Shown here: piece after piece, positions 1 through 51,419 of the stretch | Numbering within the stretch: position 1 is the stretch's first letter | Layout: every line of letters begins with the position of its first letter | Origin: a virus | Length of the DNA: 51,419 bases | Virus record (IMG/VR): IMGVR_UViG_3300033150_001155 | Span: 1 to 51,419 of that record | Reading direction: 5' to 3' (one strand) | Translations under genes and position numbers: made by a program | The notes under the pieces: generated by a model | What the model was told of the DNA's origin: nothing | What the model saw: the letters and a program-made list of their open reading frames with translations, nothing else | Database searches by the model: none

Positions 1-70
1 CTGGATTCGACATAAACCGAGCAACCTCCTCTGCCCGATTTTGTAAGCTCTGCCAAAGATGCTCGTTCAT
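1..70 (-). CDS. 5' end of wrap-around gene (duplicate of 51306-51375)
   Basis: The first 23 codons of the hypothetical gene at 51043-51375 recur here because of the terminal repeat. The ATG complement ends at base 70 and the reading frame runs off the left edge. It is not a separate gene. It should be merged with the right-hand copy when the molecule is closed. Confidence 0.9.
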   Translation of the reverse strand, partial: MNEHLWQSLQNRAEEVARFMSNP

Positions 71-114
71 TTTTTTACTCTTAAAGCTTAAAATACCCCA
101 TTATTTCCCCTCCC
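1..114. repeat. Terminal direct repeat, left copy (contig circularises)
   Basis: Bases 1-114 are identical to bases 51306-51419 (offset 51305), read directly from the two ends. A gene is continuous across the join, so the contig represents a closed or circularly permuted genome of 51,305 unique bases. The repeat is probably an assembly overlap rather than a physical terminal repeat of the virion DNA, because it interrupts a coding sequence and shows no packaging-site feature. Confidence 0.95.
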
Positions 115-136
115 CTGTCCCTTAAATCCAATTTGG

Positions 137-445
137 TCAGTTGTCTTTCTTCGTCGGTAGAACCCGTCCGGCTGAATCGTAATATTTAAATGTGCCGGTA
201 AGTCCTTTAATTAACTTGTACGCGCCGAGTGCACCGAACGCAACCTGAATGAACACCCAAAATAGAGCCTGATTGAATTGCTGCCCTGTCTGGATGGCAT
301 AATAGGCCACGACTCCGGCTGATGTCGCAATCGTTAGCGCGACCGCGACGGCACCCTCAACGACATACCCAAGTTTCGCAATCCATGACTTGAGAAGCTG
401 GACAACCGTTCCGACCGTAGCAACCATAATAGCTATGGCTGGCAT
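137..445 (-). CDS. Small multi-pass membrane protein, holin candidate
   Basis: A 102-residue protein with two to three hydrophobic stretches: about residues 2-17, 29-50 (rich in Ala, Val, Ile) and 60-80. It ends in a short charged tail (LPTKKDN). A near-perfect ribosome site (AAAGGAGGTGATC) precedes the ATG. Its size, topology and position next to other small membrane proteins, and on the circular map close to the endolysin at 50.6-51.0 kb, fit a holin. No family-specific motif was recognised, so the role is inferred from context. Confidence 0.6.
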   Translation of the reverse strand: MPAIAIMVATVGTVVQLLKSWIAKLGYVVEGAVAVALTIATSAGVVAYYAIQTGQQFNQALFWVFIQVAFGALGAYKLIKGLTGTFKYYDSAGRVLPTKKDN

Positions 446-477
446 TTCTGATCACCTCCTTTTGTTTGGATTTTAAC

Positions 478-630
478 TCATCTTCTTTTTGTCCGATCAG
501 TCCGATCACTAATGCGTCTGAGCTCTGAAAAAAAGCTAAGATCATAAAGAGCTGCCAACATAATCACAAAGATAAACCACCAGGGTATATTCTCTTTGAA
601 AATAACAAACATCATGCATAATATAAACAT
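478..630 (-). CDS. Small single-pass membrane protein (50 aa)
   Basis: Translated directly from the minus strand. The first half is almost wholly hydrophobic (MFILCMMFVIF, then WWFIFVIMLAAL), and the tail is basic (LRRISDRTDRTKRR). Its ATG overlaps the stop of the upstream gene as TGATG, and the next gene's strong ribosome site begins just after its stop. The pattern of a hydrophobic anchor with a basic cytoplasmic tail and its place in the row of small membrane genes suggest a lysis accessory, but function is unknown. Confidence 0.6.
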   Translation of the reverse strand: MFILCMMFVIFKENIPWWFIFVIMLAALYDLSFFSELRRISDRTDRTKRR

Positions 631-941
631 CAATCTACCTCCCTTTGGGAACGTAAAAGCTCACGATATCTCAGACGATAATGATCAATGACATGAGCAA
701 CCTGTGCTTGATACTCCTCAATTGACCTCACCATATCATCTAGCGTTTTCCGCTCAGTGTCGACCCGGGCAATACGCGCCGTTATCCTGGCGGTCTCGGC
801 CATGATAATATCTTTGTCAATCCGACTTTGCAGATATGCACCCAACGGGAAGGAAAGGATCCCGCCGATGAGGATCCCAAGAAAGAACCATGTAATTTTT
901 ACTGACCGCTCCCAATCTTTACTGCTGGTTTTAATCTTCAT
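630..941 (-). CDS. Membrane-anchored coiled-coil protein, inner-membrane spanin candidate
   Basis: A 103-residue protein with a short basic N-terminus, one transmembrane segment at about residues 16-37 (WFFLGILIGGILSFPLGAYL), then a long charged helical region rich in Arg, Glu and Asp that looks like a coiled coil. This is the usual outline of an Rz-type inner-membrane spanin. The gene is chained by stop/start overlaps to small membrane genes on both sides. No sequence-level family match was recognised. An ordinary structural membrane protein is the alternative. Confidence 0.6.
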   Translation of the reverse strand: MKIKTSSKDWERSVKITWFFLGILIGGILSFPLGAYLQSRIDKDIIMAETARITARIARVDTERKTLDDMVRSIEEYQAQVAHVIDHYRLRYRELLRSQREVD

Positions 942-1096
942 CTCCCCTTCATCCTCCTATACATGCTTTTCCAATACAGCGCCTTTTCCTCTAGGCTTGA
1001 TATTTTGGAGCTGGTGCATAGTACCGTGAGAACAATTCCTGCCACCAAGCCAGTAAAATAACCCAAGATAAATGCATAAAATATTTTATGTCCCAT
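938..1096 (-). CDS. Small membrane protein with Cys after hydrophobic segment (52 aa)
   Basis: Starts at an ATG with GGAGGG upstream and ends in an ATGA overlap with the following gene. A hydrophobic stretch (residues 5-26) ends in Leu-Cys-Thr-Ser-Ser, followed by a helical charged tail. The Cys position recalls a lipoprotein, but the -1 residue is Leu rather than Gly, Ala or Ser, so the lipobox is poor. Its pairing with the coiled-coil membrane protein just downstream would suit a spanin partner. This is inference. Confidence 0.5.
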   Translation of the reverse strand: MGHKIFYAFILGYFTGLVAGIVLTVLCTSSKISSLEEKALYWKSMYRRMKGR

Positions 1097-1105
1097 CTTA
1101 CCCTC

Positions 1106-1204
1106 CTATTCGTTCCAATCCTTAAATAATACTACTATTGCCTTAATTAAAACAGCAAGAATCAGCCCGAGAAACATAACGATAACCCCTAATGCTGTTC
1201 TCAT
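1106..1204 (-). CDS. Tiny membrane peptide (32 aa)
   Basis: The ATG has AGGAGG six bases upstream. The product is nearly all hydrophobic (MFLGLILAVLIKAIVVLF) and ends DWNE. The start overlaps the stop of the preceding gene (ATGA). The strong ribosome site and coupling support real translation despite the short length. Function is not recognisable. Confidence 0.5.
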   Translation of the reverse strand: MRTALGVIVMFLGLILAVLIKAIVVLFKDWNE

Positions 1205-1362
1205 TTTTCCTCCTCTAGTGGACACCATAAAGGAATTTTATCAGGTTCTTTGATTAACCGTAGAAGATTTTTCCGGCAATGCGCCCAATGCGCCCCACCA
1301 AAAGATAGATATTGCATGTAAGGGCACTCTTTACAACTTTTGATTCTGATTATTCTGGCCAT
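1201..1362 (-). CDS. Small zinc-binding-type protein (53 aa)
   Basis: Contains Cys10-x2-Cys13, a His/Cys pair near residue 29 and a further Cys near residue 47, which could bind one zinc ion. AAGGAG precedes its ATG. Its start overlaps the end of the previous small gene and its stop overlaps the next start. It is one of many short cysteine-rich proteins in this early region, of unknown function. Confidence 0.55.
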   Translation of the reverse strand: MARIIRIKSCKECPYMQYLSFGGAHWAHCRKNLLRLIKEPDKIPLWCPLEEEK

Positions 1363-1472
1363 TCTCTTCTCCTTCGTTTTCGGCTGGGGATAATCTTTTT
1401 AACAACAACCTTTTCAATATTGTCCTCGTCCTCCCTTGTAACGAATCCATCCTTATAATGGATCTCCTGCAT
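1350..1472 (-). CDS. Small basic protein (40 aa)
   Basis: The ATG has AAGGAA upstream. The product has an acidic middle and a strongly basic C-terminal segment (SRKRRRREWPE). It overlaps the gene before it by 20 bases and the gene after it by 13, consistent with the dense early operon. No family recognised. It is short, so translation is plausible rather than certain. Confidence 0.4.
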   Translation of the reverse strand: MQEIHYKDGFVTREDEDNIEKVVVKKIIPSRKRRRREWPE

Positions 1473-1806
1473 GATTCCTTCCTTTCATATCTTCTTGTTT
1501 TAACCTCTCAATCCATCGCTTAAGTTGCCTACGGCGCAAGGCTCGCCATTTAGGACGCGCTTTTAACTTGGCCCAAGTTTTTATTGAATCATAGGAATCG
1601 TTTTTATAACACCATTCAATTAAATAGTTACGACACGGCCTACCAGTAAACAACACCCAAATACAACTTTCGCAACGGTTATATAGAGAACGTACAACCT
1701 TGCAAAATGGACACTTGTCCCCACTAAACCGATCAGATTTCCCACGATAAAACTCCAACAATTCCTCACAAGCCTTGATCCACTGTTCACGCTCGGTTTT
1801 TGTCAT
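1453..1806 (-). CDS. Cysteine-cluster protein, member of a three-gene paralogous set
   Basis: A 117-residue protein with CPFC near residues 32-35, CESC near 46-49 and another Cys near 58, then a Trp/Arg-rich basic C-terminus. The same outline (helical N-terminus, CPxC, C-x2-C, later Cys and an aromatic-W patch) recurs in the products at 4780-5148 and 5145-5522, so these appear to be diverged paralogs. A zinc-binding role is likely and the biochemical role unknown. Confidence 0.6.
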   Translation of the reverse strand: MTKTEREQWIKACEELLEFYRGKSDRFSGDKCPFCKVVRSLYNRCESCIWVLFTGRPCRNYLIEWCYKNDSYDSIKTWAKLKARPKWRALRRRQLKRWIERLKQEDMKGRNHAGDPL

Positions 1807-1960
1807 CCTCTTTCCCCTGCATCAAATCCCGAATATCCAGAAGCACCTCAATAATAAGAGCCTGGTTTAACAGTATGCAAGACGTTTTCCAATCTACGTC
1901 ACCATACCGTGAATTTCCCCATGCTACAGTCTCTCCCTCAATCTCGTCACGTTTTCTCAT
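1787..1960 (-). CDS. Hypothetical protein (57 aa)
   Basis: The ATG follows GGAAGGAAG. The product begins MRKRDEIEGET, has a helical hydrophobic middle (ILLNQALIIEVLLDI) and a charged end. It overlaps the following gene by 20 bases. No family recognised. Confidence 0.5.
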   Translation of the reverse strand: MRKRDEIEGETVAWGNSRYGDVDWKTSCILLNQALIIEVLLDIRDLMQGKEDDKNRA

Positions 1961-1972
1961 CTTCCTTCCCCA

Positions 1973-2347
1973 TTATTCCTGGATTGAGTCCACCAAGTCC
2001 TTGATGAGGTCTTTAATTTCTTGGGACACATCACCATCCTGACAGCATCTCCAAAGCATTTCCTTCTCGGTCATTTCTTCTTGAGTCCTGATGTCCCTAT
2101 ACATTCCATTCGGAAGTTGCTCTGCCCATCCGTATGCATACCCTTTGGGATGAATATTCTCAAGGCCACGACACCAAACGATTGCAATTGGCGTCTCATC
2201 AATTTCACGCCCGATATCCGGCCCGACAGCAACAGAGCCGTCGGCATAGACGCCGAGCTTCCACCCATAGTCTGCCGTCAAATACTCCCATAATACAGTT
2301 GGTGTTATGGCCTCCTCAATCACCCTGGTTTTCTTTTTTTTTGTCAT
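1973..2347 (-). CDS. Hypothetical early protein (124 aa)
   Basis: Begins MTKKKKTRVIEEAITP and is rich in Trp, Tyr and acidic residues, with CRG and RCCQ cysteines. It looks like a small soluble globular protein. It is coupled to the preceding zinc-ribbon gene by an ATGA overlap. No domain recognised. Confidence 0.6.
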   Translation of the reverse strand: MTKKKKTRVIEEAITPTVLWEYLTADYGWKLGVYADGSVAVGPDIGREIDETPIAIVWCRGLENIHPKGYAYGWAEQLPNGMYRDIRTQEEMTEKEMLWRCCQDGDVSQEIKDLIKDLVDSIQE

Positions 2348-2523
2348 TCTTTCTTCTCATCTGAGTCTTTGGCTTCAGGCGTAGCGAAGTCAGAAAAAGT
2401 GCGGGTATTACCGTGACAATTACATGTGTACGTTATTGGCGGAACGCCTGTTCCAAACCAAATGCTTTGCTGATAAATAGGTGCTCCGCACTTAGGACAA
2501 TGTCCAACTTTAATCCAATTCAT
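2344..2523 (-). CDS. Zinc-ribbon protein (59 aa)
   Basis: Contains CPKC at residues 9-12 and CNC near residue 38, a plausible zinc ribbon. GGGAGGAG precedes the ATG. It is joined by ATGA overlaps to the radical-SAM gene upstream and to the 124-residue gene downstream. Function is unknown. Confidence 0.6.
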   Translation of the reverse strand: MNWIKVGHCPKCGAPIYQQSIWFGTGVPPITYTCNCHGNTRTFSDFATPEAKDSDEKKE

Positions 2524-3395
2524 TTCTCCCTCCTAGGCCATTCCCCGACATACTCATCCCAACCTATACTTTTAAATACAGCTTTATGGTTCACATATCG
2601 GGCAAACTTACGCTGATAATCATCCTTACGATCATATGGCATTACAAATGGGTCAACACCCATAGACCGCAGTTCTTCTACACGATATAAGTCCTCTTCA
2701 TGAGTTGTGTTGTGTCCAATAAGAACATAAAACATTGCTTTATTCTTTAGGCTGTATTTCTCCAGAATCCTAACTCCAGATCGAACGGCTCTCTCAGTAG
2801 GCATTAAATCCCAAGCAAAATGTATCCGTTTCCACAATCGGACGTGGGTTAATAATTCGGCCTGTTCATCATTCAAATAACGAATATCCAAACCTTGGCT
2901 GAAATTTATGCGTGCTTTTGATTCAATCAACTGGTTCAGAATGTACTTAAAATATCCGTGATCAGTGTTAAGCGAATTATCCAAAAGCATAATTTTATCT
3001 TGACCACGCCAGAATTCATAGATATCAGCATTAGGCCGCCATCTGCCCTCCTTTTCGGGAACAACACAAAAGGGACATTTTCTATTACACCCACGGGATG
3101 TAAACCCAATAGCGTAGTCACAATTATATAAAGAATAATCTGGATAAAGATGCTCAATTTTATCTGGAAGCACCATAGTAAAACCACTGCCCGTGCCACC
3201 GATAATGGCGGTTGACGGAAGATTCGGAAACGATGTGTCATTGAAAATCTTGGAGGCATAAACCACGTCATATTGACGACTGTCTAACTCCCCGACCAAA
3301 TCAACAATGTTGTTATTTTTTTTATGATATGCAGATAGTTTCATGAGTGCTAAATTTGGTATTTTAGAATCAATGTCAATTAGTGCTATATTCAT
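2520..3395 (-). CDS. Radical SAM superfamily protein
   Basis: A 291-residue protein. Residues 1-95 resemble the short cobalamin-binding-like N-domain found in some radical SAM enzymes. The cluster motif GCNRKCPFC (Cys-x3-Cys-x2-Cys) lies near residues 103-111 and is expected to hold a [4Fe-4S] cluster that cleaves S-adenosylmethionine. A TIM-barrel-like remainder includes a conserved-looking NFSQGLDIR segment. The substrate cannot be deduced. It sits directly downstream of a second radical-SAM-like gene at 3604-4251 with one small gene between, so the two may work in one modification pathway. Confidence 0.85.
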   Translation of the reverse strand: MNIALIDIDSKIPNLALMKLSAYHKKNNNIVDLVGELDSRQYDVVYASKIFNDTSFPNLPSTAIIGGTGSGFTMVLPDKIEHLYPDYSLYNCDYAIGFTSRGCNRKCPFCVVPEKEGRWRPNADIYEFWRGQDKIMLLDNSLNTDHGYFKYILNQLIESKARINFSQGLDIRYLNDEQAELLTHVRLWKRIHFAWDLMPTERAVRSGVRILEKYSLKNKAMFYVLIGHNTTHEEDLYRVEELRSMGVDPFVMPYDRKDDYQRKFARYVNHKAVFKSIGWDEYVGEWPRREK

Positions 3396-3607
3396 CGCCT
3401 TATTGGATACTCCCCGACATACTCATAGCAAATATAATCCCCACCATCCAGGCCAACTAGGATATCGCCACACTCAGGGTCTTGGTTGTGTGTCTGGCAC
3501 AATTCCAACCAGTCATGAAAGTTGTTGATGTAGATGGTGGCGTTCCTTTTGGGAGCAGGGCGATCCATGAAATCCTCTTTGTATATGAAATCGTTGAAGT
3601 CTGTCAT
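3392..3607 (-). CDS. Hypothetical acidic protein (71 aa)
   Basis: The chosen start (MTDFNDFIYK) overlaps the stop of the upstream gene as ATGA and has AGGAG upstream. A longer frame exists but lacks a ribosome site. The product is acidic and aromatic-rich with two cysteines. It lies between two radical-SAM-type genes and overlaps the second by four bases, so it may be a partner or substrate. This is unproven. Confidence 0.55.
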   Translation of the reverse strand: MTDFNDFIYKEDFMDRPAPKRNATIYINNFHDWLELCQTHNQDPECGDILVGLDGGDYICYEYVGEYPIRR

Positions 3608-4251
3608 TCTGGAAACTCCTGTATCAAAGGCTCTCCCCATATTTCTTTGAGGTTATTCTTTAGGAAAACTTTATATTCACGTTCATGCGCTATTTCTACA
3701 AATGACCGAATCCAATCTTTAGGCGGATCATGTTTTGTACCATGACCAGTTAACCGTCCAATAATTACCCAATCAATACCAGAACCGGGGATAGCCGTAT
3801 AATCAAGCATGGGTTCATAAGAGATGAGCTTTATTTTAGCAGAGGAACGCAATAAATAGTAAATTCTATTCAATGATTTATAATCATCTACGCTTACTCC
3901 CAACCAAACATTATCTGGCATGGGACGATCAATGTTCTCTGGCATCTTCGTCAGAATCTGGAAGGTGTGTTGGGGGCATTTTTCAATGACCTGAAATATC
4001 AAGTCTCTCATTTGCTTATAGTCATGGTTGGAATCGTGATAAAACAACTCGTGTGTTGAACAAACGAATATTTTTGATGGCTTAAAAAGTACCATCGGGC
4101 GGACAAGCTCATCCGTATCTATCCGTGGTGAACGTTCCCAGCCTAACCGCTTATACATCCTTCGAGCATAGCAGTACCAGCACCCAACAGGACACATCCC
4201 CTTGATGGGATTCCACGTGTAATCCGTCCATTCTATTCTGGTTTTATTCAT
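3604..4251 (-). CDS. Phage Gp37/Gp68-like (DUF5131-type) radical-SAM-like protein
   Basis: A 215-residue protein beginning MNKTRIEWTDYTWNPIKG, then CPVGCWYCYA (Cys-x3-Cys-x2-Cys). This N-terminus is characteristic of the phage Gp37/Gp68 family, known from many phages and prophages but without an established function. The conserved LGVSVDD and LISYEPML segments are also present. It is close in size to the family norm. Neighbouring radical SAM and zinc-cluster genes suggest an early nucleic-acid or protein modification function, which is inference. Confidence 0.85.
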   Translation of the reverse strand: MNKTRIEWTDYTWNPIKGMCPVGCWYCYARRMYKRLGWERSPRIDTDELVRPMVLFKPSKIFVCSTHELFYHDSNHDYKQMRDLIFQVIEKCPQHTFQILTKMPENIDRPMPDNVWLGVSVDDYKSLNRIYYLLRSSAKIKLISYEPMLDYTAIPGSGIDWVIIGRLTGHGTKHDPPKDWIRSFVEIAHEREYKVFLKNNLKEIWGEPLIQEFPE

Positions 4252-4278
4252 TTTCCATCTCGGTGTGCAACGTAGTCG

Positions 4279-4467
4279 TCAGGTTCGCTCACCTGACGTA
4301 TCCTCCTCAGGGCGTGTGTTTTGAACTTTGGCCCTTAGAGCATCAAAATACTTGTCCGCATGTTCAGCCATAATTTTAACCGCCTCCTCCTTATTATGGG
4401 CGATTCGTTTTGTGCATCCCATAATGATAAGGTAATGCTTGTCAATCTGTTCAATACTTACGTTCAT
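4279..4467 (-). CDS. Hypothetical protein (62 aa)
   Basis: The start at MNVSIEQIDKHY is chosen because GGAGG lies just upstream. It overlaps the upstream gene's end by 17 bases. The product is helical, with a central charged region and a polar tail. No family recognised. Confidence 0.5.
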   Translation of the reverse strand: MNVSIEQIDKHYLIIMGCTKRIAHNKEEAVKIMAEHADKYFDALRAKVQNTRPEEDTSGERT

Positions 4468-4642
4468 TTTTATCCTCCCAAAATATACAACCAAAATCTT
4501 TATGGACGCACCTAATAATGGGATGGGAATTATCTACAAGAATCATCATGTGTTTTCCCACTTCTTTAGAAGCACACTCTCCCCACGGTTTTTCGTGTAA
4601 AGCTCGAAAATACTTACAATTTTCACATATTTCCTCAATCAT
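4451..4642 (-). CDS. Cysteine-rich protein (63 aa)
   Basis: Start chosen at MIEEICENCKYF, whose ATG overlaps the previous stop; the longer frame has no ribosome site. CENC, GEC, RC and GC cysteines form a plausible zinc or iron-sulfur site ending with CIFWE. Similar short cluster proteins are frequent in phage early regions. Function is unknown. Confidence 0.5.
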   Translation of the reverse strand: MIEEICENCKYFRALHEKPWGECASKEVGKHMMILVDNSHPIIRCVHKDFGCIFWEDKNERKY

Positions 4643-4802
4643 TTTCTTCGCCCTTGACGACATTATTATGAAGATTATCCTGAAACCTATCTCGATATCG
4701 CTGTATCTGTTTCGGCGACATCAATAAGGCATATGGCCCAATCATTCCCAATAAAACACGTCGCCAATTTTCTATTTGTTCAGACGTTAGGGGCTTGCTC
4801 AT
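4635..4802 (-). CDS. Hypothetical helical protein (55 aa)
   Basis: Start chosen at MSKPLTSEQIENW because AAAGGAGAGG precedes it; the longer frame lacks this. Mainly helical, with a Leu/Met-rich middle and a basic DRF end. It overlaps both neighbours by a few bases. No family recognised. Confidence 0.5.
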   Translation of the reverse strand: MSKPLTSEQIENWRRVLLGMIGPYALLMSPKQIQRYRDRFQDNLHNNVVKGEEND

Positions 4803-5148
4803 TTTCCTCTCCTTTCGGCAGTAATGACCGTAGAAAGTCCAACTCTTTCTGCGCAAGCTCTTTACAGGTGGGGCAATTCTTTATAATGGTGGAAGCTGAT
4901 CCATGTTTAATTGCATGATGATTCCCCCATTCTATATATGGAGTTGATTCGCAGTACATCTCCCCACTTTTGTTTTTTACTGGGCATCCATCACAGGCGG
5001 AGTCCCGCTGAAATGCTATGCGTCTCCGATGAAACATTTGACAAAGAGGGCAATTATCTGTTCCACGATCCACCTCCGTTCCCTCCACAATCTTCTTCCA
5101 CTTTCTGATACTACCGTTAAGGGCTGCTAAGGTTTCCTTGTTCATCAT
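4780..5148 (-). CDS. Cysteine-cluster protein, paralog of 1453-1806 and 5145-5522
   Basis: A 122-residue protein with a helical N-terminus, CPLC near residue 33, CDGCP near 52, a Cys near 66, the aromatic segment TPYIEW, and CPTC near residue 92. The order of clusters matches the other two paralogs. Likely zinc-binding. AGGTGA precedes the start, and it is coupled by an ATGA overlap to the upstream paralog. Confidence 0.6.
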   Translation of the reverse strand: MMNKETLAALNGSIRKWKKIVEGTEVDRGTDNCPLCQMFHRRRIAFQRDSACDGCPVKNKSGEMYCESTPYIEWGNHHAIKHGSASTIIKNCPTCKELAQKELDFLRSLLPKGEENEQAPNV

Positions 5149-5522
5149 TTCACCTTTTTAAATTTCATAAGCTCGGCATGGATTTTAGCCAGGCCACGAC
5201 GGGCTACTTGATCTTCTCTTACCGATAAGCTCCAATAAATATATGATGTACCAAAGTCAATGGCTCTTTTCTCTGCCCTGGTAAGGAATTGATATATAAT
5301 AACAAGACAACCCTTCATTGAGCCTTTTTCAAAAGAAAGAAATGGACAATTATCACAATAAAAATCACGATATTTAATGCAGAGTGCGCAGGGCATATAA
5401 ATAATCCATCGTTTTTCACGCCTTTCCTGTCTTGCGTTTTTTGCGTCAAACCGCCAAAGCAATTGGTCATAGTCCTCATTGGCAAGCCTGATTTTCCTGC
5501 CCTTTATTACACGCTCATACAT
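5145..5522 (-). CDS. Cysteine-cluster protein, third paralog (125 aa)
   Basis: Start placed at MYERVIKGRKI because this ATG overlaps the stop of the RuvC-like gene by eight bases and has GGAG upstream; a longer frame would overlap that gene by 68 bases. CALC, CDNCP and a later Cys followed by an aromatic segment match the 4780-5148 product. Likely metal-binding, with unknown function. Confidence 0.55.
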   Translation of the reverse strand: MYERVIKGRKIRLANEDYDQLLWRFDAKNARQERREKRWIIYMPCALCIKYRDFYCDNCPFLSFEKGSMKGCLVIIYQFLTRAEKRAIDFGTSYIYWSLSVREDQVARRGLAKIHAELMKFKKVK

Positions 5523-5976
5523 GGCTATTTTCTCCGAATCGTTCAATCCCATACTGCAACAATAAATAAGCATCAGCCTCATCGTCGCTTTCTATTTCAC
5601 GGCCAGCCAATTCAGATGCACGCTTCATCATCGCTATCTTGTCCGCACGTCCGCTTCCTGTTGCCCACTTCTTGAGCGTTGCTGAATGAACGGAAGCATA
5701 ATCAACGCTCTCTCTTGCGCATGTCTCCATGATCCGTGTCGTCATTCCGACCGCCAGCTCTGTAGCGTATCCTCCCCGATGATGCGCCTGTTCATAGACC
5801 ACTAAATCAGGTTTGACAAGAGCGAACATCGTATTTAACCAATGATTAAATTTAAGAAATCTGATCCCCGATGATTCGCCCCGTAATAAATCAAATCTCT
5901 GGACTCCGCTCTCAATTCTCTCGGTAAGTGCAGCCCACCCACATTTAGTCCCAACATCAAGAGCTAATATTCTCAT
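5515..5976 (-). CDS. RuvC-like Holliday junction resolvase
   Basis: A 153-residue RNase H-fold nuclease. Asp7 in MRILALDVGT, Glu62 in VVYEQAHH and the acidic pair near residues 131-135 (ESDDEADA) occupy the positions of the metal-binding catalytic acids. The length matches phage RuvC-like resolvases. Expected to resolve branched DNA during recombination or before packaging. It sits in the replication and recombination region and is coupled by ATGA to a small membrane gene upstream. Confidence 0.85.
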   Translation of the reverse strand: MRILALDVGTKCGWAALTERIESGVQRFDLLRGESSGIRFLKFNHWLNTMFALVKPDLVVYEQAHHRGGYATELAVGMTTRIMETCARESVDYASVHSATLKKWATGSGRADKIAMMKRASELAGREIESDDEADAYLLLQYGIERFGENSHV

Positions 5977-6101
5977 TTTCTCCCCGGGGTTTTCCGGAGC
6001 TTGTTCTTCATCCTCTCCTCGCCGATTATAAGCCCGACGACAAAGCCCGCAAAGACCCCTGCCAATATCCCCAATATTGCCGTGATCTCAGGACAGTTCA
6101 T
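5973..6101 (-). CDS. Small membrane protein (42 aa)
   Basis: GGAGGTAGTG precedes the ATG. One hydrophobic segment rich in Gly, Val and Ile spans about residues 6-28, followed by a basic tail (KNKLRKTPGRK). It is translationally coupled (ATGA) to the RuvC-like gene. Function is unknown. Confidence 0.55.
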   Translation of the reverse strand: MNCPEITAILGILAGVFAGFVVGLIIGEERMKNKLRKTPGRK

Positions 6102-6321
6102 CACTACCTCCCTCCTTCATTGTATCTTTCTCCCAAAGTAAATCCCCATCCATAGACCAATATTGTTCTATGATTCTGATAGGATCTTTCTTTGTGCCTT
6201 CGCCCCTCTCGGTCAACCGCGTTTTTATAACGTTGATTATTTCAACATCTTTTTGAGGGATATACTTAAAAGAAAACTTTTCTTTATACTCATAATGTGT
6301 AGTTTTGTTCTTATCGTTCAT
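6088..6321 (-). CDS. Hypothetical protein (77 aa)
   Basis: Begins MNDKNKTTHYEYK. Mixed charged composition with a DPIRIIEQYWS segment suggests a small beta-rich soluble protein. It overlaps its upstream neighbour as ATGA and the downstream gene by 14 bases. No family recognised. Confidence 0.5.
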   Translation of the reverse strand: MNDKNKTTHYEYKEKFSFKYIPQKDVEIINVIKTRLTERGEGTKKDPIRIIEQYWSMDGDLLWEKDTMKEGGSDELS

Positions 6322-6638
6322 TTTTCGGTTCGTCTTGCATAGAAAAATTCCCGAAACATCTGTTTCAGGTAGGCCAGATGATTCCTCAGCATAGCATAAT
6401 TGTGCTCATTCCCAACGAAGGCCATCCGGCGCATAGACCGTAATGTCTTTTTTGTCTCTTTGAGAAAGGCGAACCGGACCTGCTCCCGATACGACCATTC
6501 CCATGCCGGCATCTCTTTCCTGCCTTTTTCGTCTCTGCTCTCTGGTATTAGAAACCGCATATCTTCTTTTTGGCCTCCCTTAGGTTTCGGAAACACCTTC
6601 CGCATAAATCTCTCTTTCTCATTCTTTTCATTATTCAT
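6318..6638 (-). CDS. Hypothetical basic protein (106 aa)
   Basis: A highly charged, Arg/Lys-rich helical protein with an aromatic MPAWEWSYREQ segment and a basic C-terminus (FFYARRTEK). It may bind nucleic acid, judged only from composition and its place among replication genes. ATGA couplings occur on both sides. Confidence 0.5.
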   Translation of the reverse strand: MNNEKNEKERFMRKVFPKPKGGQKEDMRFLIPESRDEKGRKEMPAWEWSYREQVRFAFLKETKKTLRSMRRMAFVGNEHNYAMLRNHLAYLKQMFREFFYARRTEK

Positions 6639-6808
6639 GTCATCTCCCTTTTTAATTCTTCCAGAAATTTTGAAGCTTTTTCTTGCACTCTCCCCACGCT
6701 TCGAAGGATTTCTATTTTTCTCTCAATTCGCGCTTCTTCATCTTCAATCTTATCCGCCCTCTTGATCTCTTCCCTAATTTTTGCTGTATAGAAATCAATA
6801 TATATCAT
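6635..6808 (-). CDS. Small coiled-coil protein (57 aa)
   Basis: Start chosen at MIYIDFYTAKIR, preceded by GGGAGGCGGG. Almost entirely charged helix (EEARIERKIEILR), likely coiled coil. It overlaps the end of the helicase gene by 14 bases, so it is translated from the same message. It could be a helicase-associated factor, by position only. Confidence 0.5.
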   Translation of the reverse strand: MIYIDFYTAKIREEIKRADKIEDEEARIERKIEILRSVGRVQEKASKFLEELKREMT

Positions 6809-8459
6809 CCCGCCTCCCTTCAAATTCGGCTATTTTCCCTGTCTTGTAATCAAAAAACAGGTCATTCTTCTGAAGCCGTCCTCTCTTATTTTTCAATAAA
6901 TCTACAGATATCTGATTCCTATTCTCCTTATCCTCAGCTGAATTCCAAACACCAATGATGAAATCTGCAACCTCCTCGATCTGGCCGGAATTATGGACAC
7001 AGATATTATTTGCTATAAAATTATTATTTTCTGGGATCTCCATATCATAAACATCTTGTATGCCATTTTTTTCAATCTTTCTTATTTTCAAAAAGGCCAA
7101 TGAGCTATCCATTGGATTTTCATGCTCTTCAAAATTTATAGTGGCAATCCTATCTCCAATTGATAAATCCTTCAGGCGTACCCATCCTCTGTTATCTGTT
7201 AGAAATGGATGACTTTTTGTAACAGTAATCTGATAATTTAATTCTGTTGAAATCTTAAACGTTTCTTTTTTTCCTTTTTTCCATACTCGAATGGCTTTAC
7301 AATTGCTAAATTTATATTTTTTATTTATTGTTACTACATTTGGTTTCTTGCCGACTAAATTTTTGATTTTTTCATGTCGTCCATCTGATAGTAAAACATA
7401 AGAATCTCCGACAACGCTATCCCTTGCCATACTAAGCGACACTTCTTCATAGCCTGATCCACCAGCACGCGATATCTGAACCAACATAAAAATTACAGCT
7501 TCGTGTTTCTTCGCCATGTTCTTCGCTTCAATTATCCGTTCTGTCGTCTTTTGATATAGGCTTCCTTCGGCTGATGATGATTTCACAAGCCCAAGAAAAT
7601 CAACGAATACCACCTTGAGCGCATCCCTTTCTATTGCTATATCAATATCATGCATTGAATGTGGCGAGCTATATATTTTCGTGCCGGAATAGAATTTTTT
7701 GAATTCTCTATCATCAAGTGAACCATCTTCAATTTTTTCCTTCAACTTCCATCTATTAATGCCGAAGAATAGTTGCCGTAGCCTCTCGTTAATCGCTCCC
7801 TTCGTCATTTCAAGTGAGAAAAACCCGATATTTTCAACACCGTTTGAAACTAGATGTTCAAGGATATTAAGCGCGACCCACGTTTTTCCTGTCGTCGTCC
7901 TCCCCATAATGACAATCAATTCTCCATAGGAAAACTCATCCGTTTCCTTGTCAATCAACGGGATCCCCGTTTTTATCCCGGTTCTTTCCCTCCCGATCCA
8001 ATTTAGGTATTCCTCACATGAGGACTCAAAATCATTCTTCTCCCGTTCCGACATACTAACATCATATTTTTTCACAATATCCAATATAGATTCGACCGAC
8101 CCGATAGGATTTTTGATTTCTGAATTAATTTCTTTGATTAGATTTGACCGTAGCCTCTGCCATTTCAGCTCCCGGATACGCTCATAAAGAAACTTTTTCT
8201 TGTAATATTCCGGGAGGGCTGTCTGTGTTTGAAAGAATGAATAAAAATGATGCTTCGGTATTTCGTGCTCTAAAACATCATATACTACAGCATAACAGGG
8301 ATCGCTTTTTCCATCCCAGAGCTCTTTCATTGTCTTAAATATTTCTCGGTTATGCGGATTGAGGAACATATCCGGATCTGTGATATTGTCGAAAAGAATC
8401 GGCGCATATTCGGTATCCAGAAGTACGGTACCGAGAATCGCCTTTTCTGTTTCACTCAT
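6795..8459 (-). CDS. DnaB-family replicative helicase containing a mini-intein
   Basis: A 554-residue precursor. Residues 1-90 are the helical N-domain. The RecA-like domain has Walker A GRTTTGKT, Walker B VVFVDFLG and the QISRAG segment. The intein occupies residues 348-490, between MARD and SGQIEEVADF, the conserved motif corresponding to the DnaB ESG/SGxIEQDAD region. The joined helicase would be 411 residues. It is expected to unwind phage DNA at the fork. ATGA-coupled to the replisome-organiser-like gene upstream. No primase was found nearby. Confidence 0.9.
   Translation of the reverse strand: MSETEKAILGTVLLDTEYAPILFDNITDPDMFLNPHNREIFKTMKELWDGKSDPCYAVVYDVLEHEIPKHHFYSFFQTQTALPEYYKKKFLYERIRELKWQRLRSNLIKEINSEIKNPIGSVESILDIVKKYDVSMSEREKNDFESSCEEYLNWIGRERTGIKTGIPLIDKETDEFSYGELIVIMGRTTTGKTWVALNILEHLVSNGVENIGFFSLEMTKGAINERLRQLFFGINRWKLKEKIEDGSLDDREFKKFYSGTKIYSSPHSMHDIDIAIERDALKVVFVDFLGLVKSSSAEGSLYQKTTERIIEAKNMAKKHEAVIFMLVQISRAGGSGYEEVSLSMARDSVVGDSYVLLSDGRHEKIKNLVGKKPNVVTINKKYKFSNCKAIRVWKKGKKETFKISTELNYQITVTKSHPFLTDNRGWVRLKDLSIGDRIATINFEEHENPMDSSLAFLKIRKIEKNGIQDVYDMEIPENNNFIANNICVHNSGQIEEVADFIIGVWNSAEDKENRNQISVDLLKNKRGRLQKNDLFFDYKTGKIAEFEGRRDDIY
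6990..7418 (-). other. Mini-intein in the DnaB-like helicase (143 aa)
   Basis: Starts with Ser1 (SVVGDSYVLLSDG, block A) and has the TKSH block B motif. It contains VYDMEIPENNNF (block F) and ends ICVHN before Ser+1 (block G with the canonical penultimate His and terminal Asn). All splicing residues are present, so it should be active. At 143 residues it has no room for a homing endonuclease and is a minimal HINT domain. Exact removal restores a continuous helicase motif across MARD-SGQIEE. Confidence 0.93.
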
Positions 8460-9256
8460 TTGGCTTTTGCTATTTCCTCTCTCCGACGCCGAAGCATTTC
8501 TTTTCTTGCCAGACTATTGTCCTTCTCTATCCCCTTAGTTCCGCCTCTGTCCTGTTGACGGGATAGCCAATTGGTTATAAATCGCCGATATCTTTTTTTT
8601 CTTTTGTCTGGATTTGACATTAACCAGTCGGCCATCCGTAGGAGCTCAATTTCAATATTACATGCTGGATAAGTTTTCGCCCAAAGTTCTTTGTCTTTTT
8701 CTGTTATTCCTTCCCATCTCATAAACGAAGAACCAAAATTAAAATCAATGTCAGTTCGGCTTTTTTGAAGCTTATTTCTTTTTTTCGTCGGGTTCGTTGT
8801 TTTGCCATTAGTATTTTCTCTTTCTTTATCTATTTCTTTATCTTTATCTAGCGTGTTACTTTTATTACTTGTAGAGTTACAATTTTTACTGTAACTTTGG
8901 CAACTATCATCTCTATATTGTTTCTGCCTTTGGTATTCACTTTGATATTTTTTCCAATTAATGATGCGAATGACATTATTTTTATCAACTGATATTTTAT
9001 CAAAATTAATCATTTTCTCTTTTGCAAACAGATATTCCTTAATATCCATCCCCAATAATTCAGACATTGTGTGATCTGAATATCCGATGAATTCTCCAGA
9101 TTCATTCTTTCGGAGAAATATCAAACCTTCCTCATTTGAATCTCCTGCCATCAATAAAAGCCCGACAAATCCCCACCGCTGAGAAGCTGATAATTCTGAG
9201 ATCATCGTTCCTCTGAGGCATTGATCAACGTAGAGTTTTATCCAGTTGCGCTTCAT
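8456..9256 (-). CDS. Replisome-organiser/helicase-loader-like replication protein
   Basis: A 266-residue protein starting MKRNWIKLYVDQCL, with GGGGGA upstream; the longer frame extends into a structured leader. The N-terminal about 110 residues resemble the winged-helix N-domain of phage replisome organiser proteins (WIKLY opening, a GY-D-HTMSELLG helix pair). A long Lys/Ser/Asn-rich linker follows, then a C-terminal WAKTYP and MADWL segment. Its position just upstream of the DnaB helicase (ATGA overlap) supports a role in origin binding or helicase loading. The family assignment is by pattern, not by a decisive motif. Confidence 0.6.
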   Translation of the reverse strand: MKRNWIKLYVDQCLRGTMISELSASQRWGFVGLLLMAGDSNEEGLIFLRKNESGEFIGYSDHTMSELLGMDIKEYLFAKEKMINFDKISVDKNNVIRIINWKKYQSEYQRQKQYRDDSCQSYSKNCNSTSNKSNTLDKDKEIDKERENTNGKTTNPTKKRNKLQKSRTDIDFNFGSSFMRWEGITEKDKELWAKTYPACNIEIELLRMADWLMSNPDKRKKRYRRFITNWLSRQQDRGGTKGIEKDNSLARKEMLRRRREEIAKAK

Positions 9257-9276
9257 CGTTCCCCCAAAAATTGAAA

Positions 9277-9348
9277 AAGCCTCTCGACTCGCCTTTGGAT
9301 GAGCCACCTTGTCCGGATGGACGGGAGACAGACGAAGCCGAGAGGCTT
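9277..9348 (-). promoter_or_regulatory. Structured leader with terminator-like end (candidate attenuator)
   Basis: A perfect 10-base inverted repeat (AAGCCTCTCG at 9277-9286, CGAGAGGCTT at 9339-9348) encloses about 52 bases that include a GTCC-GGAC inner hairpin. Read on the minus strand, the stem is followed by a U-rich tract (CTTTTTCAATTTTT), then a GGGGGA ribosome site and the ATG at 9256. This is the outline of a riboswitch or attenuator in the leader of the replication operon. The plus strand also has eight T-rich bases after the stem, so it may instead be a bidirectional terminator. No known RNA class recognised. Confidence 0.5.
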
Positions 9349-9386
9349 ATTTTTTTGCGTTTTCATTACGGTAGCTCATCATTTAC

Positions 9387-9415
9387 ATTATACACAATGT
9401 GAGAAAAAAATAAAA
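9387..9415 (-). promoter_or_regulatory. Candidate promoter for the replication genes
   Basis: On the minus strand a perfect TATAAT (9387-9392) is preceded at 17 bases by a weak -35 (TTTTAT, 9410-9415) in a T-rich tract. It would give an approximately 120-base leader that contains the structured element at 9277-9348 before the ATG at 9256. The -10 is strong and the -35 poor. Confidence 0.4.
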
Positions 9416-9431
9416 GCAAAAATTTAATTAA

Positions 9432-10382
9432 TTATATCTTCTCTATTGAAGTTCTGAAATACGTGGAAATCTCAACATATTGATCTTTGACCTCTTTCGG
9501 CACCTTGTAATTCTTCCTCTCATACTCTTTGCTCTCAATCTTGTAATCGCCGATGATTACGTTCTTCCCACGGAATGCCTCTTTGATTTCCTTGTCAAGC
9601 TCTTCAAATTCGTTCTTCTTCGGCCAGAGCTCCATCCAGCGATCAAGTTTAGCCTCAATCTCTGCGTCCTCCATCAGATCAAATCCGGGCCCGAAATCCT
9701 GACCGACAAAACAAGCAGTCCGGGCAAAAGGACACCTCTTGCAAGCCTCGACCCGTTTCGGAGGAGGCGGATCGTTTTCGTCCACCATCCGATTCACTTG
9801 TTCAAGTCCCTTGAGGATCCGCTCCGTATAGTCATAGTCAAGAACAGTGTTGATTTGATGCTTCTTCCCAGTAGATTTATCCTTGAAAAGAATAATCCCT
9901 TTTTCCTCATCAGCCATAATCAGATAAAGCATGACTTGAGCCGGATAGTGCCGAACCCAGATATATTTTGACGACAGCAAATCTGCGCTGGTTTGATACG
10001 TTGATATGACGCGAAAGACATTTGGAGAACACGATTTAAGCTCAATCGCTATTTCGCCGTCCGAGGTCACGATCCGACCGTCAATATGGCCTGTGAGATT
10101 GAATTTCTTCCATTTGAGAGGCCAATCAACCTTGACTATCCTCAAACCGGCGTCTTCAATCTCGCGCCTGAGGAGAAACTCCTGCCTCCGCCCTTCGTCG
10201 AATATCCGTTGAAGGCTGATATCAACACGCTCTTTGAGTTCAGGATGGAGACGGGAAAGGACAAGATAGCGGAGGCAATCATCGACCCATCCAGCCTCAG
10301 ATGCGCGGTTTGTCGCCCGATGACCTGATTGCCTAATATTTTTCTCCGTCTGTTCGTCCAGAGTTTTCACAAGGTCTATCAT
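9432..10382 (-). CDS. PD-(D/E)XK nuclease, Cas4/RecB-like
   Basis: A 316-residue protein from the ATG at 10382 (GGAGGTGCGGG upstream; ATGA overlap with the preceding gene). The PD-(D/E)XK signature appears as GHIDGRI (Asp101) followed by IAIELKS (Glu114, Lys116). A Cys near residue 36 and a C-terminal Cys-x2-Cys...Cys group (ACKRCPFARTAC) match the four-cysteine iron-sulfur layout of Cas4 and AddB-type nucleases. Likely a DNA exonuclease acting with the candidate annealing protein encoded just upstream, as in phage recombination pairs. Confidence 0.8.
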   Translation of the reverse strand: MIDLVKTLDEQTEKNIRQSGHRATNRASEAGWVDDCLRYLVLSRLHPELKERVDISLQRIFDEGRRQEFLLRREIEDAGLRIVKVDWPLKWKKFNLTGHIDGRIVTSDGEIAIELKSCSPNVFRVISTYQTSADLLSSKYIWVRHYPAQVMLYLIMADEEKGIILFKDKSTGKKHQINTVLDYDYTERILKGLEQVNRMVDENDPPPPKRVEACKRCPFARTACFVGQDFGPGFDLMEDAEIEAKLDRWMELWPKKNEFEELDKEIKEAFRGKNVIIGDYKIESKEYERKNYKVPKEVKDQYVEISTYFRTSIEKI

Positions 10383-11269
10383 CCCGCACCTCCAAAGGCA
10401 GCTTCGTAGTCCGTCTTGACCCGCTTGTGGACGATGGCAATCCACTTTTCATTTCTCATCCCCTCTACGGTTTCAGCCCAAACTTCCTTTCCATCTTTGG
10501 CCGTAAATGCCGAATATTTCTTCAAAGCACCCTTGGCATCTTCTTCGTTTCCGGCTGTCATTTCAATAAGCATTTTCCAAATCTCATCACGTTTCTTGAC
10601 GGCCTCTTGAGGAAGTGTCGCCTCGGCTTTTTTTACACCTTTCTTGTACTCAAATGATGGGATCTTCGAAACATCAATCCCCGCTTCTTTCAGATCCTCA
10701 ATCGTTATCCCGGATATTCCGGCCATCTTCTTGATTAGCCTATTGTTGAGATTCGTCTGCGCCTTCTTCCGGATCATTGTTTTATCCACGCTCTCAAGTG
10801 GCTTAAGCTCTTTCCCGACCATGCCGAAAAACTTATCCCGCTGAGAGCACGTCCCTTCATCCTCAATCACGCGGTTCAGCTTTTTCGAATACGCCATGCC
10901 CTTCACGATGAAGATGTAATATTTCCCTTTGGGATCCTCCTGCCATTCCTCGCTTGTCTCTTTCCCAGAGATATCAATCCCCCATAGGTTCGCGATTTTC
11001 TGCGCTCCGGATTCCATAAGGTACGGCGTCCCGTCTTGGAGAACCCAGTCGGCAGGCTTTGTCATTTTCAGGCTGATCTGAGAAATACGCGAATATATTT
11101 CAACAGCCTTCTCTGCCCGGGCGATCGCCTCCTCAACCGTGACAAGAGAATCCTCCCGTGCTTCCCCAGTCGTCATGAGTTTTTCCTCGCCATTCATATC
11201 TGGCATTTCCTTTTCCTCCACAAGAACCGAATGGTCTTGTGCCTGTTTTGGATTTTTTTGTTGTGTCAT
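10379..11269 (-). CDS. Candidate single-strand annealing/recombination protein
   Basis: A 296-residue protein. An acidic, Glu/Lys-rich N-terminus is followed by a globular core containing PADWVLQDGTPYLMESGAQ, MIRKKAQTNLNNRLIK and KYSAFTAKDGKEVWA. Such a protein directly upstream of a Cas4-like nuclease is often an annealing (RecT, ERF or Sak-type) protein. I do not see a decisive motif, so the role rests mainly on context. Preceded by GGAGG and coupled at both ends by ATGA overlaps. Confidence 0.5.
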   Translation of the reverse strand: MTQQKNPKQAQDHSVLVEEKEMPDMNGEEKLMTTGEAREDSLVTVEEAIARAEKAVEIYSRISQISLKMTKPADWVLQDGTPYLMESGAQKIANLWGIDISGKETSEEWQEDPKGKYYIFIVKGMAYSKKLNRVIEDEGTCSQRDKFFGMVGKELKPLESVDKTMIRKKAQTNLNNRLIKKMAGISGITIEDLKEAGIDVSKIPSFEYKKGVKKAEATLPQEAVKKRDEIWKMLIEMTAGNEEDAKGALKKYSAFTAKDGKEVWAETVEGMRNEKWIAIVHKRVKTDYEAAFGGAG

Positions 11270-11442
11270 TCATCCTCCCTTTTAATTCCGAGTTTTTTCT
11301 CTATCTCTTCAAGCCTTCTCGCCATGGTAATCCGGCCTTGGTAGATATCTTTCCAATATTGCCGTTGGTGTTTTCGGCAACAAAATTTCTGCCACGGCCT
11401 GGATTGCTTGAATTCTTTCCCGCAATATCTGCATTTCCCCAT
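11266..11442 (-). CDS. Small zinc-finger protein (58 aa)
   Basis: Read directly: MGKCRYCGKEF, then FCCRKH, giving Cys-x2-Cys...Cys-Cys...His, followed by a basic helical tail (ARRLEEIEKK). It resembles the short phage zinc-ribbon proteins seen near replication genes. CAGGAG precedes the ATG, and its stop overlaps the next start (ATGA). Confidence 0.65.
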   Translation of the reverse strand: MGKCRYCGKEFKQSRPWQKFCCRKHQRQYWKDIYQGRITMARRLEEIEKKLGIKREDE

Positions 11443-11525
11443 CACTACTCCTGAATTATATTATGTATAGATGCATCCACGCATTTAATATGGCAAATAT
11501 AAAAGCGAATGAACCCCATTGTGTA

Positions 11526-11732
11526 TTATTCAGAAAAAAACATCCGTCCTGTGCTTCTCTTGTCCTTTTCAGATGAGATGAAATTCTCAACAATTTTCCT
11601 CATCAACTGGCTTCGGTTCAGCCCTGCAGATAATGCGATCTTATTCAGCCGTTCAGCACTCTGATGAGGCACAAGGAAATTGATCCAAGTCCCATTCTTT
11701 AAAAGATTTGTTTTTGGCCCTCTCTTTTTCAT
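11526..11732 (-). CDS. Ribbon-helix-helix-type DNA-binding regulator (68 aa)
   Basis: Start chosen at MKKRGPKTNLL, preceded by AGAGG; the longer frame begins in AT-rich DNA without a ribosome site. The pattern WINFLVPHQSAERLNKIA then GLNRSQLMRKIVENF fits the strand-helix-helix of Arc/CopG-like repressors. Its place beside the divergent promoter region at 11.75-12.0 kb, which holds short palindromes, suggests it represses early transcription. The 83 bases between this gene and the one after it (11443-11525) hold nothing I can identify. Confidence 0.6.
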   Translation of the reverse strand: MKKRGPKTNLLKNGTWINFLVPHQSAERLNKIALSAGLNRSQLMRKIVENFISSEKDKRSTGRMFFSE

Positions 11733-11748
11733 GTTAACCTCTGCACAT

Positions 11749-11777
11749 ATTATACAATAATTCTCAATAAAAATAAA
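11749..11777 (-). promoter_or_regulatory. Candidate early leftward promoter
   Basis: On the minus strand TATAAT (11749-11754) lies about 17 bases upstream of the regulator's start, with a poor -35 (TTTATT, 11772-11777) at 17-base spacing in a very AT-rich stretch. Transcription would begin a few bases before the AGAGG ribosome site. Reasonable -10, weak -35. Confidence 0.4.
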
Positions 11778-11970
11778 GAAAAAAAATAAATTTATTTCTT
11801 CGGGTGGCCAAAAAATCAGCCCTTTTTTGTTCATTTTTAACCGCCTTTGTAACTCTTTTATTATCAGCTATCTACAAAGCCTTTTTTCAGCGAAAATAAC
11901 CAATTGGAGAAAATAAAGACGAAAAATAGCCACCATAACCCCTTTGTTTACAGTAACTTATAATTAACTC

Positions 11971-12010
11971 TTGACAACTATTATTAAATAGATTATTCTG
12001 TTAATAGAAT
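11971..12010 (+). promoter_or_regulatory. Rightward sigma70-type promoter with palindromic operator candidates
   Basis: TTGACA (11971-11976), a 17-base spacer, and TATTCT (11994-11999) form a good plus-strand promoter for the small-gene cluster. Two palindromes overlap it: CTATT-ATTA-AATAG (11978-11991) in the spacer, and ATTCT-GTTAAT-AGAAT (11995-12010) over the -10 and start site. These are natural operator candidates for the ribbon-helix-helix protein encoded next door on the other strand. Confidence 0.6.
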
Positions 12011-12176
12011 GAGACAACAAAACGGGAGAGCACAAACAAAGGCCATCGTTGCTTTTGTCACCCAGTTGATTCCGTCTCTATCGTTGAGAAGATGTTCGAT
12101 CATTAGCCTTTCCCGTCAAATCACCAGCGGATTAGGGGAAGTCGGCGTAGATTCGATAACCCCCAAACTCGGATAG
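12009..12176 (+). CDS. Possible leaderless 55-aa ORF in the intergenic region
   Basis: An ATG at 12009 lies within a few bases of the predicted transcription start and opens a 55-codon frame (MRQQNGRAQTKAIVAF...) ending TAG at 12174-12176. There is no ribosome site, so translation would have to be leaderless. The alternative is that 12011-12257 is an untranslated leader. It contains a 7-base inverted repeat GATAACC/GGTTATC (12155-12161, 12176-12182) and alternative CCCC/GGGG pairing. Weakly supported. Confidence 0.25.
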   Translation: MRQQNGRAQTKAIVAFVTQLIPSLSLRRCSIISLSRQITSGLGEVGVDSITPKLG

Positions 12177-12257
12177 GTTATCCGGGGCTGGCCCGTTCGG
12201 CACAAGAAGTTATTTCGCCACAAATAAACATCTGAAAAATAAACATAGGAGGAAAGA

Positions 12258-12449
12258 ATGAAAAATTCAGATTGTTTGCATGAAACATGGGATCGAGCAC
12301 GGGAAGAGCTTGACGAAAAACACTTCCATGGTTTTCTATGTCGGGTATATGGGACATTCGAAGCGTTATCCGATCACCTTGAGCCGTGGCTTCAGGACAT
12401 AATTAGATCCTGTTTCAATGATGAGCTTTCCCTACAGAAGAGAGGGTAA
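12258..12449 (+). CDS. Hypothetical protein (63 aa)
   Basis: The first clearly translated gene of the rightward cluster, with AGGAGG before the ATG. Acidic, with aromatic and cysteine residues (MKNSDCLHETWDRAREEL). Its stop overlaps the next ATG as TAATG. No family recognised. Such clusters in phages often carry host-takeover or anti-defence functions, which is only contextual. Confidence 0.6.
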   Translation: MKNSDCLHETWDRAREELDEKHFHGFLCRVYGTFEALSDHLEPWLQDIIRSCFNDELSLQKRG

Positions 12450-12592
12450 TGATGAGGCGATGTAATATTTGCGGGCTCTATTTTTTCGAAGATGAAATCA
12501 TGCTTGATTGGGAGATCGGTTTCATCTGCAAAAAATGCTTTGATGCTCATGTCAAGAACAAGAAAGGAGGAAGGGAAACGAAATCTGTTTAA
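12449..12592 (+). CDS. Small zinc-ribbon protein (47 aa)
   Basis: Read directly: MMRRCNICGLYFFEDE, then ICKKCFDAH, i.e. Cys-x2-Cys about 18 residues before Cys-x2-Cys, a compact zinc ribbon. Starts in a TAATG overlap with the preceding gene. An overlapping frame (12492-12698) would continue further but lacks a ribosome site. Function is unknown. Confidence 0.55.
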   Translation: MMRRCNICGLYFFEDEIMLDWEIGFICKKCFDAHVKNKKGGRETKSV

Positions 12593-12843
12593 GCGGAGAC
12601 TGGACGCGCCAAGCGATGAGCCAAGTATGCTAATTCCTGATAATAATATATCGGGGCGGAGACCTGAGAGATCAGTACCGATGAAAAAAGCAGAATAAGG
12701 CAAATCTCGCCGGAGCGGAAACGGTATCGTAGGCTGGCGTTTTCAGTGCCAGTACCAGAGAGTAGCCGACAACGATCCAGATAATGAGCTTAAATCATGA
12801 TGGAAACCTTCCTCCATTAAACATTTTAAATAAGGAGGGCAGA
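12593..12843 (+). other. Intergenic stretch of 251 bases with a short hairpin
   Basis: No convincing gene. A CTGGC/GCCAG stem (12734-12738, 12748-12752) lies in a GC-richer section. The tail of an alternative frame ending at 12698 lacks translation signals. The region is transcribed with its neighbours if the cluster is one operon, so it could hold a small RNA or leader. The following gene has a clear GGAGG at its end. Confidence 0.35.
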
Positions 12844-13059
12844 ATGATTTATTACGCGTGTGCCGAAAACGGCAAGGGCAAGATTGAGCAACTTAAGATT
12901 GTTCGGGAAAAAGGGAAACAAGTAAGTCAGGTCTGGACAGGCAAGATTTACTCAAACATGGCAGAGGCCGAAAAGGACTTAGGGAGACTCAACAGCAATC
13001 TCGCCAAGTCGCCAAAGCAGATCAGAGAAATGTTGAATAAAGAAAAGGAGGGAAAATGA
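12844..13059 (+). CDS. Hypothetical protein (71 aa)
   Basis: Start chosen at MIYYACAENGKG, with AAGGAGGGC upstream; a longer frame from 12784 has none. Two halves: a beta-like Tyr/Val-rich half, and a charged helical half (AEAEKDLGRLNSNLAKS). The stop overlaps the next start as ATGA. No family recognised. Confidence 0.6.
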   Translation: MIYYACAENGKGKIEQLKIVREKGKQVSQVWTGKIYSNMAEAEKDLGRLNSNLAKSPKQIREMLNKEKEGK

Positions 13060-13271
13060 CCGCAAAGGATTATAGAAGGCAATGGGAGAGGTTTTTACGA
13101 CGCACGTTCGGACGCAAATGGCACGGAGTAGACGTATCGTCATTACTCGGTAAGCTTCGTCCGATGCGCTTCTCGCGTGGACAAATGAAAACATCTTGTT
13201 CGGCCTACCAATATGCGCAGAAGCACTTCCCGACCCTTCTCAGAAAATTCGAAGAGGAGATTAATCAATGA
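13056..13271 (+). CDS. Hypothetical basic protein (71 aa)
   Basis: Rich in Arg, Lys and Trp (MTAKDYRRQWERFLRRTFG) with an aromatic core. Basic charge suggests nucleic-acid contact. ATGA overlaps link it to both neighbours. No family recognised. Confidence 0.55.
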   Translation: MTAKDYRRQWERFLRRTFGRKWHGVDVSSLLGKLRPMRFSRGQMKTSCSAYQYAQKHFPTLLRKFEEEINQ

Positions 13272-13408
13272 GAGAAAATCAAAAAAATAAGAAAGAATCT
13301 TGGACAATTGATCTACGTGAAAAACAAACACTCAAAAGGCAATTGGCGACACGGATGCAAAAACGGCAGGAACGAATTGAGCTTCTCAGAAAGGAATACA
13401 TGAAATGA
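13268..13408 (+). CDS. Small highly charged helical protein (46 aa)
   Basis: Read directly from the ATG that overlaps the previous stop. Begins MRENQKNKKESWTID and continues as a Lys/Arg/Gln/Glu-rich helix, ending LLRKEYMK. Its stop overlaps the next start (ATGA). Translationally coupled, with unknown function. Confidence 0.5.
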   Translation: MRENQKNKKESWTIDLREKQTLKRQLATRMQKRQERIELLRKEYMK

Positions 13409-13695
13409 GAGAAATCACTTTCCCTAATCTCAGGCAACTTGTTGCGTTCTGTATCTATATGGAGAATGATGACGGGATCATTGGTAAACACCCAGACTAT
13501 TTGTTTGAAAAATTTTCTACTACAATCAATGACAAATTCCCCGAACGATCTCTTGATTCCTTAAATATGGCAAAATTCAAAGCCTATGCAGAAAAGTGGG
13601 GGCTTACGTGGGATTCGGAAAAAGAATATTGGGAATATCCGATATCAACACCGATTGATCCAGTAACCGGGGAATTTCAACCAAAGAAAGATTAA
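13405..13695 (+). CDS. Hypothetical protein (96 aa)
   Basis: A globular-looking acidic protein (MREITFPNLRQLVAFC...). A helical segment with HPDYLFEKF is followed by a Trp-rich end (KWGLTWDSEKEYWEYP). No family recognised. The penultimate gene of the rightward cluster. Confidence 0.6.
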   Translation: MREITFPNLRQLVAFCIYMENDDGIIGKHPDYLFEKFSTTINDKFPERSLDSLNMAKFKAYAEKWGLTWDSEKEYWEYPISTPIDPVTGEFQPKKD

Positions 13696-13704
13696 GGAGG
13701 GAAA

Positions 13705-13887
13705 ATGTCTGACAAACTCAAACAGAAAATTGCCGAGATTCTTGAATCATTCCTCACATCACCAGAGATCGGATACGCGGAAACAACAGAGTGGATTCTG
13801 GAAGAGGTTGAAAAAGCATTGAATGAAAACGGCCAGGATATGCGATTCCTCAATCTCGGCGAGCTTGAGTATTACTCAAGTTTTTGA
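13705..13887 (+). CDS. Hypothetical acidic protein (60 aa)
   Basis: AAGGAGGG precedes the ATG. Helical and acidic (KQKIAEILESFL, ILEEVEKALNENG). The last gene before the terminator at 13908. No family recognised. Confidence 0.6.
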   Translation: MSDKLKQKIAEILESFLTSPEIGYAETTEWILEEVEKALNENGQDMRFLNLGELEYYSSF

Positions 13888-13907
13888 TTGATTTCTGTTC
13901 TCCTGAC

Positions 13908-13945
13908 AAGGGAGTCAGTCCTAACGGATTGGCTCCCTTTTTTTT
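13908..13945 (+). terminator. Rho-independent terminator of the rightward cluster
   Basis: AAGGGAGTCAGTCC and GGATTGGCTCCCTT pair over 14 positions (two G-U pairs) around a TAAC loop, followed by eight T residues. It ends the plus-strand operon where it meets the leftward late genes. No T tract on the minus strand, so it acts one way. Confidence 0.92.
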
Positions 13946-13960
13946 GTCTATTTTTCAGGA

Positions 13961-15403
13961 TCAGAATAATTCATCCCTCATAATTCGGGCACCTACCCAA
14001 TCAAGCTGATCAAATGATGTGTGTTTCCAAAACCCATCATTTCTTTCGTATCCTACATGCCCATGAGCCTTAATCTCCCTGCATAATTGGCTTAATTTTT
14101 CATCATTTGGTTCCCAAACATAACCATCGCCGGAAAAAAGACAGGGAACATCGGGGGCTTCATCAGTCATGCTTTTCCAATATCTCTCAATAGTATCAAC
14201 ACCATGAATCGATGGGATATAATGATTCCAGATTGAAGCCTTTTCCCGATAGAAATCAGCAAATAGAAGAGATGAAACAAGTCGGTTTCGGGGAATAGTT
14301 TTATATATATTTTTCCTTCGCCAGTCATGATATCCGATCGTTCCGTCAACCTCATTATGGCCGATCATGAAAAAGTCTCCAATCTCTTTTCTGATCTCTG
14401 AAATGAGCCGGGTTTCGGTCTCAGCATAATATTCTTGTGTAGCCCGACACTGCATCATGTCTTCAACCTGTTCATCACTCATCATGTCTTCTGTCATCTC
14501 GGCCTCAAGTGCACTCCGTTCTTCCTCCGACATGGACTCCCAGGCTTCCTCGCCTACTTTTTCTATGGCGAGGGTCTCTCGCCAGGACGGGCCGAAATAC
14601 GACCATTCGTAAAAATGTGTATATACCCGGCTATCAGTATGTGTCCGCAATCCGTTATATCCGTCATTGTTCTCTCGGTAGAGCCAATGCCACCGCCACG
14701 GGTCTGGCATGTGATAATGGCTATTATTTGCAAAATCAATACAAGGAACGATTTCGGCCTCCCGGATATAGGCGATCCTCCGCAAAACTTGATCTTTCCA
14801 TACCGGATCCCAATCGTGGAGATTATATTTTCCGTTGATTTTTGGGTGCATGAAGAAGATGACTTTTGATGTGACCTCCGCCGGCCTCCATATCCCCCAC
14901 GGATCAAACCGGAGCACATTCGCTAAATTCTCATCGGCAATCTTCCGTATGAATCCCTTGAAATCATCCTCTGTAAATTCGCTCTTATTAATTATGATGT
15001 CTGGGATGTAGAATGGAGAACAGATTATGCCTGAATTAAAATATCGATAAGCCTCTTTTATCTTCCCTGGCTTGTCATCGGGAATTTCCTCAATATCTTT
15101 CGGATCAATCCAGAAAGGTTGAATATGTTCTCCCGTATCTACTGTCGCTTGGAGGTATCCGTCTTTTTCGCTGAGAAACAAATCAATTGATTTTGCATAG
15201 GGGAAAACAGAGTCGGAGAGTGCCGTCCCGTCTGTCCAAATTGTCTCCCCATCCTTCCAATACCGCACGAAATATATCAGTTCTCCATACTCCGTAAGCC
15301 CGACCGCAATCCAAATCTCACCACGCCGATATTCAACTATTTTGTAATCCCTGAATTTCTTTCCGAACCCAAATGCCGTCCCCTTATTCCAATAGGCCAT
15401 CAC
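13961..15403 (-). CDS. Glycoside-hydrolase-like virion protein (TIM-barrel type)
   Basis: A 480-residue protein. A beta-rich N-terminal part (about residues 1-110) is followed by a barrel-like region with FIRKIADENLANVLRF, an ELxPCIDF-type strand and FFMIGHNEVDG, whose Asn-Glu pair resembles the acid/base site of clan A glycosidases. It overlaps the preceding glycosidase-like gene by four bases, and the two share a theme, perhaps an old duplication. Position at the end of the tail module suggests a tail-borne enzyme that degrades a surface polysaccharide. The family number is not assignable by eye. Confidence 0.55.
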   Translation of the reverse strand: MMAYWNKGTAFGFGKKFRDYKIVEYRRGEIWIAVGLTEYGELIYFVRYWKDGETIWTDGTALSDSVFPYAKSIDLFLSEKDGYLQATVDTGEHIQPFWIDPKDIEEIPDDKPGKIKEAYRYFNSGIICSPFYIPDIIINKSEFTEDDFKGFIRKIADENLANVLRFDPWGIWRPAEVTSKVIFFMHPKINGKYNLHDWDPVWKDQVLRRIAYIREAEIVPCIDFANNSHYHMPDPWRWHWLYRENNDGYNGLRTHTDSRVYTHFYEWSYFGPSWRETLAIEKVGEEAWESMSEEERSALEAEMTEDMMSDEQVEDMMQCRATQEYYAETETRLISEIRKEIGDFFMIGHNEVDGTIGYHDWRRKNIYKTIPRNRLVSSLLFADFYREKASIWNHYIPSIHGVDTIERYWKSMTDEAPDVPCLFSGDGYVWEPNDEKLSQLCREIKAHGHVGYERNDGFWKHTSFDQLDWVGARIMRDELF

Positions 15404-16554
15404 AAAGGCTCCTTCCCCATGTATTTTGAAACATCCTTTATCGTATCCTCTAGGCTCACGTTATAGCCACCCCACCAATCGACACAAAAACCAGCCCCAG
15501 CAGCTTCATAAATAGCCTTGAGCACAAGTTGTTGTTTGAATCTTGGTTTTTTCGCACCGATGTATAGCTCATTTGGAATGACGGGCTTCTTTTTGTGTAA
15601 GTCCTCAATCTCTCTTGTCCAATAATGAGGATCAGCGGTTCCGCCTTTATGAAAAGTTATGACATCATTATCTCCAGTTATGACATTGTAATCCTCTGAG
15701 TAATCCATGATTGTAGAGATGATAGAATTCGGTTTGTATTTTCGTATTTCATGGATGACCTTGTTTCGATTGTGTCGTTCACCTGTCATACGTTCATTAT
15801 CGCACTCAATGATCACGAAATCTTTGGCTTTGGAGTGGTCAACAATAGTGAGCACATCCTTTATCCATCGCTTCCAGTTGCTGTCAATCATGCCGTGATA
15901 ATCATTCGGGAATGTTCGTTTTGCCCAGTTGTTGAAAAGACATAGCTCAGTCACAATGCCAGCGTCATAAAGAGCATTAAGAACTTCACCAAGAAATTCA
16001 AAATAGCCTGGTTCTGTCGGTGAATAAACCGTTGGATCATCCCATGACTCAAGCCATATTCTCACATAGTTAGCGTGACCCCCAAGCTGTTGGATTCTGG
16101 ATAAATAATCTTTTCGCAACCTCGCCCCGATACTTAACCCAGCCAAAAACGTCCGCTTGCCCCCAATCTTGAAATAATGCTTTTCAACCTCAAGCCTTTT
16201 CAAGACGGGGGCTTCAGCTTTTTTTGCTAGGAAGTTTTGACCAGCTAAATGATCTGTGACATTCTCATATGACTTGAACGGATCGTCCGGGAAAGTCCAA
16301 CCATCCTTCCGGGGGATGATTCGTCCCGTCCAGCCATAAGGAACAGAGTAATTGAAAAAACCGCCGTCTTTCGTTCCAGCATATCCGCTTGACCCATCCG
16401 ATTCATAATTCGTGAATTCTAGCGTTACCCCGTCAAGTCCCCCACCATCATCATCATTATAAACAAGACCGCTAATGATTGGCCATGTCTCTTCATTTCC
16501 ACATTCAGCTAAAATCTGCTGAGCTAAAGATCTGATTTTTTGTATGTCCGCCAT
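15400..16554 (-). CDS. Ig-like domain plus glycoside-hydrolase barrel (depolymerase candidate)
   Basis: A 384-residue protein. Residues about 35-105 form a carboxypeptidase-regulatory-like beta domain (GVTLEFTNYESDG, SVPYGWTGRIIPRKDGWTF), typical of secreted bacterial proteins. From about residue 120 a cellulase-like TIM barrel follows (FLAGLSIGARLR, NYVRIWLESWDD, VIIECDNERM with a candidate catalytic Glu, VIPNELYIG). Coupled to the second glycosidase-like gene. Probably a tail-associated carbohydrate-active protein. The secreted-protein domain suggests capture from a host gene. Confidence 0.65.
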   Translation of the reverse strand: MADIQKIRSLAQQILAECGNEETWPIISGLVYNDDDGGGLDGVTLEFTNYESDGSSGYAGTKDGGFFNYSVPYGWTGRIIPRKDGWTFPDDPFKSYENVTDHLAGQNFLAKKAEAPVLKRLEVEKHYFKIGGKRTFLAGLSIGARLRKDYLSRIQQLGGHANYVRIWLESWDDPTVYSPTEPGYFEFLGEVLNALYDAGIVTELCLFNNWAKRTFPNDYHGMIDSNWKRWIKDVLTIVDHSKAKDFVIIECDNERMTGERHNRNKVIHEIRKYKPNSIISTIMDYSEDYNVITGDNDVITFHKGGTADPHYWTREIEDLHKKKPVIPNELYIGAKKPRFKQQLVLKAIYEAAGAGFCVDWWGGYNVSLEDTIKDVSKYMGKEPL

Positions 16555-17540
16555 TATCTCTTATTCCATTCAATAGCACCGTATTCAACGGTGCCCTCTT
16601 GGGCTGATGCAATAATTCTCAATTGAACCTCAGCTCCTGTTTGATCAGAGATGCTTGCTGAATCCCATGTGGCTGATACTATTTCTCCAGATGTCGATAC
16701 GGGACGATATTCGTTGATTAAGGTTTGTTTATATGCGCCATTCTCATACAATTTCATATATACATATGGTTGAGTGCCACTTGAAGTTGTCCGCCTTAAA
16801 AAAATTCTAAATTCCTGTTGCCCTTCTAATGGTTGTATAGAGGGATTCTCAAATCCTACATGAATAATAGTATCATAATTGGAGTTTATCGCTATCAACC
16901 AATTTGAGTCTGGACTATCCGGATCATCTTGAATATCATACAACGAGCCATTAAGATTTTGCATCTCTATGAAATTATCCGTCACGAGCCGTTCTTCATT
17001 TCCTTGAGATGGAGGAGATCCTCCAGAACAAGGTTGACTCCATGCGCCGAGGTCGTCGTAAAGAGGTTCAAATCGGACAACCGGACAACCATCTGATGTA
17101 TATGATACAGAGATTACTCCCATCCGTACCATTCCCGTGTCACCATCTGAATAAGCTTTTCTGCAGAATAAATTCAATTGACCGGCATTAGACTCGGCTT
17201 CATATCCTTCGGCTACATGCGCTGTAATAAGAAATATTTCTTCCTGCGCCCCATCTGGCCTAATTCTATTAAACGAGATTGCTCCGCCACCAGAGCTCTG
17301 CCCAGGATTCATATTAGATGCAAGCCGAATTTTCGGAGGGTCATCAACCTGCATTATAGTTAATTCCCCTTCAATTGTTCCGCCAGTACCATCTCCATAT
17401 AATACGGATCGGACAACCCCTGAATCATCAACTAACTCAAGTCGCTTTGCTCGAACCACATCATATTCCACAGACGTAATTCCAGAGTAAAGAATAAACC
17501 CGAGCACCACAAAAAATATGAGAGCAAATATCTTTCTCAT
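16554..17540 (-). CDS. Signal-anchored beta-rich protein near the tail fibre genes
   Basis: A 328-residue protein with a basic start and hydrophobic segment (residues 5-22, FALIFFVVLGFILYSGI), then repeats of the type VVRAKRLELVDDSGVVRSVL, common in exported bacterial proteins, and a C-terminal beta-rich domain. A membrane signal is unusual for a virion protein, so it may act in the cell envelope instead, for example in exclusion. Its position in the adsorption module also allows a tail role. Confidence 0.5.
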   Translation of the reverse strand: MRKIFALIFFVVLGFILYSGITSVEYDVVRAKRLELVDDSGVVRSVLYGDGTGGTIEGELTIMQVDDPPKIRLASNMNPGQSSGGGAISFNRIRPDGAQEEIFLITAHVAEGYEAESNAGQLNLFCRKAYSDGDTGMVRMGVISVSYTSDGCPVVRFEPLYDDLGAWSQPCSGGSPPSQGNEERLVTDNFIEMQNLNGSLYDIQDDPDSPDSNWLIAINSNYDTIIHVGFENPSIQPLEGQQEFRIFLRRTTSSGTQPYVYMKLYENGAYKQTLINEYRPVSTSGEIVSATWDSASISDQTGAEVQLRIIASAQEGTVEYGAIEWNKR

Positions 17541-17555
17541 TCAATTGCCTCCTTT

Positions 17556-17828
17556 TTACTCTTTGTTCTCTTCGCGGGTAACTCTATTCTTATAATCGTC
17601 TTGAGACGTTATCAAGTCAATCAATTCACTGTTTTTCGCAGGAATAGATATCCCGCGATCTCTTAATTTTGGGATCCATTCATTTGCCATACGCTTAAAG
17701 CATTGGTTAATCTTCCCGACTAAAGCATCTCTAAGCCATTCTTGCGGAGAGACTAAATCATTTTCTAAACACTTGATATCGGTTTGCGATATCCTTAAAA
17801 CAATCTTAGAACCAAATTTGATGTCCAT
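17556..17828 (-). CDS. Hypothetical protein (90 aa)
   Basis: Mixed alpha/beta composition (MDIKFGSKIVLRISQTDIK, then a helical WLRDALVGKINQCFKRM). It lies between the signal-anchored protein and the C1q-like protein. No family recognised. Confidence 0.55.
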   Translation of the reverse strand: MDIKFGSKIVLRISQTDIKCLENDLVSPQEWLRDALVGKINQCFKRMANEWIPKLRDRGISIPAKNSELIDLITSQDDYKNRVTREENKE

Positions 17829-17852
17829 TTTTTCGACTCCAATCTGATAATA

Positions 17853-18845
17853 TTAACATTCAAGACTTCCCGAAAACCAGGTTGTTAATTCTGATCCATT
17901 AAGACCAGCGACCCCAACTGTTTGACCCCCGCCATATACATAAACATCAATTCTTGCCGTATCGCCAACATCCAGATCAGCGAGGACGGATATCTGTATT
18001 CCAGCCGTATTATTTGCATCCCGGACAGCCCCGATATTAATCATGTTTGCATCATATGTCCTATTCGATGTGACAAGATAGATTAATGCAGTCGTAAAAG
18101 ATGCAGATAAATTATAAAATTTCACATGAGCTTGAAATCGATATCGTCCGGTCACAGGAGCAGTAAAGGTATCAGTAGTTGTATTGAAATCTCCTCCCTG
18201 ATCAAATATTTCAGTATCAAGTTCAACCGTTGCGGTCGTTCCATCCCCAGTCACATTTGCATCGTTTGCCGAATTATAGGCGAGAAAAGCTGGTTGCGAT
18301 GGATATGTGAATTCTCCATCTGCCGTCAGTTGAAGCCGGATATTTGATCCAAGAGAAACTCCATCAACCAACTGAATCACATCGGATGCCGACTTATACC
18401 CAAGTCCAAAGTCTTTATCTGTCCCCAATGCCAAGACCTTGTCATCCTGCATGACTTTCTCAGAAGCAAACGTCTTGCAGACCATCCCTCCATCTACTTG
18501 TTCATCTATTTCTCCAGTGCCCGCGTCAACAACCTCAACATATGAATCTCCTTCTGATATTTTGTCCGGGATTGCTCCGATCTCAACCCACGCTGCCCCA
18601 TATCGTTTATATAGAAGGCCGTCATCTGAATCCATCCAAATCATTCCAGCTTGAGGATCACTAGGGCCAGTTGCTGAATACCAATGATTTTTGAATTTAT
18701 TCACAATTTGGTATGACCAAATTTCATCAAGAACGGCGTCGGTGCCATTAGTTAGAGTAAACACAGACGGGTTATAAAGAAATCTTATCTCTTTTCTAAT
18801 ACCGCAAAAATCATTGATATCTTTTTCTATTGATTGAATATTCAT
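17853..18845 (-). CDS. Tail fibre or receptor-binding protein with a C1q-like head
   Basis: A 330-residue protein. The N-terminal 80 residues carry a structural segment including MIWMDSDDGLLYKRYG. The C-terminal about 135 residues (AFLAYNSANDANV, FDQGGDFNTTTDTFTAPVTGRYRF) match the C1q/TNF jelly-roll pattern, in which FTAPVTGRYRF is characteristic. Such domains form trimeric heads in phage fibres and mediate binding. It is coupled to the 133-residue gene upstream. Confidence 0.75.
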   Translation of the reverse strand: MNIQSIEKDINDFCGIRKEIRFLYNPSVFTLTNGTDAVLDEIWSYQIVNKFKNHWYSATGPSDPQAGMIWMDSDDGLLYKRYGAAWVEIGAIPDKISEGDSYVEVVDAGTGEIDEQVDGGMVCKTFASEKVMQDDKVLALGTDKDFGLGYKSASDVIQLVDGVSLGSNIRLQLTADGEFTYPSQPAFLAYNSANDANVTGDGTTATVELDTEIFDQGGDFNTTTDTFTAPVTGRYRFQAHVKFYNLSASFTTALIYLVTSNRTYDANMINIGAVRDANNTAGIQISVLADLDVGDTARIDVYVYGGGQTVGVAGLNGSELTTWFSGSLEC

Positions 18846-19243
18846 TTCCTATGCCCCTTACTTCTTTTTATTACCCGACTAATTTCAACTTTAAATTGAT
18901 AATGATATATTACAGCATCCTTTTCAATAAATTCTTGATTATTTTTGAACCCGCTAATATGAGCATTCTCAACGCCGAGACTTGAATTCAGCATCAGCTT
19001 CATATATTCTCCGACAATTTCTTTTATCTCTTTTTTCCACCGAATTTTAACTTCTTCGCTTATCCAATTTTTTTGATAAGCTTCGGCCTTTTTCACTTCC
19101 AACGTAATCGTTTGTTGCCAATCGCCATTTTTTCTTCGATTGACTTCTTCATATACGACAAGTTTATCATTCGGAGGATGAAGCCTTCCGAATTGCCTAT
19201 CGGCCCATTCACTCAGTTTAGTTCTAATCTCATATTTTCCCAT
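18842..19243 (-). CDS. Hypothetical tail-module protein (133 aa)
   Basis: A charged alpha/beta protein (MGKYEIRTKLSEWADRQFG...). ATGA overlap with the fibre gene and one-base contact with the tail-tip gene place it among tail-tip components or their chaperones. No family recognised. Confidence 0.55.
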   Translation of the reverse strand: MGKYEIRTKLSEWADRQFGRLHPPNDKLVVYEEVNRRKNGDWQQTITLEVKKAEAYQKNWISEEVKIRWKKEIKEIVGEYMKLMLNSSLGVENAHISGFKNNQEFIEKDAVIYHYQFKVEISRVIKRSKGHRK

Positions 19244-20934
19244 TAGTCAAATAACCTTTTCCCTGCCTCACCATCTGAGAATTGTTCCGTCGATGAATCG
19301 CATAGATAACAGTAGTCACGCTCAGCCCCACTCGCTGAAGCCCATGATGCAGGAAGAACCGTATCATCCCCGAGTACACAGGCTTTCCCGGAAAAAGATG
19401 ATACATCCTCAAGAAGCATTTGATTGATATAAGTGTTGATGTCCAGCGATATTTTGCGGATTTGCATATATTTATTTGAATATCCAGACGACCCAACACC
19501 TTCAAAATGAGTTATTTTCAAAGTATCTGTTAAATCATCAGAAAACGTTTTCAAAGGGAAATTCATTATGTCAAATGTAATTGGGTCTTTTCGGCGAATT
19601 ATTTTCCTTGCTGCAATATCGTTCGCCATAGCTGCCGACCGAATCCAGCGAAATCCAGCGAACTCCTGAAATGTGCCTCCATATTTTGTCTGACTCCCTG
19701 TGTCTTGATATGTTGATTTATTGTGATAATAAGTTTTTGCGTAATTGTAATTATATCCATAAATAAGTTTATTAAGTAATTTATAAACTTGTGGATCGCT
19801 ATCAAATCCTTTGAGGATATGTCGGACATCATCATATTCATTCGGTGAAGACGATACCTCAGAGGTTAAATATTTAAAACATAGAAGCCCATCTTTATCC
19901 CAATATATATCTAATTCAAATTCAGCTCGCCATTCATCAAGAATTGTCCGTAACGGTTTTGCTTCCCATAATGCGCCGTCAAATGTATAAGAACGGTTCG
20001 TCTCAACGGTCGTTGCGTTCGTATATGATGTAGCATTAAAATCAGTCGCATAAGTATATCCACAGAAACTTTCAAGAAAATGGCGGATTGCCTCAACGGG
20101 TCTCCGTGATCCAAACGTCACGTCTGCTGTTATCATGTCTGCCGAGGTTGGATTGTTTCCAGCCTCCCAGTCAATTGTCGTATGTTCTTCCCCATTTATT
20201 GTTGTATTCGATATTTGATAATCATTTCCAGCCCCTTCGGTTTGAAGCACACGGTTCTTATATACGCGATTGACGGTTATCGCAGATCCTGAGATTTGAA
20301 TTCCAACAAGATGTTTTTCGGCATCAACCGTCGTATCTACAAAGGGAAGACCTGTTCCAGCATCATTTTGTGAAAGCGATGGATGGCCCCACGCACCGTC
20401 ATTGCTTAATCCTTGCGCCGAGATCGATCCATATATAATCGGGGCGACCCAATCAAGAGCAGTCTCATGGGCATTCGGATAATCAGTGAGGTTGATCCGT
20501 GTAGATGGATATTCATTTTCAAGATTATAGCTTCGTTCTTCTACGTCAAACTCATAAGTTAATTCCCTCCCTCTTCTCCAGTCATATACAAACCCAGTAA
20601 AAACTGTCAAAGAATTTGCATAGTTATCATCAGAAAAGGCAATTGATATTGTAACAGTCCTATTTTTGAATGATACAGTCTCGGATTCTTCAAGCCCACG
20701 GAATTCGTAATCAATATCAGAGAATACTATTTTTATCTTATTCCGCTCATATGTTCGATCAAGATCACCGACTCCGGAAGCAATTTCCGGAAAATTTATA
20801 ATATTGCCCTTATATAATTGAGTGCTGGTTCTTACATATTCGTTTGAATAATATCGCGTACCAGAGTTAAAAGCGATGGATACAAGAACAACAGGCGTAT
20901 TAACATGCTTATCGGCTTCGTTCTGCCAAGTCAT
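19243..20934 (-). CDS. Tail tip/baseplate hub-like protein
   Basis: A 563-residue protein opening MTWQNEADKHVNTPVVLVSI. It is beta-rich with many Asn, Tyr, Thr and Asp residues and an internal segment WRAEFELDIYWDKDGLLCF like those of tail-hub proteins. Position after the tape measure and a distal-tail-like protein, and before the receptor-binding proteins, matches the tail-tip gene of siphoviruses. Four-base overlap with its neighbour. Confidence 0.6.
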   Translation of the reverse strand: MTWQNEADKHVNTPVVLVSIAFNSGTRYYSNEYVRTSTQLYKGNIINFPEIASGVGDLDRTYERNKIKIVFSDIDYEFRGLEESETVSFKNRTVTISIAFSDDNYANSLTVFTGFVYDWRRGRELTYEFDVEERSYNLENEYPSTRINLTDYPNAHETALDWVAPIIYGSISAQGLSNDGAWGHPSLSQNDAGTGLPFVDTTVDAEKHLVGIQISGSAITVNRVYKNRVLQTEGAGNDYQISNTTINGEEHTTIDWEAGNNPTSADMITADVTFGSRRPVEAIRHFLESFCGYTYATDFNATSYTNATTVETNRSYTFDGALWEAKPLRTILDEWRAEFELDIYWDKDGLLCFKYLTSEVSSSPNEYDDVRHILKGFDSDPQVYKLLNKLIYGYNYNYAKTYYHNKSTYQDTGSQTKYGGTFQEFAGFRWIRSAAMANDIAARKIIRRKDPITFDIMNFPLKTFSDDLTDTLKITHFEGVGSSGYSNKYMQIRKISLDINTYINQMLLEDVSSFSGKACVLGDDTVLPASWASASGAERDYCYLCDSSTEQFSDGEAGKRLFD

Positions 20935-21737
20935 ACCTTTCCCCTCACGGCCTCAATGAAACGGATCCTGACTTCCCCAGTATGACTTGTTGTTTCTATG
21001 CCGAAAATCTCCTGCCACATAAGCTCGGGATCCTCAAGGTAACCGTAATAAACATGCGCCTTTGTGACATCCGGAATAAGTACAAACGGGTGCGCATCGC
21101 CATATATGGTCTCATAGAGTGTCCGCATCTCACTCGCCAGCGTCACGTTCACGCGTTCGTTGAAATAGAGTTCGAATCGTTCCCTCTTTTCTGCCAACTT
21201 ATGCGCCCATCGAACACCATATGTCGTCTCATTTATGATGTTTCGGAATCCGTATCCGCGAGGCCGGACATAGTGTTCAATGTCAGTAAGTGTCACATAA
21301 TCCAACCCGATCATAGGCCGTCCGATTTCAAAATAAGAATCACCCGATGTGGCCGACCCGTTCTTTGAAAAATCAAACTCCCAATACTGCCGTGCAGTCG
21401 GTGCCGAACCAAGCCGGAGATACATATCCATTGCTCGATAAGTGAAATTGCCAACATTCGTCTGATTGACAGAAAAACCTGCATCCGAATATGAATAGAC
21501 CTTGACCGTCCCGCCAGATAGGTTATGGTTTCCAAGAAAGAAGAATCTAGGCTGTTTTGCCGAACCGAGATCAAATTGATAGAGAATATTCACTTTATCT
21601 GTCGTTCGCGTAGTGAGGGCGATTTGTTCATTTTGTGAATTTTCAGTCGGGTAATTTGAATCCTCGTTTGTGAGCGTGAGATCTCCAGCCCCCAAATCTT
21701 TAACTAAGTCAGCATAAAAATATCCGATTGCTCCCAT
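20931..21737 (-). CDS. Distal tail-type protein
   Basis: A 268-residue beta-rich protein (MGAIGYFYADLVKDLGAGD) with a segment WAHKLAEKRERFELYFNE. It immediately follows the tape measure gene, where siphoviruses encode the distal tail protein that connects the tube to the tip. The assignment is positional with supporting composition. One-base contact with the tape measure gene. Confidence 0.55.
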   Translation of the reverse strand: MGAIGYFYADLVKDLGAGDLTLTNEDSNYPTENSQNEQIALTTRTTDKVNILYQFDLGSAKQPRFFFLGNHNLSGGTVKVYSYSDAGFSVNQTNVGNFTYRAMDMYLRLGSAPTARQYWEFDFSKNGSATSGDSYFEIGRPMIGLDYVTLTDIEHYVRPRGYGFRNIINETTYGVRWAHKLAEKRERFELYFNERVNVTLASEMRTLYETIYGDAHPFVLIPDVTKAHVYYGYLEDPELMWQEIFGIETTSHTGEVRIRFIEAVRGKV

Positions 21738-24400
21738 TAGTATTTCCTTACTTCAACCGAAAGTTTTCGCGTTGCTCCACCAATGTTATCTCGATACGCC
21801 TTATCAAGTATCGGGAGAATCTTTCGCGTTACGACACGCTCAACGTCAGCCCCATCTAATGCGGAAATATAAAATGTATTTTGAACCGACATTGATCTAC
21901 CAGATGAGCTAATCCCTGTCGGCTGTGCAGATTGTGGAGTAGTGAGAGGCACATTGAGTGGAGTAATGTCTATCTGTTCACCAGGATGATAGGCTACAAT
22001 CCCCGGACTTGTCGCAACCTTATGCATCCCTGCCTGAGCCGATCCCATCTTATCTTTGAGCGTTCGCCACGTATTCCAAGTATTATCCCGAATATCTATA
22101 AGGATTTTCTCCCGAGTCCAACCTGAATATTTGATATCATTCAATATTGCCTGCCTCGTCCAACCCGAGTGTTTGATATCATCCAGAATCGGGACTATTG
22201 AGCCCCCTGTCCAGTTCAGAATCTGTTGCTCAATATCTTTCATCAATTTCAGCCAATAGGTGATCTCTCCGTATTTTTTTCCGCCAGCGGAGATCAGGTT
22301 GGCAAGCTTCCCGATCACTCCACCGACAGCACCGAGGGCGGAACCGATTCCCGAAATAATTGACTCCCCAGCACCGAATACAGATGAGACAAGTTTTCCG
22401 ACAGAGCTGATTACGTCTCCAACCGCGCCGATGGCAGTCTTAAGCGCGTCGGTCACTGCTGCCCCTACTGCCTTTAGATCGACGAATTTTGAAATGAGAA
22501 GCCCAATGCCGATAGGCCCGGCGATTGATCCAATGCTTGAGAGAAAACTTCCTGCCATATTTCCAGCCAACCCTCCGCTCCCGCTTCCATCTTCCGTCCC
22601 TGAGAAAATCTTGCCTATTCCGCCGAAAACTCCTTTCAAACCATCAAATAGACTCTTTCCGCCCTCAAGAAGATTCTTCACAAGACCGAGCGTCCATCTG
22701 GTGATCATCTGTGCCACAAGGTCAAAGAATTGCTGTTTGATCGTTGACCAGATTGAGGATAGACCATCCTTCCAGCTCTTGGCTCCCGCGAGCATTTGCC
22801 CCAGTTCGGTTGTCCATTTATCTTTTATACGTTCTGAGACATCGTCCCAGATTTTCTTCACGGAATTAGAGTCGGTTTTAATCTTTTTCTCATGTGCCGT
22901 GCGATAATCTTCGGTTGAGTCAATCATATTATCAACGGCTTTGTCCAGTACATCACTCATATCCCGAGCTGCAGGAACCATCTCTTGGTAAACCGCTGAA
23001 GTAAGTCCATCCTTCATTTTTTCAATTAATTTTGTAACGGTAATAATAGAACCGCCCCAGTGGTCAAACGAAGCTGATATTCCTTTAATTTTCGGGACGG
23101 CAGTCTCCGTCTCTTCCCTTGTGACCTTGACTGCATGTGCGAATTTTTCTTGTTCGGGCTTGATGTCTTTCAGGATGTTCTTCATCTCAAAGAGCTTTTT
23201 TCTTGAATCGGAAACAAGCCCTTTGCTTTTTGCTAATTCATCATCTGTAGCTTTAAGCTTTTTCTTATATGCCTCCCAATGTTCAGGACCTCTCTCAATC
23301 TCTTTGCGCAAATCTTCTACCGATGGATTCAATACTTTTAGGCTATTTTTGAAATCAATGACCTCTCTTTTTCCTTCGGCCATGAGCCTATTAATTGTTT
23401 GTAATGGACTCTCAACTCCGGCAGCATTCATCCCGACCGTCACAAGACCGCCACTTGCAGCTTTCAATGGATCGCTCATTGCATCTAGCCCGTCTTTGAA
23501 ATTCTTGAAGACATATATTACTGTCTGTATTTTCTCAACAACACCCTCTGCCCATGCCCCAAGATCACCAGATTCAATAAGCAAAACAATAGAGTCGGTT
23601 ACGTCTTTTATTATCCTCCTAAAACTCTCATTTTGAGTAACGGCATCTCCTATTTGTTCTTTTGCGTCGCCGATAACATTTTTCAAACTCTGAAGGGCAC
23701 CGCCGAAAGTATCACGCGCAGCAGTTGCAGCCCCGCCAAACTCGGTTTGAAGCTCTTTGAGAATAAAGGCTTGTGCTTCTGCCATCTTGCCTGTCTCAAC
23801 AAGTTGCTTGACGACTTTCTTTTGATCATCAGAGAAGTTGACACCTACCCTTCGTAGAGCGGTGATTCCGAGTATCGGATCTTGGAGAGCCTTGCCGACT
23901 TGGATGGCCGATTCTTTGAGCCCTTGACCGAGGGCTGTTGACATATCAAGAACGATTTTAAGTGCATCCGGGAAAACATCTCTACCGATAGAAGTGAACG
24001 TGAGCAGGAGCGATTGTGCTTTCATTACGGTCTCATCACCATAGGTAGTCACTTTCTGCATGGCAGCAGCCATCTTTACAAGCTCATCCTTAGTAAGCCC
24101 AGCTGCTCCACTTGTGGATTTAAGTACGGCATCAAGAGCCTTGAGGGATTTTTCCTGATTAATCGAAGCATTGATTGACGATCGCATAAATCCAACAAGC
24201 CCTCGAATGGCCATAGTTACTCCACCGATGACCAAAGCACCAGCAGCCATTTTCTTCCAGAGACTTCCGAGTTTTGTTCCCGTAGTCTTTGCTTGAGTGC
24301 CTAGGCCGGAAAGTGATGTTTTGGCCTTCTTCATCTGGCGATCATAATTGCCGAGCTTTGCGTCAACCTCGACATAAAGCTCGCCTACTTTCGTTCCCAT
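21737..24400 (-). CDS. Tape measure protein
   Basis: An 887-residue protein with an N-terminal helical LGNYDRQMKKAKTSL segment and hydrophobic stretches near 50-70. The ALQDPILGITALRRVGVNF region is typical of phage tape measures. Several Gly/Ala/Ile-rich hydrophobic regions lie at about 610-700, followed by a C-terminal part with a repeated NDIKYSGWTR-type motif. It sets tail length and is ejected into the host membrane. Placed directly after the frameshifted tail chaperone, as expected. Confidence 0.92.
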   Translation of the reverse strand: MGTKVGELYVEVDAKLGNYDRQMKKAKTSLSGLGTQAKTTGTKLGSLWKKMAAGALVIGGVTMAIRGLVGFMRSSINASINQEKSLKALDAVLKSTSGAAGLTKDELVKMAAAMQKVTTYGDETVMKAQSLLLTFTSIGRDVFPDALKIVLDMSTALGQGLKESAIQVGKALQDPILGITALRRVGVNFSDDQKKVVKQLVETGKMAEAQAFILKELQTEFGGAATAARDTFGGALQSLKNVIGDAKEQIGDAVTQNESFRRIIKDVTDSIVLLIESGDLGAWAEGVVEKIQTVIYVFKNFKDGLDAMSDPLKAASGGLVTVGMNAAGVESPLQTINRLMAEGKREVIDFKNSLKVLNPSVEDLRKEIERGPEHWEAYKKKLKATDDELAKSKGLVSDSRKKLFEMKNILKDIKPEQEKFAHAVKVTREETETAVPKIKGISASFDHWGGSIITVTKLIEKMKDGLTSAVYQEMVPAARDMSDVLDKAVDNMIDSTEDYRTAHEKKIKTDSNSVKKIWDDVSERIKDKWTTELGQMLAGAKSWKDGLSSIWSTIKQQFFDLVAQMITRWTLGLVKNLLEGGKSLFDGLKGVFGGIGKIFSGTEDGSGSGGLAGNMAGSFLSSIGSIAGPIGIGLLISKFVDLKAVGAAVTDALKTAIGAVGDVISSVGKLVSSVFGAGESIISGIGSALGAVGGVIGKLANLISAGGKKYGEITYWLKLMKDIEQQILNWTGGSIVPILDDIKHSGWTRQAILNDIKYSGWTREKILIDIRDNTWNTWRTLKDKMGSAQAGMHKVATSPGIVAYHPGEQIDITPLNVPLTTPQSAQPTGISSSGRSMSVQNTFYISALDGADVERVVTRKILPILDKAYRDNIGGATRKLSVEVRKY

Positions 24401-24401
24401 A

Positions 24402-25189
24402 TTAATTTTCCTTTTTGTTTTTTCTCACTAAACGATCATAATCATCCTGATTGAAAATGTGGATCTCACCATCCGGATTAAGTCCTATCTTCGTCCAGCA
24501 TTTCTCCTTATGGAAAAGAAATGTCTCCATAGCTTCGCGCTTTCGTTTCTCAGGATCATGCTCCTGTCGGAAACGTTCAATGTCTTCTTCAAACCAGATC
24601 AGATTCTCTGGTTTCACTGGTCTCTGGACGACTTTACCCGCAACGTTCATGATCCACGCTCCCAATTGACGCGTCCTCTTCCAAGCTTCTTTCTCCCGTT
24701 CACGATATGCCGATATTACCTCCATCGTCTCACACGGCGTCATCTGATTAAACTCAAAAGGCCGAAGCCCAGCCTGAAGTGCCCGCGTATAACTGCCGTT
24801 CAGGAAGTCTTCCCAGTTCCACTCTCCGCCGTCTCCGGCCCCGTCCCTTTTTTTTGCTTTTCCTCTTTCACAAACGCCGCATCAAAGGCTTCAACAAAAG
24901 CCTTGATATAATCATTCATTCGTGCTGGATGAAGCATAGAGGCAATCTTTTCAACACTGAGATTTCCGGCTTTTAGAATCCCATTTGTATCGAATTTCAA
25001 CAGTCCTGCCCAGAGGAGCTCCGCCATACGGATCATCCCGACATTCTCCGGATTCTCTCGAATGTCATCCATTAACTGAGGAATTGTAAGTCCCGTCTTT
25101 TTTTCCAACGCGCCTAAGTTTGGCCATGCATACCGGAGATATCGTTCCTTTCCGTCCTCAAATACAATAGATACTGGTTTTGTCGGCAT
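24402..25189 (-). CDS. Tail assembly chaperone, long (gpG-T-like) form by -1 frameshift
   Basis: Reading from 25189, the ribosome can slip back one base on the eight-A run at 24848-24855 and continue in the frame that ends at 24402, giving 262 residues (114 + 148). The region before the internal ATG at 24743 then reads WEDFLNGSYTRALQAGL and FEFNQMTPCETM with no stop, the hallmark of the T-type extension of siphovirus tail chaperones. The conserved G/GT strategy, just upstream of the tape measure gene, strongly supports this reading. The long form likely binds the tape measure during tail assembly. Confidence 0.85.
24800..25189 (-). CDS. Tail assembly chaperone, short (gpG-like) form
   Basis: A 129-residue unshifted product: MPTKPVSIVFEDGKERYLRY, then LEKKTGLTIPQL and MAELLWAGLLKF, typical of tail-chaperone N-domains. 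It ends just after the slippery run. It chaperones tube assembly together with a minority frameshifted form. Located between the tail tube and tape measure genes. Confidence 0.85.
   Translation of the reverse strand: MPTKPVSIVFEDGKERYLRYAWPNLGALEKKTGLTIPQLMDDIRENPENVGMIRMAELLWAGLLKFDTNGILKAGNLSVEKIASMLHPARMNDYIKAFVEAFDAAFVKEEKQKKGTGPETAESGTGKTS
24848..24855 (-). promoter_or_regulatory. Programmed -1 frameshift slippery site
   Basis: Minus-strand CAA AAA AAA GGG, eight consecutive A. Tandem slippage from AAA AAA moves into the frame that encodes RDGAGDGGEWNWEDF and the rest of the T-like extension. No other shift direction gives an open frame into the downstream gene. Downstream stimulatory structure was not analysed. 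Confidence 0.8.
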
Positions 25190-25209
25190 TTCCCCCTCTC
25201 TCCTCTACG

Positions 25210-25614
25210 TCAACTCGCGCTGAACGTGAGCGTGTCGGTGCCTTCAAGCGTGAAGGTAATTGTCGCCGGACCATCATATGGACCCGGAAAAGTGAGATTG
25301 GTCAGCACACATTCGCCAGTTGCGGTCACCGTACCATCGGCGAGGGTTACGACGCAGGTTAACGTCGCACTTGTTCGATTTTCAAAATGATCGACAAGAT
25401 ACTTTTTCGCCAGATCGTTGACGATATAAAGCCCGTCACCTGAGATGTTCCAGTCGCGAGTCGATGAAATGATTTGTCGCCAGAACGATGAATCGCGATT
25501 CGTGAGATCAATAACCGACTGATTGCATGTGAGCGTGAAATTCTGCGACTCTGCAAGTGCTGCACCTTCAACGCTGAGCGTCATTAAAACTCCGCTTTTC
25601 CCGCTAGTAGCCAT
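25210..25614 (-). CDS. Major tail tube protein
   Basis: A 134-residue beta-rich protein of the TP901-1/phi13-type tail tube pattern (MATSGKSGVLMTLSVEGAALA, RDWNISGDGLYI, ATITFTLEGTDTL). Length, lack of cysteine clusters and position between the tail terminator and the chaperone are as expected for the polymerising tube subunit. Confidence 0.85.
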   Translation of the reverse strand: MATSGKSGVLMTLSVEGAALAESQNFTLTCNQSVIDLTNRDSSFWRQIISSTRDWNISGDGLYIVNDLAKKYLVDHFENRTSATLTCVVTLADGTVTATGECVLTNLTFPGPYDGPATITFTLEGTDTLTFSAS

Positions 25615-25632
25615 TTTTGGCCTCCTTAATAT

Positions 25633-26079
25633 TTAATCTGCCGGAGCCATCTCAAATCGATATCTAATGACTCCGTGAAAAACTCTTTGCTGAGCTTCTT
25701 TGTCTTCTGTAATCACGTCTGAAAAATCTAAAAGGGCAAGATACGGCGCATCATATCCAGCGATTGAAAGCGAAGATGATGAGATGGCAATCATGACATT
25801 GTTCATCATATCCTCACATTCTTTCGCACCTTTTGCCCGACTCCAAACGTGGATGTTAATGGCGTTGTCTTCGGCCTCCGTATCACGCGTTGTAAACCCT
25901 ACTGACCGCACGCCTTCCGGATAGCCGAATGAAATATAAGGCCAAGACGTGTCAATATTCGGATCCTCCCGTGGCACATATTCACCAAATACACGATAAG
26001 ATGATGTCTTAGCATGTGTTGTCAACCGCGTATAAATGGCCTTTGAAAGTGCCGAGAATCCAAGTTTTCTTGTAGGCAT
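25633..26079 (-). CDS. Tail terminator/completion protein (DUF3168-like)
   Basis: A 148-residue protein (LSKAIYTRLTTHA, YVPREDPNIDTSWPYISFG, DNAINIHVWSR) matching the DUF3168 tail completion pattern. It normally follows the HK97 gp10-like gene; here the two are separated by the 8.8 kb glycan cassette. Confidence 0.8.
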   Translation of the reverse strand: MPTRKLGFSALSKAIYTRLTTHAKTSSYRVFGEYVPREDPNIDTSWPYISFGYPEGVRSVGFTTRDTEAEDNAINIHVWSRAKGAKECEDMMNNVMIAISSSSLSIAGYDAPYLALLDFSDVITEDKEAQQRVFHGVIRYRFEMAPAD

Positions 26080-26080
26080 T

Positions 26081-28516
26081 TTATTGATACCTGTTTATCA
26101 CCCTTGTTATATCATGCTTTTTATGGAAATAATCCGAGGCAATAGAGCGACGAAAGAAATTATATTCCGTGTCGTGGCGTGATTTTGTATGCATTGCCTG
26201 GGCTCCGAGGCAGGCAACTGCGCGCCATTTCGTCTCTTTTAATCTCAGAAAAAAATCCATGTGCTCGTATTCTATCCTTATTTGCTCATCCCACATAATA
26301 TCGTTGAAAATCTGCCTTTTGGCAAGAAAAAAATTAACAACCTGATCAGCATAGATATATTTCGTACCGTTCCGGCTGTGATATTTCTTCTCAGTAGGGT
26401 AGCGATACAGGAGTCCCCGGTCTTTCTCCAACCGAAGTCCTTTCGTATATTCCGGCCCTCCCCACGGCTCGCCGTTTTCATGAAACAACTGGCCGGCGAC
26501 AAGCCCTATGTCATCCGCACTTTCAAGAACGGCCATCATCTTCTTTACCGAATCAGAATCAACAAGCTGAATGTCATCATCCATCATTAGGACATATTCT
26601 TCCGTGATCTCTTTTATGATAGCATTCCGGCCAATTGATATTCCCGAATTAAAAGGCAATTCCGGCGTCTTTATCACACGATGACCTCTATGCTCAAGCT
26701 TGTAATACCGATAGGCTTTATCATCTGTAATCTTTGAATCATCGGCGACATATATTCTATAGGGAAAGGGCATGTATTTTTCAATTGAATCAAGTGTCTT
26801 AAAAAGGCATTCTTCGCGCATAAAGGTTTTAATCGCAACGGCAACAGTCTTTATCCCCGCTTTTGTGACGGCTTTTTGTAGAACATCATCTCCTCCACCT
26901 ATAGTAACGATGCCTATTTTCATCGGATTCGGCTTTCCCCACTCTTTATGCCAAGAACTCCAGATATGCTCAATACTCCATTTTTTTGAAAAAACATCAA
27001 ACCCATGTTCGCGTAATCGATATCGGCTATATTCTGGATCATATAGTGTCTGTTCATGAGCGATGACGCATTCATCAGTATAGGCAGTCTTCCAATCGCT
27101 TTTTTTCTTGAGCGCATAGAAAAAATCCTCGTGTTCCGGCGCGGTTTTCATCTGGGAATCCCATTTAATGTCTGTCCAAACATCACGGCGCATCATGAAA
27201 ATATTAAGTACAATATCAGCATAGGCATATCGAACGCCATCCCTTATTTCCCACCCGAATTTATCTATTTTTTCTATATGGAAAGTACTGCCCTTTGTAT
27301 ATAGCCATGCCTCATAATTCTGAACGGTCTGATTTGACCCGCGACCACGGACAATCTGACATCCAACAACACCGATATTGCTTCGCCGAATAAGTATCTC
27401 ACGTAGAACATCAAGGCGCGTCTCTGGCCTGAATACTACATCATCCTCAATAATCATGATATATTTGTATTTTTTCGGTATCTTCTCAAAACACTTGTTC
27501 CGCGTTGCGGTAACCCCACAATCAAACGGCATTAGATAATGGATGCAATTATTTTTCTTGAGGAATGCTGTTTTCTCTGCATTCTCTTTCCCGTTGTCAC
27601 CGACAAATATTGCAATATCAGGATAAATCGCCCGAATAGACTTTACTGCTCGGAATAGGTTCTTATCTCTTAGGAATGTCGTAATCAGAATTGCCGTATC
27701 AGAGAGAGTCGGTAACTTTTTCGCCGGCGTCGGCGTCAATCCTATCTCTTTTTTCGTGGCCTCGCCCCATCCTTTCTCATTTCGGACAATAGGAAGGAGT
27801 TTCTTCTCTGTCATTGAGAGTCGTGTTCTATTTGCGCGCACACAAAAAGCCATATGTGTCCTATTTATTATTGAATGCCACTGATGGTAGAAGGTTGCCT
27901 CCCTCTCAAGTGAATAGTTCTCAAGTCCATCTTGCATCGCTCTGAGATAAAAATCTGTATCATCTGCTCCCCATCCCTCATATTCTTCATCAAATCCATG
28001 AACCTTTTCTGCCCACACCTTCGGGAATGCTTGACATCCGCCGTATCCATGCTCGGGACGGAGGTTTGAGACTTTCTTCATCCAGTCAAAATCATCAAGC
28101 GTACCATCATAATCTTGAGGAAGATCGCTGATCCGGCAATGAATGATCCTGTCCTTCTTGCATCGTCTTATCACCGTTGCCATGAAATCAGGCTCAAATA
28201 CACAATCAACATCTGTCGTCATTACATAATTTGCCTTCGCCTTCCTGATCCCAATATTCCGTGCCCGTGAAATATTCCATATTCTTCCTGTCTCTGTATA
28301 TATGTATTTGGCACCGAAACGACGGCATAAATCAGCATGCTTCTTTCTGTAGGCCAGATCGCTATCTATATCTGAAACAATAATCTCTATTCGATCTCTC
28401 ACCGTCTGCCGTTTCAGGCTTTCAAGGAAATCCTTGAGTCGTGATACCTCCCGATGATAACTTTTCGTATTTTTCAACGGCAGGATCACGGAAAGAGACG
28501 GTTTCTTTTTCGGCAT
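26081..28516 (-). CDS. Tri-domain GT2 glycosyltransferase
   Basis: An 811-residue protein with three consecutive GT-A/GT2 modules. The first has LSVILPLKNT and the acidic motif TTDVDC, the second TAILITTFLRDKN and MIIEDDVVF, the third VAVAIKTFMREE and LMMDDDIQL. Each has its own nucleotide-sugar/metal site, so one chain may add several sugars in sequence. It begins one base after the tail terminator gene on the map, at the end of the cassette that interrupts the structural genes. Substrates unknown. Confidence 0.85.
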   Translation of the reverse strand: MPKKKPSLSVILPLKNTKSYHREVSRLKDFLESLKRQTVRDRIEIIVSDIDSDLAYRKKHADLCRRFGAKYIYTETGRIWNISRARNIGIRKAKANYVMTTDVDCVFEPDFMATVIRRCKKDRIIHCRISDLPQDYDGTLDDFDWMKKVSNLRPEHGYGGCQAFPKVWAEKVHGFDEEYEGWGADDTDFYLRAMQDGLENYSLEREATFYHQWHSIINRTHMAFCVRANRTRLSMTEKKLLPIVRNEKGWGEATKKEIGLTPTPAKKLPTLSDTAILITTFLRDKNLFRAVKSIRAIYPDIAIFVGDNGKENAEKTAFLKKNNCIHYLMPFDCGVTATRNKCFEKIPKKYKYIMIIEDDVVFRPETRLDVLREILIRRSNIGVVGCQIVRGRGSNQTVQNYEAWLYTKGSTFHIEKIDKFGWEIRDGVRYAYADIVLNIFMMRRDVWTDIKWDSQMKTAPEHEDFFYALKKKSDWKTAYTDECVIAHEQTLYDPEYSRYRLREHGFDVFSKKWSIEHIWSSWHKEWGKPNPMKIGIVTIGGGDDVLQKAVTKAGIKTVAVAIKTFMREECLFKTLDSIEKYMPFPYRIYVADDSKITDDKAYRYYKLEHRGHRVIKTPELPFNSGISIGRNAIIKEITEEYVLMMDDDIQLVDSDSVKKMMAVLESADDIGLVAGQLFHENGEPWGGPEYTKGLRLEKDRGLLYRYPTEKKYHSRNGTKYIYADQVVNFFLAKRQIFNDIMWDEQIRIEYEHMDFFLRLKETKWRAVACLGAQAMHTKSRHDTEYNFFRRSIASDYFHKKHDITRVINRYQ

Positions 28517-28518
28517 TA

Positions 28519-28728
28519 TTATTCTTCTGGAAGATATAAATCAAAATAAGCTTGATGGAGAATATGCTCAATTTGTATATATGATATGCCATCAAGATCA
28601 ATACTTTTAAGAAAAGACAGCATTAATTCATATAGAGGATGATCCCTTAATTCCTCAATTATTTTGCTATCTGTAGCAAATCCATGATTACCATAACCAT
28701 CTTCTTCAATTTTGTGATAAACATGCAT
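28519..28728 (-). CDS. Hypothetical protein in the glycan cassette (69 aa)
   Basis: A small acidic protein (MHVYHKIEEDGYGNHGF...) with helical C-terminal half. Lies between the tri-domain transferase and the sulfotransferase. No family recognised; may be an accessory of the cassette. Confidence 0.5.
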   Translation of the reverse strand: MHVYHKIEEDGYGNHGFATDSKIIEELRDHPLYELMLSFLKSIDLDGISYIQIEHILHQAYFDLYLPEE

Positions 28729-28751
28729 TGTAATCTCCTTAATTAAAATTT

Positions 28752-29462
28752 TTATTTATCTTCAAATACCCATTCTATACCTTGCGCATCCCATTTCTTA
28801 TTGAGATCTGAGATAATCTCCAAATAGCGATCAGAAACGGGCGCGCCCGCTTTGTTTTCATTCTTCCTCAATGGTGGAAGCTCATCTATGTCTTTGTATT
28901 CAATCCCGAAGTGATTGAACATCTTTCGATATTCATCAATATCTTCAATCCTTCGAAAATCAAAATCATAGGTCTTGGCAAATACAGATTTAAGCTGAAA
29001 AAACCGCTCTCTGACCTCATACCAGTTCCACATAATCGCCTCAAGATATGTCATCCCCTCCTCGCACCGTAGATAATTCCGCTTCCAATGAGGCTGAAGA
29101 AGCCAATCCCAACCGAGCTTCCAACCTCGCTCCGCATGGCTAAGGAACGTATCCAGAGGATTCCGATGTAAATATATGACGTAAAGATCATCGAATCTAT
29201 CAATAAACTCCCATCCAAACGACTTAATGAACATATTATTTGCTTCAAAATAGCCGTCTTGATAGCATTCAACTTTCGCGATTTTCTCTTCAATTATCTT
29301 TCGGCTTTCACTACTCATACTAAAATTGTTTATATCTTTCGATGTTTGGCCGATACAATAAGGCGCATTCTCATGGAAAGACGGAATATCAGTCATCAAA
29401 GAGAATACGTCCGTCATAAAACGAGTACCACATCTGCCAGTTGAGGCAACAAAGATTCTCAT
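28752..29462 (-). CDS. Sulfotransferase
   Basis: A 236-residue protein. ASTGRCGTRFM at residues 6-16 is the 5'-phosphosulfate loop, and VIYLHRNPLDTFLSH is the 3'-phosphate-binding segment of PAPS-dependent sulfotransferases. A WNWYEVRERFF helix follows. It probably transfers sulfate to a sugar made by the adjoining glycosyltransferases. A phage-borne sulfotransferase is unusual. Confidence 0.85.
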   Translation of the reverse strand: MRIFVASTGRCGTRFMTDVFSLMTDIPSFHENAPYCIGQTSKDINNFSMSSESRKIIEEKIAKVECYQDGYFEANNMFIKSFGWEFIDRFDDLYVIYLHRNPLDTFLSHAERGWKLGWDWLLQPHWKRNYLRCEEGMTYLEAIMWNWYEVRERFFQLKSVFAKTYDFDFRRIEDIDEYRKMFNHFGIEYKDIDELPPLRKNENKAGAPVSDRYLEIISDLNKKWDAQGIEWVFEDK

Positions 29463-29463
29463 A

Positions 29464-29649
29464 TCACTTTTTATGTATTGATGGAATTGACTTTATCCAT
29501 ACTTTTTTATTCCAAGGCAATTTTAAAAATAAAATAAACCATTTATATTTTGTTCCAATCCATGCTCTATAAATTCCGATCCTCCAATTAAATAAATTAA
29601 AATCCATATACCTTTTTGTATGTATCGTTGCTTTTATATTGGCCATCAT
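29464..29649 (-). CDS. Small basic protein (61 aa)
   Basis: Start placed at the ATGATG that overlaps the preceding stop, with GGAGGG upstream. Rich in Trp, Lys, Ile and Phe (FNLFNWRIGIYRAWIG, FILFLKLPWNKKVW), so it may associate with the membrane. It ends one base before the sulfotransferase start on the map. No family recognised. Confidence 0.45.
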   Translation of the reverse strand: MMANIKATIHTKRYMDFNLFNWRIGIYRAWIGTKYKWFILFLKLPWNKKVWIKSIPSIHKK

Positions 29650-30920
29650 CCTGCCCTCCAAACGCTTGTCACCCGTGCACCCTTACCGTCGTTAAAATCT
29701 TTTCTCTCCCATCCTCTTGAATTGAGGCGGTCAATCCCCGTCTTGTAAAGCTCTTTCCGCTGCGAATCATCAAGGACGATAAGGCCACCCTTCCGTATAT
29801 GCTTTATAGCCGTATCAACAAAATCCTCTCTACCTTGAGTTTCCCCGTCAATGAGGATGATATCATATTTCCCATTGAGATCCCGAAGCCCCGCTTTCGG
29901 ATAATCAGGATCATATCTGAGGTCAATTCCATTCATGCCCGAAAGCTCAAGCTCATCTTTAACAATATTATACCAAACCTCATTAGATTCAAAGGAAGTA
30001 AGCAAAGGCGTTCGGGAGGCAAACCAGATTGTCGATGATCCCGCTCCGATCTCAAGTATGCGGGAATCACCATTAAGCCGTTCCTCCATCATTCGAATCG
30101 CTCCGCTTTCAATCCACGGAAGACCACCGTTCAACAACATCATGTCACGACACCGCATATAATCTCGGAAACGCATAGTCTGGTCAGCATGTCGTTTTGT
30201 GATCCCCAGTATCTCTTGTACCAGTGGCTGTTGATAGAGCTTTGCCTTCTCCTGCAAATATTCTTCAAGTTTATATCCATCCAATTCTTGTATTGTGTGC
30301 GCAGGGTCATTTTCGCGAAACCGCGTTCCATACCAATGATGATAGATTGTGGGTTGACCTTTGATATGGATTTCATCTCCCATCAATCCGTATTTCTTTG
30401 CCCCCTTCTCAAGACGATGAACCTTGTCGCCAAGCCTGATAATATCCCAGTATGCTTTTTGGGCCGTATCTGTCGAATGAGGCGGAACATGCTTGAATGA
30501 TATGCCGTTCTTGATGATAAATTCTTTCTCATAGAACATGAGCGGAGGGTGGAGCGGTTTATGCACTGGGCCGAGACAGCCGATAAGTTTAATTTTTGGA
30601 TCGCTGTTGTATATGTCAAATAAATCCTCCGCCCATCCCGGACGCATGATATGAGAATCAACGTCCAGAAAACAGACAAAGCGAGAGCCAGCCAACGCCG
30701 TCCCCGTATCCATTGCAGCCCCATGCCCCCGATTCTCTTTCACTTTGATGAGGTTCACATCATCCTGCGCCTCAAGCCATAGGAGATTGTTGAACAGCGA
30801 ACCGTTATCAACGACGGCGACCTCATAAGCCATTGTCGTGAATTTTCGTACAGAGCAGATGAGAAGCTTCGCCCATTCAGGCGAGTTTATAGAGGCCGTG
30901 ATGATAGTCAGGCTCGGCAT
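29646..30920 (-). CDS. GT2 glycosyltransferase fused to a class I methyltransferase
   Basis: A 424-residue protein. Residues 1-230 are a GT2 domain (SLTIITASINSPEW, FLDVDSH as the metal motif). Residues about 285-424 form a Rossmann methyltransferase domain (SRILEIGAGSSTIWF for SAM binding, YDIILIDGE, RKGGLIVLDDS). The combination would glycosylate and methylate the same glycan. It overlaps the upstream GT2 gene by 13 bases. Confidence 0.88.
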   Translation of the reverse strand: MPSLTIITASINSPEWAKLLICSVRKFTTMAYEVAVVDNGSLFNNLLWLEAQDDVNLIKVKENRGHGAAMDTGTALAGSRFVCFLDVDSHIMRPGWAEDLFDIYNSDPKIKLIGCLGPVHKPLHPPLMFYEKEFIIKNGISFKHVPPHSTDTAQKAYWDIIRLGDKVHRLEKGAKKYGLMGDEIHIKGQPTIYHHWYGTRFRENDPAHTIQELDGYKLEEYLQEKAKLYQQPLVQEILGITKRHADQTMRFRDYMRCRDMMLLNGGLPWIESGAIRMMEERLNGDSRILEIGAGSSTIWFASRTPLLTSFESNEVWYNIVKDELELSGMNGIDLRYDPDYPKAGLRDLNGKYDIILIDGETQGREDFVDTAIKHIRKGGLIVLDDSQRKELYKTGIDRLNSRGWERKDFNDGKGARVTSVWRAG

Positions 30921-31756
30921 CGCAATGCTCCTAAATGTGATTTGATCTCTGCAAATTTCTTGCGCGCTTGTTTGGAATCGTATCCGTCCCCTTCGGTATT
31001 TGCCAAGTTACCGACAATGGCACCATGACCGAAATGATGATATGCCATTCGAAGTTGCGAAGTAAGCCCAATGACCCGGTAATCTTTCGGATTATCATAT
31101 GTCACCTTGAGCCAGAGCTTAGCTCCGACGTCATTTGAAACGACATCCGACCTCCATCTTTTCCGGTCAATCCGTCCGGCATGTTCAAGCTCAAGAAAAT
31201 AAGAGTTTTTCTCTGGAGGCAAAAGATCGGCGAAAAGTGATCGATAGGGTTCATGGCTTGCATCTTCAACCGTATTCCGCCAGTCAATTATCATCCCGTC
31301 TTTATATGACCGCATGTCAAGAAATCCGAACCAAAAATGATAGATCGGCGTCCTGAATCCTTTCCAAGTATAGCCCTTCTGTTTTGTATCAACTATTGCC
31401 AGCAGATTCTTCTCTGATTCCGCAAGGGACACAAATGTAGATAACCATCCTTTTGTCCTGATGAATGTATCGCAGTCAAGGATTACCGCATAATCCGTAT
31501 GACAGAGATCGTTTACAAGAACGTTGAGAGACCCTCCGTGGGTAAGGGGAGGGCCATAATTTTCAACAAGAGTAAGCCAACCAGCCTCTTGTTTTGCCCT
31601 CAAATATTCAAGGTCAATCCCGTTTTTCGAACAGTCATCAAACACAATCATCTCATATGGATAATGAGTGAGATTCCGCACCGACTCGACGCAGAGTTGT
31701 ATCGCCTCATATGAATCGCGATTTGTGATGAGAATAGAGACTGTTTTCATCCTCAA
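30908..31756 (-). CDS. GT2 family glycosyltransferase
   Basis: A 282-residue protein. KTVSILITNRDSYEA opens the GT-A fold, EMIVFDDCS follows, and YAVILDCDTF carries the DXD metal motif. The C-terminal half is variable. ATGA overlap with the next GT2 gene upstream shows operon organisation. Sugar and acceptor unknown. Confidence 0.85.
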   Translation of the reverse strand: MRMKTVSILITNRDSYEAIQLCVESVRNLTHYPYEMIVFDDCSKNGIDLEYLRAKQEAGWLTLVENYGPPLTHGGSLNVLVNDLCHTDYAVILDCDTFIRTKGWLSTFVSLAESEKNLLAIVDTKQKGYTWKGFRTPIYHFWFGFLDMRSYKDGMIIDWRNTVEDASHEPYRSLFADLLPPEKNSYFLELEHAGRIDRKRWRSDVVSNDVGAKLWLKVTYDNPKDYRVIGLTSQLRMAYHHFGHGAIVGNLANTEGDGYDSKQARKKFAEIKSHLGALRCRA

Positions 31757-32469
31757 GCCCTCAGTTTATAGAGCTCCTCCCGAATAGCTGCCATTTTTTT
31801 CTCTCGGATAAGGATGGTGTTTTTCGCATCGTGTTCGTAATCGGGAGTCGCAATCACTGAAATATGCTCCCAATGTCGGAATTTACGTTTGACCGATTCT
31901 GGCACTGGAACAATCTTATCTTCAAGACCTTTCTCTTTGAGTTTGAGCCAAAATTCACCACCGACCGGGCAATAAACTTCTCTCCCCTCATATTCAATCC
32001 GCTTGTGTCGCCAGTCGCTTTTGAGTCTTTTCCGATATGCCGTCATGTTAAGACACATGAACCAGGATTGAAACCAGTCAGGAAGTGATGGTTGCGCAGA
32101 TCGATATCCTCGTTCAATACCGAATACTCCGATATTAGAGCCGAGAGCATCAACGGTCTCTGAAAGCCATCCGCCCTCAAGAATCTGCACATCATTGTCC
32201 ATTATCAGCGCAACGCTTGTCTTGCATGTGTCGAGGAGAACATTAATGGCATTCCCATGACCGAGTCGTTTTTCCCCTTCAATAAGATTGATCGCTCCCT
32301 TTGCCTTTGCCGATCGGAGATAATAGATATCCTCATCATTGTAGCTTCCGTCATCATAGACAGTTATTTTATATGACGGATATTCCGTGAAGCGGATAAT
32401 TGATTCAATACAGAGCTTTATCATCCCCCAGGCGTTAAAATTCGGAATCAGTATATTTACCTTTTTCAT
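31753..32469 (-). CDS. GT2 family glycosyltransferase
   Basis: A 238-residue protein with KVNILIPNFNAWG, KITVYDDGSYND and the DXD motif VALIMDNDVQ. Clearly homologous in outline to the GT2 genes on both sides, suggesting tandem duplication and divergence. ATGA-coupled. Confidence 0.85.
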   Translation of the reverse strand: MKKVNILIPNFNAWGMIKLCIESIIRFTEYPSYKITVYDDGSYNDEDIYYLRSAKAKGAINLIEGEKRLGHGNAINVLLDTCKTSVALIMDNDVQILEGGWLSETVDALGSNIGVFGIERGYRSAQPSLPDWFQSWFMCLNMTAYRKRLKSDWRHKRIEYEGREVYCPVGGEFWLKLKEKGLEDKIVPVPESVKRKFRHWEHISVIATPDYEHDAKNTILIREKKMAAIREELYKLRA

Positions 32470-33287
32470 TTTTCCTCCCTCAGCTTCAGAAGCCGGAGAC
32501 TGACTGCAGCTTTCGTCTGGATAACATATTCATGTTCCGGGCGATGGGCATTTCGGTCAAGTGAAAGGAATGTCTTGAATTGTCGCCATAAAAAATACTT
32601 CGGCATCTCAAGCATCCGAAGCCCGCTTGGATTTTCATACTCAAGCACTTCCCATAACCGCCATCCAGTATCAAGAAAAACCTGCACAGGTTCGGGGTCG
32701 GGATGCGCAGGAGGCGACATACCGTCAAATTGCTCTTTTCTCCAATATTCATCATAAGGAATGCGCCTTAGATCCCAGAGATCATCAGATGCTATTTTCG
32801 CATAGGCTTTCATGTTGAGAAGCATCCAGTTTGGGATCCACCGAGGCGCAGACCAGCAGTTTTGGAAGTGATTCTCGGCCTTTCTGAGGCGTGCGACTCC
32901 GAGATCGTTTTCATCATGGATCATTGCCATAAGGATCCGAAGCCACTGGCTATCAACGACCTCCGTCCCGGTTGACATCAGCATCGCAAAAGGTGCTCGG
33001 CACTGGCGCAAGAGCACCTTGATATTTTCTCCATGTCCATATTTCAATCGTCCGCTCGGCATTGTATCGGTTATGACGTTTTCAATAAGCTTTATTCGCC
33101 CCGCCTCGGCCATACCACGGAGATATTCAAGCCGATTTCCGTCCCCCTTGCCTTCGGAATTATCGCAAACCATCAGAGAAAAGGAAGGATAATCCGTTCG
33201 CTTAAGAATTGATTCTATAGTGAGGCATACAGCATCCCAGCTTGTTCTGTTCGGAAGAAGAATTTCAACGTGCTTTTTATCCAGCAT
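32466..33287 (-). CDS. GT2-like glycosyltransferase with degenerate metal motif
   Basis: A 273-residue protein from the ATG at 33287, chosen to avoid overlapping the acetyltransferase gene upstream. HVEILLPNRTSWDAV and LMVCDNSEG fit the GT2 fold, but the position of the DXD motif reads FAMLMSTGTEV, lacking both aspartates. It may be inactive, metal-independent or act as a partner. ATGA overlap with the next GT2 gene. Confidence 0.75.
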   Translation of the reverse strand: MLDKKHVEILLPNRTSWDAVCLTIESILKRTDYPSFSLMVCDNSEGKGDGNRLEYLRGMAEAGRIKLIENVITDTMPSGRLKYGHGENIKVLLRQCRAPFAMLMSTGTEVVDSQWLRILMAMIHDENDLGVARLRKAENHFQNCWSAPRWIPNWMLLNMKAYAKIASDDLWDLRRIPYDEYWRKEQFDGMSPPAHPDPEPVQVFLDTGWRLWEVLEYENPSGLRMLEMPKYFLWRQFKTFLSLDRNAHRPEHEYVIQTKAAVSLRLLKLREEK

Positions 33288-33291
33288 TTTG

Positions 33292-33837
33292 TCATTCCCG
33301 ATATTCATCCTTAAGTATTGACATCACAATATAATCTTTCCACCGACCATCGCGGAATACGGATTTTCGGAGCCTTCCTTCTTCATGAAATCCGATCCTC
33401 CGATAGAGTCTCAATGCAACCTCATTATCCTCAAGGACACAAAGCCAAAGGCGGTGCATATTCCAATGATCAAAACAGAATTTTAATAGTGCCCTAAATG
33501 CCCGTGTCCCCAAACCCTTCCCCCGCTTCTCGGGTACAATGTCCAACCCTACACGCACAGAACGATTATTCATATCAATCTGATCCATACGGATAAACCC
33601 GCAGAAATCGCCTTCAACTGAGATTGGAAAATCCTTCGTCTCCTCAACAATAGAAAAATATAAGCGCGTATGGTCATCAAGCAGACCTTCAAACCACCGT
33701 TCCTGTTGCCTCTCGTTTATTTGAGTGACATCTGTGAGATAAATCCATGTTGACGGATCGTTCCTGATGCATCGGATATGCTCAATATCCTCCCTCTCAA
33801 CGGGACGGAATCCAAGCCCATCATGCCAGAACATCAT
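33292..33837 (-). CDS. GNAT N-acetyltransferase
   Basis: A 181-residue protein from the ATGATG at 33837 (GGTGGAGG upstream). GLGFRPVEREDIEHI opens the fold, KRGKGLGTRAF is the acetyl-CoA pyrophosphate loop, and LRLYRRIGFHEEGRLR is the C-terminal motif of RimJ/RimL/PseH-like enzymes. Beside a sugar aminotransferase it probably N-acetylates an amino sugar. The order aminotransferase then acetyltransferase supports this. Confidence 0.88.
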   Translation of the reverse strand: MMFWHDGLGFRPVEREDIEHIRCIRNDPSTWIYLTDVTQINERQQERWFEGLLDDHTRLYFSIVEETKDFPISVEGDFCGFIRMDQIDMNNRSVRVGLDIVPEKRGKGLGTRAFRALLKFCFDHWNMHRLWLCVLEDNEVALRLYRRIGFHEEGRLRKSVFRDGRWKDYIVMSILKDEYRE

Positions 33838-34930
33838 ATGCCTCCACCGCATTCATGATCTCTTCTCTCTCTTCTTCACCGACCCACCATCCGACAGGAA
33901 TCGCTACCTGATGCTCGTTGAAATAATCAACACCTTTCAGGCCGTCTGTCCTGAACCGACCGAAACAGGAATGAGTATCGTTCCTTTCGTGTACTCGACT
34001 TGTATGAATCTTCCTGTCCGCCATGAATTTTATGAACCTCTCCCGATCATCGACAATGACCACAAAAAGCCAATATGACGAAAACCGATCATCATCGTAT
34101 AATAAGGGCTTGACTCTCCGTCCCGCCCGATTTGACATTTCGCTGAAATAGAACCGTGCATTATCCCTATGCTTCTTGATCACTCCTTCAACGTGCGCCA
34201 TCTGCTCAATCCCGATCGTTGCCGTCACGTCGTTCATGTGATATTTCCATCCAGCCTCAGCGATGTTTTCAGCACATCGCACCTCGCGCGTTTTGAGTCG
34301 GTCGATACCATACCACCGAAGTAGTCGTCCCCGTTCAAAATCGTCCCTTCGCCTCATGCAAAGTGCTCCACCGTCAACGGTCGTTAATTGCTTGATTGCT
34401 TGGAATGAAAACATTGTGAGGTCTGCGAGTGTACCGACCTTTCGGCTTTTATATTCCGCGCCGAAAGAATGCGCAGCGTCCTCGATCAAAGTAAGATTGT
34501 ATTCCTTGCATAATGCGATAAGCCTATCATAATCGCAAGGATAACCTCCATAATCGACACAAACGATGGCTTTTGTTTTCGGTGTAATCTTCCGTTCAAC
34601 ATCCTCGGGGTCAATATTCCCGTCCTCTGGATTTATATCCGCCCAGACGATTTGGGCACCTGAATGAAGAATCGGCATATTCGTTGCCGTGCAGGTCATC
34701 GGTGTTGAAATCACTTCACAACCTTCTCCGATATCCTCAAGCCTCAGTGCCAGATGAAGTCCTGCCGTACCATTCACAAGAGTCAAGCAGTATTCACACC
34801 CGATGTATTCTTTCAGCATATCCTCAAATTTATCAACCTTTATACCTTGACCGATCCATCCAGAGTGGAGCGTTTCAAGCAATGGCTTATCTACTGACTC
34901 TGGCATGTAAGGTTTGAAAAGCGGTATCAT
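33821..34930 (-). CDS. DegT/DnrJ/EryC1-type PLP sugar aminotransferase
   Basis: A 369-residue protein of normal family length. MIPLFKPYMP, LVNGTAGLHLAL, EDAAHSFGAEYKSRKVG (Asp151 near the PLP ring) and FSFQAIKQLTTVDGGAL with Lys180 as the Schiff-base lysine are all present. It converts a keto sugar nucleotide to an amino sugar. No dehydratase or epimerase to make the keto sugar is seen in this window, so the substrate must come from the host. Confidence 0.92.
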   Translation of the reverse strand: MIPLFKPYMPESVDKPLLETLHSGWIGQGIKVDKFEDMLKEYIGCEYCLTLVNGTAGLHLALRLEDIGEGCEVISTPMTCTATNMPILHSGAQIVWADINPEDGNIDPEDVERKITPKTKAIVCVDYGGYPCDYDRLIALCKEYNLTLIEDAAHSFGAEYKSRKVGTLADLTMFSFQAIKQLTTVDGGALCMRRRDDFERGRLLRWYGIDRLKTREVRCAENIAEAGWKYHMNDVTATIGIEQMAHVEGVIKKHRDNARFYFSEMSNRAGRRVKPLLYDDDRFSSYWLFVVIVDDRERFIKFMADRKIHTSRVHERNDTHSCFGRFRTDGLKGVDYFNEHQVAIPVGWWVGEEEREEIMNAVEAYDVLA

Positions 34931-35367
34931 AATATTTCCTTTTTCATGAGAACGGAGGCAATACTTTTGAGCACTTTGCTTTCATATGTGAGATAGGAAG
35001 GGAAGAGATACGGCCTTGCCCCCATTCGGCTTGATCCAAATTCATTAACAAGGGCATATTTAACATTCGTTCCGACAACGACAACAAACCTTGTCTTCGT
35101 CCCCGCCGGTCTCTTTATTCCATCGCCGGATTTAGCTGGGCCTTGTGTCCTTCCCTCTGCGATATTACTCCAGCTCCAATTTGTCGATATCGACCCCATG
35201 AGCCGACCCGTATCCCAGACTCCCTTTGCCTTCCCCGTCTCCTTTGCCAGCCCTTCAATTCTAAACCCGTTCTTCAGGAGCTCTTTCTTTATAGCTTCTG
35301 TTTTCAATCTAACCAGCTTATCTATCCGCGCCTGAACTTTCGCCACACCAACTACTTTTACTGACAT
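34927..35367 (-). CDS. HK97 gp10-like head-tail/minor tail protein
   Basis: A 146-residue protein starting at the ATG that overlaps the previous stop (TGATG). The pattern VVGVAKVQARIDKL, DTGRLMGSIST, VGTNVKYALVNEFG and RPYLFPS is the HK97-gp10 family signature. Involved in joining head and tail. The next structural gene, the tail terminator, is displaced 8.8 kb by the glycan cassette. Confidence 0.88.
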   Translation of the reverse strand: MSVKVVGVAKVQARIDKLVRLKTEAIKKELLKNGFRIEGLAKETGKAKGVWDTGRLMGSISTNWSWSNIAEGRTQGPAKSGDGIKRPAGTKTRFVVVVGTNVKYALVNEFGSSRMGARPYLFPSYLTYESKVLKSIASVLMKKEIL

Positions 35368-35702
35368 CACTCGCCTCGTTGGAGCTCGGATACGAATAGC
35401 TCCATTTTCTTGCCCGCCTCACTCCAGTTATTTACAAGCTTAATCTCAAATTCCCGCGAATCAAGCTTGACGATATAGCCCTCTTTGATATTCGCCCTCC
35501 ATTCAAGATATATGACATAATCCGGAAATACAGCTTTTTGATCATATGCCACAATTTCTAACTTTTTCGGCAAATCTTCAAATCTACACGGAACCCGGCG
35601 GTGGAGTATGACATCTGACGATGTATATCCGCCTTGACCATCTGAAGTATAGCTCTGGCGCAGAATCGTGCATTTTGAATCCAGAAGAGACGCAAAACTC
35701 AT
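35367..35702 (-). CDS. Head closure (head-tail joining) protein
   Basis: A 111-residue small beta-barrel protein (LLDSKCTILRQSYTSDGQGGY, VPCRFEDLP, EFEIKLVNNW) of the phage head-tail joining family (SPP1 gp16-like). It sits between the connector and gp10-like genes as in other siphoviruses. TGATG and ATGA overlaps on its sides. Confidence 0.85.
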   Translation of the reverse strand: MSFASLLDSKCTILRQSYTSDGQGGYTSSDVILHRRVPCRFEDLPKKLEIVAYDQKAVFPDYVIYLEWRANIKEGYIVKLDSREFEIKLVNNWSEAGKKMELFVSELQRGE

Positions 35703-36838
35703 ATTAACCTCGAACGGAAAAGATCAAGTTGTTCAAGCAAATCATCTGGTAAGGCTTTCTTCAGGTCGGCGAGAGTATAGGAATAAACCCTGCCTATTTT
35801 TTCCGATTTCACTCCGGGGTTTAGCTTCCTCATCTGATACTTCAGTTTTACAAGCTCAATACATATTTGCTCAAGCGAAGTCGGGATTGTTGTATATCCA
35901 GCCGTGTAAGAGACGAAAACATCCTGAAAATCTCGCGACGGCTGACTTTGTAACTCTATTATGCCGGCGTCGAGGTCTGTGACATATCCCTCCTCAACTT
36001 CATCCGGGACTTCAAGTTCGCCATTCACATTTAGGCAATTCACATTATGTTTTTCAAACAGAAGTGATGAAGGCCAGGAATTATAATCCGAGTCAACTAT
36101 TGAGGCCGACCATCCGCTTACAGCACTTATTGCCGTCACTACTTCTGATAGCTGATCATTGGCTCCGCTTGAAATATCAATCGTTGCATCAATGGTTCCA
36201 TCCGTCACAAGCTCTATTGCCTCGTCCGATGAGGATTTCACTCTCGCATAAGCATTATAGGCCGTCGTAGAGGTACGCTTTACGTAGATAGCTGCAATCC
36301 TGCCAGTTGATATCTGGGCGATGGCCGTCACTGGATAATTGTCCAGATATATCTTCCTCTTTTCTGCCGTATAACGTTGGAGCGTATATGTAGTTGTTTT
36401 AAGTGTCCGATTACAGTAACGGTTAAGAAAATCCGATGCACGGTTGATGAGATCCTCAATGAGTGCGGTATCAACTATTTTGAGCGTTTGTTCGTTAGCC
36501 GACCCGAGACATGACAGCGCACCAGTGACGACAAGATCAGTCGACGGCGCATCGTCGTCTGCAATACGACCCGACTTCCATCCGGCAAGAGCATTTATCG
36601 CCGTAATAAGCTCTCCGATTGTATCCTTATCTGCATCAGCAAAAGTCAATGTATTTGTGCCCGCGTCTGCTCCGCCTGTGATCTTGAGGATTATCGTAGT
36701 ATCTGTAACTTCAACTGTAGCTGCCGTCGCTCCCGAGCTGTCGGAATATATCCATATCCCATCGCTTTCGCTTTCGGTGCCCAGATAGGCCAATACAGCA
36801 TCTGCCGTAGTAAGGCTTATGGTTGTGTCTAAAGACAT
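35699..36838 (-). CDS. Head-tail connector (gp6-like) with two inserted beta domains
   Basis: A 379-residue protein, far longer than the usual 100-110 of the connector family. The connector core is visible as LIEDLINRASDFLNRYCNRTL, VSYTAGYTTIPTSLEQICIE and ELVKLKYQMR. Two extra segments, about residues 25-120 and 185-275, share a pattern (gAinAlaGWksg and vtAisAvsGWsas), indicating a duplicated domain inserted into the connector. These may form surface decorations at the neck. Confidence 0.75.
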   Translation of the reverse strand: MSLDTTISLTTADAVLAYLGTESESDGIWIYSDSSGATAATVEVTDTTIILKITGGADAGTNTLTFADADKDTIGELITAINALAGWKSGRIADDDAPSTDLVVTGALSCLGSANEQTLKIVDTALIEDLINRASDFLNRYCNRTLKTTTYTLQRYTAEKRKIYLDNYPVTAIAQISTGRIAAIYVKRTSTTAYNAYARVKSSSDEAIELVTDGTIDATIDISSGANDQLSEVVTAISAVSGWSASIVDSDYNSWPSSLLFEKHNVNCLNVNGELEVPDEVEEGYVTDLDAGIIELQSQPSRDFQDVFVSYTAGYTTIPTSLEQICIELVKLKYQMRKLNPGVKSEKIGRVYSYTLADLKKALPDDLLEQLDLFRSRLI

Positions 36839-36839
36839 T

Positions 36840-37025
36840 CTATTTCTCCATCACGGGCTCCGCAATCATCTTATTTCGTTCCGCCCGCTTTGATTTCACG
36901 GCATATCCGAGATCAATCAGCACCTTCGCGAAATGCCTTGGGACAATCTTTTTCATTCCCACACGGTAGCAATTCTTATAATCACGTACTATCTCAACCT
37001 CAACCGTTAGCCCGTCGTTCGGCAT
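36840..37025 (-). CDS. Small head-module protein (61 aa)
   Basis: Basic protein (MPNDGLTVEVEIVRDYKNCYRVG) ending in a charged helix. Small proteins of this kind, often with a fold similar to head-associated peptides, are common between capsid and connector genes. Function is unknown. Confidence 0.6.
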   Translation of the reverse strand: MPNDGLTVEVEIVRDYKNCYRVGMKKIVPRHFAKVLIDLGYAVKSKRAERNKMIAEPVMEK

Positions 37026-37030
37026 TATCC

Positions 37031-38074
37031 TCAGCTATTTTGTGTCAACATTACAAACGGCGAAAGCGTATTTGCCCCGCGTTTCGGAGTGATTGGTGCC
37101 GAGAGAGTCGGCTGCCCATCAACCCTGAGTACAATGCGCCAGAACGTCTCGTCTGTGAGAAACCCAGAAGAGCCCGGCACGTGCCGTGATCCTGCAATTT
37201 CAAGGCTTCTGTCCGCAATGACATAATGACGCCAATCCGCAAGAATAAGGTCTCCCTTTGCATCAATTGCTGAACAATGCTCTGTCGGTATAATCGGTGC
37301 CCCGAAACAAGTCCTGTTTGAGAGATCAAGAAATGTAGCCTGATTAGCTGCTGATGCGCTTGCCTCAAAAATCTCATCCAGTGCATCGGGATTGATGAGC
37401 CAAACGGCATTCTTCCATGAGGCAGGAAGTAGACGTTTCGCCATATGCGCAAAATCCGTCCAATCAATCAAATTGTTCGCAGCCCGGGAAACCGTTATTT
37501 CAGCCCCGCTATTTACAATACCGATCGGCATCCCACCGCCTGTCCCCTGGATATAGGCGTCATCCTCAATGAAGGCGAGAGCCTTCCCGAATGACTGAGC
37601 GATGAATTCTGAAAAAGCCCCGTAGTCATCCTCAAGCTCATTCGATGCATAGCATGTGCCGACAAGTTTATGTGGCGTCAATTCAAGCTCGCCCACTTCC
37701 GGGTCTGAGATGTTTGATGACTTGTCACCACGCTCCGCCGTCCATGTGAACGTAATGCCACCATAGATGTTTGACGATCTGTCGGTATCAACAAGGGTAC
37801 GAATTTTGAGCGAATCGCGAGTTACGGGAAAAACACGCGCCCGAGGACGAACGATTGCACCCTCCAGAGCTGCAGCTTCGAATATTCCATCCGCCCACTG
37901 CTCTGGCACAAGAAATCCGCCCTGTGCGTCCACGGAAGTTTCCATCCTCCCCGCAGTCTTTGCAGAGATGAGACGGGAATCCGGAGTCCCTTCCCCATCA
38001 CAGGCTTTTCGGACTTTCACACAGAACTCACCCAGAGATTTGAACCCGCCGTCCTTTGTCTTATACTTCTCCAT
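37031..38074 (-). CDS. Second HK97-fold major capsid protein (short form, 347 aa)
   Basis: Shares the blocks DAQGGFLVPE, DSLKI, FTWTAERGDKS, LELTPHKLVGTCYASNEL and LTDETFWRIVLRV with the protein at 39775-41094, so the two are paralogs. The N-terminal scaffold-like region of the other is replaced by only about 45 residues. HK97-fold capsomer protein. Its start overlaps the upstream GT4 gene by 14 bases. Possibly a minor or vertex subunit; which one dominates in the virion is unknown. Confidence 0.85.
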   Translation of the reverse strand: MEKYKTKDGGFKSLGEFCVKVRKACDGEGTPDSRLISAKTAGRMETSVDAQGGFLVPEQWADGIFEAAALEGAIVRPRARVFPVTRDSLKIRTLVDTDRSSNIYGGITFTWTAERGDKSSNISDPEVGELELTPHKLVGTCYASNELEDDYGAFSEFIAQSFGKALAFIEDDAYIQGTGGGMPIGIVNSGAEITVSRAANNLIDWTDFAHMAKRLLPASWKNAVWLINPDALDEIFEASASAANQATFLDLSNRTCFGAPIIPTEHCSAIDAKGDLILADWRHYVIADRSLEIAGSRHVPGSSGFLTDETFWRIVLRVDGQPTLSAPITPKRGANTLSPFVMLTQNS

Positions 38075-39227
38075 TGTCCTTCTCCTGTTTTTTAAGATTT
38101 TCTTCCAATTTATTAATTATCGGGACGAAGTATGTCTTCCATACATTATCCCAGTCGTAATCAATAACCTCCTCCCTAATCTCTCTTCGATCATATCCGT
38201 CATCATGGAAATCGGCATAAAATGATTGTAAGGATTCTAATATCTCCTGTTCCTTACATTCATATCGCCACGTTCCATTTGGTATCCACCGAAGCTCATT
38301 ATCATCGACGTGAATTAGTCGGCCTGTTCGACAGAGCTCTCTTCCTGTAGTCGTATCGGTTACGATGACAGGAGTCCCGCACGCCTGAGCTTCAATAATC
38401 GGGAGGCCGAATCCTTCGCCCCTAGTCGGGAGACACATTACGTCCATCCCGTTATATATGTCGGCCAAATCACCTTCTGTATAGCGCGAGAAATGGTAAT
38501 CCATCTGCAATGGCCAGCCGACGACATTTCCGAGGCCGAGGCTGTTTACAACATCAATATAATTAATACAATTACTTCTGACTCCTCGCTCATTTGCCAA
38601 CGAATGGATAAAGAGCCGGGATTCCTTATGTTCCTGATTGAATTTTTTGAATGCCCTCAATAATGGGATAAAACCCTTTCTGTCATCGGCGTAGTTCATG
38701 CCGACGGTTCCGATGACAAAAGTATCATCTCCCCAATTCATGCTCTCCCTGAAGGCCTTCCGTCCCTTTGGCTTTATCCTGAATGTTTTTGTGTCTATGC
38801 CATGTGGAGCATACCACGGATTGAGCCCAATACTCTTGAGCTCCCTCTCTCCATGCCGAGAATAGGCAATAGGAAAGCCGACTTTTTCTGCGATCCTTTT
38901 CAGCACCGTGCTTATCCATTCGGTATCAACTGGAATCATCGCGACCCATTTCTCTTTCGGTGGGAGTCGCTTCCCGTCCAATACCCAAATATCAAACAGT
39001 GACCAGATATAGTCGAATTCCTCATCAACCAACATCTTGTTTACATAATACATATCGGTGCCGTCGTAAATTTCAAATCCTTCCCATTCGTACCTTGTAT
39101 GATCCATATGCTTTGTGATGACACGTACGAAATGCCCAACGTCTCTCAGCCGTACAATAAGCTCCCGAGTCACATTCCCATAACCGGATCGTGCAAGTGG
39201 CGAAGCTGAATGCCATAATATTCTCAT
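38061..39227 (-). CDS. GT4-type glycosyltransferase between the capsid genes
   Basis: A 388-residue GT-B fold enzyme. MRILWHSASPLARSGYGNV opens the N-domain, GTVGMNYADDRKG begins the C-domain, and EGFGLPIIEAQACGTPVI is the nucleotide-sugar-binding E-x7-E motif of GT4 enzymes. Its position between two capsid paralogs, overlapping one, suggests that it glycosylates capsid proteins. A terminator-like hairpin separates it from the gene upstream, so it may have separate control. Confidence 0.85.
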   Translation of the reverse strand: MRILWHSASPLARSGYGNVTRELIVRLRDVGHFVRVITKHMDHTRYEWEGFEIYDGTDMYYVNKMLVDEEFDYIWSLFDIWVLDGKRLPPKEKWVAMIPVDTEWISTVLKRIAEKVGFPIAYSRHGERELKSIGLNPWYAPHGIDTKTFRIKPKGRKAFRESMNWGDDTFVIGTVGMNYADDRKGFIPLLRAFKKFNQEHKESRLFIHSLANERGVRSNCINYIDVVNSLGLGNVVGWPLQMDYHFSRYTEGDLADIYNGMDVMCLPTRGEGFGLPIIEAQACGTPVIVTDTTTGRELCRTGRLIHVDDNELRWIPNGTWRYECKEQEILESLQSFYADFHDDGYDRREIREEVIDYDWDNVWKTYFVPIINKLEENLKKQEKDNGEV

Positions 39228-39239
39228 TTTCTCCCCCTT

Positions 39240-39297
39240 AAAAACGAGGCGTCGGGGTAAAGGAGGGAGAATGACACTCGCTTCACCCCTAGCCTCG
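39240..39297 (-). terminator. Rho-independent terminator between decoration-like gene and GT4
   Basis: On the minus strand CGAGGC-TA-GGGGT pairs with ACCCC-GAC-GCCTCG around a 26-base loop (39245-39297), followed by five T residues (39244-39240). It would cut the transcript after the first capsid and decoration-like genes, raising their abundance relative to the GT4, second capsid and connector genes. The large loop makes it weaker than ideal. Confidence 0.6.
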
Positions 39298-39324
39298 CCT
39301 TCATTTCACATTCCTACACGAACA

Positions 39325-39762
39325 TCACGAAGGCAACGTTGCCTGTTTATAACGTCCGCGCATCTGCTCCATGACAAGTCCGACAACCTCTGTTCCGCTC
39401 GCATCGTCGGTAGACACCCGTCCCGCTACATAGCGGAAACCACTTGCAACATCAAGTTCCTGACCCCTCACCTGACATGTCAGGATATCGGTGTCGGTCG
39501 TATTCGTCGATGTAAAAGTGTCTGAAGCACCGCTGACGGTTTTCGACCCGCCTCCGCTCGTATCGGTAGCCTGCCAGATGGCAAGCGTGATGACTGAATC
39601 AGAAGCCAGATCAGAAGCTACACATTTTGCAACAACGAGATCGTAATTAGCCATGTCGAGCCATGAGGATGTGATACGATCGTTTGACTCTCCACCCAAA
39701 GCGGTTGATATCCCGCCGTAGGTAGATCGTACAACCTGACTCTCTTTGTGTATGTTAGCCAT
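39325..39762 (-). CDS. Putative capsid decoration-type structural protein (145 aa)
   Basis: A beta-rich, Ser/Thr/Ala-rich protein without cysteine clusters (MANIHKESQVVRSTYGG, RYVAGRVSTDDASG). It follows the main capsid gene after 12 bases, the usual place of a decoration or head-fibre protein. Its composition fits an exposed structural protein. Family not recognised with certainty. Confidence 0.6.
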   Translation of the reverse strand: MANIHKESQVVRSTYGGISTALGGESNDRITSSWLDMANYDLVVAKCVASDLASDSVITLAIWQATDTSGGGSKTVSGASDTFTSTNTTDTDILTCQVRGQELDVASGFRYVAGRVSTDDASGTEVVGLVMEQMRGRYKQATLPS

Positions 39763-39774
39763 TTTATTCCTCCA

Positions 39775-41094
39775 TCAGCTTGTAGTTGCCGCGAGTGCGA
39801 CGAACGGGGAGATAGCCGTGACCGGAGCTGCCGAATTCTTGAGCGTGATTGCACTCTGAGGCCAGCACTGTCCGCCGACCCGCAGAACGAACCGCCAACA
39901 TGTCTCATCGGTGGTGAAAGCCACATGAGTTGACACGTCGATGGTGATCGGCTGTCTGTCGAAAATAATGTAATACTTAAGATCGACATAGCAGATATCG
40001 CCCTGTGAGCCGAGTGCCGGGAGTTTCTCCGACACAAACAATGGCCGTCCGAAAATCCGCATCGGAACCTTATCGGCTCCGCCCATGTTCGGGTTAATAT
40101 TGATGACGTTCGCTCCTGTTCCTGGTGCAGCGTCGCCGGTCTGCATCCCGATCAGATCGGGAAGTACGCTGTTATTGCAGATCCAAATAGCAGACGCATG
40201 AGATGACGGAAGCATGTTCGCATACATCTCCCGAAGGTCTTCCCAAACCACTCTGTTCACCGTATTCCGGTATGGAGGACGGAGAGCATTGGAGGTCAGA
40301 AATCCCATCGGTTGCCCGGCACCCGTTCCGTTGATAAAAGCATCGTCCTCAAACCATCCCCATGCCGAACCAAACATTGACCGGATTAGGGGCGCAAGGG
40401 CGATCGCGGAATCATCGAGCAATTCATTTGAAGTGTAGGTTATCCCCGCAAGTTTATGCGGAGTGATCTCCAGTTGCCCGAACGAGGGTTTCGTTGCGCT
40501 CTTCGTTCCACGCTCCGCCGTCCACTTTGCCTGCACACCACCAAAAACGGTAGAGGAATGAGACGTATCTTGGACGGTCGGGATCTTCAACGAATCTGTC
40601 TTCAGCGGGCCGATGACGGTCGCTCCGTTCGGCCTCACAACTGCATTCTCAAGTGCGATTTTTTGAAGGTCTGCTCTGTAGACTTCCGGCACGAGGAACC
40701 CGCCCTGGGCGTCCGTGCTAATCTCCATGTGTCCTGCTGTCTTCGTGATCTCGCCCGTGTCTTTGACGAATGTCAGCCTGTTGTCAATTTCTCCATTCTT
40801 CCGGAACTTCCGAATCGCAGTCAGGAAATCACCGAATGGAACGTTTTTCCAGTCCTTCTCGGCTTCTTTCTTGGCTGCCTCCAATTCTTCGTCTTTTGCA
40901 GTTTCAGCCTCAACTTTTTTCAGCGTGTCTTTCATCTGCTCTGCCAGAGCGTCTTTGGTATATTCGCCGAGCGTGGACTTGACATCCTCAAGAATGCCGT
41001 CCATCTTCTCGCGCAACGCAGTCTCGGTCTTTTCAGCCACAAGTGCCTCAATCTCGCTTTCTTTCATGGTCACTTTTTCTTTTTCATCTTCCAT
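39775..41094 (-). CDS. HK97-type major capsid protein (long form, 439 aa)
   Basis: Residues 1-120 are charged and helical (EIEALVAEKTETALREKM..., KDEELEAAKKEAEK), like the delta/scaffold domain of HK97 gp5. From about residue 128 the capsid fold begins (STDAQGGFLVPE, DSLKIPTVQDTS, QLEITPHKLAG, FTTDETCWRFVLRV). It is likely cleaved by the upstream protease. The 174 bases between it and the preceding gene hold no gene I can support. A paralog lies at 37031-38074. Confidence 0.92.
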   Translation of the reverse strand: MEDEKEKVTMKESEIEALVAEKTETALREKMDGILEDVKSTLGEYTKDALAEQMKDTLKKVEAETAKDEELEAAKKEAEKDWKNVPFGDFLTAIRKFRKNGEIDNRLTFVKDTGEITKTAGHMEISTDAQGGFLVPEVYRADLQKIALENAVVRPNGATVIGPLKTDSLKIPTVQDTSHSSTVFGGVQAKWTAERGTKSATKPSFGQLEITPHKLAGITYTSNELLDDSAIALAPLIRSMFGSAWGWFEDDAFINGTGAGQPMGFLTSNALRPPYRNTVNRVVWEDLREMYANMLPSSHASAIWICNNSVLPDLIGMQTGDAAPGTGANVININPNMGGADKVPMRIFGRPLFVSEKLPALGSQGDICYVDLKYYIIFDRQPITIDVSTHVAFTTDETCWRFVLRVGGQCWPQSAITLKNSAAPVTAISPFVALAATTS

Positions 41095-41268
41095 TTTTCT
41101 GTCCGTAATAAGGCTGGCCTTTGGATTTCACTTCCGCTCGCATCGTTCCTGACATCTCCAGCCACGCGCCCCCTATCGGCTTGACGCTCCTGCGCGCCAT
41201 CCACCGACTGGCACATGACCTAATATCTCCGGTTCTCCGCCTGTTTCAGCGAAGCCAGCCGTTTATAC

Positions 41269-41706
41269 TCAAACGCTTAATCGTGCGCTTATAAACCTTT
41301 GATTTATCGCCTGGAGATTCTCTTGATACCAGGCTCGAAATTTGTCAGGCTTAACTTTCAACTTACTTGATATCTCGATTATCGTATGCCCTGCCCTGAG
41401 GAGTTTCACGACCTTATTGATATCAACATTCGGTAATTTCTCTGAATGACTCTTAATAGGCCATCGTTTCTTTGCATCCTTCAGAATTTTCTCTGTCTTT
41501 CCGGCATTCGTCGTCATGAGTTTCGTCATCTCCCCGTTCCGGGCGTTCACCCACTCTCTGAGACGCTGTTCATTGACGTTCATCTCATAGGCAACCTTGT
41601 CTATCGGCCATCCGAGACTCCCGCGCAGATAATGCCAGCGAACCCAATTCTCAAGCGATTCAATCATTGAAAAATCTTTTGCCATCTCCCTTTTTGCCTC
41701 CATCAT
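41269..41706 (-). CDS. Double helix-turn-helix protein between protease and capsid genes
   Basis: A 145-residue protein with two helix-turn-helix-like segments, WPIDKVAYEMNVNEQRLREW and AGHTIIEISSKLKVKPDKFR, similar to those of small terminases. ATGA-coupled to the protease gene. A DNA-binding protein in the head operon between protease and capsid is unusual; it might regulate late transcription or take part in packaging. No family assigned. Confidence 0.55.
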   Translation of the reverse strand: MMEAKREMAKDFSMIESLENWVRWHYLRGSLGWPIDKVAYEMNVNEQRLREWVNARNGEMTKLMTTNAGKTEKILKDAKKRWPIKSHSEKLPNVDINKVVKLLRAGHTIIEISSKLKVKPDKFRAWYQENLQAINQRFISARLSV

Positions 41707-44570
41707 ACTTTTCCTCGCAGATATCCTATAGCATCAGCGATACCATCTCGCGTCGCTTTCTCCAAGAGTTTTTTCATGTCAATCGATCTGAGCTTCCCGT
41801 CAATCGCTTCCTCAATACGTGCAGTAATATCTTTGTCTCCATCGGTTTTGTCAAGCTCTATCATATAGGCGCGCTCTCCGCTGGCCTCTTCTTCCTGCTG
41901 TCGATCCGTCTCTTCCAAGAGTTTTTCAAGTTTCGGTATTGCGGCCTTCATCCCGGCAACGGCGTCCTCAATAATCCCGCGCGTCTTTGCCGATAGTACG
42001 CGTCCTTCTTTCAGCTCAGTTATTGACTCCCGAAGTAGCGTAATCTCTTCTTTCAGATCAGCGTGGTCATCCGACTCATATTCCCGTCCCGGGCCCGGAC
42101 GCCCGACACGCCTCATCTCCCCACCACATTCTGGGCAACTTATTTCATTGCAGTGCTTGTCAGTTGTCATCTTGTATCCACACTCAATACATTCACATTC
42201 GTATTCTTTCCTCTCTCTCTTCGCTATCGCAATTTCCTTATCAATCTTGACTTCAACCTCTCCGTTTATCCATTTGACTCTATTCCATATTGATTTAGCC
42301 CCAGTTTTGTTTCCTCGGATCTCTTCAATCAATTCGCGTTGCTCAATTAATTTATCAAGGCTCTTTAATAACGCCTCGCCGATATTAATCTCATCCTCAT
42401 CGGCAATAATGGAAGCAAACTCAACAAGCTCTTTCATATGAGCCCCAGAAAAACCAGCCGTCTTTTCTGCGATATCATCAAGAAGGGATTCCTCAATTTT
42501 ACCCGCCCAGAGTTCAATCATTTTTTTCCGCTGCAATTTGCTTGGTAATCGATAATTGATTATATGATGAAATCTGCCTGGCCTATCTAAAAGCGCATCC
42601 GGTAATTTTTCTGGATAATTCGATGTCATGATCGTTAATATCCCCTTATTTTGCCTGAGCCCGTCCATTTCTGTTTTCAGAAGATCAACCACAACAGAAT
42701 CTCGATCATTATATTCTTTCAGCCATGTATCGATATCCTCAATAAACAAGACGGTCGGGGCCAAATCCCGTGCCAATGAATAACCCAACGTAATTGCTCT
42801 TAGTGCGCCAATATGCCTAAAATCTCTACTTGATATCCATATGAAGGTAGTATCCATATTGGTCATTAAAATTCGACCGGTTTTTGTTTTCCCCGTACCC
42901 GGAGGGCCGATGAAAAGTAGCCCCCGCCCTAACATTCCGTTCCTTTTTTCCTCTAATGCATCAGAAGATTTTCTCAAGGCATCTTTATATTTCTCCTCAA
43001 GAATAAGCGTATCCCATCCCTCTTTTTTCTCAGTCAAGAAATCGCCAGCTAATGCAAACTTCTCCCCACGGAGATAATTATTTTCATTCACCCATTTGTG
43101 GACTTCTTCAAAAAGTCTCTTATTCCAATCTTTGTAATCAAGAGAAGTTATAAAAGATACGGATATCCCATCCCACGTTGGCTCATATTTGACAATTAAC
43201 GGCTTGCCCTCGGCATCATAAAAATTCAATCCGCTGATTAGAAAATCATCAGATTCTTTTGAATTTAATTTAATAATCTCATATTGTGGCGGAATTTCAG
43301 CCCCGCTCCAATAAAAATTTCTTGTATCTTTTAATTTGAATTTCCCTAGAGTCTTTTTAAGCCCTGCCAAATAAGTCCCCATAAGTGGACTCGGAATGTC
43401 GAAATTATTCTTGAATACTTTTTTGACCTTACATTCCAAATATTGCTCAAACAAATCAAACTCAAACGGCTTTGGAATTGGCGATTCCGCAGATTCAATA
43501 TCAAAGAGTTTTGACAACGACTTGTTCCATCTTTCTTTTTGTTTCGGTTCTTTAAATCCTAACTTACTAAATTCTTTATGAGACTCAACCCATGCTTGCG
43601 CTTCCTCCATTGTCCATTTTTCTTTATCAAATAGATATTTCTGGATATGCGTCGGTCCGTTCGGATCACTTTTCAACTTTCCAATTACGGCTTTAATCCC
43701 CTTCTCTTTGGAAATATCAATAGTCCTGAATGATGTTTTCACAAAATCGCCTTTGTCTCTGATGGGTATATGGTGGTAATTATCGGTAGTTTCTGGTTTC
43801 GTGATCTTCTTTTCCTCTGCCGTTTTCGTCTTTTTGCCTTCGCTCTCTTTTGTTTTTTCTTCATCGTCCTCCTCGGATTTCTCAAGTGAAAGTATAATTT
43901 CGCGGTCGACAACTTCCCGTTCTTTTTTCCATTCAATCTCCAAATCTTTCTTTAATCGGCCTTCGGGAAGTAGCCCTTTCTCAATCGCCAACGTCAACGC
44001 TTCAGGACATGAAGGAATAGGAACCACAGAATATTCAAGCAACTCCCATTCCGTATATATCCGCTTTGGCATATCCTTGTCCTCGGCCTCTTTGCCTTCC
44101 TTTATCTCTGGTTCCTCCCATTTCTTCGGGATGAACCCGACAGACCAGCCCTTGAGAAGAGGCCCCGTTCCTCCAACATCCTCCGTGCAGGCTTGATAAA
44201 CCTGATCAGCCCATTCGTTCTTTGCGAATATCGTCTTTGCTATCAGCCCCTTTTCGTCCGGCTTAATCCAAGCGCAATTCCCGATCGGGAGACTTCGATA
44301 ATCATGACCATAAAGCACTTTTGGATTCTTCGTATAATTCGACAGAATTACTCCCTCTGGCAAGAGCACTTCATCATCCCTGTCTTTCGTATTCGTTGAA
44401 ATGTACGAAATCACAGCCCGCTCTTTCGCGACCGTTTCCTGTTTTTCGGCAACGTATGATTTTCGGACAAACGGGATTTCATCCTTCTTGATCTTTAACC
44501 GCCGTGCAAGAGCCCCGGCCTTATCCGGAAACACATCAACATATTTTAAATTTTCAGTCATGATATTCAT
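41703..44570 (-). CDS. Prohead protease fused to AAA+ ATPase, zinc ribbon and coiled coil
   Basis: A 955-residue protein. Residues 1-200 are an HK97-type prohead protease with GHD (His89), GWSVGF (Ser143) and ELLEYSVVPIP (Glu179) as the candidate catalytic site. Residues about 265-335 hold a segment with HHIPIRDKGDF and EKWTMEEAQAWVE seen in some phage head-protease proteins. Residues 365-730 are an AAA+ ATPase: Walker A GPPGTGKT (555-562), Walker B VLFIEDID (607-614), sensor 1 SN (650-651), Arg finger DRPGRF (662-667). Then comes a zinc ribbon CIEC/CPEC (794-797, 812-815) and a coiled-coil C-terminus. The protease normally comprises about 200-250 residues alone, so this is a striking fusion. 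It may drive scaffold or delta-domain removal, or prohead maturation, with ATP. Confidence 0.9.
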   Translation of the reverse strand: MNIMTENLKYVDVFPDKAGALARRLKIKKDEIPFVRKSYVAEKQETVAKERAVISYISTNTKDRDDEVLLPEGVILSNYTKNPKVLYGHDYRSLPIGNCAWIKPDEKGLIAKTIFAKNEWADQVYQACTEDVGGTGPLLKGWSVGFIPKKWEEPEIKEGKEAEDKDMPKRIYTEWELLEYSVVPIPSCPEALTLAIEKGLLPEGRLKKDLEIEWKKEREVVDREIILSLEKSEEDDEEKTKESEGKKTKTAEEKKITKPETTDNYHHIPIRDKGDFVKTSFRTIDISKEKGIKAVIGKLKSDPNGPTHIQKYLFDKEKWTMEEAQAWVESHKEFSKLGFKEPKQKERWNKSLSKLFDIESAESPIPKPFEFDLFEQYLECKVKKVFKNNFDIPSPLMGTYLAGLKKTLGKFKLKDTRNFYWSGAEIPPQYEIIKLNSKESDDFLISGLNFYDAEGKPLIVKYEPTWDGISVSFITSLDYKDWNKRLFEEVHKWVNENNYLRGEKFALAGDFLTEKKEGWDTLILEEKYKDALRKSSDALEEKRNGMLGRGLLFIGPPGTGKTKTGRILMTNMDTTFIWISSRDFRHIGALRAITLGYSLARDLAPTVLFIEDIDTWLKEYNDRDSVVVDLLKTEMDGLRQNKGILTIMTSNYPEKLPDALLDRPGRFHHIINYRLPSKLQRKKMIELWAGKIEESLLDDIAEKTAGFSGAHMKELVEFASIIADEDEINIGEALLKSLDKLIEQRELIEEIRGNKTGAKSIWNRVKWINGEVEVKIDKEIAIAKRERKEYECECIECGYKMTTDKHCNEISCPECGGEMRRVGRPGPGREYESDDHADLKEEITLLRESITELKEGRVLSAKTRGIIEDAVAGMKAAIPKLEKLLEETDRQQEEEASGERAYMIELDKTDGDKDITARIEEAIDGKLRSIDMKKLLEKATRDGIADAIGYLRGKV

Positions 44571-44582
44571 CTTATTCCTCCG

Positions 44583-46307
44583 TTATTCCTCTGTTATCGG
44601 TAATATATGACATCGACAATTACTTGAAATTACTCCATTGCTGATGTATAATGAAGATTGCGTATGTAGATCGTAAACATAACCATGAAAAGAATCAATC
44701 TTGATATCGACAATCTTCTTCGTCTTTATGAAAGCGGGGAGTCCGAGAAGGCACTCGCCGAAAGGTTTAACATTGCTCGCGGTTCTATTCGTCTTCGCTT
44801 GCTCGAGAATGGGGTCAAACCCAGAAATAGAAGCGAGGCTATGTTCACCAGAATGAGCAAGACGTCGAAGGAAGAACGGATGCGGTTGACGGGAGCCGCC
44901 CACGCTGCTGTCCGCGGCAAACGCCAAAGCCTCGAATATCGCTGTAAGATTGCTAAAACGAGAGAGATCAAACAAATTGGTATCGGTCGCGGAGAAATTA
45001 TGCTCGCGGAGAAATTGAGTAAATGCGGTTTTTCCTGTATCCAACAAAAAGCCATCGGCCCCTATAATATCGATGTAGCCATCACAAAACCGCCCATCGC
45101 CGTGGAGCTGTTCGGCGGAAACTGGCACGCGTTTGGCAACCATGCCAGGTGCTTTCGCAAACGAACTGATTATATCCTCAATTCTGGCTGGGCCGTTATT
45201 ATTATTTGGGTTACCAGGAATTATCCCCTTGAGCGAGGAGCAATAGAATATATCGTCTCCTTTGCGGAGAAGTTGAGCCGAGGCGAAACCGTTGGGAGTA
45301 AGGAGCATATGATTCGGGGTGACGGTAAGAGGACTACCCTCGGAAAAAGAAAGCTCAATAATCTTCCCCCTATAGAAGGCCCTCAGCCCCGCGATCGTAT
45401 TACCGGCCGTTTCACATCTCGTCCCTGGCAATAAACATCTAGCATGTAAAGGTGGGGATTCTATATCTGTATAATTAACTTTCAGGCTCAATTCTTTTCC
45501 CTCGCGCTCAACCGTAAACTCATCCCCCATAGAAAAGAACTTTTCCTCAATTCCTATTGTCTTGCCATCTAAATCTTCGCAAAAAGGACAGGTACGAGAA
45601 TCCCAAAACGTAGCCCAGGTGAGATGTGTCACTACTCCACTTTGCCTATAGGCTGCCAGAGCCCCCTGATTTGAAGCTCTCAGCGTCTCTGTTCTTGCAA
45701 TCATCTCAGACCGTGCTTTGTTCCAATTATCATATGTCATATTGACACGCTTTGTAAGCTCTGGGATCCCCTCCCCGGCCTCAATCCCGGCCTTTAGTTG
45801 CCGGCGTAGCTTTTCAATATTAACGCCCTCCATTGACTCTGACAAATGGAGCGGATATGTATCAAGCCATTTCTGGACATGAGGATTCCCCATATCAAAC
45901 GCTATATCAAGCTCTGCAAACTCAATAGCTCCATCTGCATTTTTCTCCATTATCTCAGCCATCAATGTCTTAAACAATGCATTGAATTCATCAACAAACT
46001 TCTTTTTCGGATATAACAGCTCATCGGTTTTATCTTTCGTTCGCCATGCCTTTTTTGTCTTTTTTATATTCGCTATGATGATTCGCCGTTCCTTCTCCCA
46101 TACCTTGATGATGCTTCGGCGCATCCGACGTTCAAACGGAAGATTCAATCGCTCAAGCAAAGCAAATATCGCCGGGTTCCTTTTCCGTGAAACCTCGGTA
46201 ATAACCGCATCCAACAGCGCATCTTTCAAATGTCGTTCAACATGTTCATGACAACATTCGCAGAGTGTATCATAAGCTATCTGCTCGGCAATGATCTGTT
46301 TATCCAT
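44583..46307 (-). CDS. MuF/SPP1 gp7-like minor head protein interrupted by an intein
   Basis: A 574-residue precursor. The N-extein (residues 1-290) is a head morphogenesis protein: ARTETLRASNQGAL, WDSRTCPFCEDLDGK and the MuF-domain end SPPLHAR. The intein covers residues 291-563. The C-extein is only 11 residues (CRCHILPITEE). Splicing restores PPLHAR-CRCHILP, the conserved PPLHxxCRC motif. The mature protein would be 301 residues. It overlaps the portal gene by eight bases, as is usual for MuF genes. Confidence 0.93.
   Translation of the reverse strand: MDKQIIAEQIAYDTLCECCHEHVERHLKDALLDAVITEVSRKRNPAIFALLERLNLPFERRMRRSIIKVWEKERRIIIANIKKTKKAWRTKDKTDELLYPKKKFVDEFNALFKTLMAEIMEKNADGAIEFAELDIAFDMGNPHVQKWLDTYPLHLSESMEGVNIEKLRRQLKAGIEAGEGIPELTKRVNMTYDNWNKARSEMIARTETLRASNQGALAAYRQSGVVTHLTWATFWDSRTCPFCEDLDGKTIGIEEKFFSMGDEFTVEREGKELSLKVNYTDIESPPLHARCLLPGTRCETAGNTIAGLRAFYRGKIIELSFSEGSPLTVTPNHMLLTPNGFASAQLLRKGDDIFYCSSLKGIIPGNPNNNNGPARIEDIISSFAKAPGMVAKRVPVSAEQLHGDGRFCDGYIDIIGADGFLLDTGKTAFTQFLREHNFSATDTNLFDLSRFSNLTAIFEALAFAADSSVGGSRQPHPFFLRRLAHSGEHSLASISGFDPILEQAKTNRTASNVKPFGECLLGLPAFIKTKKIVDIKIDSFHGYVYDLHTQSSLYISNGVISSNCRCHILPITEE
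44624..44652 (+). promoter_or_regulatory. Sigma70 promoter for the antisense endonuclease, inside the intein
   Basis: TTGAAA (44624-44629), exactly 17 bases, then a perfect TATAAT (44647-44652). The predicted start lies near 44659 and the endonuclease ATG is at 44685, giving a 5' leader of about 25 bases without a clear Shine-Dalgarno site. The promoter DNA also encodes the block F-G residues SSLYISNGVISS of the intein. It stands alone on the plus strand among minus-strand late genes. Confidence 0.75.
44685..45434 (+). CDS. Vsr-like homing endonuclease, antisense and nested in the MuF intein
   Basis: A 249-residue protein. An N-terminal helix-turn-helix (GESEKALAERFNIARGSIRL) is followed by a Vsr/PD-(D/E)XK-type nuclease domain: IGRGEIMLAEKL, YNIDVAITKPPIAVELFGG, NWHAF and SGWAVIIIWVT, with Asp, Glu and His expected at the metal site. 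This fits the Vsr-like homing endonuclease family known beside split inteins. The gene lies wholly within the intein on the opposite strand, and its TAA stop is the complement of intein codon 2. It contains no TTA, CTA or TCA codon (0 of 19 Leu, 0 of 14 Ser), which keeps the intein frame open. An upstream in-frame stop at 44667 fixes the ATG. Confidence 0.88.
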   Translation: MKRINLDIDNLLRLYESGESEKALAERFNIARGSIRLRLLENGVKPRNRSEAMFTRMSKTSKEERMRLTGAAHAAVRGKRQSLEYRCKIAKTREIKQIGIGRGEIMLAEKLSKCGFSCIQQKAIGPYNIDVAITKPPIAVELFGGNWHAFGNHARCFRKRTDYILNSGWAVIIIWVTRNYPLERGAIEYIVSFAEKLSRGETVGSKEHMIRGDGKRTTLGKRKLNNLPPIEGPQPRDRITGRFTSRPWQ

Positions 46308-47730
46308 TTATCATTTCCCTCAATGCTTGTTTAGCTAGCAGTGCGATCTGACGTGCCTCCTCTTCGGTCGGTTTTATCGGAGCAACCGAACCTATCGGAG
46401 CCATCGTCATAGGAAGTATCGGCACTGCCCCCCATTCGCTCTCGTCGCGTCCTTCAATCTTGCGCTCCTCATTTATTGATGAAAATCCGGTCTTGAGATT
46501 AGTCTCTTTTTCCTTGAGCTTAAATTCTTTGTCCTCCGGGACGGGGGAATCAAAAGCCACAAACAGCCGTTTCTTCCCGCTTGAGAATCGGGAGATAATT
46601 TTCTCATTCACCTTTTCTTGTAATCGTTGGAGCATCGGGTCTATACCGTATTTTGCAAACGTGAATTGTGCTCCCTCGACATTTGCCCTATTTGCCGTCG
46701 GGTCGAAAAGCGCAGCCGGGACGCCATATGCAGCGCATATCTCCTCTCGGTTCAACACTCGCCCTTTCGTATAGCTGAGCTCTTCAGGCGTCATCGTATC
46801 TCTAATATATTCCATCTCTCTTGTAGTGAGCATTGTCCGTCCGGCCTTCTTTGCCCCGGCGAATTTATCGGCAAATTGCTGTTCAAGACGGTCAAAGTCC
46901 TGCCGACTGATATTTCCCTTCGGCACGATAAGCCCCCCGGGACGAGCCCGGTTTACGAAAAGCGCACTTTCAAACTCATTCATCTGCCGTGCGATAAATA
47001 CGGCATACGCTATCCCACGGGTTGTCGCATAACCGGAGAAAGGATTCTGAGGATTCGGATATTCGAAAAATACAATCTCCTCCGGGCTGAACTTTACCTC
47101 TACGCTTCCCCGCTTGTATCGATAACCGATAATCGCCTCATCAAGCGTCCTTCCGAATATCGGATTCATGAACTGTGCCGGAATGACCCATATCTCCTGT
47201 GGAACACCAAGAGAATTTAGTGGCGTGTACCAATACGCCTCGCCAGTAAGGTCAAGAAACATTGAGGTTGATTCCCAGAGATCGCGTCGCGTTGCGAAAG
47301 GATTGACTTTCGTCACAAGGTCAAGAAACACATGCTCGGTTATCTCCTCAATATCCTCGGCCTTACAAACGATTCTCTCAAGCCCGGCGTTCGCCCGGAT
47401 CAGCGCAAGGGTCTCCCGGTCAACACGCTTCGTCTTTGTCTTTACGGGTGCCGATCGCTCCTCTTTAGCGACATACATCCGCATCTTTACGTTTGCGACA
47501 GCCTCCGCCTTCCGCTTCACGCAGGTATAAACCCAACCTTCAAACGAATCTGCGAACTGACTTTTTGTCCTCGGCCTGCTATCCCCGAGGAGTCCTTCGC
47601 CCCAAAACTCGGCGTCAATAAATGCCGTATCATCTCCGATACTCGGCCTCTGCCCAGTTGTTGAGAAAGCATCCTCAAGGCCTCGCCTATAAAGCCCCTT
47701 CTGTCGGCCTATCCACTCAAATATATTCAT
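46300..47730 (-). CDS. HK97-type portal protein
   Basis: A 476-residue portal protein. FADSFEGWVYTCVKRKAEAVANV opens the fold, GEAYWYTPLNSLGVP and LNREEICAAYGVPAALFDP are typical portal motifs, and a charged C-terminus follows. It forms the dodecameric ring for DNA entry and docks the terminase. Order large terminase, portal, MuF is standard. Overlaps the MuF start by eight bases. Confidence 0.9.
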   Translation of the reverse strand: MNIFEWIGRQKGLYRRGLEDAFSTTGQRPSIGDDTAFIDAEFWGEGLLGDSRPRTKSQFADSFEGWVYTCVKRKAEAVANVKMRMYVAKEERSAPVKTKTKRVDRETLALIRANAGLERIVCKAEDIEEITEHVFLDLVTKVNPFATRRDLWESTSMFLDLTGEAYWYTPLNSLGVPQEIWVIPAQFMNPIFGRTLDEAIIGYRYKRGSVEVKFSPEEIVFFEYPNPQNPFSGYATTRGIAYAVFIARQMNEFESALFVNRARPGGLIVPKGNISRQDFDRLEQQFADKFAGAKKAGRTMLTTREMEYIRDTMTPEELSYTKGRVLNREEICAAYGVPAALFDPTANRANVEGAQFTFAKYGIDPMLQRLQEKVNEKIISRFSSGKKRLFVAFDSPVPEDKEFKLKEKETNLKTGFSSINEERKIEGRDESEWGAVPILPMTMAPIGSVAPIKPTEEEARQIALLAKQALREMING

Positions 47731-47743
47731 TTTCTCTCATCCA

Positions 47744-48967
47744 TCATACCACAGATATCTCCCATCCCGCACCGCCGTAATGCTCACGCGCCCAGTTTGC
47801 CAGAGCAAGTGCCGTAACTGCATCGTCATGATAGCCTTCTGGTGCCGAATAATGCACAATCCCTGACGGATTGATTTTGTATTCATATATATCAAGCTCA
47901 TTCTTAAGCACCGGATCGTCAAATATTTTAATCCTCTCCTGCTCAAACGCTATCCGGAGGAGTTCAATCAGTGCCTTCTTTTTCGGATTCGTGAATTGAT
48001 ACCCTTCAACGTTGAGACCGGCATTCTGGAGCTCGCCGAGTATTGGATCACCTACACCCGTCGAATCTATGAGGAGATAGGGATCATATTTCTCGCATAT
48101 TTCAGTGATCCTCCTCACCTGCTCTTTCCAATCAATGATATTGAATCGATCCATAAAGACCTGATTTCCTTCTTCATCAAGTATAACGAGGACAGTAAAA
48201 TCAACAAGGCGCGCGAGGTCTAATCCTGCATAATACGATCTTCCTTCTTTCGGCTCCTGTGGCTCAGCTCCGACACATGCCTTGACATTTCGGAATACGC
48301 CGGCCATGTCATCAAGAAATTCCGCCAAATATTCTTGCCTGAATACATCATCCGGGAGTGATTGTCGCGCCTGTTCAACGTCCGCAGGAAGGACAAAAGG
48401 ATTGTCGGCAGTCGGGGACCGCCATGATTCATATTCCGGCTGTAGCGGATCCTGCCCGCGTGTCCAAATATCAAAGAACCAATTCTTTCCTTTCGGCGTT
48501 GATAGGAACAGAACTCTTCCCCCGGTATCAGATACTGCGGGACGGATAATCTCCTCCCAGACCTCACGCTTCACGCGCGCAGCCTCGTCTATTACGACTC
48601 TCATTAAACCCTCGCCTCGAAGTGAATCCGGATTATCTCCACTCTTGAATTCCATAACACCGTCGTTAATAAAATCAATTCTCAATTCCGTATGGGAGAC
48701 GTTCTTCAACATCCAGCTAACTTTTCCTTCTTTGACGGCAGAGAGGAATTTTCGAAATGCCATCCGGCTTTGTGAATAGACAGGTGCGATCCACCAGTTA
48801 ATTCCCTCATCCTCGCATACACCTTCAAAAAGCCAGTTAAGTCCGGTGACCGTTTTTCCCCACCGCCTTCCTGCATCAATTGAGAGGAATCGAGCCATTG
48901 ATTTGAAAATAACCGCCTGTGACGGGCGTGGTTCATAGGCTTCGATTTCATGCTCAATCACCTGCAT
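47744..48967 (-). CDS. terL: Terminase large subunit
   Basis: A 407-residue ATPase-nuclease. Walker A is AGRRWGKT (residues 32-39, with the Arg-rich loop typical of terminases) and Walker B VVIDEAA (124-130). The C-terminal RNase H-like nuclease begins YYAGLDLARLVDFTVLVI with the first catalytic Asp, and HDDAVTALALA gives the later one. It powers DNA packaging and cuts concatemers. Overlaps the small subunit gene by 14 bases. Confidence 0.92.
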   Translation of the reverse strand: MQVIEHEIEAYEPRPSQAVIFKSMARFLSIDAGRRWGKTVTGLNWLFEGVCEDEGINWWIAPVYSQSRMAFRKFLSAVKEGKVSWMLKNVSHTELRIDFINDGVMEFKSGDNPDSLRGEGLMRVVIDEAARVKREVWEEIIRPAVSDTGGRVLFLSTPKGKNWFFDIWTRGQDPLQPEYESWRSPTADNPFVLPADVEQARQSLPDDVFRQEYLAEFLDDMAGVFRNVKACVGAEPQEPKEGRSYYAGLDLARLVDFTVLVILDEEGNQVFMDRFNIIDWKEQVRRITEICEKYDPYLLIDSTGVGDPILGELQNAGLNVEGYQFTNPKKKALIELLRIAFEQERIKIFDDPVLKNELDIYEYKINPSGIVHYSAPEGYHDDAVTALALANWAREHYGGAGWEISVV

Positions 48968-49400
48968 CCTTGCCGTTCCCTCCGAACCGAAAAACTAATT
49001 TATGTTTCATCTCTCCTTGGATATCTATCTGTTGTCGATCTCTCCACCTTTCCGGTTGCCTGTTTTTAAGCCAAAATATCTGAGCGGTTGTATCTGGGAT
49101 CACATGTTTTTTCACTCTTTTCACTAGCACAATTTTATCCCCACGTCTCTCAAATGTTTCTTCTACATATTCATATCCAACAGCCCGTTTATAAAGATGG
49201 TTTTCAACGTTTCTATCAGCATTGGCTTTTGCTTTTTTTAAGGAGTGACTAAATTCAGGATATTTATCAAGCCAGCGATATAGAGATCTTTTTGAAACCC
49301 CCCAAAACTCTGCGATTTGTTCAATTGTCAGCCCATAGCGTGCAAGATAGATGGCTTCATCCATCATCTCTTTTTTGAATAATGTTTTTCGTCCTCTCAT
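48954..49400 (-). CDS. terS: Terminase small subunit
   Basis: A 148-residue protein. An N-terminal helix-turn-helix (LTIEQIAEFWGVSKRSLYRW) is followed by an oligomerisation region and the C-terminal ITAQIFWLKNRQPERWRD-type motif, common to small terminases that select DNA for packaging. ATGA overlap upstream. Confidence 0.88.
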   Translation of the reverse strand: MRGRKTLFKKEMMDEAIYLARYGLTIEQIAEFWGVSKRSLYRWLDKYPEFSHSLKKAKANADRNVENHLYKRAVGYEYVEETFERRGDKIVLVKRVKKHVIPDTTAQIFWLKNRQPERWRDRQQIDIQGEMKHKLVFRFGGNGKDAGD

Positions 49401-49585
49401 TCGCTTTTATCCATGATGACTACCATAACCATCTCATCAGCTCGTTGAAGGCTGTTCAATGTATTGAGTATTTCATCTTTCACGTTCTCATCCTGAAGTC
49501 TCAATTTGAGCTCCGCTTCCTTGTCTCCTGATACAAGGCTTTTTATTGTAAGCATTTTTATTAAAGCTTTGAATGCGATTTTCAT
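49397..49585 (-). CDS. Hypothetical protein (62 aa)
   Basis: Helical protein (MKIAFKALIKMLTIKSLVSGDKEAELKLRLQ...) ending in a short hydrophobic VVIMDKSE. Coupled by ATGA to genes on both sides, just before the small terminase. No family recognised. Confidence 0.55.
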   Translation of the reverse strand: MKIAFKALIKMLTIKSLVSGDKEAELKLRLQDENVKDEILNTLNSLQRADEMVMVVIMDKSE

Positions 49586-49824
49586 GGGAATAACTTTTTT
49601 GCGATTACCGTCCCGATGAACCCGCCAAGCAAAGCAGTGATGAGGGCGATAATACTGGCCATGCCGTATATTTTTATTCGGAGCTCGTTGATCATTTTCC
49701 TCAGTTCTTTCCTATCGTTGCAACATGCCTCAATCTCCCGGTCGTGACGCGATACCATATATATGAGTCTCTCTGCCCATTCATTCCACTTCCTGCTCCC
49801 CGTTGTTCCGTTATCTGCAGACAT
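49582..49824 (-). CDS. Small membrane-anchored protein (80 aa)
   Basis: Start chosen at MSADNGTTGSRKW; GGAGGG lies about 12 bases upstream, and the longer frame overlaps the cupin gene. A charged coiled-coil-like middle (REIEACCNDRKELRKM) precedes one C-terminal transmembrane segment (ALITALLGGFIGTVIA). Resembles tail-anchored hemolysin XhlA-type lysis accessories in outline. Uncertain. Confidence 0.55.
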   Translation of the reverse strand: MSADNGTTGSRKWNEWAERLIYMVSRHDREIEACCNDRKELRKMINELRIKIYGMASIIALITALLGGFIGTVIAKKLFP

Positions 49825-49825
49825 C

Positions 49826-50254
49826 TCATCGCCGTCCCTCCGGAAAATCCGGGTTTGCAGGCATTGTAATGACCCATTGTTTTCCTGGTTCAATATATTT
49901 AACTACATGTGGTGTTTTTGCAGGGATGAAAACCCAGTCTTTATATAGGAGTCGTTTCGGTCGGCCTCCGTCGATCGTTACTTCGCACCGACCGCTAATC
50001 TGTGCAAACCATTCATCCTCATCATGAGCATGGAGGGGCATTACGGCACCGCCTCCGGGCGTCGAGATAAGTACGATAGCCACCTTTTCATTTTTGTATA
50101 GTCCAACAGCCGTGAGGATCCCTCCTTCTATCTGGTAATTCTTCACGTCCAAAGCCACAAGTTGCTCCAACACAAAGTCGGAAAGGCTCAGGACGGGAGG
50201 CAGGTTATTTGTTATCTTAATCAATTCGTCCCTTTCCGCTTCTCTATCTTTCAT
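49826..50254 (-). CDS. Cupin-domain protein (142 aa)
   Basis: Start at MKDREAERDEL, with GGGGGAG upstream and an ATGA overlap with the previous stop. The beta-barrel has PLHAHDEDEWF (His-x-His-x4-Glu metal site), FAQISGRCEVTIDGG and the second motif FIPAKTPHVV. Cupins bind metal and often act as sugar isomerases or small-molecule enzymes. Such a gene next to lysis and terminase genes is unusual. Substrate unknown. Confidence 0.85.
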   Translation of the reverse strand: MKDREAERDELIKITNNLPPVLSLSDFVLEQLVALDVKNYQIEGGILTAVGLYKNEKVAIVLISTPGGGAVMPLHAHDEDEWFAQISGRCEVTIDGGRPKRLLYKDWVFIPAKTPHVVKYIEPGKQWVITMPANPDFPEGRR

Positions 50255-50526
50255 TGTTCTCCCCCTCGGCATCGCTCAAGCTCTTCCCGGCATCTCATGT
50301 AAGAATCCAATATCCTATTAACGGAAGTCATGAATTTATCGCTCACAATGACGCCGTGTTCAATATATGAATCAGCAATGATTGAGTCATTCTCAACGAA
50401 ACCTAAAATATCCGGAGTGCCGGGTTCAATTACTATCCCCGGCTTCCCGCATCTTTCGGATAATGATATTACGAAGAGCACTGCGATCATTATCAGCAAG
50501 AGCCTTGCGTATCTTTTCACGTTCAT
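50251..50526 (-). CDS. Small membrane protein overlapping its upstream gene (91 aa)
   Basis: Start at MNVKRYARLLLIM (GGAGAG upstream). One hydrophobic segment (residues 8-22), then a periplasmic-type region with DILGFVENDS and a cysteine pair in the C-terminal helix. It overlaps the preceding gene by 101 bases in another frame, as Rz/Rz1 pairs do, but the classic lipobox is absent. Lysis role possible. Confidence 0.45.
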   Translation of the reverse strand: MNVKRYARLLLIMIAVLFVISLSERCGKPGIVIEPGTPDILGFVENDSIIADSYIEHGVIVSDKFMTSVNRILDSYMRCREELERCRGGEQ

Positions 50527-50611
50527 TTTCACGTCTCTCCTTCTTGATTGCTTTGTATGCCGATCTGCCAATCTTGATTATTTCTAGGATAAGCTTTATT
50601 GCATCTTTCAT
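50426..50611 (-). CDS. Small amphipathic protein overlapping the next gene (61 aa)
   Basis: Start at MKDAIKLILEIIKIG, with GAGGTG upstream; the longer frame runs into the endolysin gene. An amphipathic helix followed by a basic charged helix (KAIKKERRENEREK). It follows the endolysin gene after seven bases. Its out-of-frame overlap with the next gene is large. Lysis accessory possible, not proven. Confidence 0.45.
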   Translation of the reverse strand: MKDAIKLILEIIKIGRSAYKAIKKERRENEREKIRKALADNDRSALRNIIIRKMREAGDSN

Positions 50612-50618
50612 CAACACC

Positions 50619-50984
50619 TCACAATTCGAAATGGTAGATATCATCAAATGTCCAGCCAGCGTTGCCCCCCCAGATTCCGCCCATCTCTTTCCATATGCGC
50701 CCGAGGGTCTCATATTCCGGACACCGACTCCATATAAGCTCACCGTTTTTTACGACAACCAGATCCCGAGCACGTCCGAGCTGGTGTTTTGACTTGACTC
50801 TGTAACCATCACATTTAGATTTGCCCTGCCTGTAAAGATAATTCTGTTGGGTATCAGTACGGAGTGCGCCGTATGGTGGAATCGTGTAAATGGTAATGCC
50901 GAGTTGTTCGGTGATGAGAATTAAGTGGGATATTTTGCGGTCGAAAAGGATACGATGCTCCATCGCGGATACATCGTTTGGCAT
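50619..50984 (-). CDS. Endolysin, M15-type L-Ala-D-Glu (VanY-like) peptidase
   Basis: A 121-residue single-domain enzyme. The zinc-site motif SKHQLGRARDL (His67, Asp74) and IYHFEL (His118) with the GGIWGG loop match M15 peptidases used as phage endolysins. It cleaves peptidoglycan stem peptides. No signal peptide, so a holin must release it. Its small size suits a Gram-negative host, but this is not proof. GGAG precedes the ATG. Confidence 0.9.
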   Translation of the reverse strand: MPNDVSAMEHRILFDRKISHLILITEQLGITIYTIPPYGALRTDTQQNYLYRQGKSKCDGYRVKSKHQLGRARDLVVVKNGELIWSRCPEYETLGRIWKEMGGIWGGNAGWTFDDIYHFEL

Positions 50985-51042
50985 CCTTTATCTCCAATTG
51001 GAATGATACTGTGGAAAAAAATATATGAATTATTCACCATTG

Positions 51043-51375
51043 TCAAGTTTTTGTTTCACTTTCGTTATAGGTATGGTTGTATTTCTCTATGTCTGTTTTA
51101 ATCTCAGGAATCATTGACATCCCGAGAACATGCGCATCGGTCGGGAAAATCGATAGCCATTTTTCAAAACTTTCATTCCAGAAAAATACACATAAAGCCA
51201 TTTTGAGTGACGGGTCTTTGCGATAAACGGCATAACCCATCCCTTCAGAGATCGCCGTCACCCGAACAAGATGGAACACTTCATTATTGTAATTCCGGTT
51301 TCTCTCTGGATTCGACATAAACCGAGCAACCTCCTCTGCCCGATTTTGTAAGCTCTGCCAAAGATGCTCGTTCAT
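51043..51375 (-). CDS. Hypothetical protein spanning the circular junction (110 aa)
   Basis: The complete reading frame is seen here; its first 23 codons recur at 1-70. A globular protein (MNEHLWQSLQNRAEEVARF, FFWNESFEKWLSIFP). Encoded between the endolysin gene and the left-end membrane genes on the circular map. No family recognised. Confidence 0.6.
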   Translation of the reverse strand: MNEHLWQSLQNRAEEVARFMSNPERNRNYNNEVFHLVRVTAISEGMGYAVYRKDPSLKMALCVFFWNESFEKWLSIFPTDAHVLGMSMIPEIKTDIEKYNHTYNESETKT

Positions 51376-51419
51376 TTTTTTACTCTTAAAGCTTAAAATA
51401 CCCCATTATTTCCCCTCCC
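51306..51419. repeat. Terminal direct repeat, right copy
   Basis: Identical to bases 1-114. Together with the left copy it shows that the contig overlaps itself and closes to a circle. Confidence 0.95.

Follow-up and report, generated by a model that had tools for sequence, protein, structure and literature searches.

A fixed-site, exchangeable glycan cassette among the virion genes of an uncultured phage lineage, with C-terminal serines as candidate acceptors

Results

Gene content of the cassette

In the window, i.e. the whole 51,419-nt stretch of viral DNA analysed here, positions 26081-34930 form one run of genes coding for an aminotransferase, a GNAT protein, a probable sulfotransferase and seven GT2-type modules, one of them carrying a fused methyltransferase (Table 1). 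All parts of this cassette lie where the initial annotation had placed them. Profile searches also agreed with the gp10-like and DUF3168-like borders that it had proposed, with neck/tail completion and tail terminator matches on the two sides; against TIGR01725, the gp10-like protein scored 17.7 bits for a cut-off of 30.8. The description of the genes as one coupled run holds as well, with successive overlaps of 4, 32, 17, 4, 4 and 13 bases followed by gaps of 183, 23, 2 and 1 bases. Counts of promoters and terminators at the cassette borders were no higher than in shuffles. The GT4 gene located between the two head-protein genes, whose position close to the head genes recurs in many relatives, probably belongs to the same system.

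Table 1. Coordinates of the cassette genes, their borders and the proposed acceptor proteins in the window
Feature	Position	Strand	Basis
Major tail protein (MTP), ends Ala-Ser, proposed acceptor	25210..25614 (last codon 25213-25215)	-	phrog_1407 80.4 bits
Tail terminator, downstream border	25633..26079	-	phrog_176 58.6 bits
Three-module GT2 protein	26081..28516	-	d1, d2, d3
d3, B4GALNT1-like	26084-26872	-	module of 26081-28516 protein
d2	26873-27712	-	module of 26081-28516 protein
d1, chondroitin-synthase-like	27731-28516	-	module of 26081-28516 protein
Small low-GC ORF	28519..28728	-	GC 0.29; no family match
Probable PAPS sulfotransferase	28752..29462	-	PF00685 21.6 bits, cut-off 22, E 1.7e-4
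GT2 + class I methyltransferase domain fusion	29646..30920	-	PF00535 44.9 bits; PF13578 24.0 bits, slightly below cut-off 26.3
GT2 glycosyltransferase	30908..31756	-	PF00535 40.0 bits
GT2 glycosyltransferase	31753..32469	-	PF00535 57.8 bits
Divergent GT2-type protein	32466..33308	-	paralogy, alignment, GT-A fold prediction and Foldseek
GNAT N-acetyltransferase	33292..33852	-	PF13302 69.1 bits, cut-off 25.4
DegT/DnrJ sugar-nucleotide C4 aminotransferase	33821..34930	-	PF01041 281.6 bits, cut-off 19.8, residues 15-362
gp10/Neck1-like gene, upstream border	34927..35370	-	phrog_5 neck/tail completion 58.9 bits
Major head protein 2 (MHP2), ends Asn-Ser, proposed acceptor	37031..38074 (last codon 37034-37036)	-	
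GT4 glycosyltransferase between two head-protein genes	38061..39227	-	phrog_2170 116 bits; PF13692 57.1 bits
Major head protein 1 (MHP1), ends Thr-Ser, proposed acceptor	39775..41094 (last codon 39778-39780)	-	

GT2 Pfam matches above the cut-off were obtained for four proteins, with three stretches in the 26081-28516 protein and one in each of those encoded at 29646-30920, 30908-31756 and 31753-32469. The 32466-33308 protein has no Pfam match; it is a paralogue of the products of the next two genes (25-32% identity), its predicted structure is a GT-A fold (pLDDT 87.9, with Foldseek comparison), and DxD is absent both from the window copy and at the aligned place in 7/7 aligned proteins. The nearest folds of d3 are B4GALNT1 and polypeptide GalNAc-transferases. 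The GT2-methyltransferase fusion is kept in two relatives (L049, L051), and the GT2 occurs without the methyltransferase in three (L048, L066, L111).

In a second scoring against PF00685 (Sulfotransfer_1), the probable sulfotransferase obtained 20.6 bits. Its GRCGT and RNPxD stretches, which we take to be PAPS-binding motifs, are kept in 5/5 aligned relatives. Searches with this protein matched none of 50,697 phage records and no solved structure.

The aminotransferase passes the Pfam cut-off along the protein and is thus a member of the DegT/DnrJ/EryC1/StrS family, its closest solved relatives being 4zwv/4xau and CalS13 (4zas). As in the PseC/PseH steps of pseudaminic acid synthesis, the aminotransferase and GNAT genes are adjacent, and their nearest NCBIfam models are PseC (222.6 bits) and PseH (80.3 bits), respectively. 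Unlike in that pathway, both proteins remain below the equivalog cut-offs (423.5 and 93.1 bits), and no match to PseB or to a dTDP-glucose dehydratase was found within the window, as anticipated by the initial annotation, which had seen no early sugar-nucleotide enzymes. The PseB search covered records G000, G007 and G067 and gave no match in them.

A fixed site with exchangeable content

Relatives were collected with the tail terminator as the query; the triple-GT protein gave none in viral contigs. In the related contigs, a glycan cassette occupies the same site, between the gp10 and tail terminator genes. The tail-terminator query alone yielded 14 loci, and a multi-GT2 gene directly precedes the terminator in all 12 of those with more than 1 kb upstream; the other two begin at that gene. 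Five further loci (L071, L072, L073, L110 and L111) likewise have a multi-GT2 gene directly before the terminator, several of the 17 loci with this arrangement being near-copies. Wherever the gene after gp10 is readable, it is glycan-related (PseC-like, GT2, Methyltransf_24 or Rhamno_transf-like).

The inner modules are swapped among relatives and include methyltransferases, LicD, LicD with a cytidylyltransferase, radical SAM and rhamnosyltransferase-like proteins. Every complete copy of the multi-GT2 protein contains d2 and d3, and some contain d1. LicD and cytidylyltransferase modules lie between d2 and d3 in L040, L072, L110 and L111, and LicD alone is found in L071. We rejected the idea that sulfate and LicD are strict alternatives because L073 carries both a sulfotransferase (39% identity) and a LicD-like stretch, the latter read by eye.

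No strict empty site was found within the lineage. Only the distant relatives L036 and L039 lack GT2 genes, and in these the order is HTconn, gp10-like, a 143-aa gene and on to a TMP-like gene. This 143-aa gene has no family match, and its tail terminator label is by position only.

The codon use of the cassette correlates with that of the structural genes (r 0.846) as the halves of the structural set do with each other (0.850). Together with the presence of a cassette at the same site in relatives, this similarity argues against a recent insertion and makes the initial annotation's 'inserted' right only in part. Nor was there a trace of the pseudogenes it had named as a counter-indication, as the frames are intact, with ~37-70% identity in relatives of the lineage. 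On sequence comparison, this lineage has long had the cassette as a module of exchangeable content at a fixed site.

C-terminal serines on head and tail-tube proteins

The proposed acceptors end in Ser in nearly all relatives. In clusters at 90% identity, the proportions are 35/36 for MHP1, 33/34 for MHP2 and 13/13 for MTP, and at 70% identity they are 13/13, 17/17 and 9/9, respectively. The exceptions are the MHP1 of L024, which ends in ATSA, and the MHP2 of L098, which ends in VEQQ. The background frequency of a C-terminal Ser is approximately 5% (29/587 unassigned ORFs and 2/40 other window proteins). Ser-ending clusters are scarce among other virion proteins (portal 1/13, gp10 0/14, head-tail adaptor 0/16, decoration-like protein 2/28). 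MHP1 and MHP2 share ancestry, and their Ser endings therefore count as less than two independent observations. In the cassette-less distant relatives L036, L037, L038 and L039, the MCPs end in YK, YK, VL and YK.

The capsid and tail-tube subunits thus bear a hydroxyl residue at the C-terminus, as in the mycobacteriophage type of glycosylation. In Che8 and Catdawg, both the MCP and the MTP end in Ser; the MCP and MTP of D29 and the MCP of Giles do not. As an exception to the pattern, Catdawg gp40 ends in Ser as well.

The virion might be glycosylated on other acceptors, such as the decoration protein, the connector or tail proteins, with the C-terminal Ser a structural coincidence. A Thr/Ser-rich decoration-like protein (24% S+T) and a connector are indeed encoded in the same operon, and 7/14 tail terminator clusters are Ser-ending. 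However, only 2/28 clusters of the decoration-like protein end in Ser, whereas in the MTP tail no residue is better conserved than the Ser; non-homologous proteins have it as well, as do proteins of Che8, Catdawg and Salinibacter phage 14_1. None of the comparison homologues read from other phages ends in Ser (MCP 0/10, MTP 0/4). We consider glycosylation on other acceptors quite unlikely.

Host polymer and DNA as alternative targets

The enzymes could also remodel a host surface polymer, for seroconversion or superinfection exclusion. Host envelope pathways are known to include LicD and sugar aminotransferases, and one GT2 has a weak GtrB-like match (phrog_841, 32.8 bits). Gtr-type O-antigen conversion involves membrane GtrA/GtrB proteins, but the window cassette showed neither a clear membrane segment nor any protein resembling a flippase, a polymerase or GtrA, the highest transmembrane score of its proteins being 1.28, below the transmembrane range. 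Among relatives, the L110 cassette has one hydrophobic 78-aa ORF (2.47), and three further proteins reach 1.62-1.63. The location of the cassette inside the late virion gene order would leave the enzymes only a short time for acting on the envelope, and it is virion proteins that bear the acceptor signature. Modification of a host polymer is therefore highly improbable in our view.

DNA as the target is more improbable still. That phages use GTs to glycosylate their DNA is established (PMC12619734), and d3 has a weak TAGT match (20.9 bits). However, TAGT is above the cut-off in 0/9 records, no hydroxymethylase or TET-like family was found among the early proteins scanned (some small ORFs being outside the scan), and a sulfotransferase and an aminotransferase have no obvious role in such a process.

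One scan for a prophage host with a head-protein profile turned up just one contig, of 6.6 kb, assigned to a Candidatus Aminicenantes MAG. Of 396 genomes of that phylum, 15 have any match, and none besides that MAG is close to the lineage. The lone contig may be misbinned, and we thus make no host claim. Dehydratase-like genes are present in the MAG, none of them above the RmlB or PseB cut-offs.

Comparison with known systems

Freeman et al. reportedly described virion glycosylation in mycobacteriophages (Che8, Corndog and Myrna) in 2023. According to PMC12619734, capsid and tail-tube subunits carry the glycans at their C-termini, and PMC4351075 places GT genes and a methyltransferase gene together among the virion genes of cluster O phages. 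The record of Catdawg, a Corndog relative, shows the same arrangement. Like these phages, our lineage encodes its own GTs within or beside virion genes, and like Che8 and Catdawg it has Ser-ending capsid and tail-tube proteins. In contrast, its site is gp10/tail terminator rather than portal/protease, its amino-sugar, sulfotransferase and LicD/cytidylyltransferase functions are absent from the Catdawg cassette, and its cassette content is exchanged across a broad lineage. No homology of d3 to the Catdawg GTs was found, with hhalign probabilities of 0.2, 1.1 and 0.6% for three of these GTs; when four Catdawg proteins were compared with 43 window proteins, the best blastp E was 0.058. It is thus logic, not homology, that connects the cassette with proven virion glycosylation. 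The kind of system is one known from mycobacteriophages; what appears to be new here is that the enzymes are non-homologous.

The cultivated Salinibacter ruber M8 phages (OR896218 and relatives) also pair a d3-type GT with a Ser-ending MCP and presumed MTP. In phage 14_1 (OR896218), the d3 homologue (14_1_42, 372 aa; hhalign E 1.5e-16) is encoded a short way downstream from the MCP, with a 213-aa gene next to it, and the MCP and a 152-aa protein at the tail-tube position both end in AGS. Unlike our lineage, these phages have a single GT, with no amino-sugar genes seen beside it; a possible sulfotransferase is adjacent (weak match, 11.4 bits). In the stretch examined, the annotation is hypothetical throughout.

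PMC10117803 describes virus-encoded clusters of Megavirinae that make rare bacterial-type amino sugars for the virion coat and vary by clade. The window cassette, as we read it, resembles these clusters, but Megavirinae are giant viruses of amoebae with fibril glycans and fuller nucleotide-sugar pathways, whereas the window encodes only the last two amino-sugar steps.

Discussion

With a probability of roughly 0.8, we propose that the cassette builds a short cytosolic glycan that would be O-linked to MHP1, MHP2 and the tail-tube protein at their C-terminal Ser. Judging from the gene families, it would be a sulfated, 4-acetamido-sugar-containing glycan. The aminotransferase and GNAT would convert a host NDP-4-keto sugar, probably a 4-keto-6-deoxyhexose, to an NDP-4-acetamido sugar. 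One GT2 module would start the chain on Ser, and the best candidate is d3, which is always present, C-terminal and closest in fold to B4GALNT1 and polypeptide GalNAc-transferases. The remaining GT2 modules may extend the chain, using sugars of the host together with the amino sugar that the phage makes, and the methyltransferase and sulfotransferase may cap it. As d2, d3 and the acceptors are retained among relatives and everything else is exchanged, the chemistry of the coat probably varies, an unchanging anchor bearing sulfate or phospho-substituents of the LicD type.

The initial annotation had envisaged an N-acetylated amino sugar, methylated and sulfated, on the virion or on a host polymer. 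Our prediction retains that glycan and the virion as its site; the host polymer is less favoured given the Ser endings of the three proteins and the lack of a clear membrane protein in the window cassette.

A broader reading, to which we give even odds as a whole, is that a Ser ending on the MCP and tail-tube protein is a general acceptor signal for virion glycosylation, used with unrelated enzymes in at least three phage groups, namely mycobacteriophages, Salinibacter phages and this uncultured lineage. In this lineage it would anchor a serotype-like locus, with constant acceptors and d2-d3, and exchangeable capping by sulfate, methyl, LicD/CDP-type phospho-groups and 4-acetamido sugars; the selecting agent would be something else than vertebrate antibodies. 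In the literature searched, we found no pertinent report of a C-terminal serine rule, of phage sulfotransferases or of Salinibacter phage GTs; Freeman et al. may already state the mycobacteriophage serine.

As far as the literature examined goes, reports of virion glycosylation concern a handful of mycobacteriophages. If our proposal is true, such glycosylation would be widespread in environmental phages and recognisable from sequence by a simple rule, that capsid and tail-tube proteins both end in Ser. It would predict phage-made sulfated and phospho-substituted glycans, and the Salinibacter ruber M8 phages are cultivated phages in which the idea is testable. The phage coat would then be variable in the manner of a bacterial capsule locus.

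Gene order and content of the cassette

All virion genes of the 51.4 kb virus record lie on the minus strand. On the head side, the order is terminase, portal, MuF-like head protein, protease-AAA protein, first major head protein (MHP1) and a small decoration-like protein, followed by GT4, the second major head protein (MHP2), connector, adaptor, gp10/Neck1 and the glycan cassette. The tail terminator, major tail protein (MTP) and tape measure come next. Family matches, gene junctions that are mostly 4-32-base overlaps, and intact reading frames bear out the initial annotation, which had placed all the named enzyme parts of a sulfated amino-glycan cassette in one run. The cassette proteins kept in relatives of the lineage are about 37-70% identical. 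In nearly all relatives of this double-capsid-protein lineage, the two head genes are adjacent or separated by GT4 and/or the decoration-like gene.

Coordinates of features in the window and in loci of related viruses (prefix L)
Feature	Coordinates	Strand	Content
Cassette	34930 down to 26081	-	aminotransferase, GNAT, divergent GT2-type, two GT2s, GT2-methyltransferase fusion, probable sulfotransferase, small ORF, three-module GT2
Major head protein genes	37031-41094		two, HK97-type
Protease-AAA protein	41703-44570		955 aa; fusion of a Peptidase_S78 head maturation protease and an AAA+ ATPase (76.7 bits)
MuF-like head protein	44583-46307		574 aa (many relatives: about 300); residues 267-563 weakly match an intein, at 26.9 bits and under the cut-off
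DnaB-like helicase	6795-8459		intein (Intein_splicing 71.2 bits, cut-off 35.8, residues 355-490)
Radical SAM-type early genes	2520-3395 and 3604-4251		phrog_9298 250.6 bits; DUF5131 134.1 bits
Tail-end proteins	13961-16554		384 and 480 aa; no Pfam or PHROG match; by eye, likeness to sugar-cleaving TIM barrels
DNA N6/N4 methylase	L111:11784-12437		within glycan cassette, 90.9 bits
Second glycan-gene site	L020:12384-13148		strong sulfotransferase (PF00685 65.1 bits), MHP2-connector interval
Endonuclease-like ORFs (by eye)	L041:2-871, L050:3679-4593, L053:90-1004		~290-304 aa, beside cassette or tail terminator

Because of its extra length and weak intein match, the MuF-like protein is probably a second intein carrier. 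Regarding the host, the only match of the lineage in genome collections is a Candidatus Aminicenantes MAG (L078, JADHWO010000126.1; MHP1 63% identity), and the nearest terminase is that of a Tunturiibacter phage (39%); these matches give a weak hint.

A fixed site with exchangeable modules

Relatives were collected from viral contigs using MHP1, connector, tail terminator and aminotransferase as queries, and then an MHP1 profile. The tail terminator alone retrieved 14 loci, two of which start at that gene. In the others, all with >1 kb upstream, a multi-GT2 gene directly precedes it (12/12), as it does in five further loci from whole records, some of the loci counted being near-copies of one another. 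In each readable locus, the gene after gp10 codes for a PseC-like aminotransferase, a GT2, a Methyltransf_24 or a Rhamno_transf-like protein. PF00535 matches were found in 16/46 and 7/31 records, many short contigs ending before the site. The correlation in codon use between cassette and structural genes is r 0.846, versus 0.850 between halves of the structural set. Together with the presence of the cassette at the same site in relatives, this indicates that the cassette is no recent insert.

The last cassette gene is composed of exchangeable GT2 modules, in the order d1-d2-d3 in the window and, for example, in L041, L048, L049 and L051. A LicD and cytidylyltransferase unit lies between d2 and d3 in L040, L072, L110 and L111, and LicD alone in L071; d1 is missing from most of these LicD-bearing loci and present in L110. 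Free methyltransferases are added in the L048 and L051 cassettes, and a radical SAM protein and LicD in that of L012. Module d2 is a paralogue of d3, as are the three mid-cassette GT2 genes of each other. The C-terminal d3 is 43-56% identical across relatives, and its predicted structure (pLDDT 92.2) is nearest to human B4GALNT1, then to polypeptide GalNAc-transferases and GlfT2.

A C-terminal serine in the major virion proteins

MHP1, MHP2 and MTP of the window all end in serine. Taking one sequence per cluster of the lineage, this holds for 35/36, 33/34 and 13/13 clusters at 90% identity, respectively, and for 13/13, 17/17 and 9/9 at 70%, the exceptions being the MHP1 of L024 (ATSA) and the MHP2 of L098 (VEQQ). 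MHP1 and MHP2 are mutually related, and MTP is unrelated to them; in its last twelve positions, the final serine is the sole invariant one. Among the other virion proteins, serine endings were found for gp10 in 0/14, adaptor 0/16, portal 1/13, decoration-like protein 2/28 and tail terminator 7/14 clusters. The background is 29/587 for unassigned ORFs of at least 100 residues and 2/40 for other window proteins. This pattern makes the C-terminal serines the probable acceptors of the glycan; its attachment elsewhere on the virion is less likely.

According to one source, capsid and tail-tube subunits of some mycobacteriophages are glycosylated at their C-termini (PMC12619734), and another names Che8, Corndog and Myrna for virion glycans (PMC12363180). 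The capsid and tail-tube proteins end in KTGS and SDGS in Che8, and in LVGS and KGDS in Catdawg, of Corndog's cluster; 0/6 and 1/8 (gp40) of their other virion proteins read do so in serine. No final serine was found in homologues from phages of other groups (capsid 0/10, tail tube 0/4), in the D29 capsid and tail-tube or Giles capsid proteins, or in four distant relatives without GT2 matches (L036 to L039; 0/4, two being identical in sequence).

The three-module GT2 query also retrieved a homologous GT of 372 aa from Salinibacter ruber M8 phages, present in 184 records, Salinibacter phages throughout. Phage 14_1 carries this homologue two genes downstream of its major head protein gene; the gene in between encodes a protein of 213 aa that contains GRCGT and scores weakly as a sulfotransferase. 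The capsid protein of this phage ends in AGS, and so does a 152-aa protein assigned to the tail tube solely by its place in the gene order; of 20 coding sequences read, 3 have a terminal serine.

Proposed pathway and relation to known systems

The closest solved structures to the aminotransferase are 4zwv/4xau and CalS13, enzymes with C4 chemistry; by this likeness, it belongs with the C4 sugar-nucleotide aminotransferases. Genes, site, modular exchange and C-terminal serine are seen directly in the sequences, whereas every reaction, the sugar, its linkage and the biological use are inferred. The enzyme would act on a host 4-keto precursor, and the adjoining GNAT would acetylate the new amine, yielding an NDP-4-acetamido sugar. 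An RmlB- or PseB-type dehydratase is not encoded by the virus. The GT2 modules of the window have no clear membrane anchor and would act in the cytosol, adding the glycan to its acceptors before the virion assembles or as it does so. Since the lineage keeps both the acceptor and d3, this module is the likeliest to make the first transfer, and methyl, sulfate or LicD-type groups would be added last, as caps. That the enzymes instead remodel the host envelope is very unlikely, with membrane components missing and the cassette wrongly placed in the gene order for such a role. Glycosylation of phage DNA is more improbable still: 0/9 records matched the TAGT family at cut-off, and no base-hydroxylating family was found among the proteins scanned.

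Phage virion glycosylation by virion-operon enzymes is already known from mycobacteriophages, and the gene order of cluster O places glycosylation enzymes in the virion operon (PMC4351075). In contrast with those phages, the window lineage has GTs with no detectable relation to those of Catdawg, amino-sugar and sulfate functions, and LicD/cytidylyltransferase exchange at a site variable across the lineage. Giant viruses offer a parallel in virus-made amino sugars (PMC10117803). Since the kind is known and the GTs, functions and site differ, the cassette would represent a variation on known virion glycosylation. A general rule of C-terminal serine, if true, would be the larger claim.

Follow-up and report, generated by a model that had tools for sequence, protein, structure and literature searches.

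Two HK97-fold capsid genes side by side: a proposed vertex subunit in environmental tailed viruses

A long-standing question about capsid geometry is why hexamers and pentamers consist of the same protein in most HK97-type phages but of two different ones in T4. The question returns in the window analysed here, i.e. the complete 51,419-nucleotide stretch of the virus record IMGVR_UViG_3300033150_001155, which holds two related capsid genes. What could the second, shorter capsid protein be for? Both open reading frames were confirmed on the minus strand at the positions given by a first-pass annotation, as was the intervening glycosyltransferase gene, which shares 14 bases with the short gene. 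An additional 145-aa gene (39325-39762), which separates the glycosyltransferase gene from that of the long capsid protein, had been missed. In the 51-kb record as a whole, the head genes form a compact block, and a tape-measure gene is present. The features concerned are as follows:

37031..38074, minus strand: short capsid paralog, 347 aa (PF05065, PHROG 10, 40% identity to long, clade, propeptide comparison)
38061..39227, minus strand: family-4 glycosyltransferase (GT4), 388 aa (Glyco_trans_1_4, PHROG 2170, homologs in capsid clusters of relatives)
39325..39762, minus strand: decoration-like protein, 145 aa (position directly after the capsid gene or genes in relatives, subtype association with GT4)
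39775..41094, minus strand: long capsid protein, 439 aa (PF05065, PHROG 10, tree, Foldseek)
41703..44570, minus strand: Peptidase_S78 prohead protease fused to an AAA+ ATPase, 955 aa (PF04586, PF00004, PHROG 80)

The assignment of both capsid proteins to the HK97 fold is borne out by Pfam, PHROG, alignment and Foldseek. Both match PF05065 (Phage_capsid; E 4.7e-44 for the long and 1.8e-33 for the short protein) with 151.3 and 116.6 bits, respectively, above the cut-off of 24.2, and both match PHROG 10, major head protein. They align with 40% identity over 369 columns (E 8e-72), and all sequence blocks quoted earlier as shared fall inside this alignment. PF05065 was the sole Pfam family found for either protein at E 0.001, without a sequence match to the T4 capsid family. 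The AlphaFold2 models of the two proteins are weak, with mean pLDDT values of 53 and 52 that are too poor for interface mapping, and HK97-fold capsids head the Foldseek results for both (E 5.5e-06 with the short and 3.6e-09 with the long model). The 955-aa fusion protein matches PF04586 (E 3.2e-06), PF00004 (E 2.9e-21) and PHROG 80, head maturation protease (3.5e-22), and is presumed to mature both capsid proteins.

The pair recurs well beyond the window and is no local oddity, as a survey of relatives for a second capsid gene revealed. Of 63 distinct long-type proteins for which 1.2 kb or more of downstream sequence is available, 54 are followed by a second copy, nearly always directly, and all 53 distinct short-type proteins that have 400 bp or more of upstream sequence are preceded by one. 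Most relatives show the order long, short, 145-aa gene and, where present, GT4. Intervening genes between long and short occur only in the window, L011 and L048 (L012, L046, L047, L073 and L113 being the same or near-identical contigs as L011), and hence reflect a local rearrangement. In the tree, the 29 short rows form one clade (support 100/100) and the 28 long rows another (96/98). On this phylogenetic evidence, the pair was shown to stem from one old duplication in the family of the window. Both genes are constrained: for the 16 closest of 351 pairs, dN/dS of the short gene is about 0.04-0.20, and for the 16 closest pairs of the long gene it is 0.07-0.15, except for one pair at 0.40 with a dS of only 0.02. 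A single short clade under purifying selection means that the short gene is an old one and is not in decay. Thus, decay of one copy in relatives, which the first-pass annotation had named as evidence against its proposal, is contradicted by these values, and a recent or decaying duplicate is ruled out by clade structure, dN/dS and the widespread pairing. Five nested relatives (L129-L133) have just one copy, and in this side branch the short copy was likely lost; the lattice can consequently do without the second protein.

A second lineage, represented by L140 and L064, carries a duplication of its own, and its second copy bears the same truncation. A single origin for these and the window-family pairs is rejected by the AU test (p 8.3e-42). 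The same signal could be produced by gene conversion across the entire core in L140/L064. It seems that at least one lineage besides that of the window acquired a scaffold-less second capsid paralog independently.

This truncation concerns the N-terminus. A scaffold-like N-terminus had been noticed in the first pass for the long protein only. An additional coiled-coil stretch is indeed confined to this protein, where a Delta/scaffold-like coiled coil spans approximately residues 1-80 and the shared block begins at K118; in the short protein, most of the Delta domain is missing and the block begins at K39. The K-T-A-G-H block could be found in both members of 41/48 pairs examined, and it is preceded by a median of 116 residues (83-140) in long and 36 (30-53) in short proteins. 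In 41/41 pairs the distance from start to block is greater in the long protein, even when compared with the stop-to-stop upper bound of the short gene. When tested in this way, the predicted propeptide of the short protein proved to be shortened relative to that of the long one. In contrast, the N-arm block and the peripheral-domain motifs are kept almost unchanged in the short protein, with 95% identity between the long and short consensus sequences in the KTAGHM..LVPE block versus 41% in the A domain.

Codon usage offers some clues to expression. The WWC fraction is 0.56 in long, 0.50 in short and 0.44 in other genes (n=49), and ATA makes up 0.11 of the isoleucine codons in long versus 0.23 in short genes (n=51). 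These signs suggest lower expression of the short than of the long gene. In many loci, a good ribosome-binding site precedes the short gene, which directly follows the long one.

With a probability of roughly 0.55, we favour a two-paralog shell that derives from one old duplication, in which the long protein forms the hexamers and the short protein the pentameric vertices. The long protein would be the main hexamer subunit, equipped with a Delta/scaffold domain of its own. The short protein, the product of the gene that follows, has lost most of that domain but retains the N-arm start and the peripheral-domain motifs, with which it should still be able to lock into the lattice. It would be part of the virion and take up the pentameric vertices, in the way gp24 complements gp23 in T4, and the upstream-encoded S78 protease would cleave both proteins at the K-T-A-G-H block that they share. 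As would be expected of a vertex protein, the conserved paralog adjoins the major capsid gene (54/63; one clade each). Of the roles proposed in the first pass, that of a vertex or minor subunit is thus the one favoured by the genes: an old, conserved paralog, constraint on both copies, a gp24-like short propeptide and a codon bias weaker than that of the long gene all point to it. Several observations argue against a vertex role. The type-specific residues are not gathered in the A domain (6/21), where a change in capsomer geometry would be expected to leave its mark; L129-L133 apparently manage with one copy; and in the AGA+AGG share of arginine codons, long and short genes show no difference (p 0.61).

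A less probable alternative, although the foremost of those considered, is that the short protein acts as a lattice co-subunit, which either mixes into the hexamers or sets capsid size or shape through its ratio to the long protein. The near-identity of the N-arm block and the peripheral motifs, the position of its gene immediately after the long one, equipped in many loci with a good ribosome-binding site, and a codon bias exceeding that of other genes would all suit such a function. However, the short protein has hardly any Delta domain, so mixing into the lattice would dilute the scaffold, and both the codon signs of weaker expression and the single-copy relatives speak against it. Rather unlikely is a protein that is no stable part of the shell at all, but an unincorporated assembly or maturation factor or a decoy. 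There is precedent in rudiviruses, whose second capsid paralog, of another fold, is not incorporated according to the available part of PMC10848311, which also weighs against a shell role here, and the apparent loss of the short copy in L129-L133 speaks for it. Yet, the lattice-contact motifs are as strongly conserved in short as in long proteins, and the same architecture recurs from two independent origins. A special portal-vertex subunit, mediating between the five-fold shell and the portal, would account for a low copy number, as read from the codon signs, and for a distinct gene, but is improbable: no sequence feature pointing to the portal was found, and the motifs that are conserved belong to the lattice in general.

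The remaining proposal from the first pass, a surface-variant subunit glycosylated by the adjoining GT4, draws on the 14-base overlap in the window and is very improbable, since the GT4 gene tracks the decoration-like gene and the short capsid gene occurs with or without it. GT4 itself matches Pfam Glyco_trans_1_4 (E 3.1e-15) and PHROG 2170, and has homologs in the capsid clusters of relatives. The 145-aa protein belongs to PHROG 28483, a group of unknown function, gave neither a PDB match nor a credible Pfam match, and represents a Ser/Thr-rich loop subtype in the window; judging by gene position alone, it may decorate the outer capsid surface. The presence of GT4 follows the subtype of the decoration-like gene (25/25 versus 0/30 loci) and requires one change on the decoration tree versus at least seven on the short-capsid tree, which rules it out as a partner of the short capsid protein. 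By this distribution, GT4 and the decoration-like gene are one swappable cassette, independent of the short capsid gene, and GT4 probably glycosylates the decoration-like protein.

The view that a second capsid gene is uncommon in small HK97-like phages fits the isolate records. Four capsid queries against INPHARED gave no record with two matching places, with one place each in 71/71, 301/301, 37/37 and 48/48 records, and no isolate carrying the long/short pair was found. The sole clue to a host is one pair (L062) on a contig of 6.6 kb that was binned as Candidatus Aminicenantes, perhaps in error; no further genome with two matches turned up among 297 genomes of this phylum. Likewise, among 295 genomes of the L064 family, none but that of L064 itself had two matches. 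A plasmid search returned five records, and the three whose regions were inspected have one capsid gene each. No description of a tandem HK97 pair of this kind was found in the literature searched, most subscription papers being outside its scope.

Taken together, the pair marks a family of environmental tailed viruses of microbes whose short protein probably serves as a specialised corner subunit of the shell. More tentatively, and at somewhat less than even odds, two-component HK97-type shells made of a scaffold-bearing subunit and a scaffold-less vertex paralog evolved at least twice outside T4-like phages, topped by a swappable cassette of decoration and glycosyltransferase genes that changes the glycan coat under a constant shell. 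Dozens of natural pairs, nested single-copy relatives and a second origin provide a comparative system for what a vertex subunit needs, including whether the scaffold domain is dispensable at the vertices, while the cassette, swapped time and again on a shell that stays conserved, offers a testable example of glycan-coat switching in phages.

Among known systems, HK97, T5 and RcGTA share with the window the fold and the gene order portal, protease, capsid. These HK97-type systems build hexamers and pentamers from a single capsid gene, whereas the window family has two. In T4, the vertex gene lies directly downstream of the major capsid gene. Here as there, two HK97-fold paralogs arose by duplication and the second has a far shorter propeptide: 65 residues are cleaved from gp23 and 10 from the vertex protein gp24, as given in the available part of PMC9958956, while cleavage in the window is predicted. 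Unlike T4, the window proteins match PF05065 only, the scaffold-like domain resides within the long protein, and the vertex role is a proposed one. The 51-kb record, with its compact head block and its tape-measure gene, is a further difference. Glycosyltransferases of the mycobacteriophages Che8 and Rita, with glycans on capsid proteins, are recounted in PMC11256854 (available part), whereas the GT4 of the window goes together with a single subtype of the decoration-like protein encoded next to the capsid genes. In the phiCbK-like siphophage Colossus, too, the major capsid protein has a diverged paralog (gene 36 beside gene 81); in the available part of PMC3556154, this paralog lies about 21 kb away and is described for Colossus alone, and a putative vertex band of phiCbK was identified as its major capsid protein.

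The two capsid-like reading frames that the first-pass annotation had placed in the window, a long one of 439 residues and a short one of 347, are both present, and their description as HK97-fold paralogs holds as well. Both proteins score well over the Phage_capsid cut-off and match PHROG 10, they align with each other over 369 columns at 40% identity, and the top PDB matches of their predicted models, which are of low confidence, are HK97-fold capsids. The record (linear, virus, 51419 bases) carries the following genes around them:

47744-48967, terminase large subunit, upstream of the capsid genes and first in order
46300-47730, portal, upstream, after the terminase
44583-46307 (-), head-morphogenesis protein (Phage_Mu_F) carrying an intein-like splicing domain, upstream, after the portal
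41703-44570 (-), 955-aa fusion of a prohead protease (Peptidase_S78) and an AAA+ ATPase, upstream, after the head-morphogenesis gene
41269-41706 (-), 145-aa gene without a PHROG match, between the protease and the long capsid gene
39775-41094 (-), long capsid gene
39325-39762 (-), decoration-like gene, PHROG 28483
38061-39227 (-), family-4 glycosyltransferase (GT4)
37031-38074 (-), short capsid gene
downstream of the capsid genes, head-tail connectors, assigned by PHROG
21737-24400, tape-measure gene, further downstream, past the connectors

The protease-ATPase frame also holds a zinc-ribbon-like stretch; its full-length relatives occur on contigs L067 (1014 aa) and L089 (1017 aa), with shorter or partial matches elsewhere. 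Antisense to the head-morphogenesis gene, inside its insert, lies a 249-aa frame (44685-45434, +) with a weak match to the restriction-endonuclease-like REase_MTES_1575 and a resolvase helix-turn-helix, possibly a homing endonuclease. The 145-aa protein at 41269-41706 belongs to no known family and is matched in nine of the relatives examined.

A survey of relatives for a second capsid gene, as the first-pass annotation had suggested, found the pair to be conserved. Viral contigs were scanned with either protein or with alignments of the short (A1) and long (A2) forms, the last two scans covering the best 80 of 91 and the best 80 of 111 confirmed places, and the loci were annotated by BLAST and profile models across all reading frames. 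Deduplication by the last 200 residues left 69 distinct long-type proteins among the matches listed; of the 63 with at least 1.2 kb downstream, 54 are followed by a second copy. The nine others are L129-L133, L135-L137 and L049. The L049 contig stops 1.8 kb past the long gene; in its sister L048, the short gene follows at 2.3 kb. Conversely, 53 distinct short-type proteins among the matches listed have 400 bp or more of sequence before them, and a capsid copy lies upstream of every one. The two genes are mostly separated by a few bases to some tens, and other genes intervene only in the window, in L011 and near-identical contigs, and in L048. In L014, the long gene (207-1519) is split into two overlapping frames, by either a sequencing error or a true frameshift.

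Most of the N-terminal coiled coil is missing from the short protein. Its start falls within the same helix (consensus FKSFGEFL..VR), and the block KTAGHMEIGDDSQGGFLVPE is retained. The comparison took in 48 deduplicated pairs in which neither gene was too short; this block is recognisable in both partners of 41 and has diverged in at least one partner of the other seven. In these 41 pairs, counted from the first start codon, the block is preceded by 83-140 residues in the long protein (median 116) and by 30-53 in the short (median 36). Misannotated starts are ruled out as the cause, since in 41/41 pairs the distance in the long protein is still greater than the stop-to-stop upper bound for the short one. 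Beyond the N-terminus, the consensus sequences are 95% identical in the block, 32% in the putative E-loop and 41% in the A domain, with domain borders that we assigned from the models and general HK97 anatomy, and an A-domain loop is about ten residues longer in the long form. The 21 positions fixed differently between the two types are scattered over the protein, with six in the A domain, and therefore do not point to capsomer geometry in particular.

A careful 63-row tree, for which the program flagged long branches among the outgroups, groups 29 short forms (100/100) and 28 long forms (96/98) each as one clade, and the two clades are sisters (86/80), the short clade having a long stem. A quick tree of 115 rows, left from 141 after removal of near-identical ones, keeps the short clade (support 99) with the second copy of L128 as its sister (96), and places the single-copy L129-L133 within the long clade (91). 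Because of this nesting, these five relatives have apparently lost the short copy, which makes them a natural test of what it is needed for. The exact root of the duplication is less sure, owing to the divergent L128 pair and the long-clade support of 91; in a core-only tree the long rows do not resolve as one clade. The viral contig L140 and L064, a contig binned as Rhodobacteraceae, carry a pair of their own, all four rows forming one clade (100/99). Its second copy is N-terminally shortened too (376 vs 440 aa in L140), with 53 residues before the block vs 122 in the first. Forcing these second copies into the short clade was rejected (log-likelihood 110 lower, p-AU 8.3e-42), and complete gene conversion in L140 and L064 could yield the same tree picture.

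Both copies are under comparable constraint. In the 16 closest of 351 locus pairs, dN/dS is 0.04-0.20 for the short and, bar one uninformative pair, 0.07-0.15 for the long gene, and across all 351 the nonsynonymous differences of the two correlate (r 0.83) and are about equal (median ratio 1.06). The WWC fraction is 0.56 in long, 0.50 in short and 0.44 in other genes (49 loci). Over 51 loci, ATA makes up 0.11 of Ile codons in long vs 0.23 in short genes and GGA+GGG 0.42 vs 0.49 of Gly codons, while the AGA+AGG share of Arg codons does not differ; p-values of these tests are too strong, the loci being related. Codon usage thus leans towards a short protein that is less abundant than the long one, as expected of a vertex subunit.

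The short protein is a probable vertex subunit. The long protein would assemble around its own Delta domains (the scaffold-like coiled coil), and the short one would enter at the vertices, where the same contacts of the N-arm and periphery would secure it. Trimming of the two proteins would take place at the common block. A second capsid paralog of rudiviruses stays out of the virion (PMC10848311), and this counsels caution towards placing the short protein at vertices.

The decoration-like protein (145 aa) has homologs positioned after the capsid pair in relatives. Among loci with at least 1.5 kb after this gene, a GT4 gene lies within 3 kb in 25/25 with a decoration-like protein at least 38% identical to that of the window and in 0/30 where that protein is less similar (Fisher p 3e-16, the 38% line having been chosen post hoc on data already seen). 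Nine loci with less room, outside this count, comprise five of the near subtype, all with GT4, and four of the far subtype, none with it. When 55 decoration-like proteins from loci with 1 kb of room were placed in a tree, without use of the 38% line, all 25 GT4 carriers fell in one clade (98/95); on the short-capsid tree (45 rows) GT4 carriage changes 10 times, and well-supported branches force at least seven of these changes. One clade on the former against 10 changes on the latter argues that the decoration-like gene and GT4 travel jointly, apparently leaving the capsids beneath unchanged. A Ser/Thr-rich loop of the near subtype, SGASDTFTSTNTTDTD in the window, is largely absent from the far subtype in the alignment and is a plausible GT4 acceptor. 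A run of glycan genes also occupies the head-tail region (26081-34930, -), encoding a three-domain GT2 protein (811 aa), a GT2 with methyltransferase, two further GT2, a sulfotransferase-like protein (below cut-off), a GNAT acetyltransferase and a DegT aminotransferase. These genes at 26-35 kb would fit a glycosylated virion; other uses are possible.

Literature searches found no tandem pair that is conserved family-wide, has evolved twice and has a second copy poor in scaffold, and phage records in INPHARED matched by four capsid queries hold one capsid place each and no tandem pair. A distant capsid paralog has already been described in Colossus (PMC3556154), and T4 is a known case of capsid paralogs that divide their labour. 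The closest working parallel is gp23/gp24 of T4, where, in the account cited, 10 residues are removed from gp24 vs 65 from gp23, and gp24 probably originated by gp23 duplication (PMC9958956). The short protein differs from the long one as gp24 does from gp23; unlike these, the window proteins have no match to the T4 sequence family in the Pfam search at E 0.001, and the parallel would hence back a similar way of working, not family membership. The window pair is a real and interesting variation on the known theme of capsid paralogs.

Follow-up and report, generated by a model that had tools for sequence, protein, structure and literature searches.

The viral stretch of 51,419 nucleotides analysed here (the window) very probably carries a mobile intein whose homing endonuclease, of the EDxHD/Vsr-like type, is the product of the intein's own antisense strand, with protein splicing and DNA cleavage predicted from the sequence. 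Both reading frames, their register, their conservation throughout a family of homologous loci, the existence of empty sites and the horizontal movement of the element are established by sequence comparison. It is also likely, if with a little less confidence, that these loci represent a distinct class of mobile inteins, in which a splicing protein and a homing endonuclease overlap fully and codon against codon, have putative expression signals within the catalytic blocks, and are kept as a unit in the phages of several bacterial phyla.

The intein interrupts a gene for a MuF protein, and the features of the locus are collected in Table 1. On the minus strand, positions 46307-44583 form a single continuous frame of 574 codons, in which the N-extein ends in SPPLHAR and the C-extein reads CRCHILPITEE; the MuF protein and its N-extein match the Pfam family Phage_Mu_F with E values from 1.7e-16 to 1.9e-16. 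The codon of Cys1 is the complement of 45435-45437 and that of the C-terminal Asn273 the complement of 44619-44621, and these residues, together with the +1 Cys, correspond to the nucleophile arrangement of class 1 inteins, whose blocks B (TxxH, here TPNH) and F (HGYVYDL) are both present as well. The penultimate residue is Ser (SSN/C) and not the usual His; this His is missing from some known inteins too, so it is not strictly defining. In the window, the match to the Pfam domain Intein_splicing (E 4.9e-6) lies below the curated cut-off, as does one of the nuclease matches given below (REase_MTES_1575), and both are backed by evidence from the family and from the fold: Intein_splicing is matched by 38 of 39 related inteins, the structural model of the intein matches solved inteins, and profile comparison retrieves inteins of the PDB with E values down to 2e-11 (HINT fold). 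In the related inteins, the only Pfam domains were of the Intein_splicing or Hint type, i.e., no endonuclease was found in frame. A split intein, a fractured gene and a frameshift were all rejected because the frame is one and continuous, and a group I intron was rejected since, in an Rfam search of positions 43500-46500, no family reached its gathering score. Downstream of the MuF gene, the minus strand (41703-44570) encodes a 955-residue protein that combines a Peptidase_S78 prohead protease with an AAA+ ATPase (E 2.9e-21), an unusual fusion within a head gene cluster.

Table 1. Positions, in window coordinates, of the intein-bearing MuF gene, of the facing nuclease gene and of their main elements.
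Feature	Position	Strand	Basis or remark
MuF N-extein, 290 aa, phage portal-associated head protein	45438..46307	-	Phage_Mu_F match
Intein, 273 aa, Cys1 to Asn273, +1 Cys	44619..45437	-	Intein_splicing, PDB intein profile matches, fold
MuF C-extein CRCHILPITEE and stop codon	44583..44618	-	Reading frame
Intein block B, TPNH	45309..45320	-	Complement codes for nuclease MIRG
Intein HGDG motif	45093..45104	-	Opposite the nuclease catalytic IAVE (45096-45107, +)
Intein spacer, residues 128-230	44748..45056	-	Predicted disordered; conserved little beyond the nuclease-imposed level
Intein block F, HGYVYDLH	44664..44687	-	Its His codon (CAT) pairs with the nuclease start ATG
Intein block G, ISNGVISSN	44619..44645	-	Shares bases with the promoter-like site of the nuclease gene
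Antisense endonuclease gene, 249 aa	44685..45434	+	ORF, Pfam, model fold, profile
N-terminal helix-turn-helix DNA-binding domain	44694..44819	+	HTH_7; resolvase/GcrA/Mos1 HTH fold
Vsr-like (EDxHD/PD-(D/E)XK superfamily) catalytic domain	44982..45317	+	Conserved E104, D130, E141, R160
Sigma-70-like promoter candidate for the nuclease, TTGAAA-17-TATAAT, 11/12	44624..44652	+	Within intein blocks F/G

The nuclease frame lies within the intein, and its stop codon TAA (45432-45434) is the complement of intein codon 2 (TTA). Codons face codons, with position 1 opposite position 3, 2 opposite 2 and 3 opposite 1, and an intein residue number equals 252 minus the nuclease number. The plus-strand protein matches HTH_7 (3.7e-5) and, below the curated cut-off, REase_MTES_1575 (1.6e-6), a family matched by 36 of 44 related nucleases. 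AlphaFold (AF2) models were built from family alignments for both proteins, and the nuclease model (pLDDT 88) resembles Vsr (1cw0; Z 11.7, rmsd 2.4 A over 113 residues), 3hrl (Z 11.1) and the catalytic domain of I-Bth0305I (3r3p; Z 10.2, rmsd 3.1 over 95), the last enzyme being also the closest PDB relative by profile (6e-6). Regarding the putative catalytic residues, Y127 and N128 are invariant, and D130 and E141 invariant or nearly so, among 44-48 aligned members; E104 is nearly invariant, and the histidine of the EDxHD motif, H148, is found in a subset of members only. A separate DNA-binding module is present at the N-terminus, where model residues 1-45 match the HTH domains of resolvase, GcrA and Mos1, and relatives carry one to three HTH repeats. 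In the loci L032, L002, L009-L012 and others, where two or three N-terminal repeats occur, the intein spacer is longer by an equal number of codons, and the gain of an HTH on one strand therefore entails a longer disordered spacer on the other. The first-pass annotation of this locus had placed the intein and the nuclease correctly to the base (Cys1, Asn273, +1 Cys, and a stop opposite codon 2), and its assignment of an HTH plus a Vsr-like nuclease to the plus strand agrees with the Pfam matches, the fold (Vsr, Z 11.7) and the matches within the family.

Homologous loci are numerous. When either protein was used as a tblastn query, nearly identical sets of phage records were retrieved on opposite strands (125 and 131 records), coming from Salmonella, Escherichia, Klebsiella, Pseudomonas, Vibrio, Gordonia, Haemophilus, Aggregatibacter and others, and in the first 29 homologous loci both frames were open and in identical register in every case (29/29). 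Once enlarged with loci from IMG/VR and GTDB, the set comprised 176 loci with a related nuclease, and the facing frame was free of stops in 174 of them, with the other two minus frames mostly holding from several to dozens of stops per locus. Of the two loci outside the 174, one is a free-standing nuclease gene and the other a Thermoleophilia copy in which no intein could be recognised. Among the 174, the N block of the intein was recognised in 172 and the C block in 165. At 80% identity the collection reduces to 112 non-redundant inteins, ranging from Proteobacteria to Actinobacteria, of which all have the +1 Cys and 107 have Cys1, while the penultimate residue is His in 65 and Ser in 35. A scan that started from the intein found an antisense nuclease in 80 of the 80 top loci, and in 78 of 79 the open frame of the nuclease spanned 70% or more of the length of the intein; its query, 29 aa of block F/G, derived from nuclease-bearing members, which makes these figures blind to distant nuclease-free MuF inteins. 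Phage_Mu_F was matched by 75 of the 104 N-exteins scanned, and four more matched VG15 and Phage_min_cap2, other structural families of phages.

Several members of the family have peculiarities of their own. In L119 (of the same contig type as L120), one MuF gene contains two inteins of 361 and 275 aa (1418-2242 and 2384-3466), each with its own antisense nuclease, and an apparent intein of 683 residues was for this reason rejected. Phages Sejanus (L024) and KMB36 (L025) have inteins of the family at a second MuF site; the usual HPNC site is unoccupied in KMB36 and has the sequence HFGC, which may make it resistant. In Rhodococcus phage REQ3 (L027) the intein begins with Ala and not with Cys and the antisense nuclease has no HTH, which may denote a decaying copy. 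In the intein-bearing GenBank records examined, including those of Salmonella and E. coli phages, the nuclease is not annotated; a small opposite-strand ORF annotated in Salmonella phage vB_StyS-sam lies in a different frame and was discarded as a candidate.

The question of whether two such frames could face each other by chance was approached through codon usage. With the codon usage of the window's own MuF gene, the facing frame would stay open with a probability of about 10^-6.4 if the intein protein is taken as fixed, and of about 10^-4.6 if the nuclease protein is; for a single window such values are suggestive by themselves, and the relatives settle the question of more than chance. In the 95 non-redundant loci with enough extein for a measurement of codon usage, the summed log10 P, with the sequences treated as independent, reached -367 given the intein and -280 in the reverse direction. 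The codons TTA, CTA and TCA, each of which places a stop on the opposite strand, are absent from both frames of these loci, against expectations of 507 occurrences for the nuclease and 668 for the intein that faces it.

Moreover, conservation of the protein on each strand exceeds what the other strand forces. The null for this comparison was obtained by permuting synonymous codons within each sequence, treated as independent of the others, with the protein of the other strand kept fixed. The mean column identity of the intein was 0.249 against a null of 0.180 +/- 0.0006 (nuclease protein fixed), and that of the nuclease 0.303 against 0.169 +/- 0.0006 (intein protein fixed). On the intein strand the excess is found in blocks A and B (nuclease 201-249, 0.410 vs 0.190) and around HGDG, opposite VAVE (nuclease 126-165, 0.322 vs 0.225), and it is slight across nuclease 1-125. 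The minus-strand TPNH of block B is conserved well past the level imposed by the plus-strand protein, and the HGDG motif is conserved in both frames, its H, G and D at about 90% in a 42-member alignment, opposite the catalytic VAVE. In 16 close pairs, the freer codon position changes strand along the element: at nuclease residues 1-125 third positions are the most variable (0.33-0.44 per site), and at residues 201-249 first positions (0.192) vary more than third positions (0.132).

The structural models suggest how the two proteins share the DNA. The nuclease is predicted to be ordered up to about residue 219, and its disordered tail (about 220-249) lies opposite intein block A; the intein is predicted to be ordered at 1-67, 82-127 and 233-273, and its disordered part (128-230) lies opposite the HTH and helical part of the nuclease. 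Between them, about 85 codons (nuclease 126-211, intein 41-126) appear to encode ordered structure on either strand, with the exception of a short loop of the intein (70-77). Judged from models and conservation together, the nuclease dominates over its HTH and helical half, and the intein dominates opposite the nuclease tail. The earlier claim that the 819-base segment codes for both parts of a mobile element on opposite strands gains support from the open frames and the conservation on two strands. Homologues with frequent stops, or with no protein-level signal on one strand, had been named as evidence that would overturn it, and neither strand carries stops while both are conserved as proteins; the search for MuF inteins with the same opposite-strand ORF, proposed at the same time, revealed a widespread family, with 165 loci having both intein ends (112 non-redundant). 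The accompanying idea that the middle of the intein is the antisense of its own endonuclease holds for residues 41-126, ordered and conserved in both frames, and less so for residues 128-230, which resemble an unconserved spacer.

In addition to the two proteins, the segment appears to accommodate signals for the expression of the nuclease. The start codon of the nuclease lies opposite the His codon CAT of block F (GHVYNL), and most of the 112 members have it at this same place (offset -1 with ATG in 76 and with GTG in 8, offset -3 with ATG in 11). The Asn/Asp-Leu codons of block F give, on the complementary strand, the Shine-Dalgarno sequence GGAGGT, and where the Leu is lost, an SD-like sequence occurs at neighbouring Ser codons (L041, L132, L135, L141, L167). 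Three signals are more frequent than under synonymous recoding by each gene's own codon usage: SD runs of 5 or more (51% vs 16%), -10 elements with 5/6 matches or better (80% vs 37%) and complete promoter-like sites scoring 9/12 or higher (38% vs 14%). Codon choice is correspondingly skewed, with block-F Leu being CTC in 59 of 85 (23% in exteins), block-F His CAT in 72 of 80 (41%), and block-G Ile ATA in 27 of 48 (19%). In the window, the promoter-like site has a P of about 0.01 among synonymous codings of the intein, and upstream of the nuclease gene no clear Shine-Dalgarno sequence was found, only a weak one. A start codon, a ribosome-binding site and promoter-like elements are found among the synonymous codon choices of blocks F and G, where they would serve the nuclease.

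Evidence for mobility comes from empty sites and from transfer. In T102, Jersey, K1ind2 and AV104 the MuF gene is free of the intein and reads PPAHPN/CRS, and in Ijeoma, ZCSE7, STM-ZS and Snoke the intein lies exactly at this junction of the empty alleles, so that exact in-frame insertion is established for relatives of the window's own species; K1ind2 has already been noted as an intein-free relative of phage Snoke (PMC6776784). Between a Salmonella Jerseyvirus and an E. coli Kagunavirus, the inteins are 95.5% identical within N-exteins and C-exteins that are 68% and 80% identical, which points to recent horizontal movement of the element alone. A free-standing form of the nuclease exists in Acinetobacter obolenskviruses, convergent with an uninterrupted MuF gene, and has 10 stops in the facing frame; such a form without an open facing frame indicates that the nuclease is a gene in its own right, and it is possibly an ancestor or a remnant of the composite element. 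The free-standing copies are found directly 3' of MuF, at 455-1348 in L026 (IME285) and at 3830-4723 in L261 (BUCT629).

Other explanations deserve consideration. The plus-strand ORF could be an artefact: conservation of the intein codons, together with codon bias, would suffice to keep the facing frame open, and the resemblance to a nuclease would be incidental. In GC-rich genes, the antisense frame in codon register is indeed the one that most easily stays open, and many members have a GC content of 55-70%, but AT-rich members (37-45% GC) are open too, the plus-strand conservation of 0.303 stands against the 0.169 allowed by the intein protein, the predicted nuclease fold is confidently Vsr-like, and a free-standing relative occurs without any intein, all of which leaves this explanation strongly disfavoured and hardly credible. 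Codon bias or chance was rejected on account of the stop-free facing frames, the absence of TTA, CTA and TCA, and the conservation above the nulls. It is also improbable that the middle of the intein is functionless, i.e., that a mini-intein took up an antisense nuclease gene and just stays stop-free: the predicted disorder of residues 128-230, and their conservation little above the level imposed by the nuclease, fit this account, but residues 41-126 (opposite nuclease 126-211) are for the most part ordered and exceed the null in conservation, in particular at HGDG/VAVE. It therefore suits about 100 codons and not the whole overlap, and is a refinement of the antisense-endonuclease reading more than a rival to it.

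Both proteins may instead be real and the nuclease serve a purpose other than homing, either by cutting the MuF gene of competitors (exclusion) or by regulating MuF through antisense transcription. Phage homing endonucleases often serve phage competition, antisense transcription across a late structural gene could repress that gene, and the free-standing form adjoins MuF without an intein; against this, empty alleles with exact insertion and an intein that has passed between phages agree with homing, exclusion involves the same cut as homing and is compatible with it, and a pure antisense RNA is disfavoured by the family-wide conservation of a protein and not of transcription alone. We give this alternative a low probability. 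Finally, the nuclease of the window itself could have lost its activity, with the intein now fixed, as the lack of a good Shine-Dalgarno site in the window would suggest. This is unlikely as well, given an ORF of full length, intact catalytic D130 and E141, and the 11/12 promoter-like site upstream.

The antisense-endonuclease reading can be outlined as follows. Translation of the minus strand within MuF would yield the 273-residue intein, which, as its intact blocks suggest, would excise itself and join PPLHAR to CRC. The plus strand would yield a free enzyme of 249 residues that combines an HTH with a Vsr-like catalytic domain and has expression signals of its own in the synonymous codon choices of blocks F and G. 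At the insertion site, this nuclease most likely cleaves MuF alleles that lack the intein, and repair templated by the intein-bearing copy would insert both coding strands together. The load would be shared, in that the intein provides a disordered spacer opposite the HTH and helical part and the nuclease a disordered tail opposite block A, with the approximately 85 codons in between serving two ordered domains. Splicing, plus-strand expression and cleavage of the empty site are the steps that we infer.

These findings bear on the question of how homing endonucleases escape loss from inteins. The two functions are separate as proteins and joined as DNA, and deleting either breaks the gene of the other, which, if true, is one way to protect a homing endonuclease from being deleted out of its intein. 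They also provide a natural and replicated instance of long codon-facing sense/antisense coding and, if true, a living case of two in-register folded proteins; with more than 100 divergent pairs, the feasibility of such coding and the sharing of constraint by two folds become directly testable, a matter of relevance for the design of overlapping genes and for the Rodin-Ohno debate. Furthermore, the family constitutes a new set of Vsr-like endonucleases with a predictable target, the MuF insertion site, which they are expected to cleave.

Mobile inteins and Vsr-like (EDxHD) homing endonucleases are already known, and it is the antisense architecture of intein and nuclease that is apparently new. 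The first-pass annotation knew of no earlier case, and no description of an antisense endonuclease in an intein was found in the openly licensed literature, an absence that is not proof; to our knowledge, every described HEN-bearing intein has its endonuclease in frame. A close parallel is offered by the fractured genes with split inteins and Vsr-like endonucleases reportedly described by Dassa et al. in 2009 (cited in PMC10448857), which similarly pair an intein with a Vsr-like nuclease gene, whereas the present intein is in one piece, as is its host gene, and both genes occupy the same base pairs. In canonical homing inteins (PI-SceI, VMA and RecA inteins), the endonuclease is an in-frame domain of the same polypeptide, at one conserved site (PMC8966425, PMC6801210). 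The present element shares with them a HINT domain placed precisely in a conserved site of a host gene, an associated endonuclease and empty alleles, and departs from them in that the nuclease is a separate protein, encoded on the complementary strand and extending across blocks A, B and F as well. A large intein of the same family was reported in the capsid protein of phage Snoke (PMC6776784), and the intein passages of that paper and the annotation of the record mention no opposite-strand gene. The nuclease resembles I-Bth0305I, an EDxHD/Vsr-like homing endonuclease (cited in PMC3943268), in its catalytic domain, by profile (6e-6) and by fold (Z 10.2), and in a DNA-binding region of several parts; the solved I-Bth0305I entry is named 'mobile intron protein', whereas the present gene lies antisense to an intein and has resolvase-like HTH modules. 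Nuclear group I introns of Porphyra also carry homing endonuclease genes on the strand complementary to the splicing element (PMC2585584), but their host is an rRNA intron without a coding frame, so there is no dual protein coding, while here both strands code for proteins. Codon-to-codon sense/antisense coding of two folded proteins is proposed in the Rodin-Ohno model of the aminoacyl-tRNA synthetases (PMC4082485), where the pairing is a reconstructed ancient state; the pairing described here is present in living phages.

Follow-up and report, generated by a model that had tools for sequence, protein, structure and literature searches.

The closing codons of a phage intein very likely double as the promoter of a gene on the opposite strand. 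In the 51,419-nt phage sequence analyzed here (IMG/VR record IMGVR_UViG_3300033150_001155, hereafter the window), a site resembling the sigma-70 consensus lies within the codons of intein blocks F and G. Comparison with relatives gives us high confidence that this site is a genuine promoter of a mobile intein, driving a putative homing endonuclease gene antisense to it. With less assurance, we favor a broader reading in which such elements form a class of phage inteins: the homing endonuclease is antisense to the splicing domain, blocks F-G serve as promoter, ribosome-binding site, and start codon, the nuclease is expressed on its own schedule, and the promoter register co-evolves with active-site residues (Ser with TTGACA-17, Lys with TTGACA-18, and His with an extended -10).

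The intein interrupts a gene for a Mu F-like minor head protein (44583..46307, minus strand; PF04233, E 1.7e-16), which encodes a precursor of 574 aa and adjoins the portal gene on its upstream side. Its own sequence and those of relatives delimit a 273-aa intein at 44619..45437 (minus strand), with the Cys1 codon at 45435-45437, the terminal Asn codon at 44619-44621, and the +1 Cys at 44616-44618. The N-extein ends in ...PPLHAR and the C-extein is CRCHILPITEE, yielding the junctions PPLHAR/CLLPGT...GVISSN/CRCHILP. PF14890 also matches the precursor (E 4.9e-6), under its gathering score. Cys1, T40/N42/H43 of block B, Asn273, and the +1 Cys, as expected of a class 1 Hint domain, are all found in the window, and C1, H43, and N273 are invariant across 38 relatives. 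The penultimate His of class 1 inteins is absent; the residue is Ser in the window, as in 55 of 76 relatives, and its codon is AGT, the complement of ACT at 44622..44624, just as the sequence-only reading had described. An AlphaFold model of the intein matches the solved inteins 7qsu and 7qss, with confident Hint ends and poorly predicted parts of the middle, opposite the antisense open reading frame (ORF). Given the kept catalytic residues and the intact flanking head protein, the intein would be expected to splice itself from the precursor. Elsewhere in the window, a 955-aa protein encoded at 41703-44570 (minus strand) fuses a prohead protease (PF04586) to an AAA ATPase domain and a zinc-ribbon-like stretch, and small HTH/transposase-like proteins encoded at 48954-49400 and 41269-41706 (both minus strand) flank the head genes; the former may be a small terminase subunit.

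Wholly within the intein, and on the plus strand, lies an ORF of 249 aa (44685..45434) whose codons are exactly opposite the intein codons and whose stop codon abuts the Cys1 codon. Its ATG (44685..44687), 66 nt from the intein end, is the complement of the block F His codon CAT (SFHGYVYDL). From codon use, 249 stop-free antisense codons are expected 0.00017 times (about 0.0002). The predicted product combines an N-terminal, resolvase-type HTH (PF02796) with a Vsr/EDxHD-like nuclease domain (PF18741, matched under its gathering score), and is a putative homing endonuclease; phrog_3339, a homing endonuclease family, matches it with E 0.0013. When a profile of 55 relatives was compared with the PDB, modest matches were obtained to 3r3p (I-Bth0305I, E 0.0022) and 1cw0 (Vsr, E 0.0034), and 3hrl was matched as well. 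The same three structures were the best Foldseek matches of an AlphaFold model of the ORF (pLDDT 88); 1cw0 and 3r3p were recovered with probabilities of 0.99-1.00, yet E values of 0.03-0.04. The EDxHD (Vsr-like) catalytic residues are present as E104, D130, and W147-H148. Opposite this nuclease core (44980-45130), the sense strand of the intein contains a conserved LHGDGRFxDGxIDI, which is apparently the shadow of the antisense catalytic motif; a sense-strand role is possible, and AlphaFold confidence there is middling.

The promoter site comprises a -35 element TTGAAA (44624..44629), overlapping the Ser, Ser, and Ile codons of block G, a 17-nt spacer (44630..44646), and a -10 element TATAAT (44647..44652), overlapping the S-L-Y codons (TCA TTA TAC). 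Direct reading of the plus strand thus bears out the earlier description of TTGAAA-17-TATAAT in the block F-G codons, as well as its statement that CAT or CAC in place of AGT would put G at 44624. Relatives have TTGACA at the same offset. Judged by the position of the -10, transcription would start at 44659, 7 nt downstream, giving a predicted 5' leader of about 26 nt that is entirely internal to the intein. The Shine-Dalgarno site of the relatives, TTGGAGGTC, which is the complement of block F D-L-Q, corresponds to 44665..44671, where the window has TGTAGATC instead and no recognizable Shine-Dalgarno. Against TTGACA / 17 +/- 1 / TATAAT, the window promoter scores 11/12, with its single mismatch in the -35, and it is the best sigma-70-type match within 41-49.5 kb. 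TTGAAA-N15-19-TATAAT occurs once in the window versus 0.12 times expected, which from one genome is only suggestive.

We therefore relied on comparative conservation, which settles what a single genome only suggests. By tblastn, the antisense ORF was detected in 129 phage records, and among the matches listed it was almost always opposite a head-morphogenesis or minor-capsid gene. IMG/VR supplied 223 candidate relatives, from which 80 loci were fetched; the comparison set consists of 76 inteins with distinct leaders, all with the antisense ORF and not independent of one another. The ORF is in register with the intein in 76/76. No ORF-less control inteins were found: when the N-terminal Hint region was searched alone, an in-register antisense run was present in every assessable close match, and the nuclease motif in nearly all of them. 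Three further loci (L163, L164, L165) are N-terminal intein regions whose frame stops or leaves the contig soon past block B, and could be split or decayed inteins. A search of a genome collection returned one distant match only. Inteins at other head-gene positions, in L025 and L029 (Kagunavirus), L023 (Sejanus), and L028 (REQ3), also have an antisense nuclease match, and their penultimate residues are Lys, His, and Ser. Nearly all records miss the ORF; in Salmonella phage vB_StyS-sam it is partly annotated, as a hypothetical protein (L168:997-1398, plus strand). In Acinetobacter phage P1068, a related nuclease stands alone (L026:1330-2223, plus strand); its gene directly follows an intein-free MuF gene, converges on it, and may be a free-standing form beside its target.

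That the S-L-Y and S-S-N codons of blocks F-G happen to spell the two hexamers is a natural first objection. Codons for Ser and Leu, among them TCA, TTA, and AGT, are indeed required by the protein, and 0.5% of synonymous recodings of the window intein's end reach an equal score (11/12) at the site. We evaluated this reading across the family by generating 400 synonymous recodings of the final 30 codons of every intein at local codon usage; scores use the sigma-70 consensus, on the assumption that the hosts of most loci employ sigma-70. A match of at least 11/12 at the fixed site is found in 35 of 55 Ser members versus 0.23 expected (recoding maximum, 3 in 400 simulations), and a perfect TTGACA-17-TATAAT in 21/55 versus 0.02 expected, which amounts to excesses of about 150-fold and 1000-fold, respectively. 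When the set is thinned so that nucleases share less than 50% identity, at least 11/12 is still reached by 12 of the 23 remaining Ser members, and 7 have a perfect match. The excess is moreover confined to one offset. In a positional profile of 1.8 kb around each of the 76 inteins (about 135 kb in total), 38 of 39 strong antisense matches (at least 11/12) fall at the promoter site, 35 at offset 5 with spacer 17 and 3 at offset 4 with spacer 18; the sense strand has 1. Synonymous recoding and the positional profile together lead us to reject a chance origin for the family, and codon-use coincidence is scarcely credible as an account of the site. The earlier proposal that a sigma-70 promoter is built into the block F-G codons is thus supported, its conservation among relatives going far beyond synonymous chance. 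Some ORF-bearing relatives (e.g., L012, L014, L021, L031, L101) have no obvious promoter at the site.

Instead of serving a nuclease mRNA, the conserved DNA could start an antisense RNA by which the head gene is regulated, or could be an operator to which the nuclease binds. An antisense transcript would overlap the head gene, and there is precedent for an operator in I-TevI, which binds an operator overlapping the late promoter of its own gene (PMC3943268). Against both, the translation signals at a fixed downstream distance are enriched as well. The Shine-Dalgarno GGAGG opposite block F D-L-Q occurs in 32/76 inteins versus 6.6 expected by recoding, and an ATG lies 60, 63, or 66 nt inside the intein end in 63/76 versus 30 expected; in most cases it is complementary to the block F His codon CAT. 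The window is an average family member in this respect, with an 11/12 promoter, the ATG, and no clear Shine-Dalgarno. Given this enrichment and the conserved, foldable nuclease that the ORF encodes, an mRNA accounts for the site more simply, and we regard an antisense RNA or operator in its place as improbable; autoregulation on top of an mRNA promoter is a possible addition.

The -35 element shares its first base with the penultimate codon, and the sequence-only reading had speculatively proposed a trade-off in which promoter strength competes with splicing chemistry and may cost the intein its penultimate His. Among the 76 relatives, this residue is Ser in 55, His in 13, and Lys in 5, and each goes with its own promoter arrangement. 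AGY-serine members have the promoter at offset 5 with spacer 17 (-35 present in 38/49). In 4 of 5 Lys members, it is at offset 4 with spacer 18, as V-K-N gives TTGAC shifted by one base. An exact extended -10 (TGnTATAAT) at offset 6 is found in 6 of 13 His members versus 0.08 expected, with a near version in L007, such that the His lineages would appear to use another promoter register. Known strong-consensus cases all come from metagenomes; of the cultured phages, Jerseyvirus and Vibrio 1.197.A have the extended -10.

Several observations are consistent with the -35 being the reason for Ser, and not His, at the penultimate position. At the Ser-type register, a -35 of at least 5/6 is present in 38/55 Ser members and in none of the 13 His members; since any His codon places G at the first base of the -35, the latter count is in part a necessity. 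Most His members use the other promoter type, and a TTGACA-type -35 in any register is present in 1/13 of them versus 42/63 of the others (Fisher p = 1e-4, confounded by phylogeny). L087, which falls within the Ser clade but has His, no longer contains TTGACA and reads TGATATAAT. These associations draw on few independent changes: the nuclease tree has about 6 His/non-His changes, about 9 promoter changes, and at most 2 well-supported independent pairs, too few to test for correlated evolution or for the raw His/-35 association to count as independent evidence. The antisense ORF and a penultimate His also coexist in 13 members (L007, L013, L015, L016, L018, L024, L032, L087, L089, L102, L103, L105, L112), a combination that the earlier proposal itself had named as counting against it, and L089 pairs His with TGGACA-18-TATATT. 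Conversely, Ser is also found where this -35 is lacking, in other lineages (e.g., L008, L011, L012, L017, L019, L021, L022), and in all six inteins that encode it by TCN (L034, L041, L047, L070, L093, L101) the -35 is destroyed; Ser can therefore be explained without the promoter. The first -35 base needs only a codon beginning with A (Ser AGY, Lys, Thr, Asn, and others), which excludes His without demanding Ser. Splicing without a penultimate His is itself documented, through compensatory changes, in a passage of PMC7664689 that cites Chen, Benner and Perler (2000). What stands of the trade-off is that this -35 is absent from all His members; a loss of His on account of the promoter is not supported, and we consider the -35 an unlikely cause of the Ser. 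Residue and promoter register move together, and the -35 can coexist with Ser without having to be its cause.

Under the favored reading, in which the site is the promoter of the nuclease mRNA, the promoter (offsets 5-33), ribosome-binding site, and start codon (offset 60 or 66) would all be contained within 60-66 nt of block F-G codons. As these signals are inside the element, the nuclease gene would move with its own signals, independent of the strand or timing of the head gene. Because the nuclease gene is on the strand antisense to the late head operon, its product could be made at another time than the head protein. RNA would start at about 44659, and the nuclease would be produced separately in time, plausibly early and by the host polymerase, with timing as the presumed benefit. 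The protein would cut intein-free MuF genes, and repair would then copy the intein into the cut gene. The distribution in Jerseyvirus is that of a sporadic insertion: of the 349 matching records, 58 contain the complete gene together with the intein, and most of the others sampled match in two pieces, with the intein absent. Between phage Ijeoma and FSL SP-101, the exteins are 95% identical, and the intein is missing so precisely that the flanks join codon for codon.

One DNA stretch would thereby encode the catalytic C-terminus of a protein and, antisense to it, a promoter, a ribosome site, and a start codon. As this multiple use is repeated across many phages, the trade-offs can be read from natural variation. 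The arrangement offers an intein in a late gene a way to run its endonuclease on separate timing, and predicts an unannotated opposite-strand endonuclease in many MuF genes of well-known phages (Jerseyvirus and phages of Gordonia, Pseudomonas aeruginosa, and Vibrio).

Inteins that contain a homing endonuclease, nucleases of the EDxHD type, and endonucleases hidden out of frame are already known separately. What appears to be new is that the endonuclease lies fully antisense to the intein and that blocks F-G contain its promoter, ribosome site, and start codon: no report of an intein with an antisense endonuclease was found in the open-access literature, and an earlier description elsewhere is possible. 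Mobile inteins with an in-frame endonuclease (TliVMA, PI-PfuI) are alike in their Hint blocks A, B, F, and G, their insertion at a conserved motif of an important gene, and their sporadic distribution with intein-free alleles; there, the nuclease is in the intein frame, whereas here it occupies the opposite strand and has a promoter and start of its own. The catalytic domain resembles those of I-Bth0305I and related EDxHD homing endonucleases (3r3p) and of Vsr by profile and predicted fold, but I-Bth0305I is a group I intron enzyme, and no antisense overlap of such a nuclease with a splicing domain was found described in the literature searched. T4 I-TevI is likewise an endonuclease of an intervening sequence with its own promoter inside the element (PMC3943268), but that promoter is a late one on the same strand, splicing is at the RNA level, and the promoter is outside protein-splicing codons. 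The ShiLan-type insertions (Arsenault, Gosselin and Gogarten 2025, PMC11855218) are also mobile phage insertions that are open in the host frame and hide a nuclease in another frame. Theirs is a same-strand, out-of-frame HNH ORF with no splicing domain and no detectable ribosome site, its translation left open, features by which the window intein does not belong among them; it instead contains an antisense Vsr/EDxHD nuclease inside an intein, with a promoter and, usually in the relatives, a Shine-Dalgarno.
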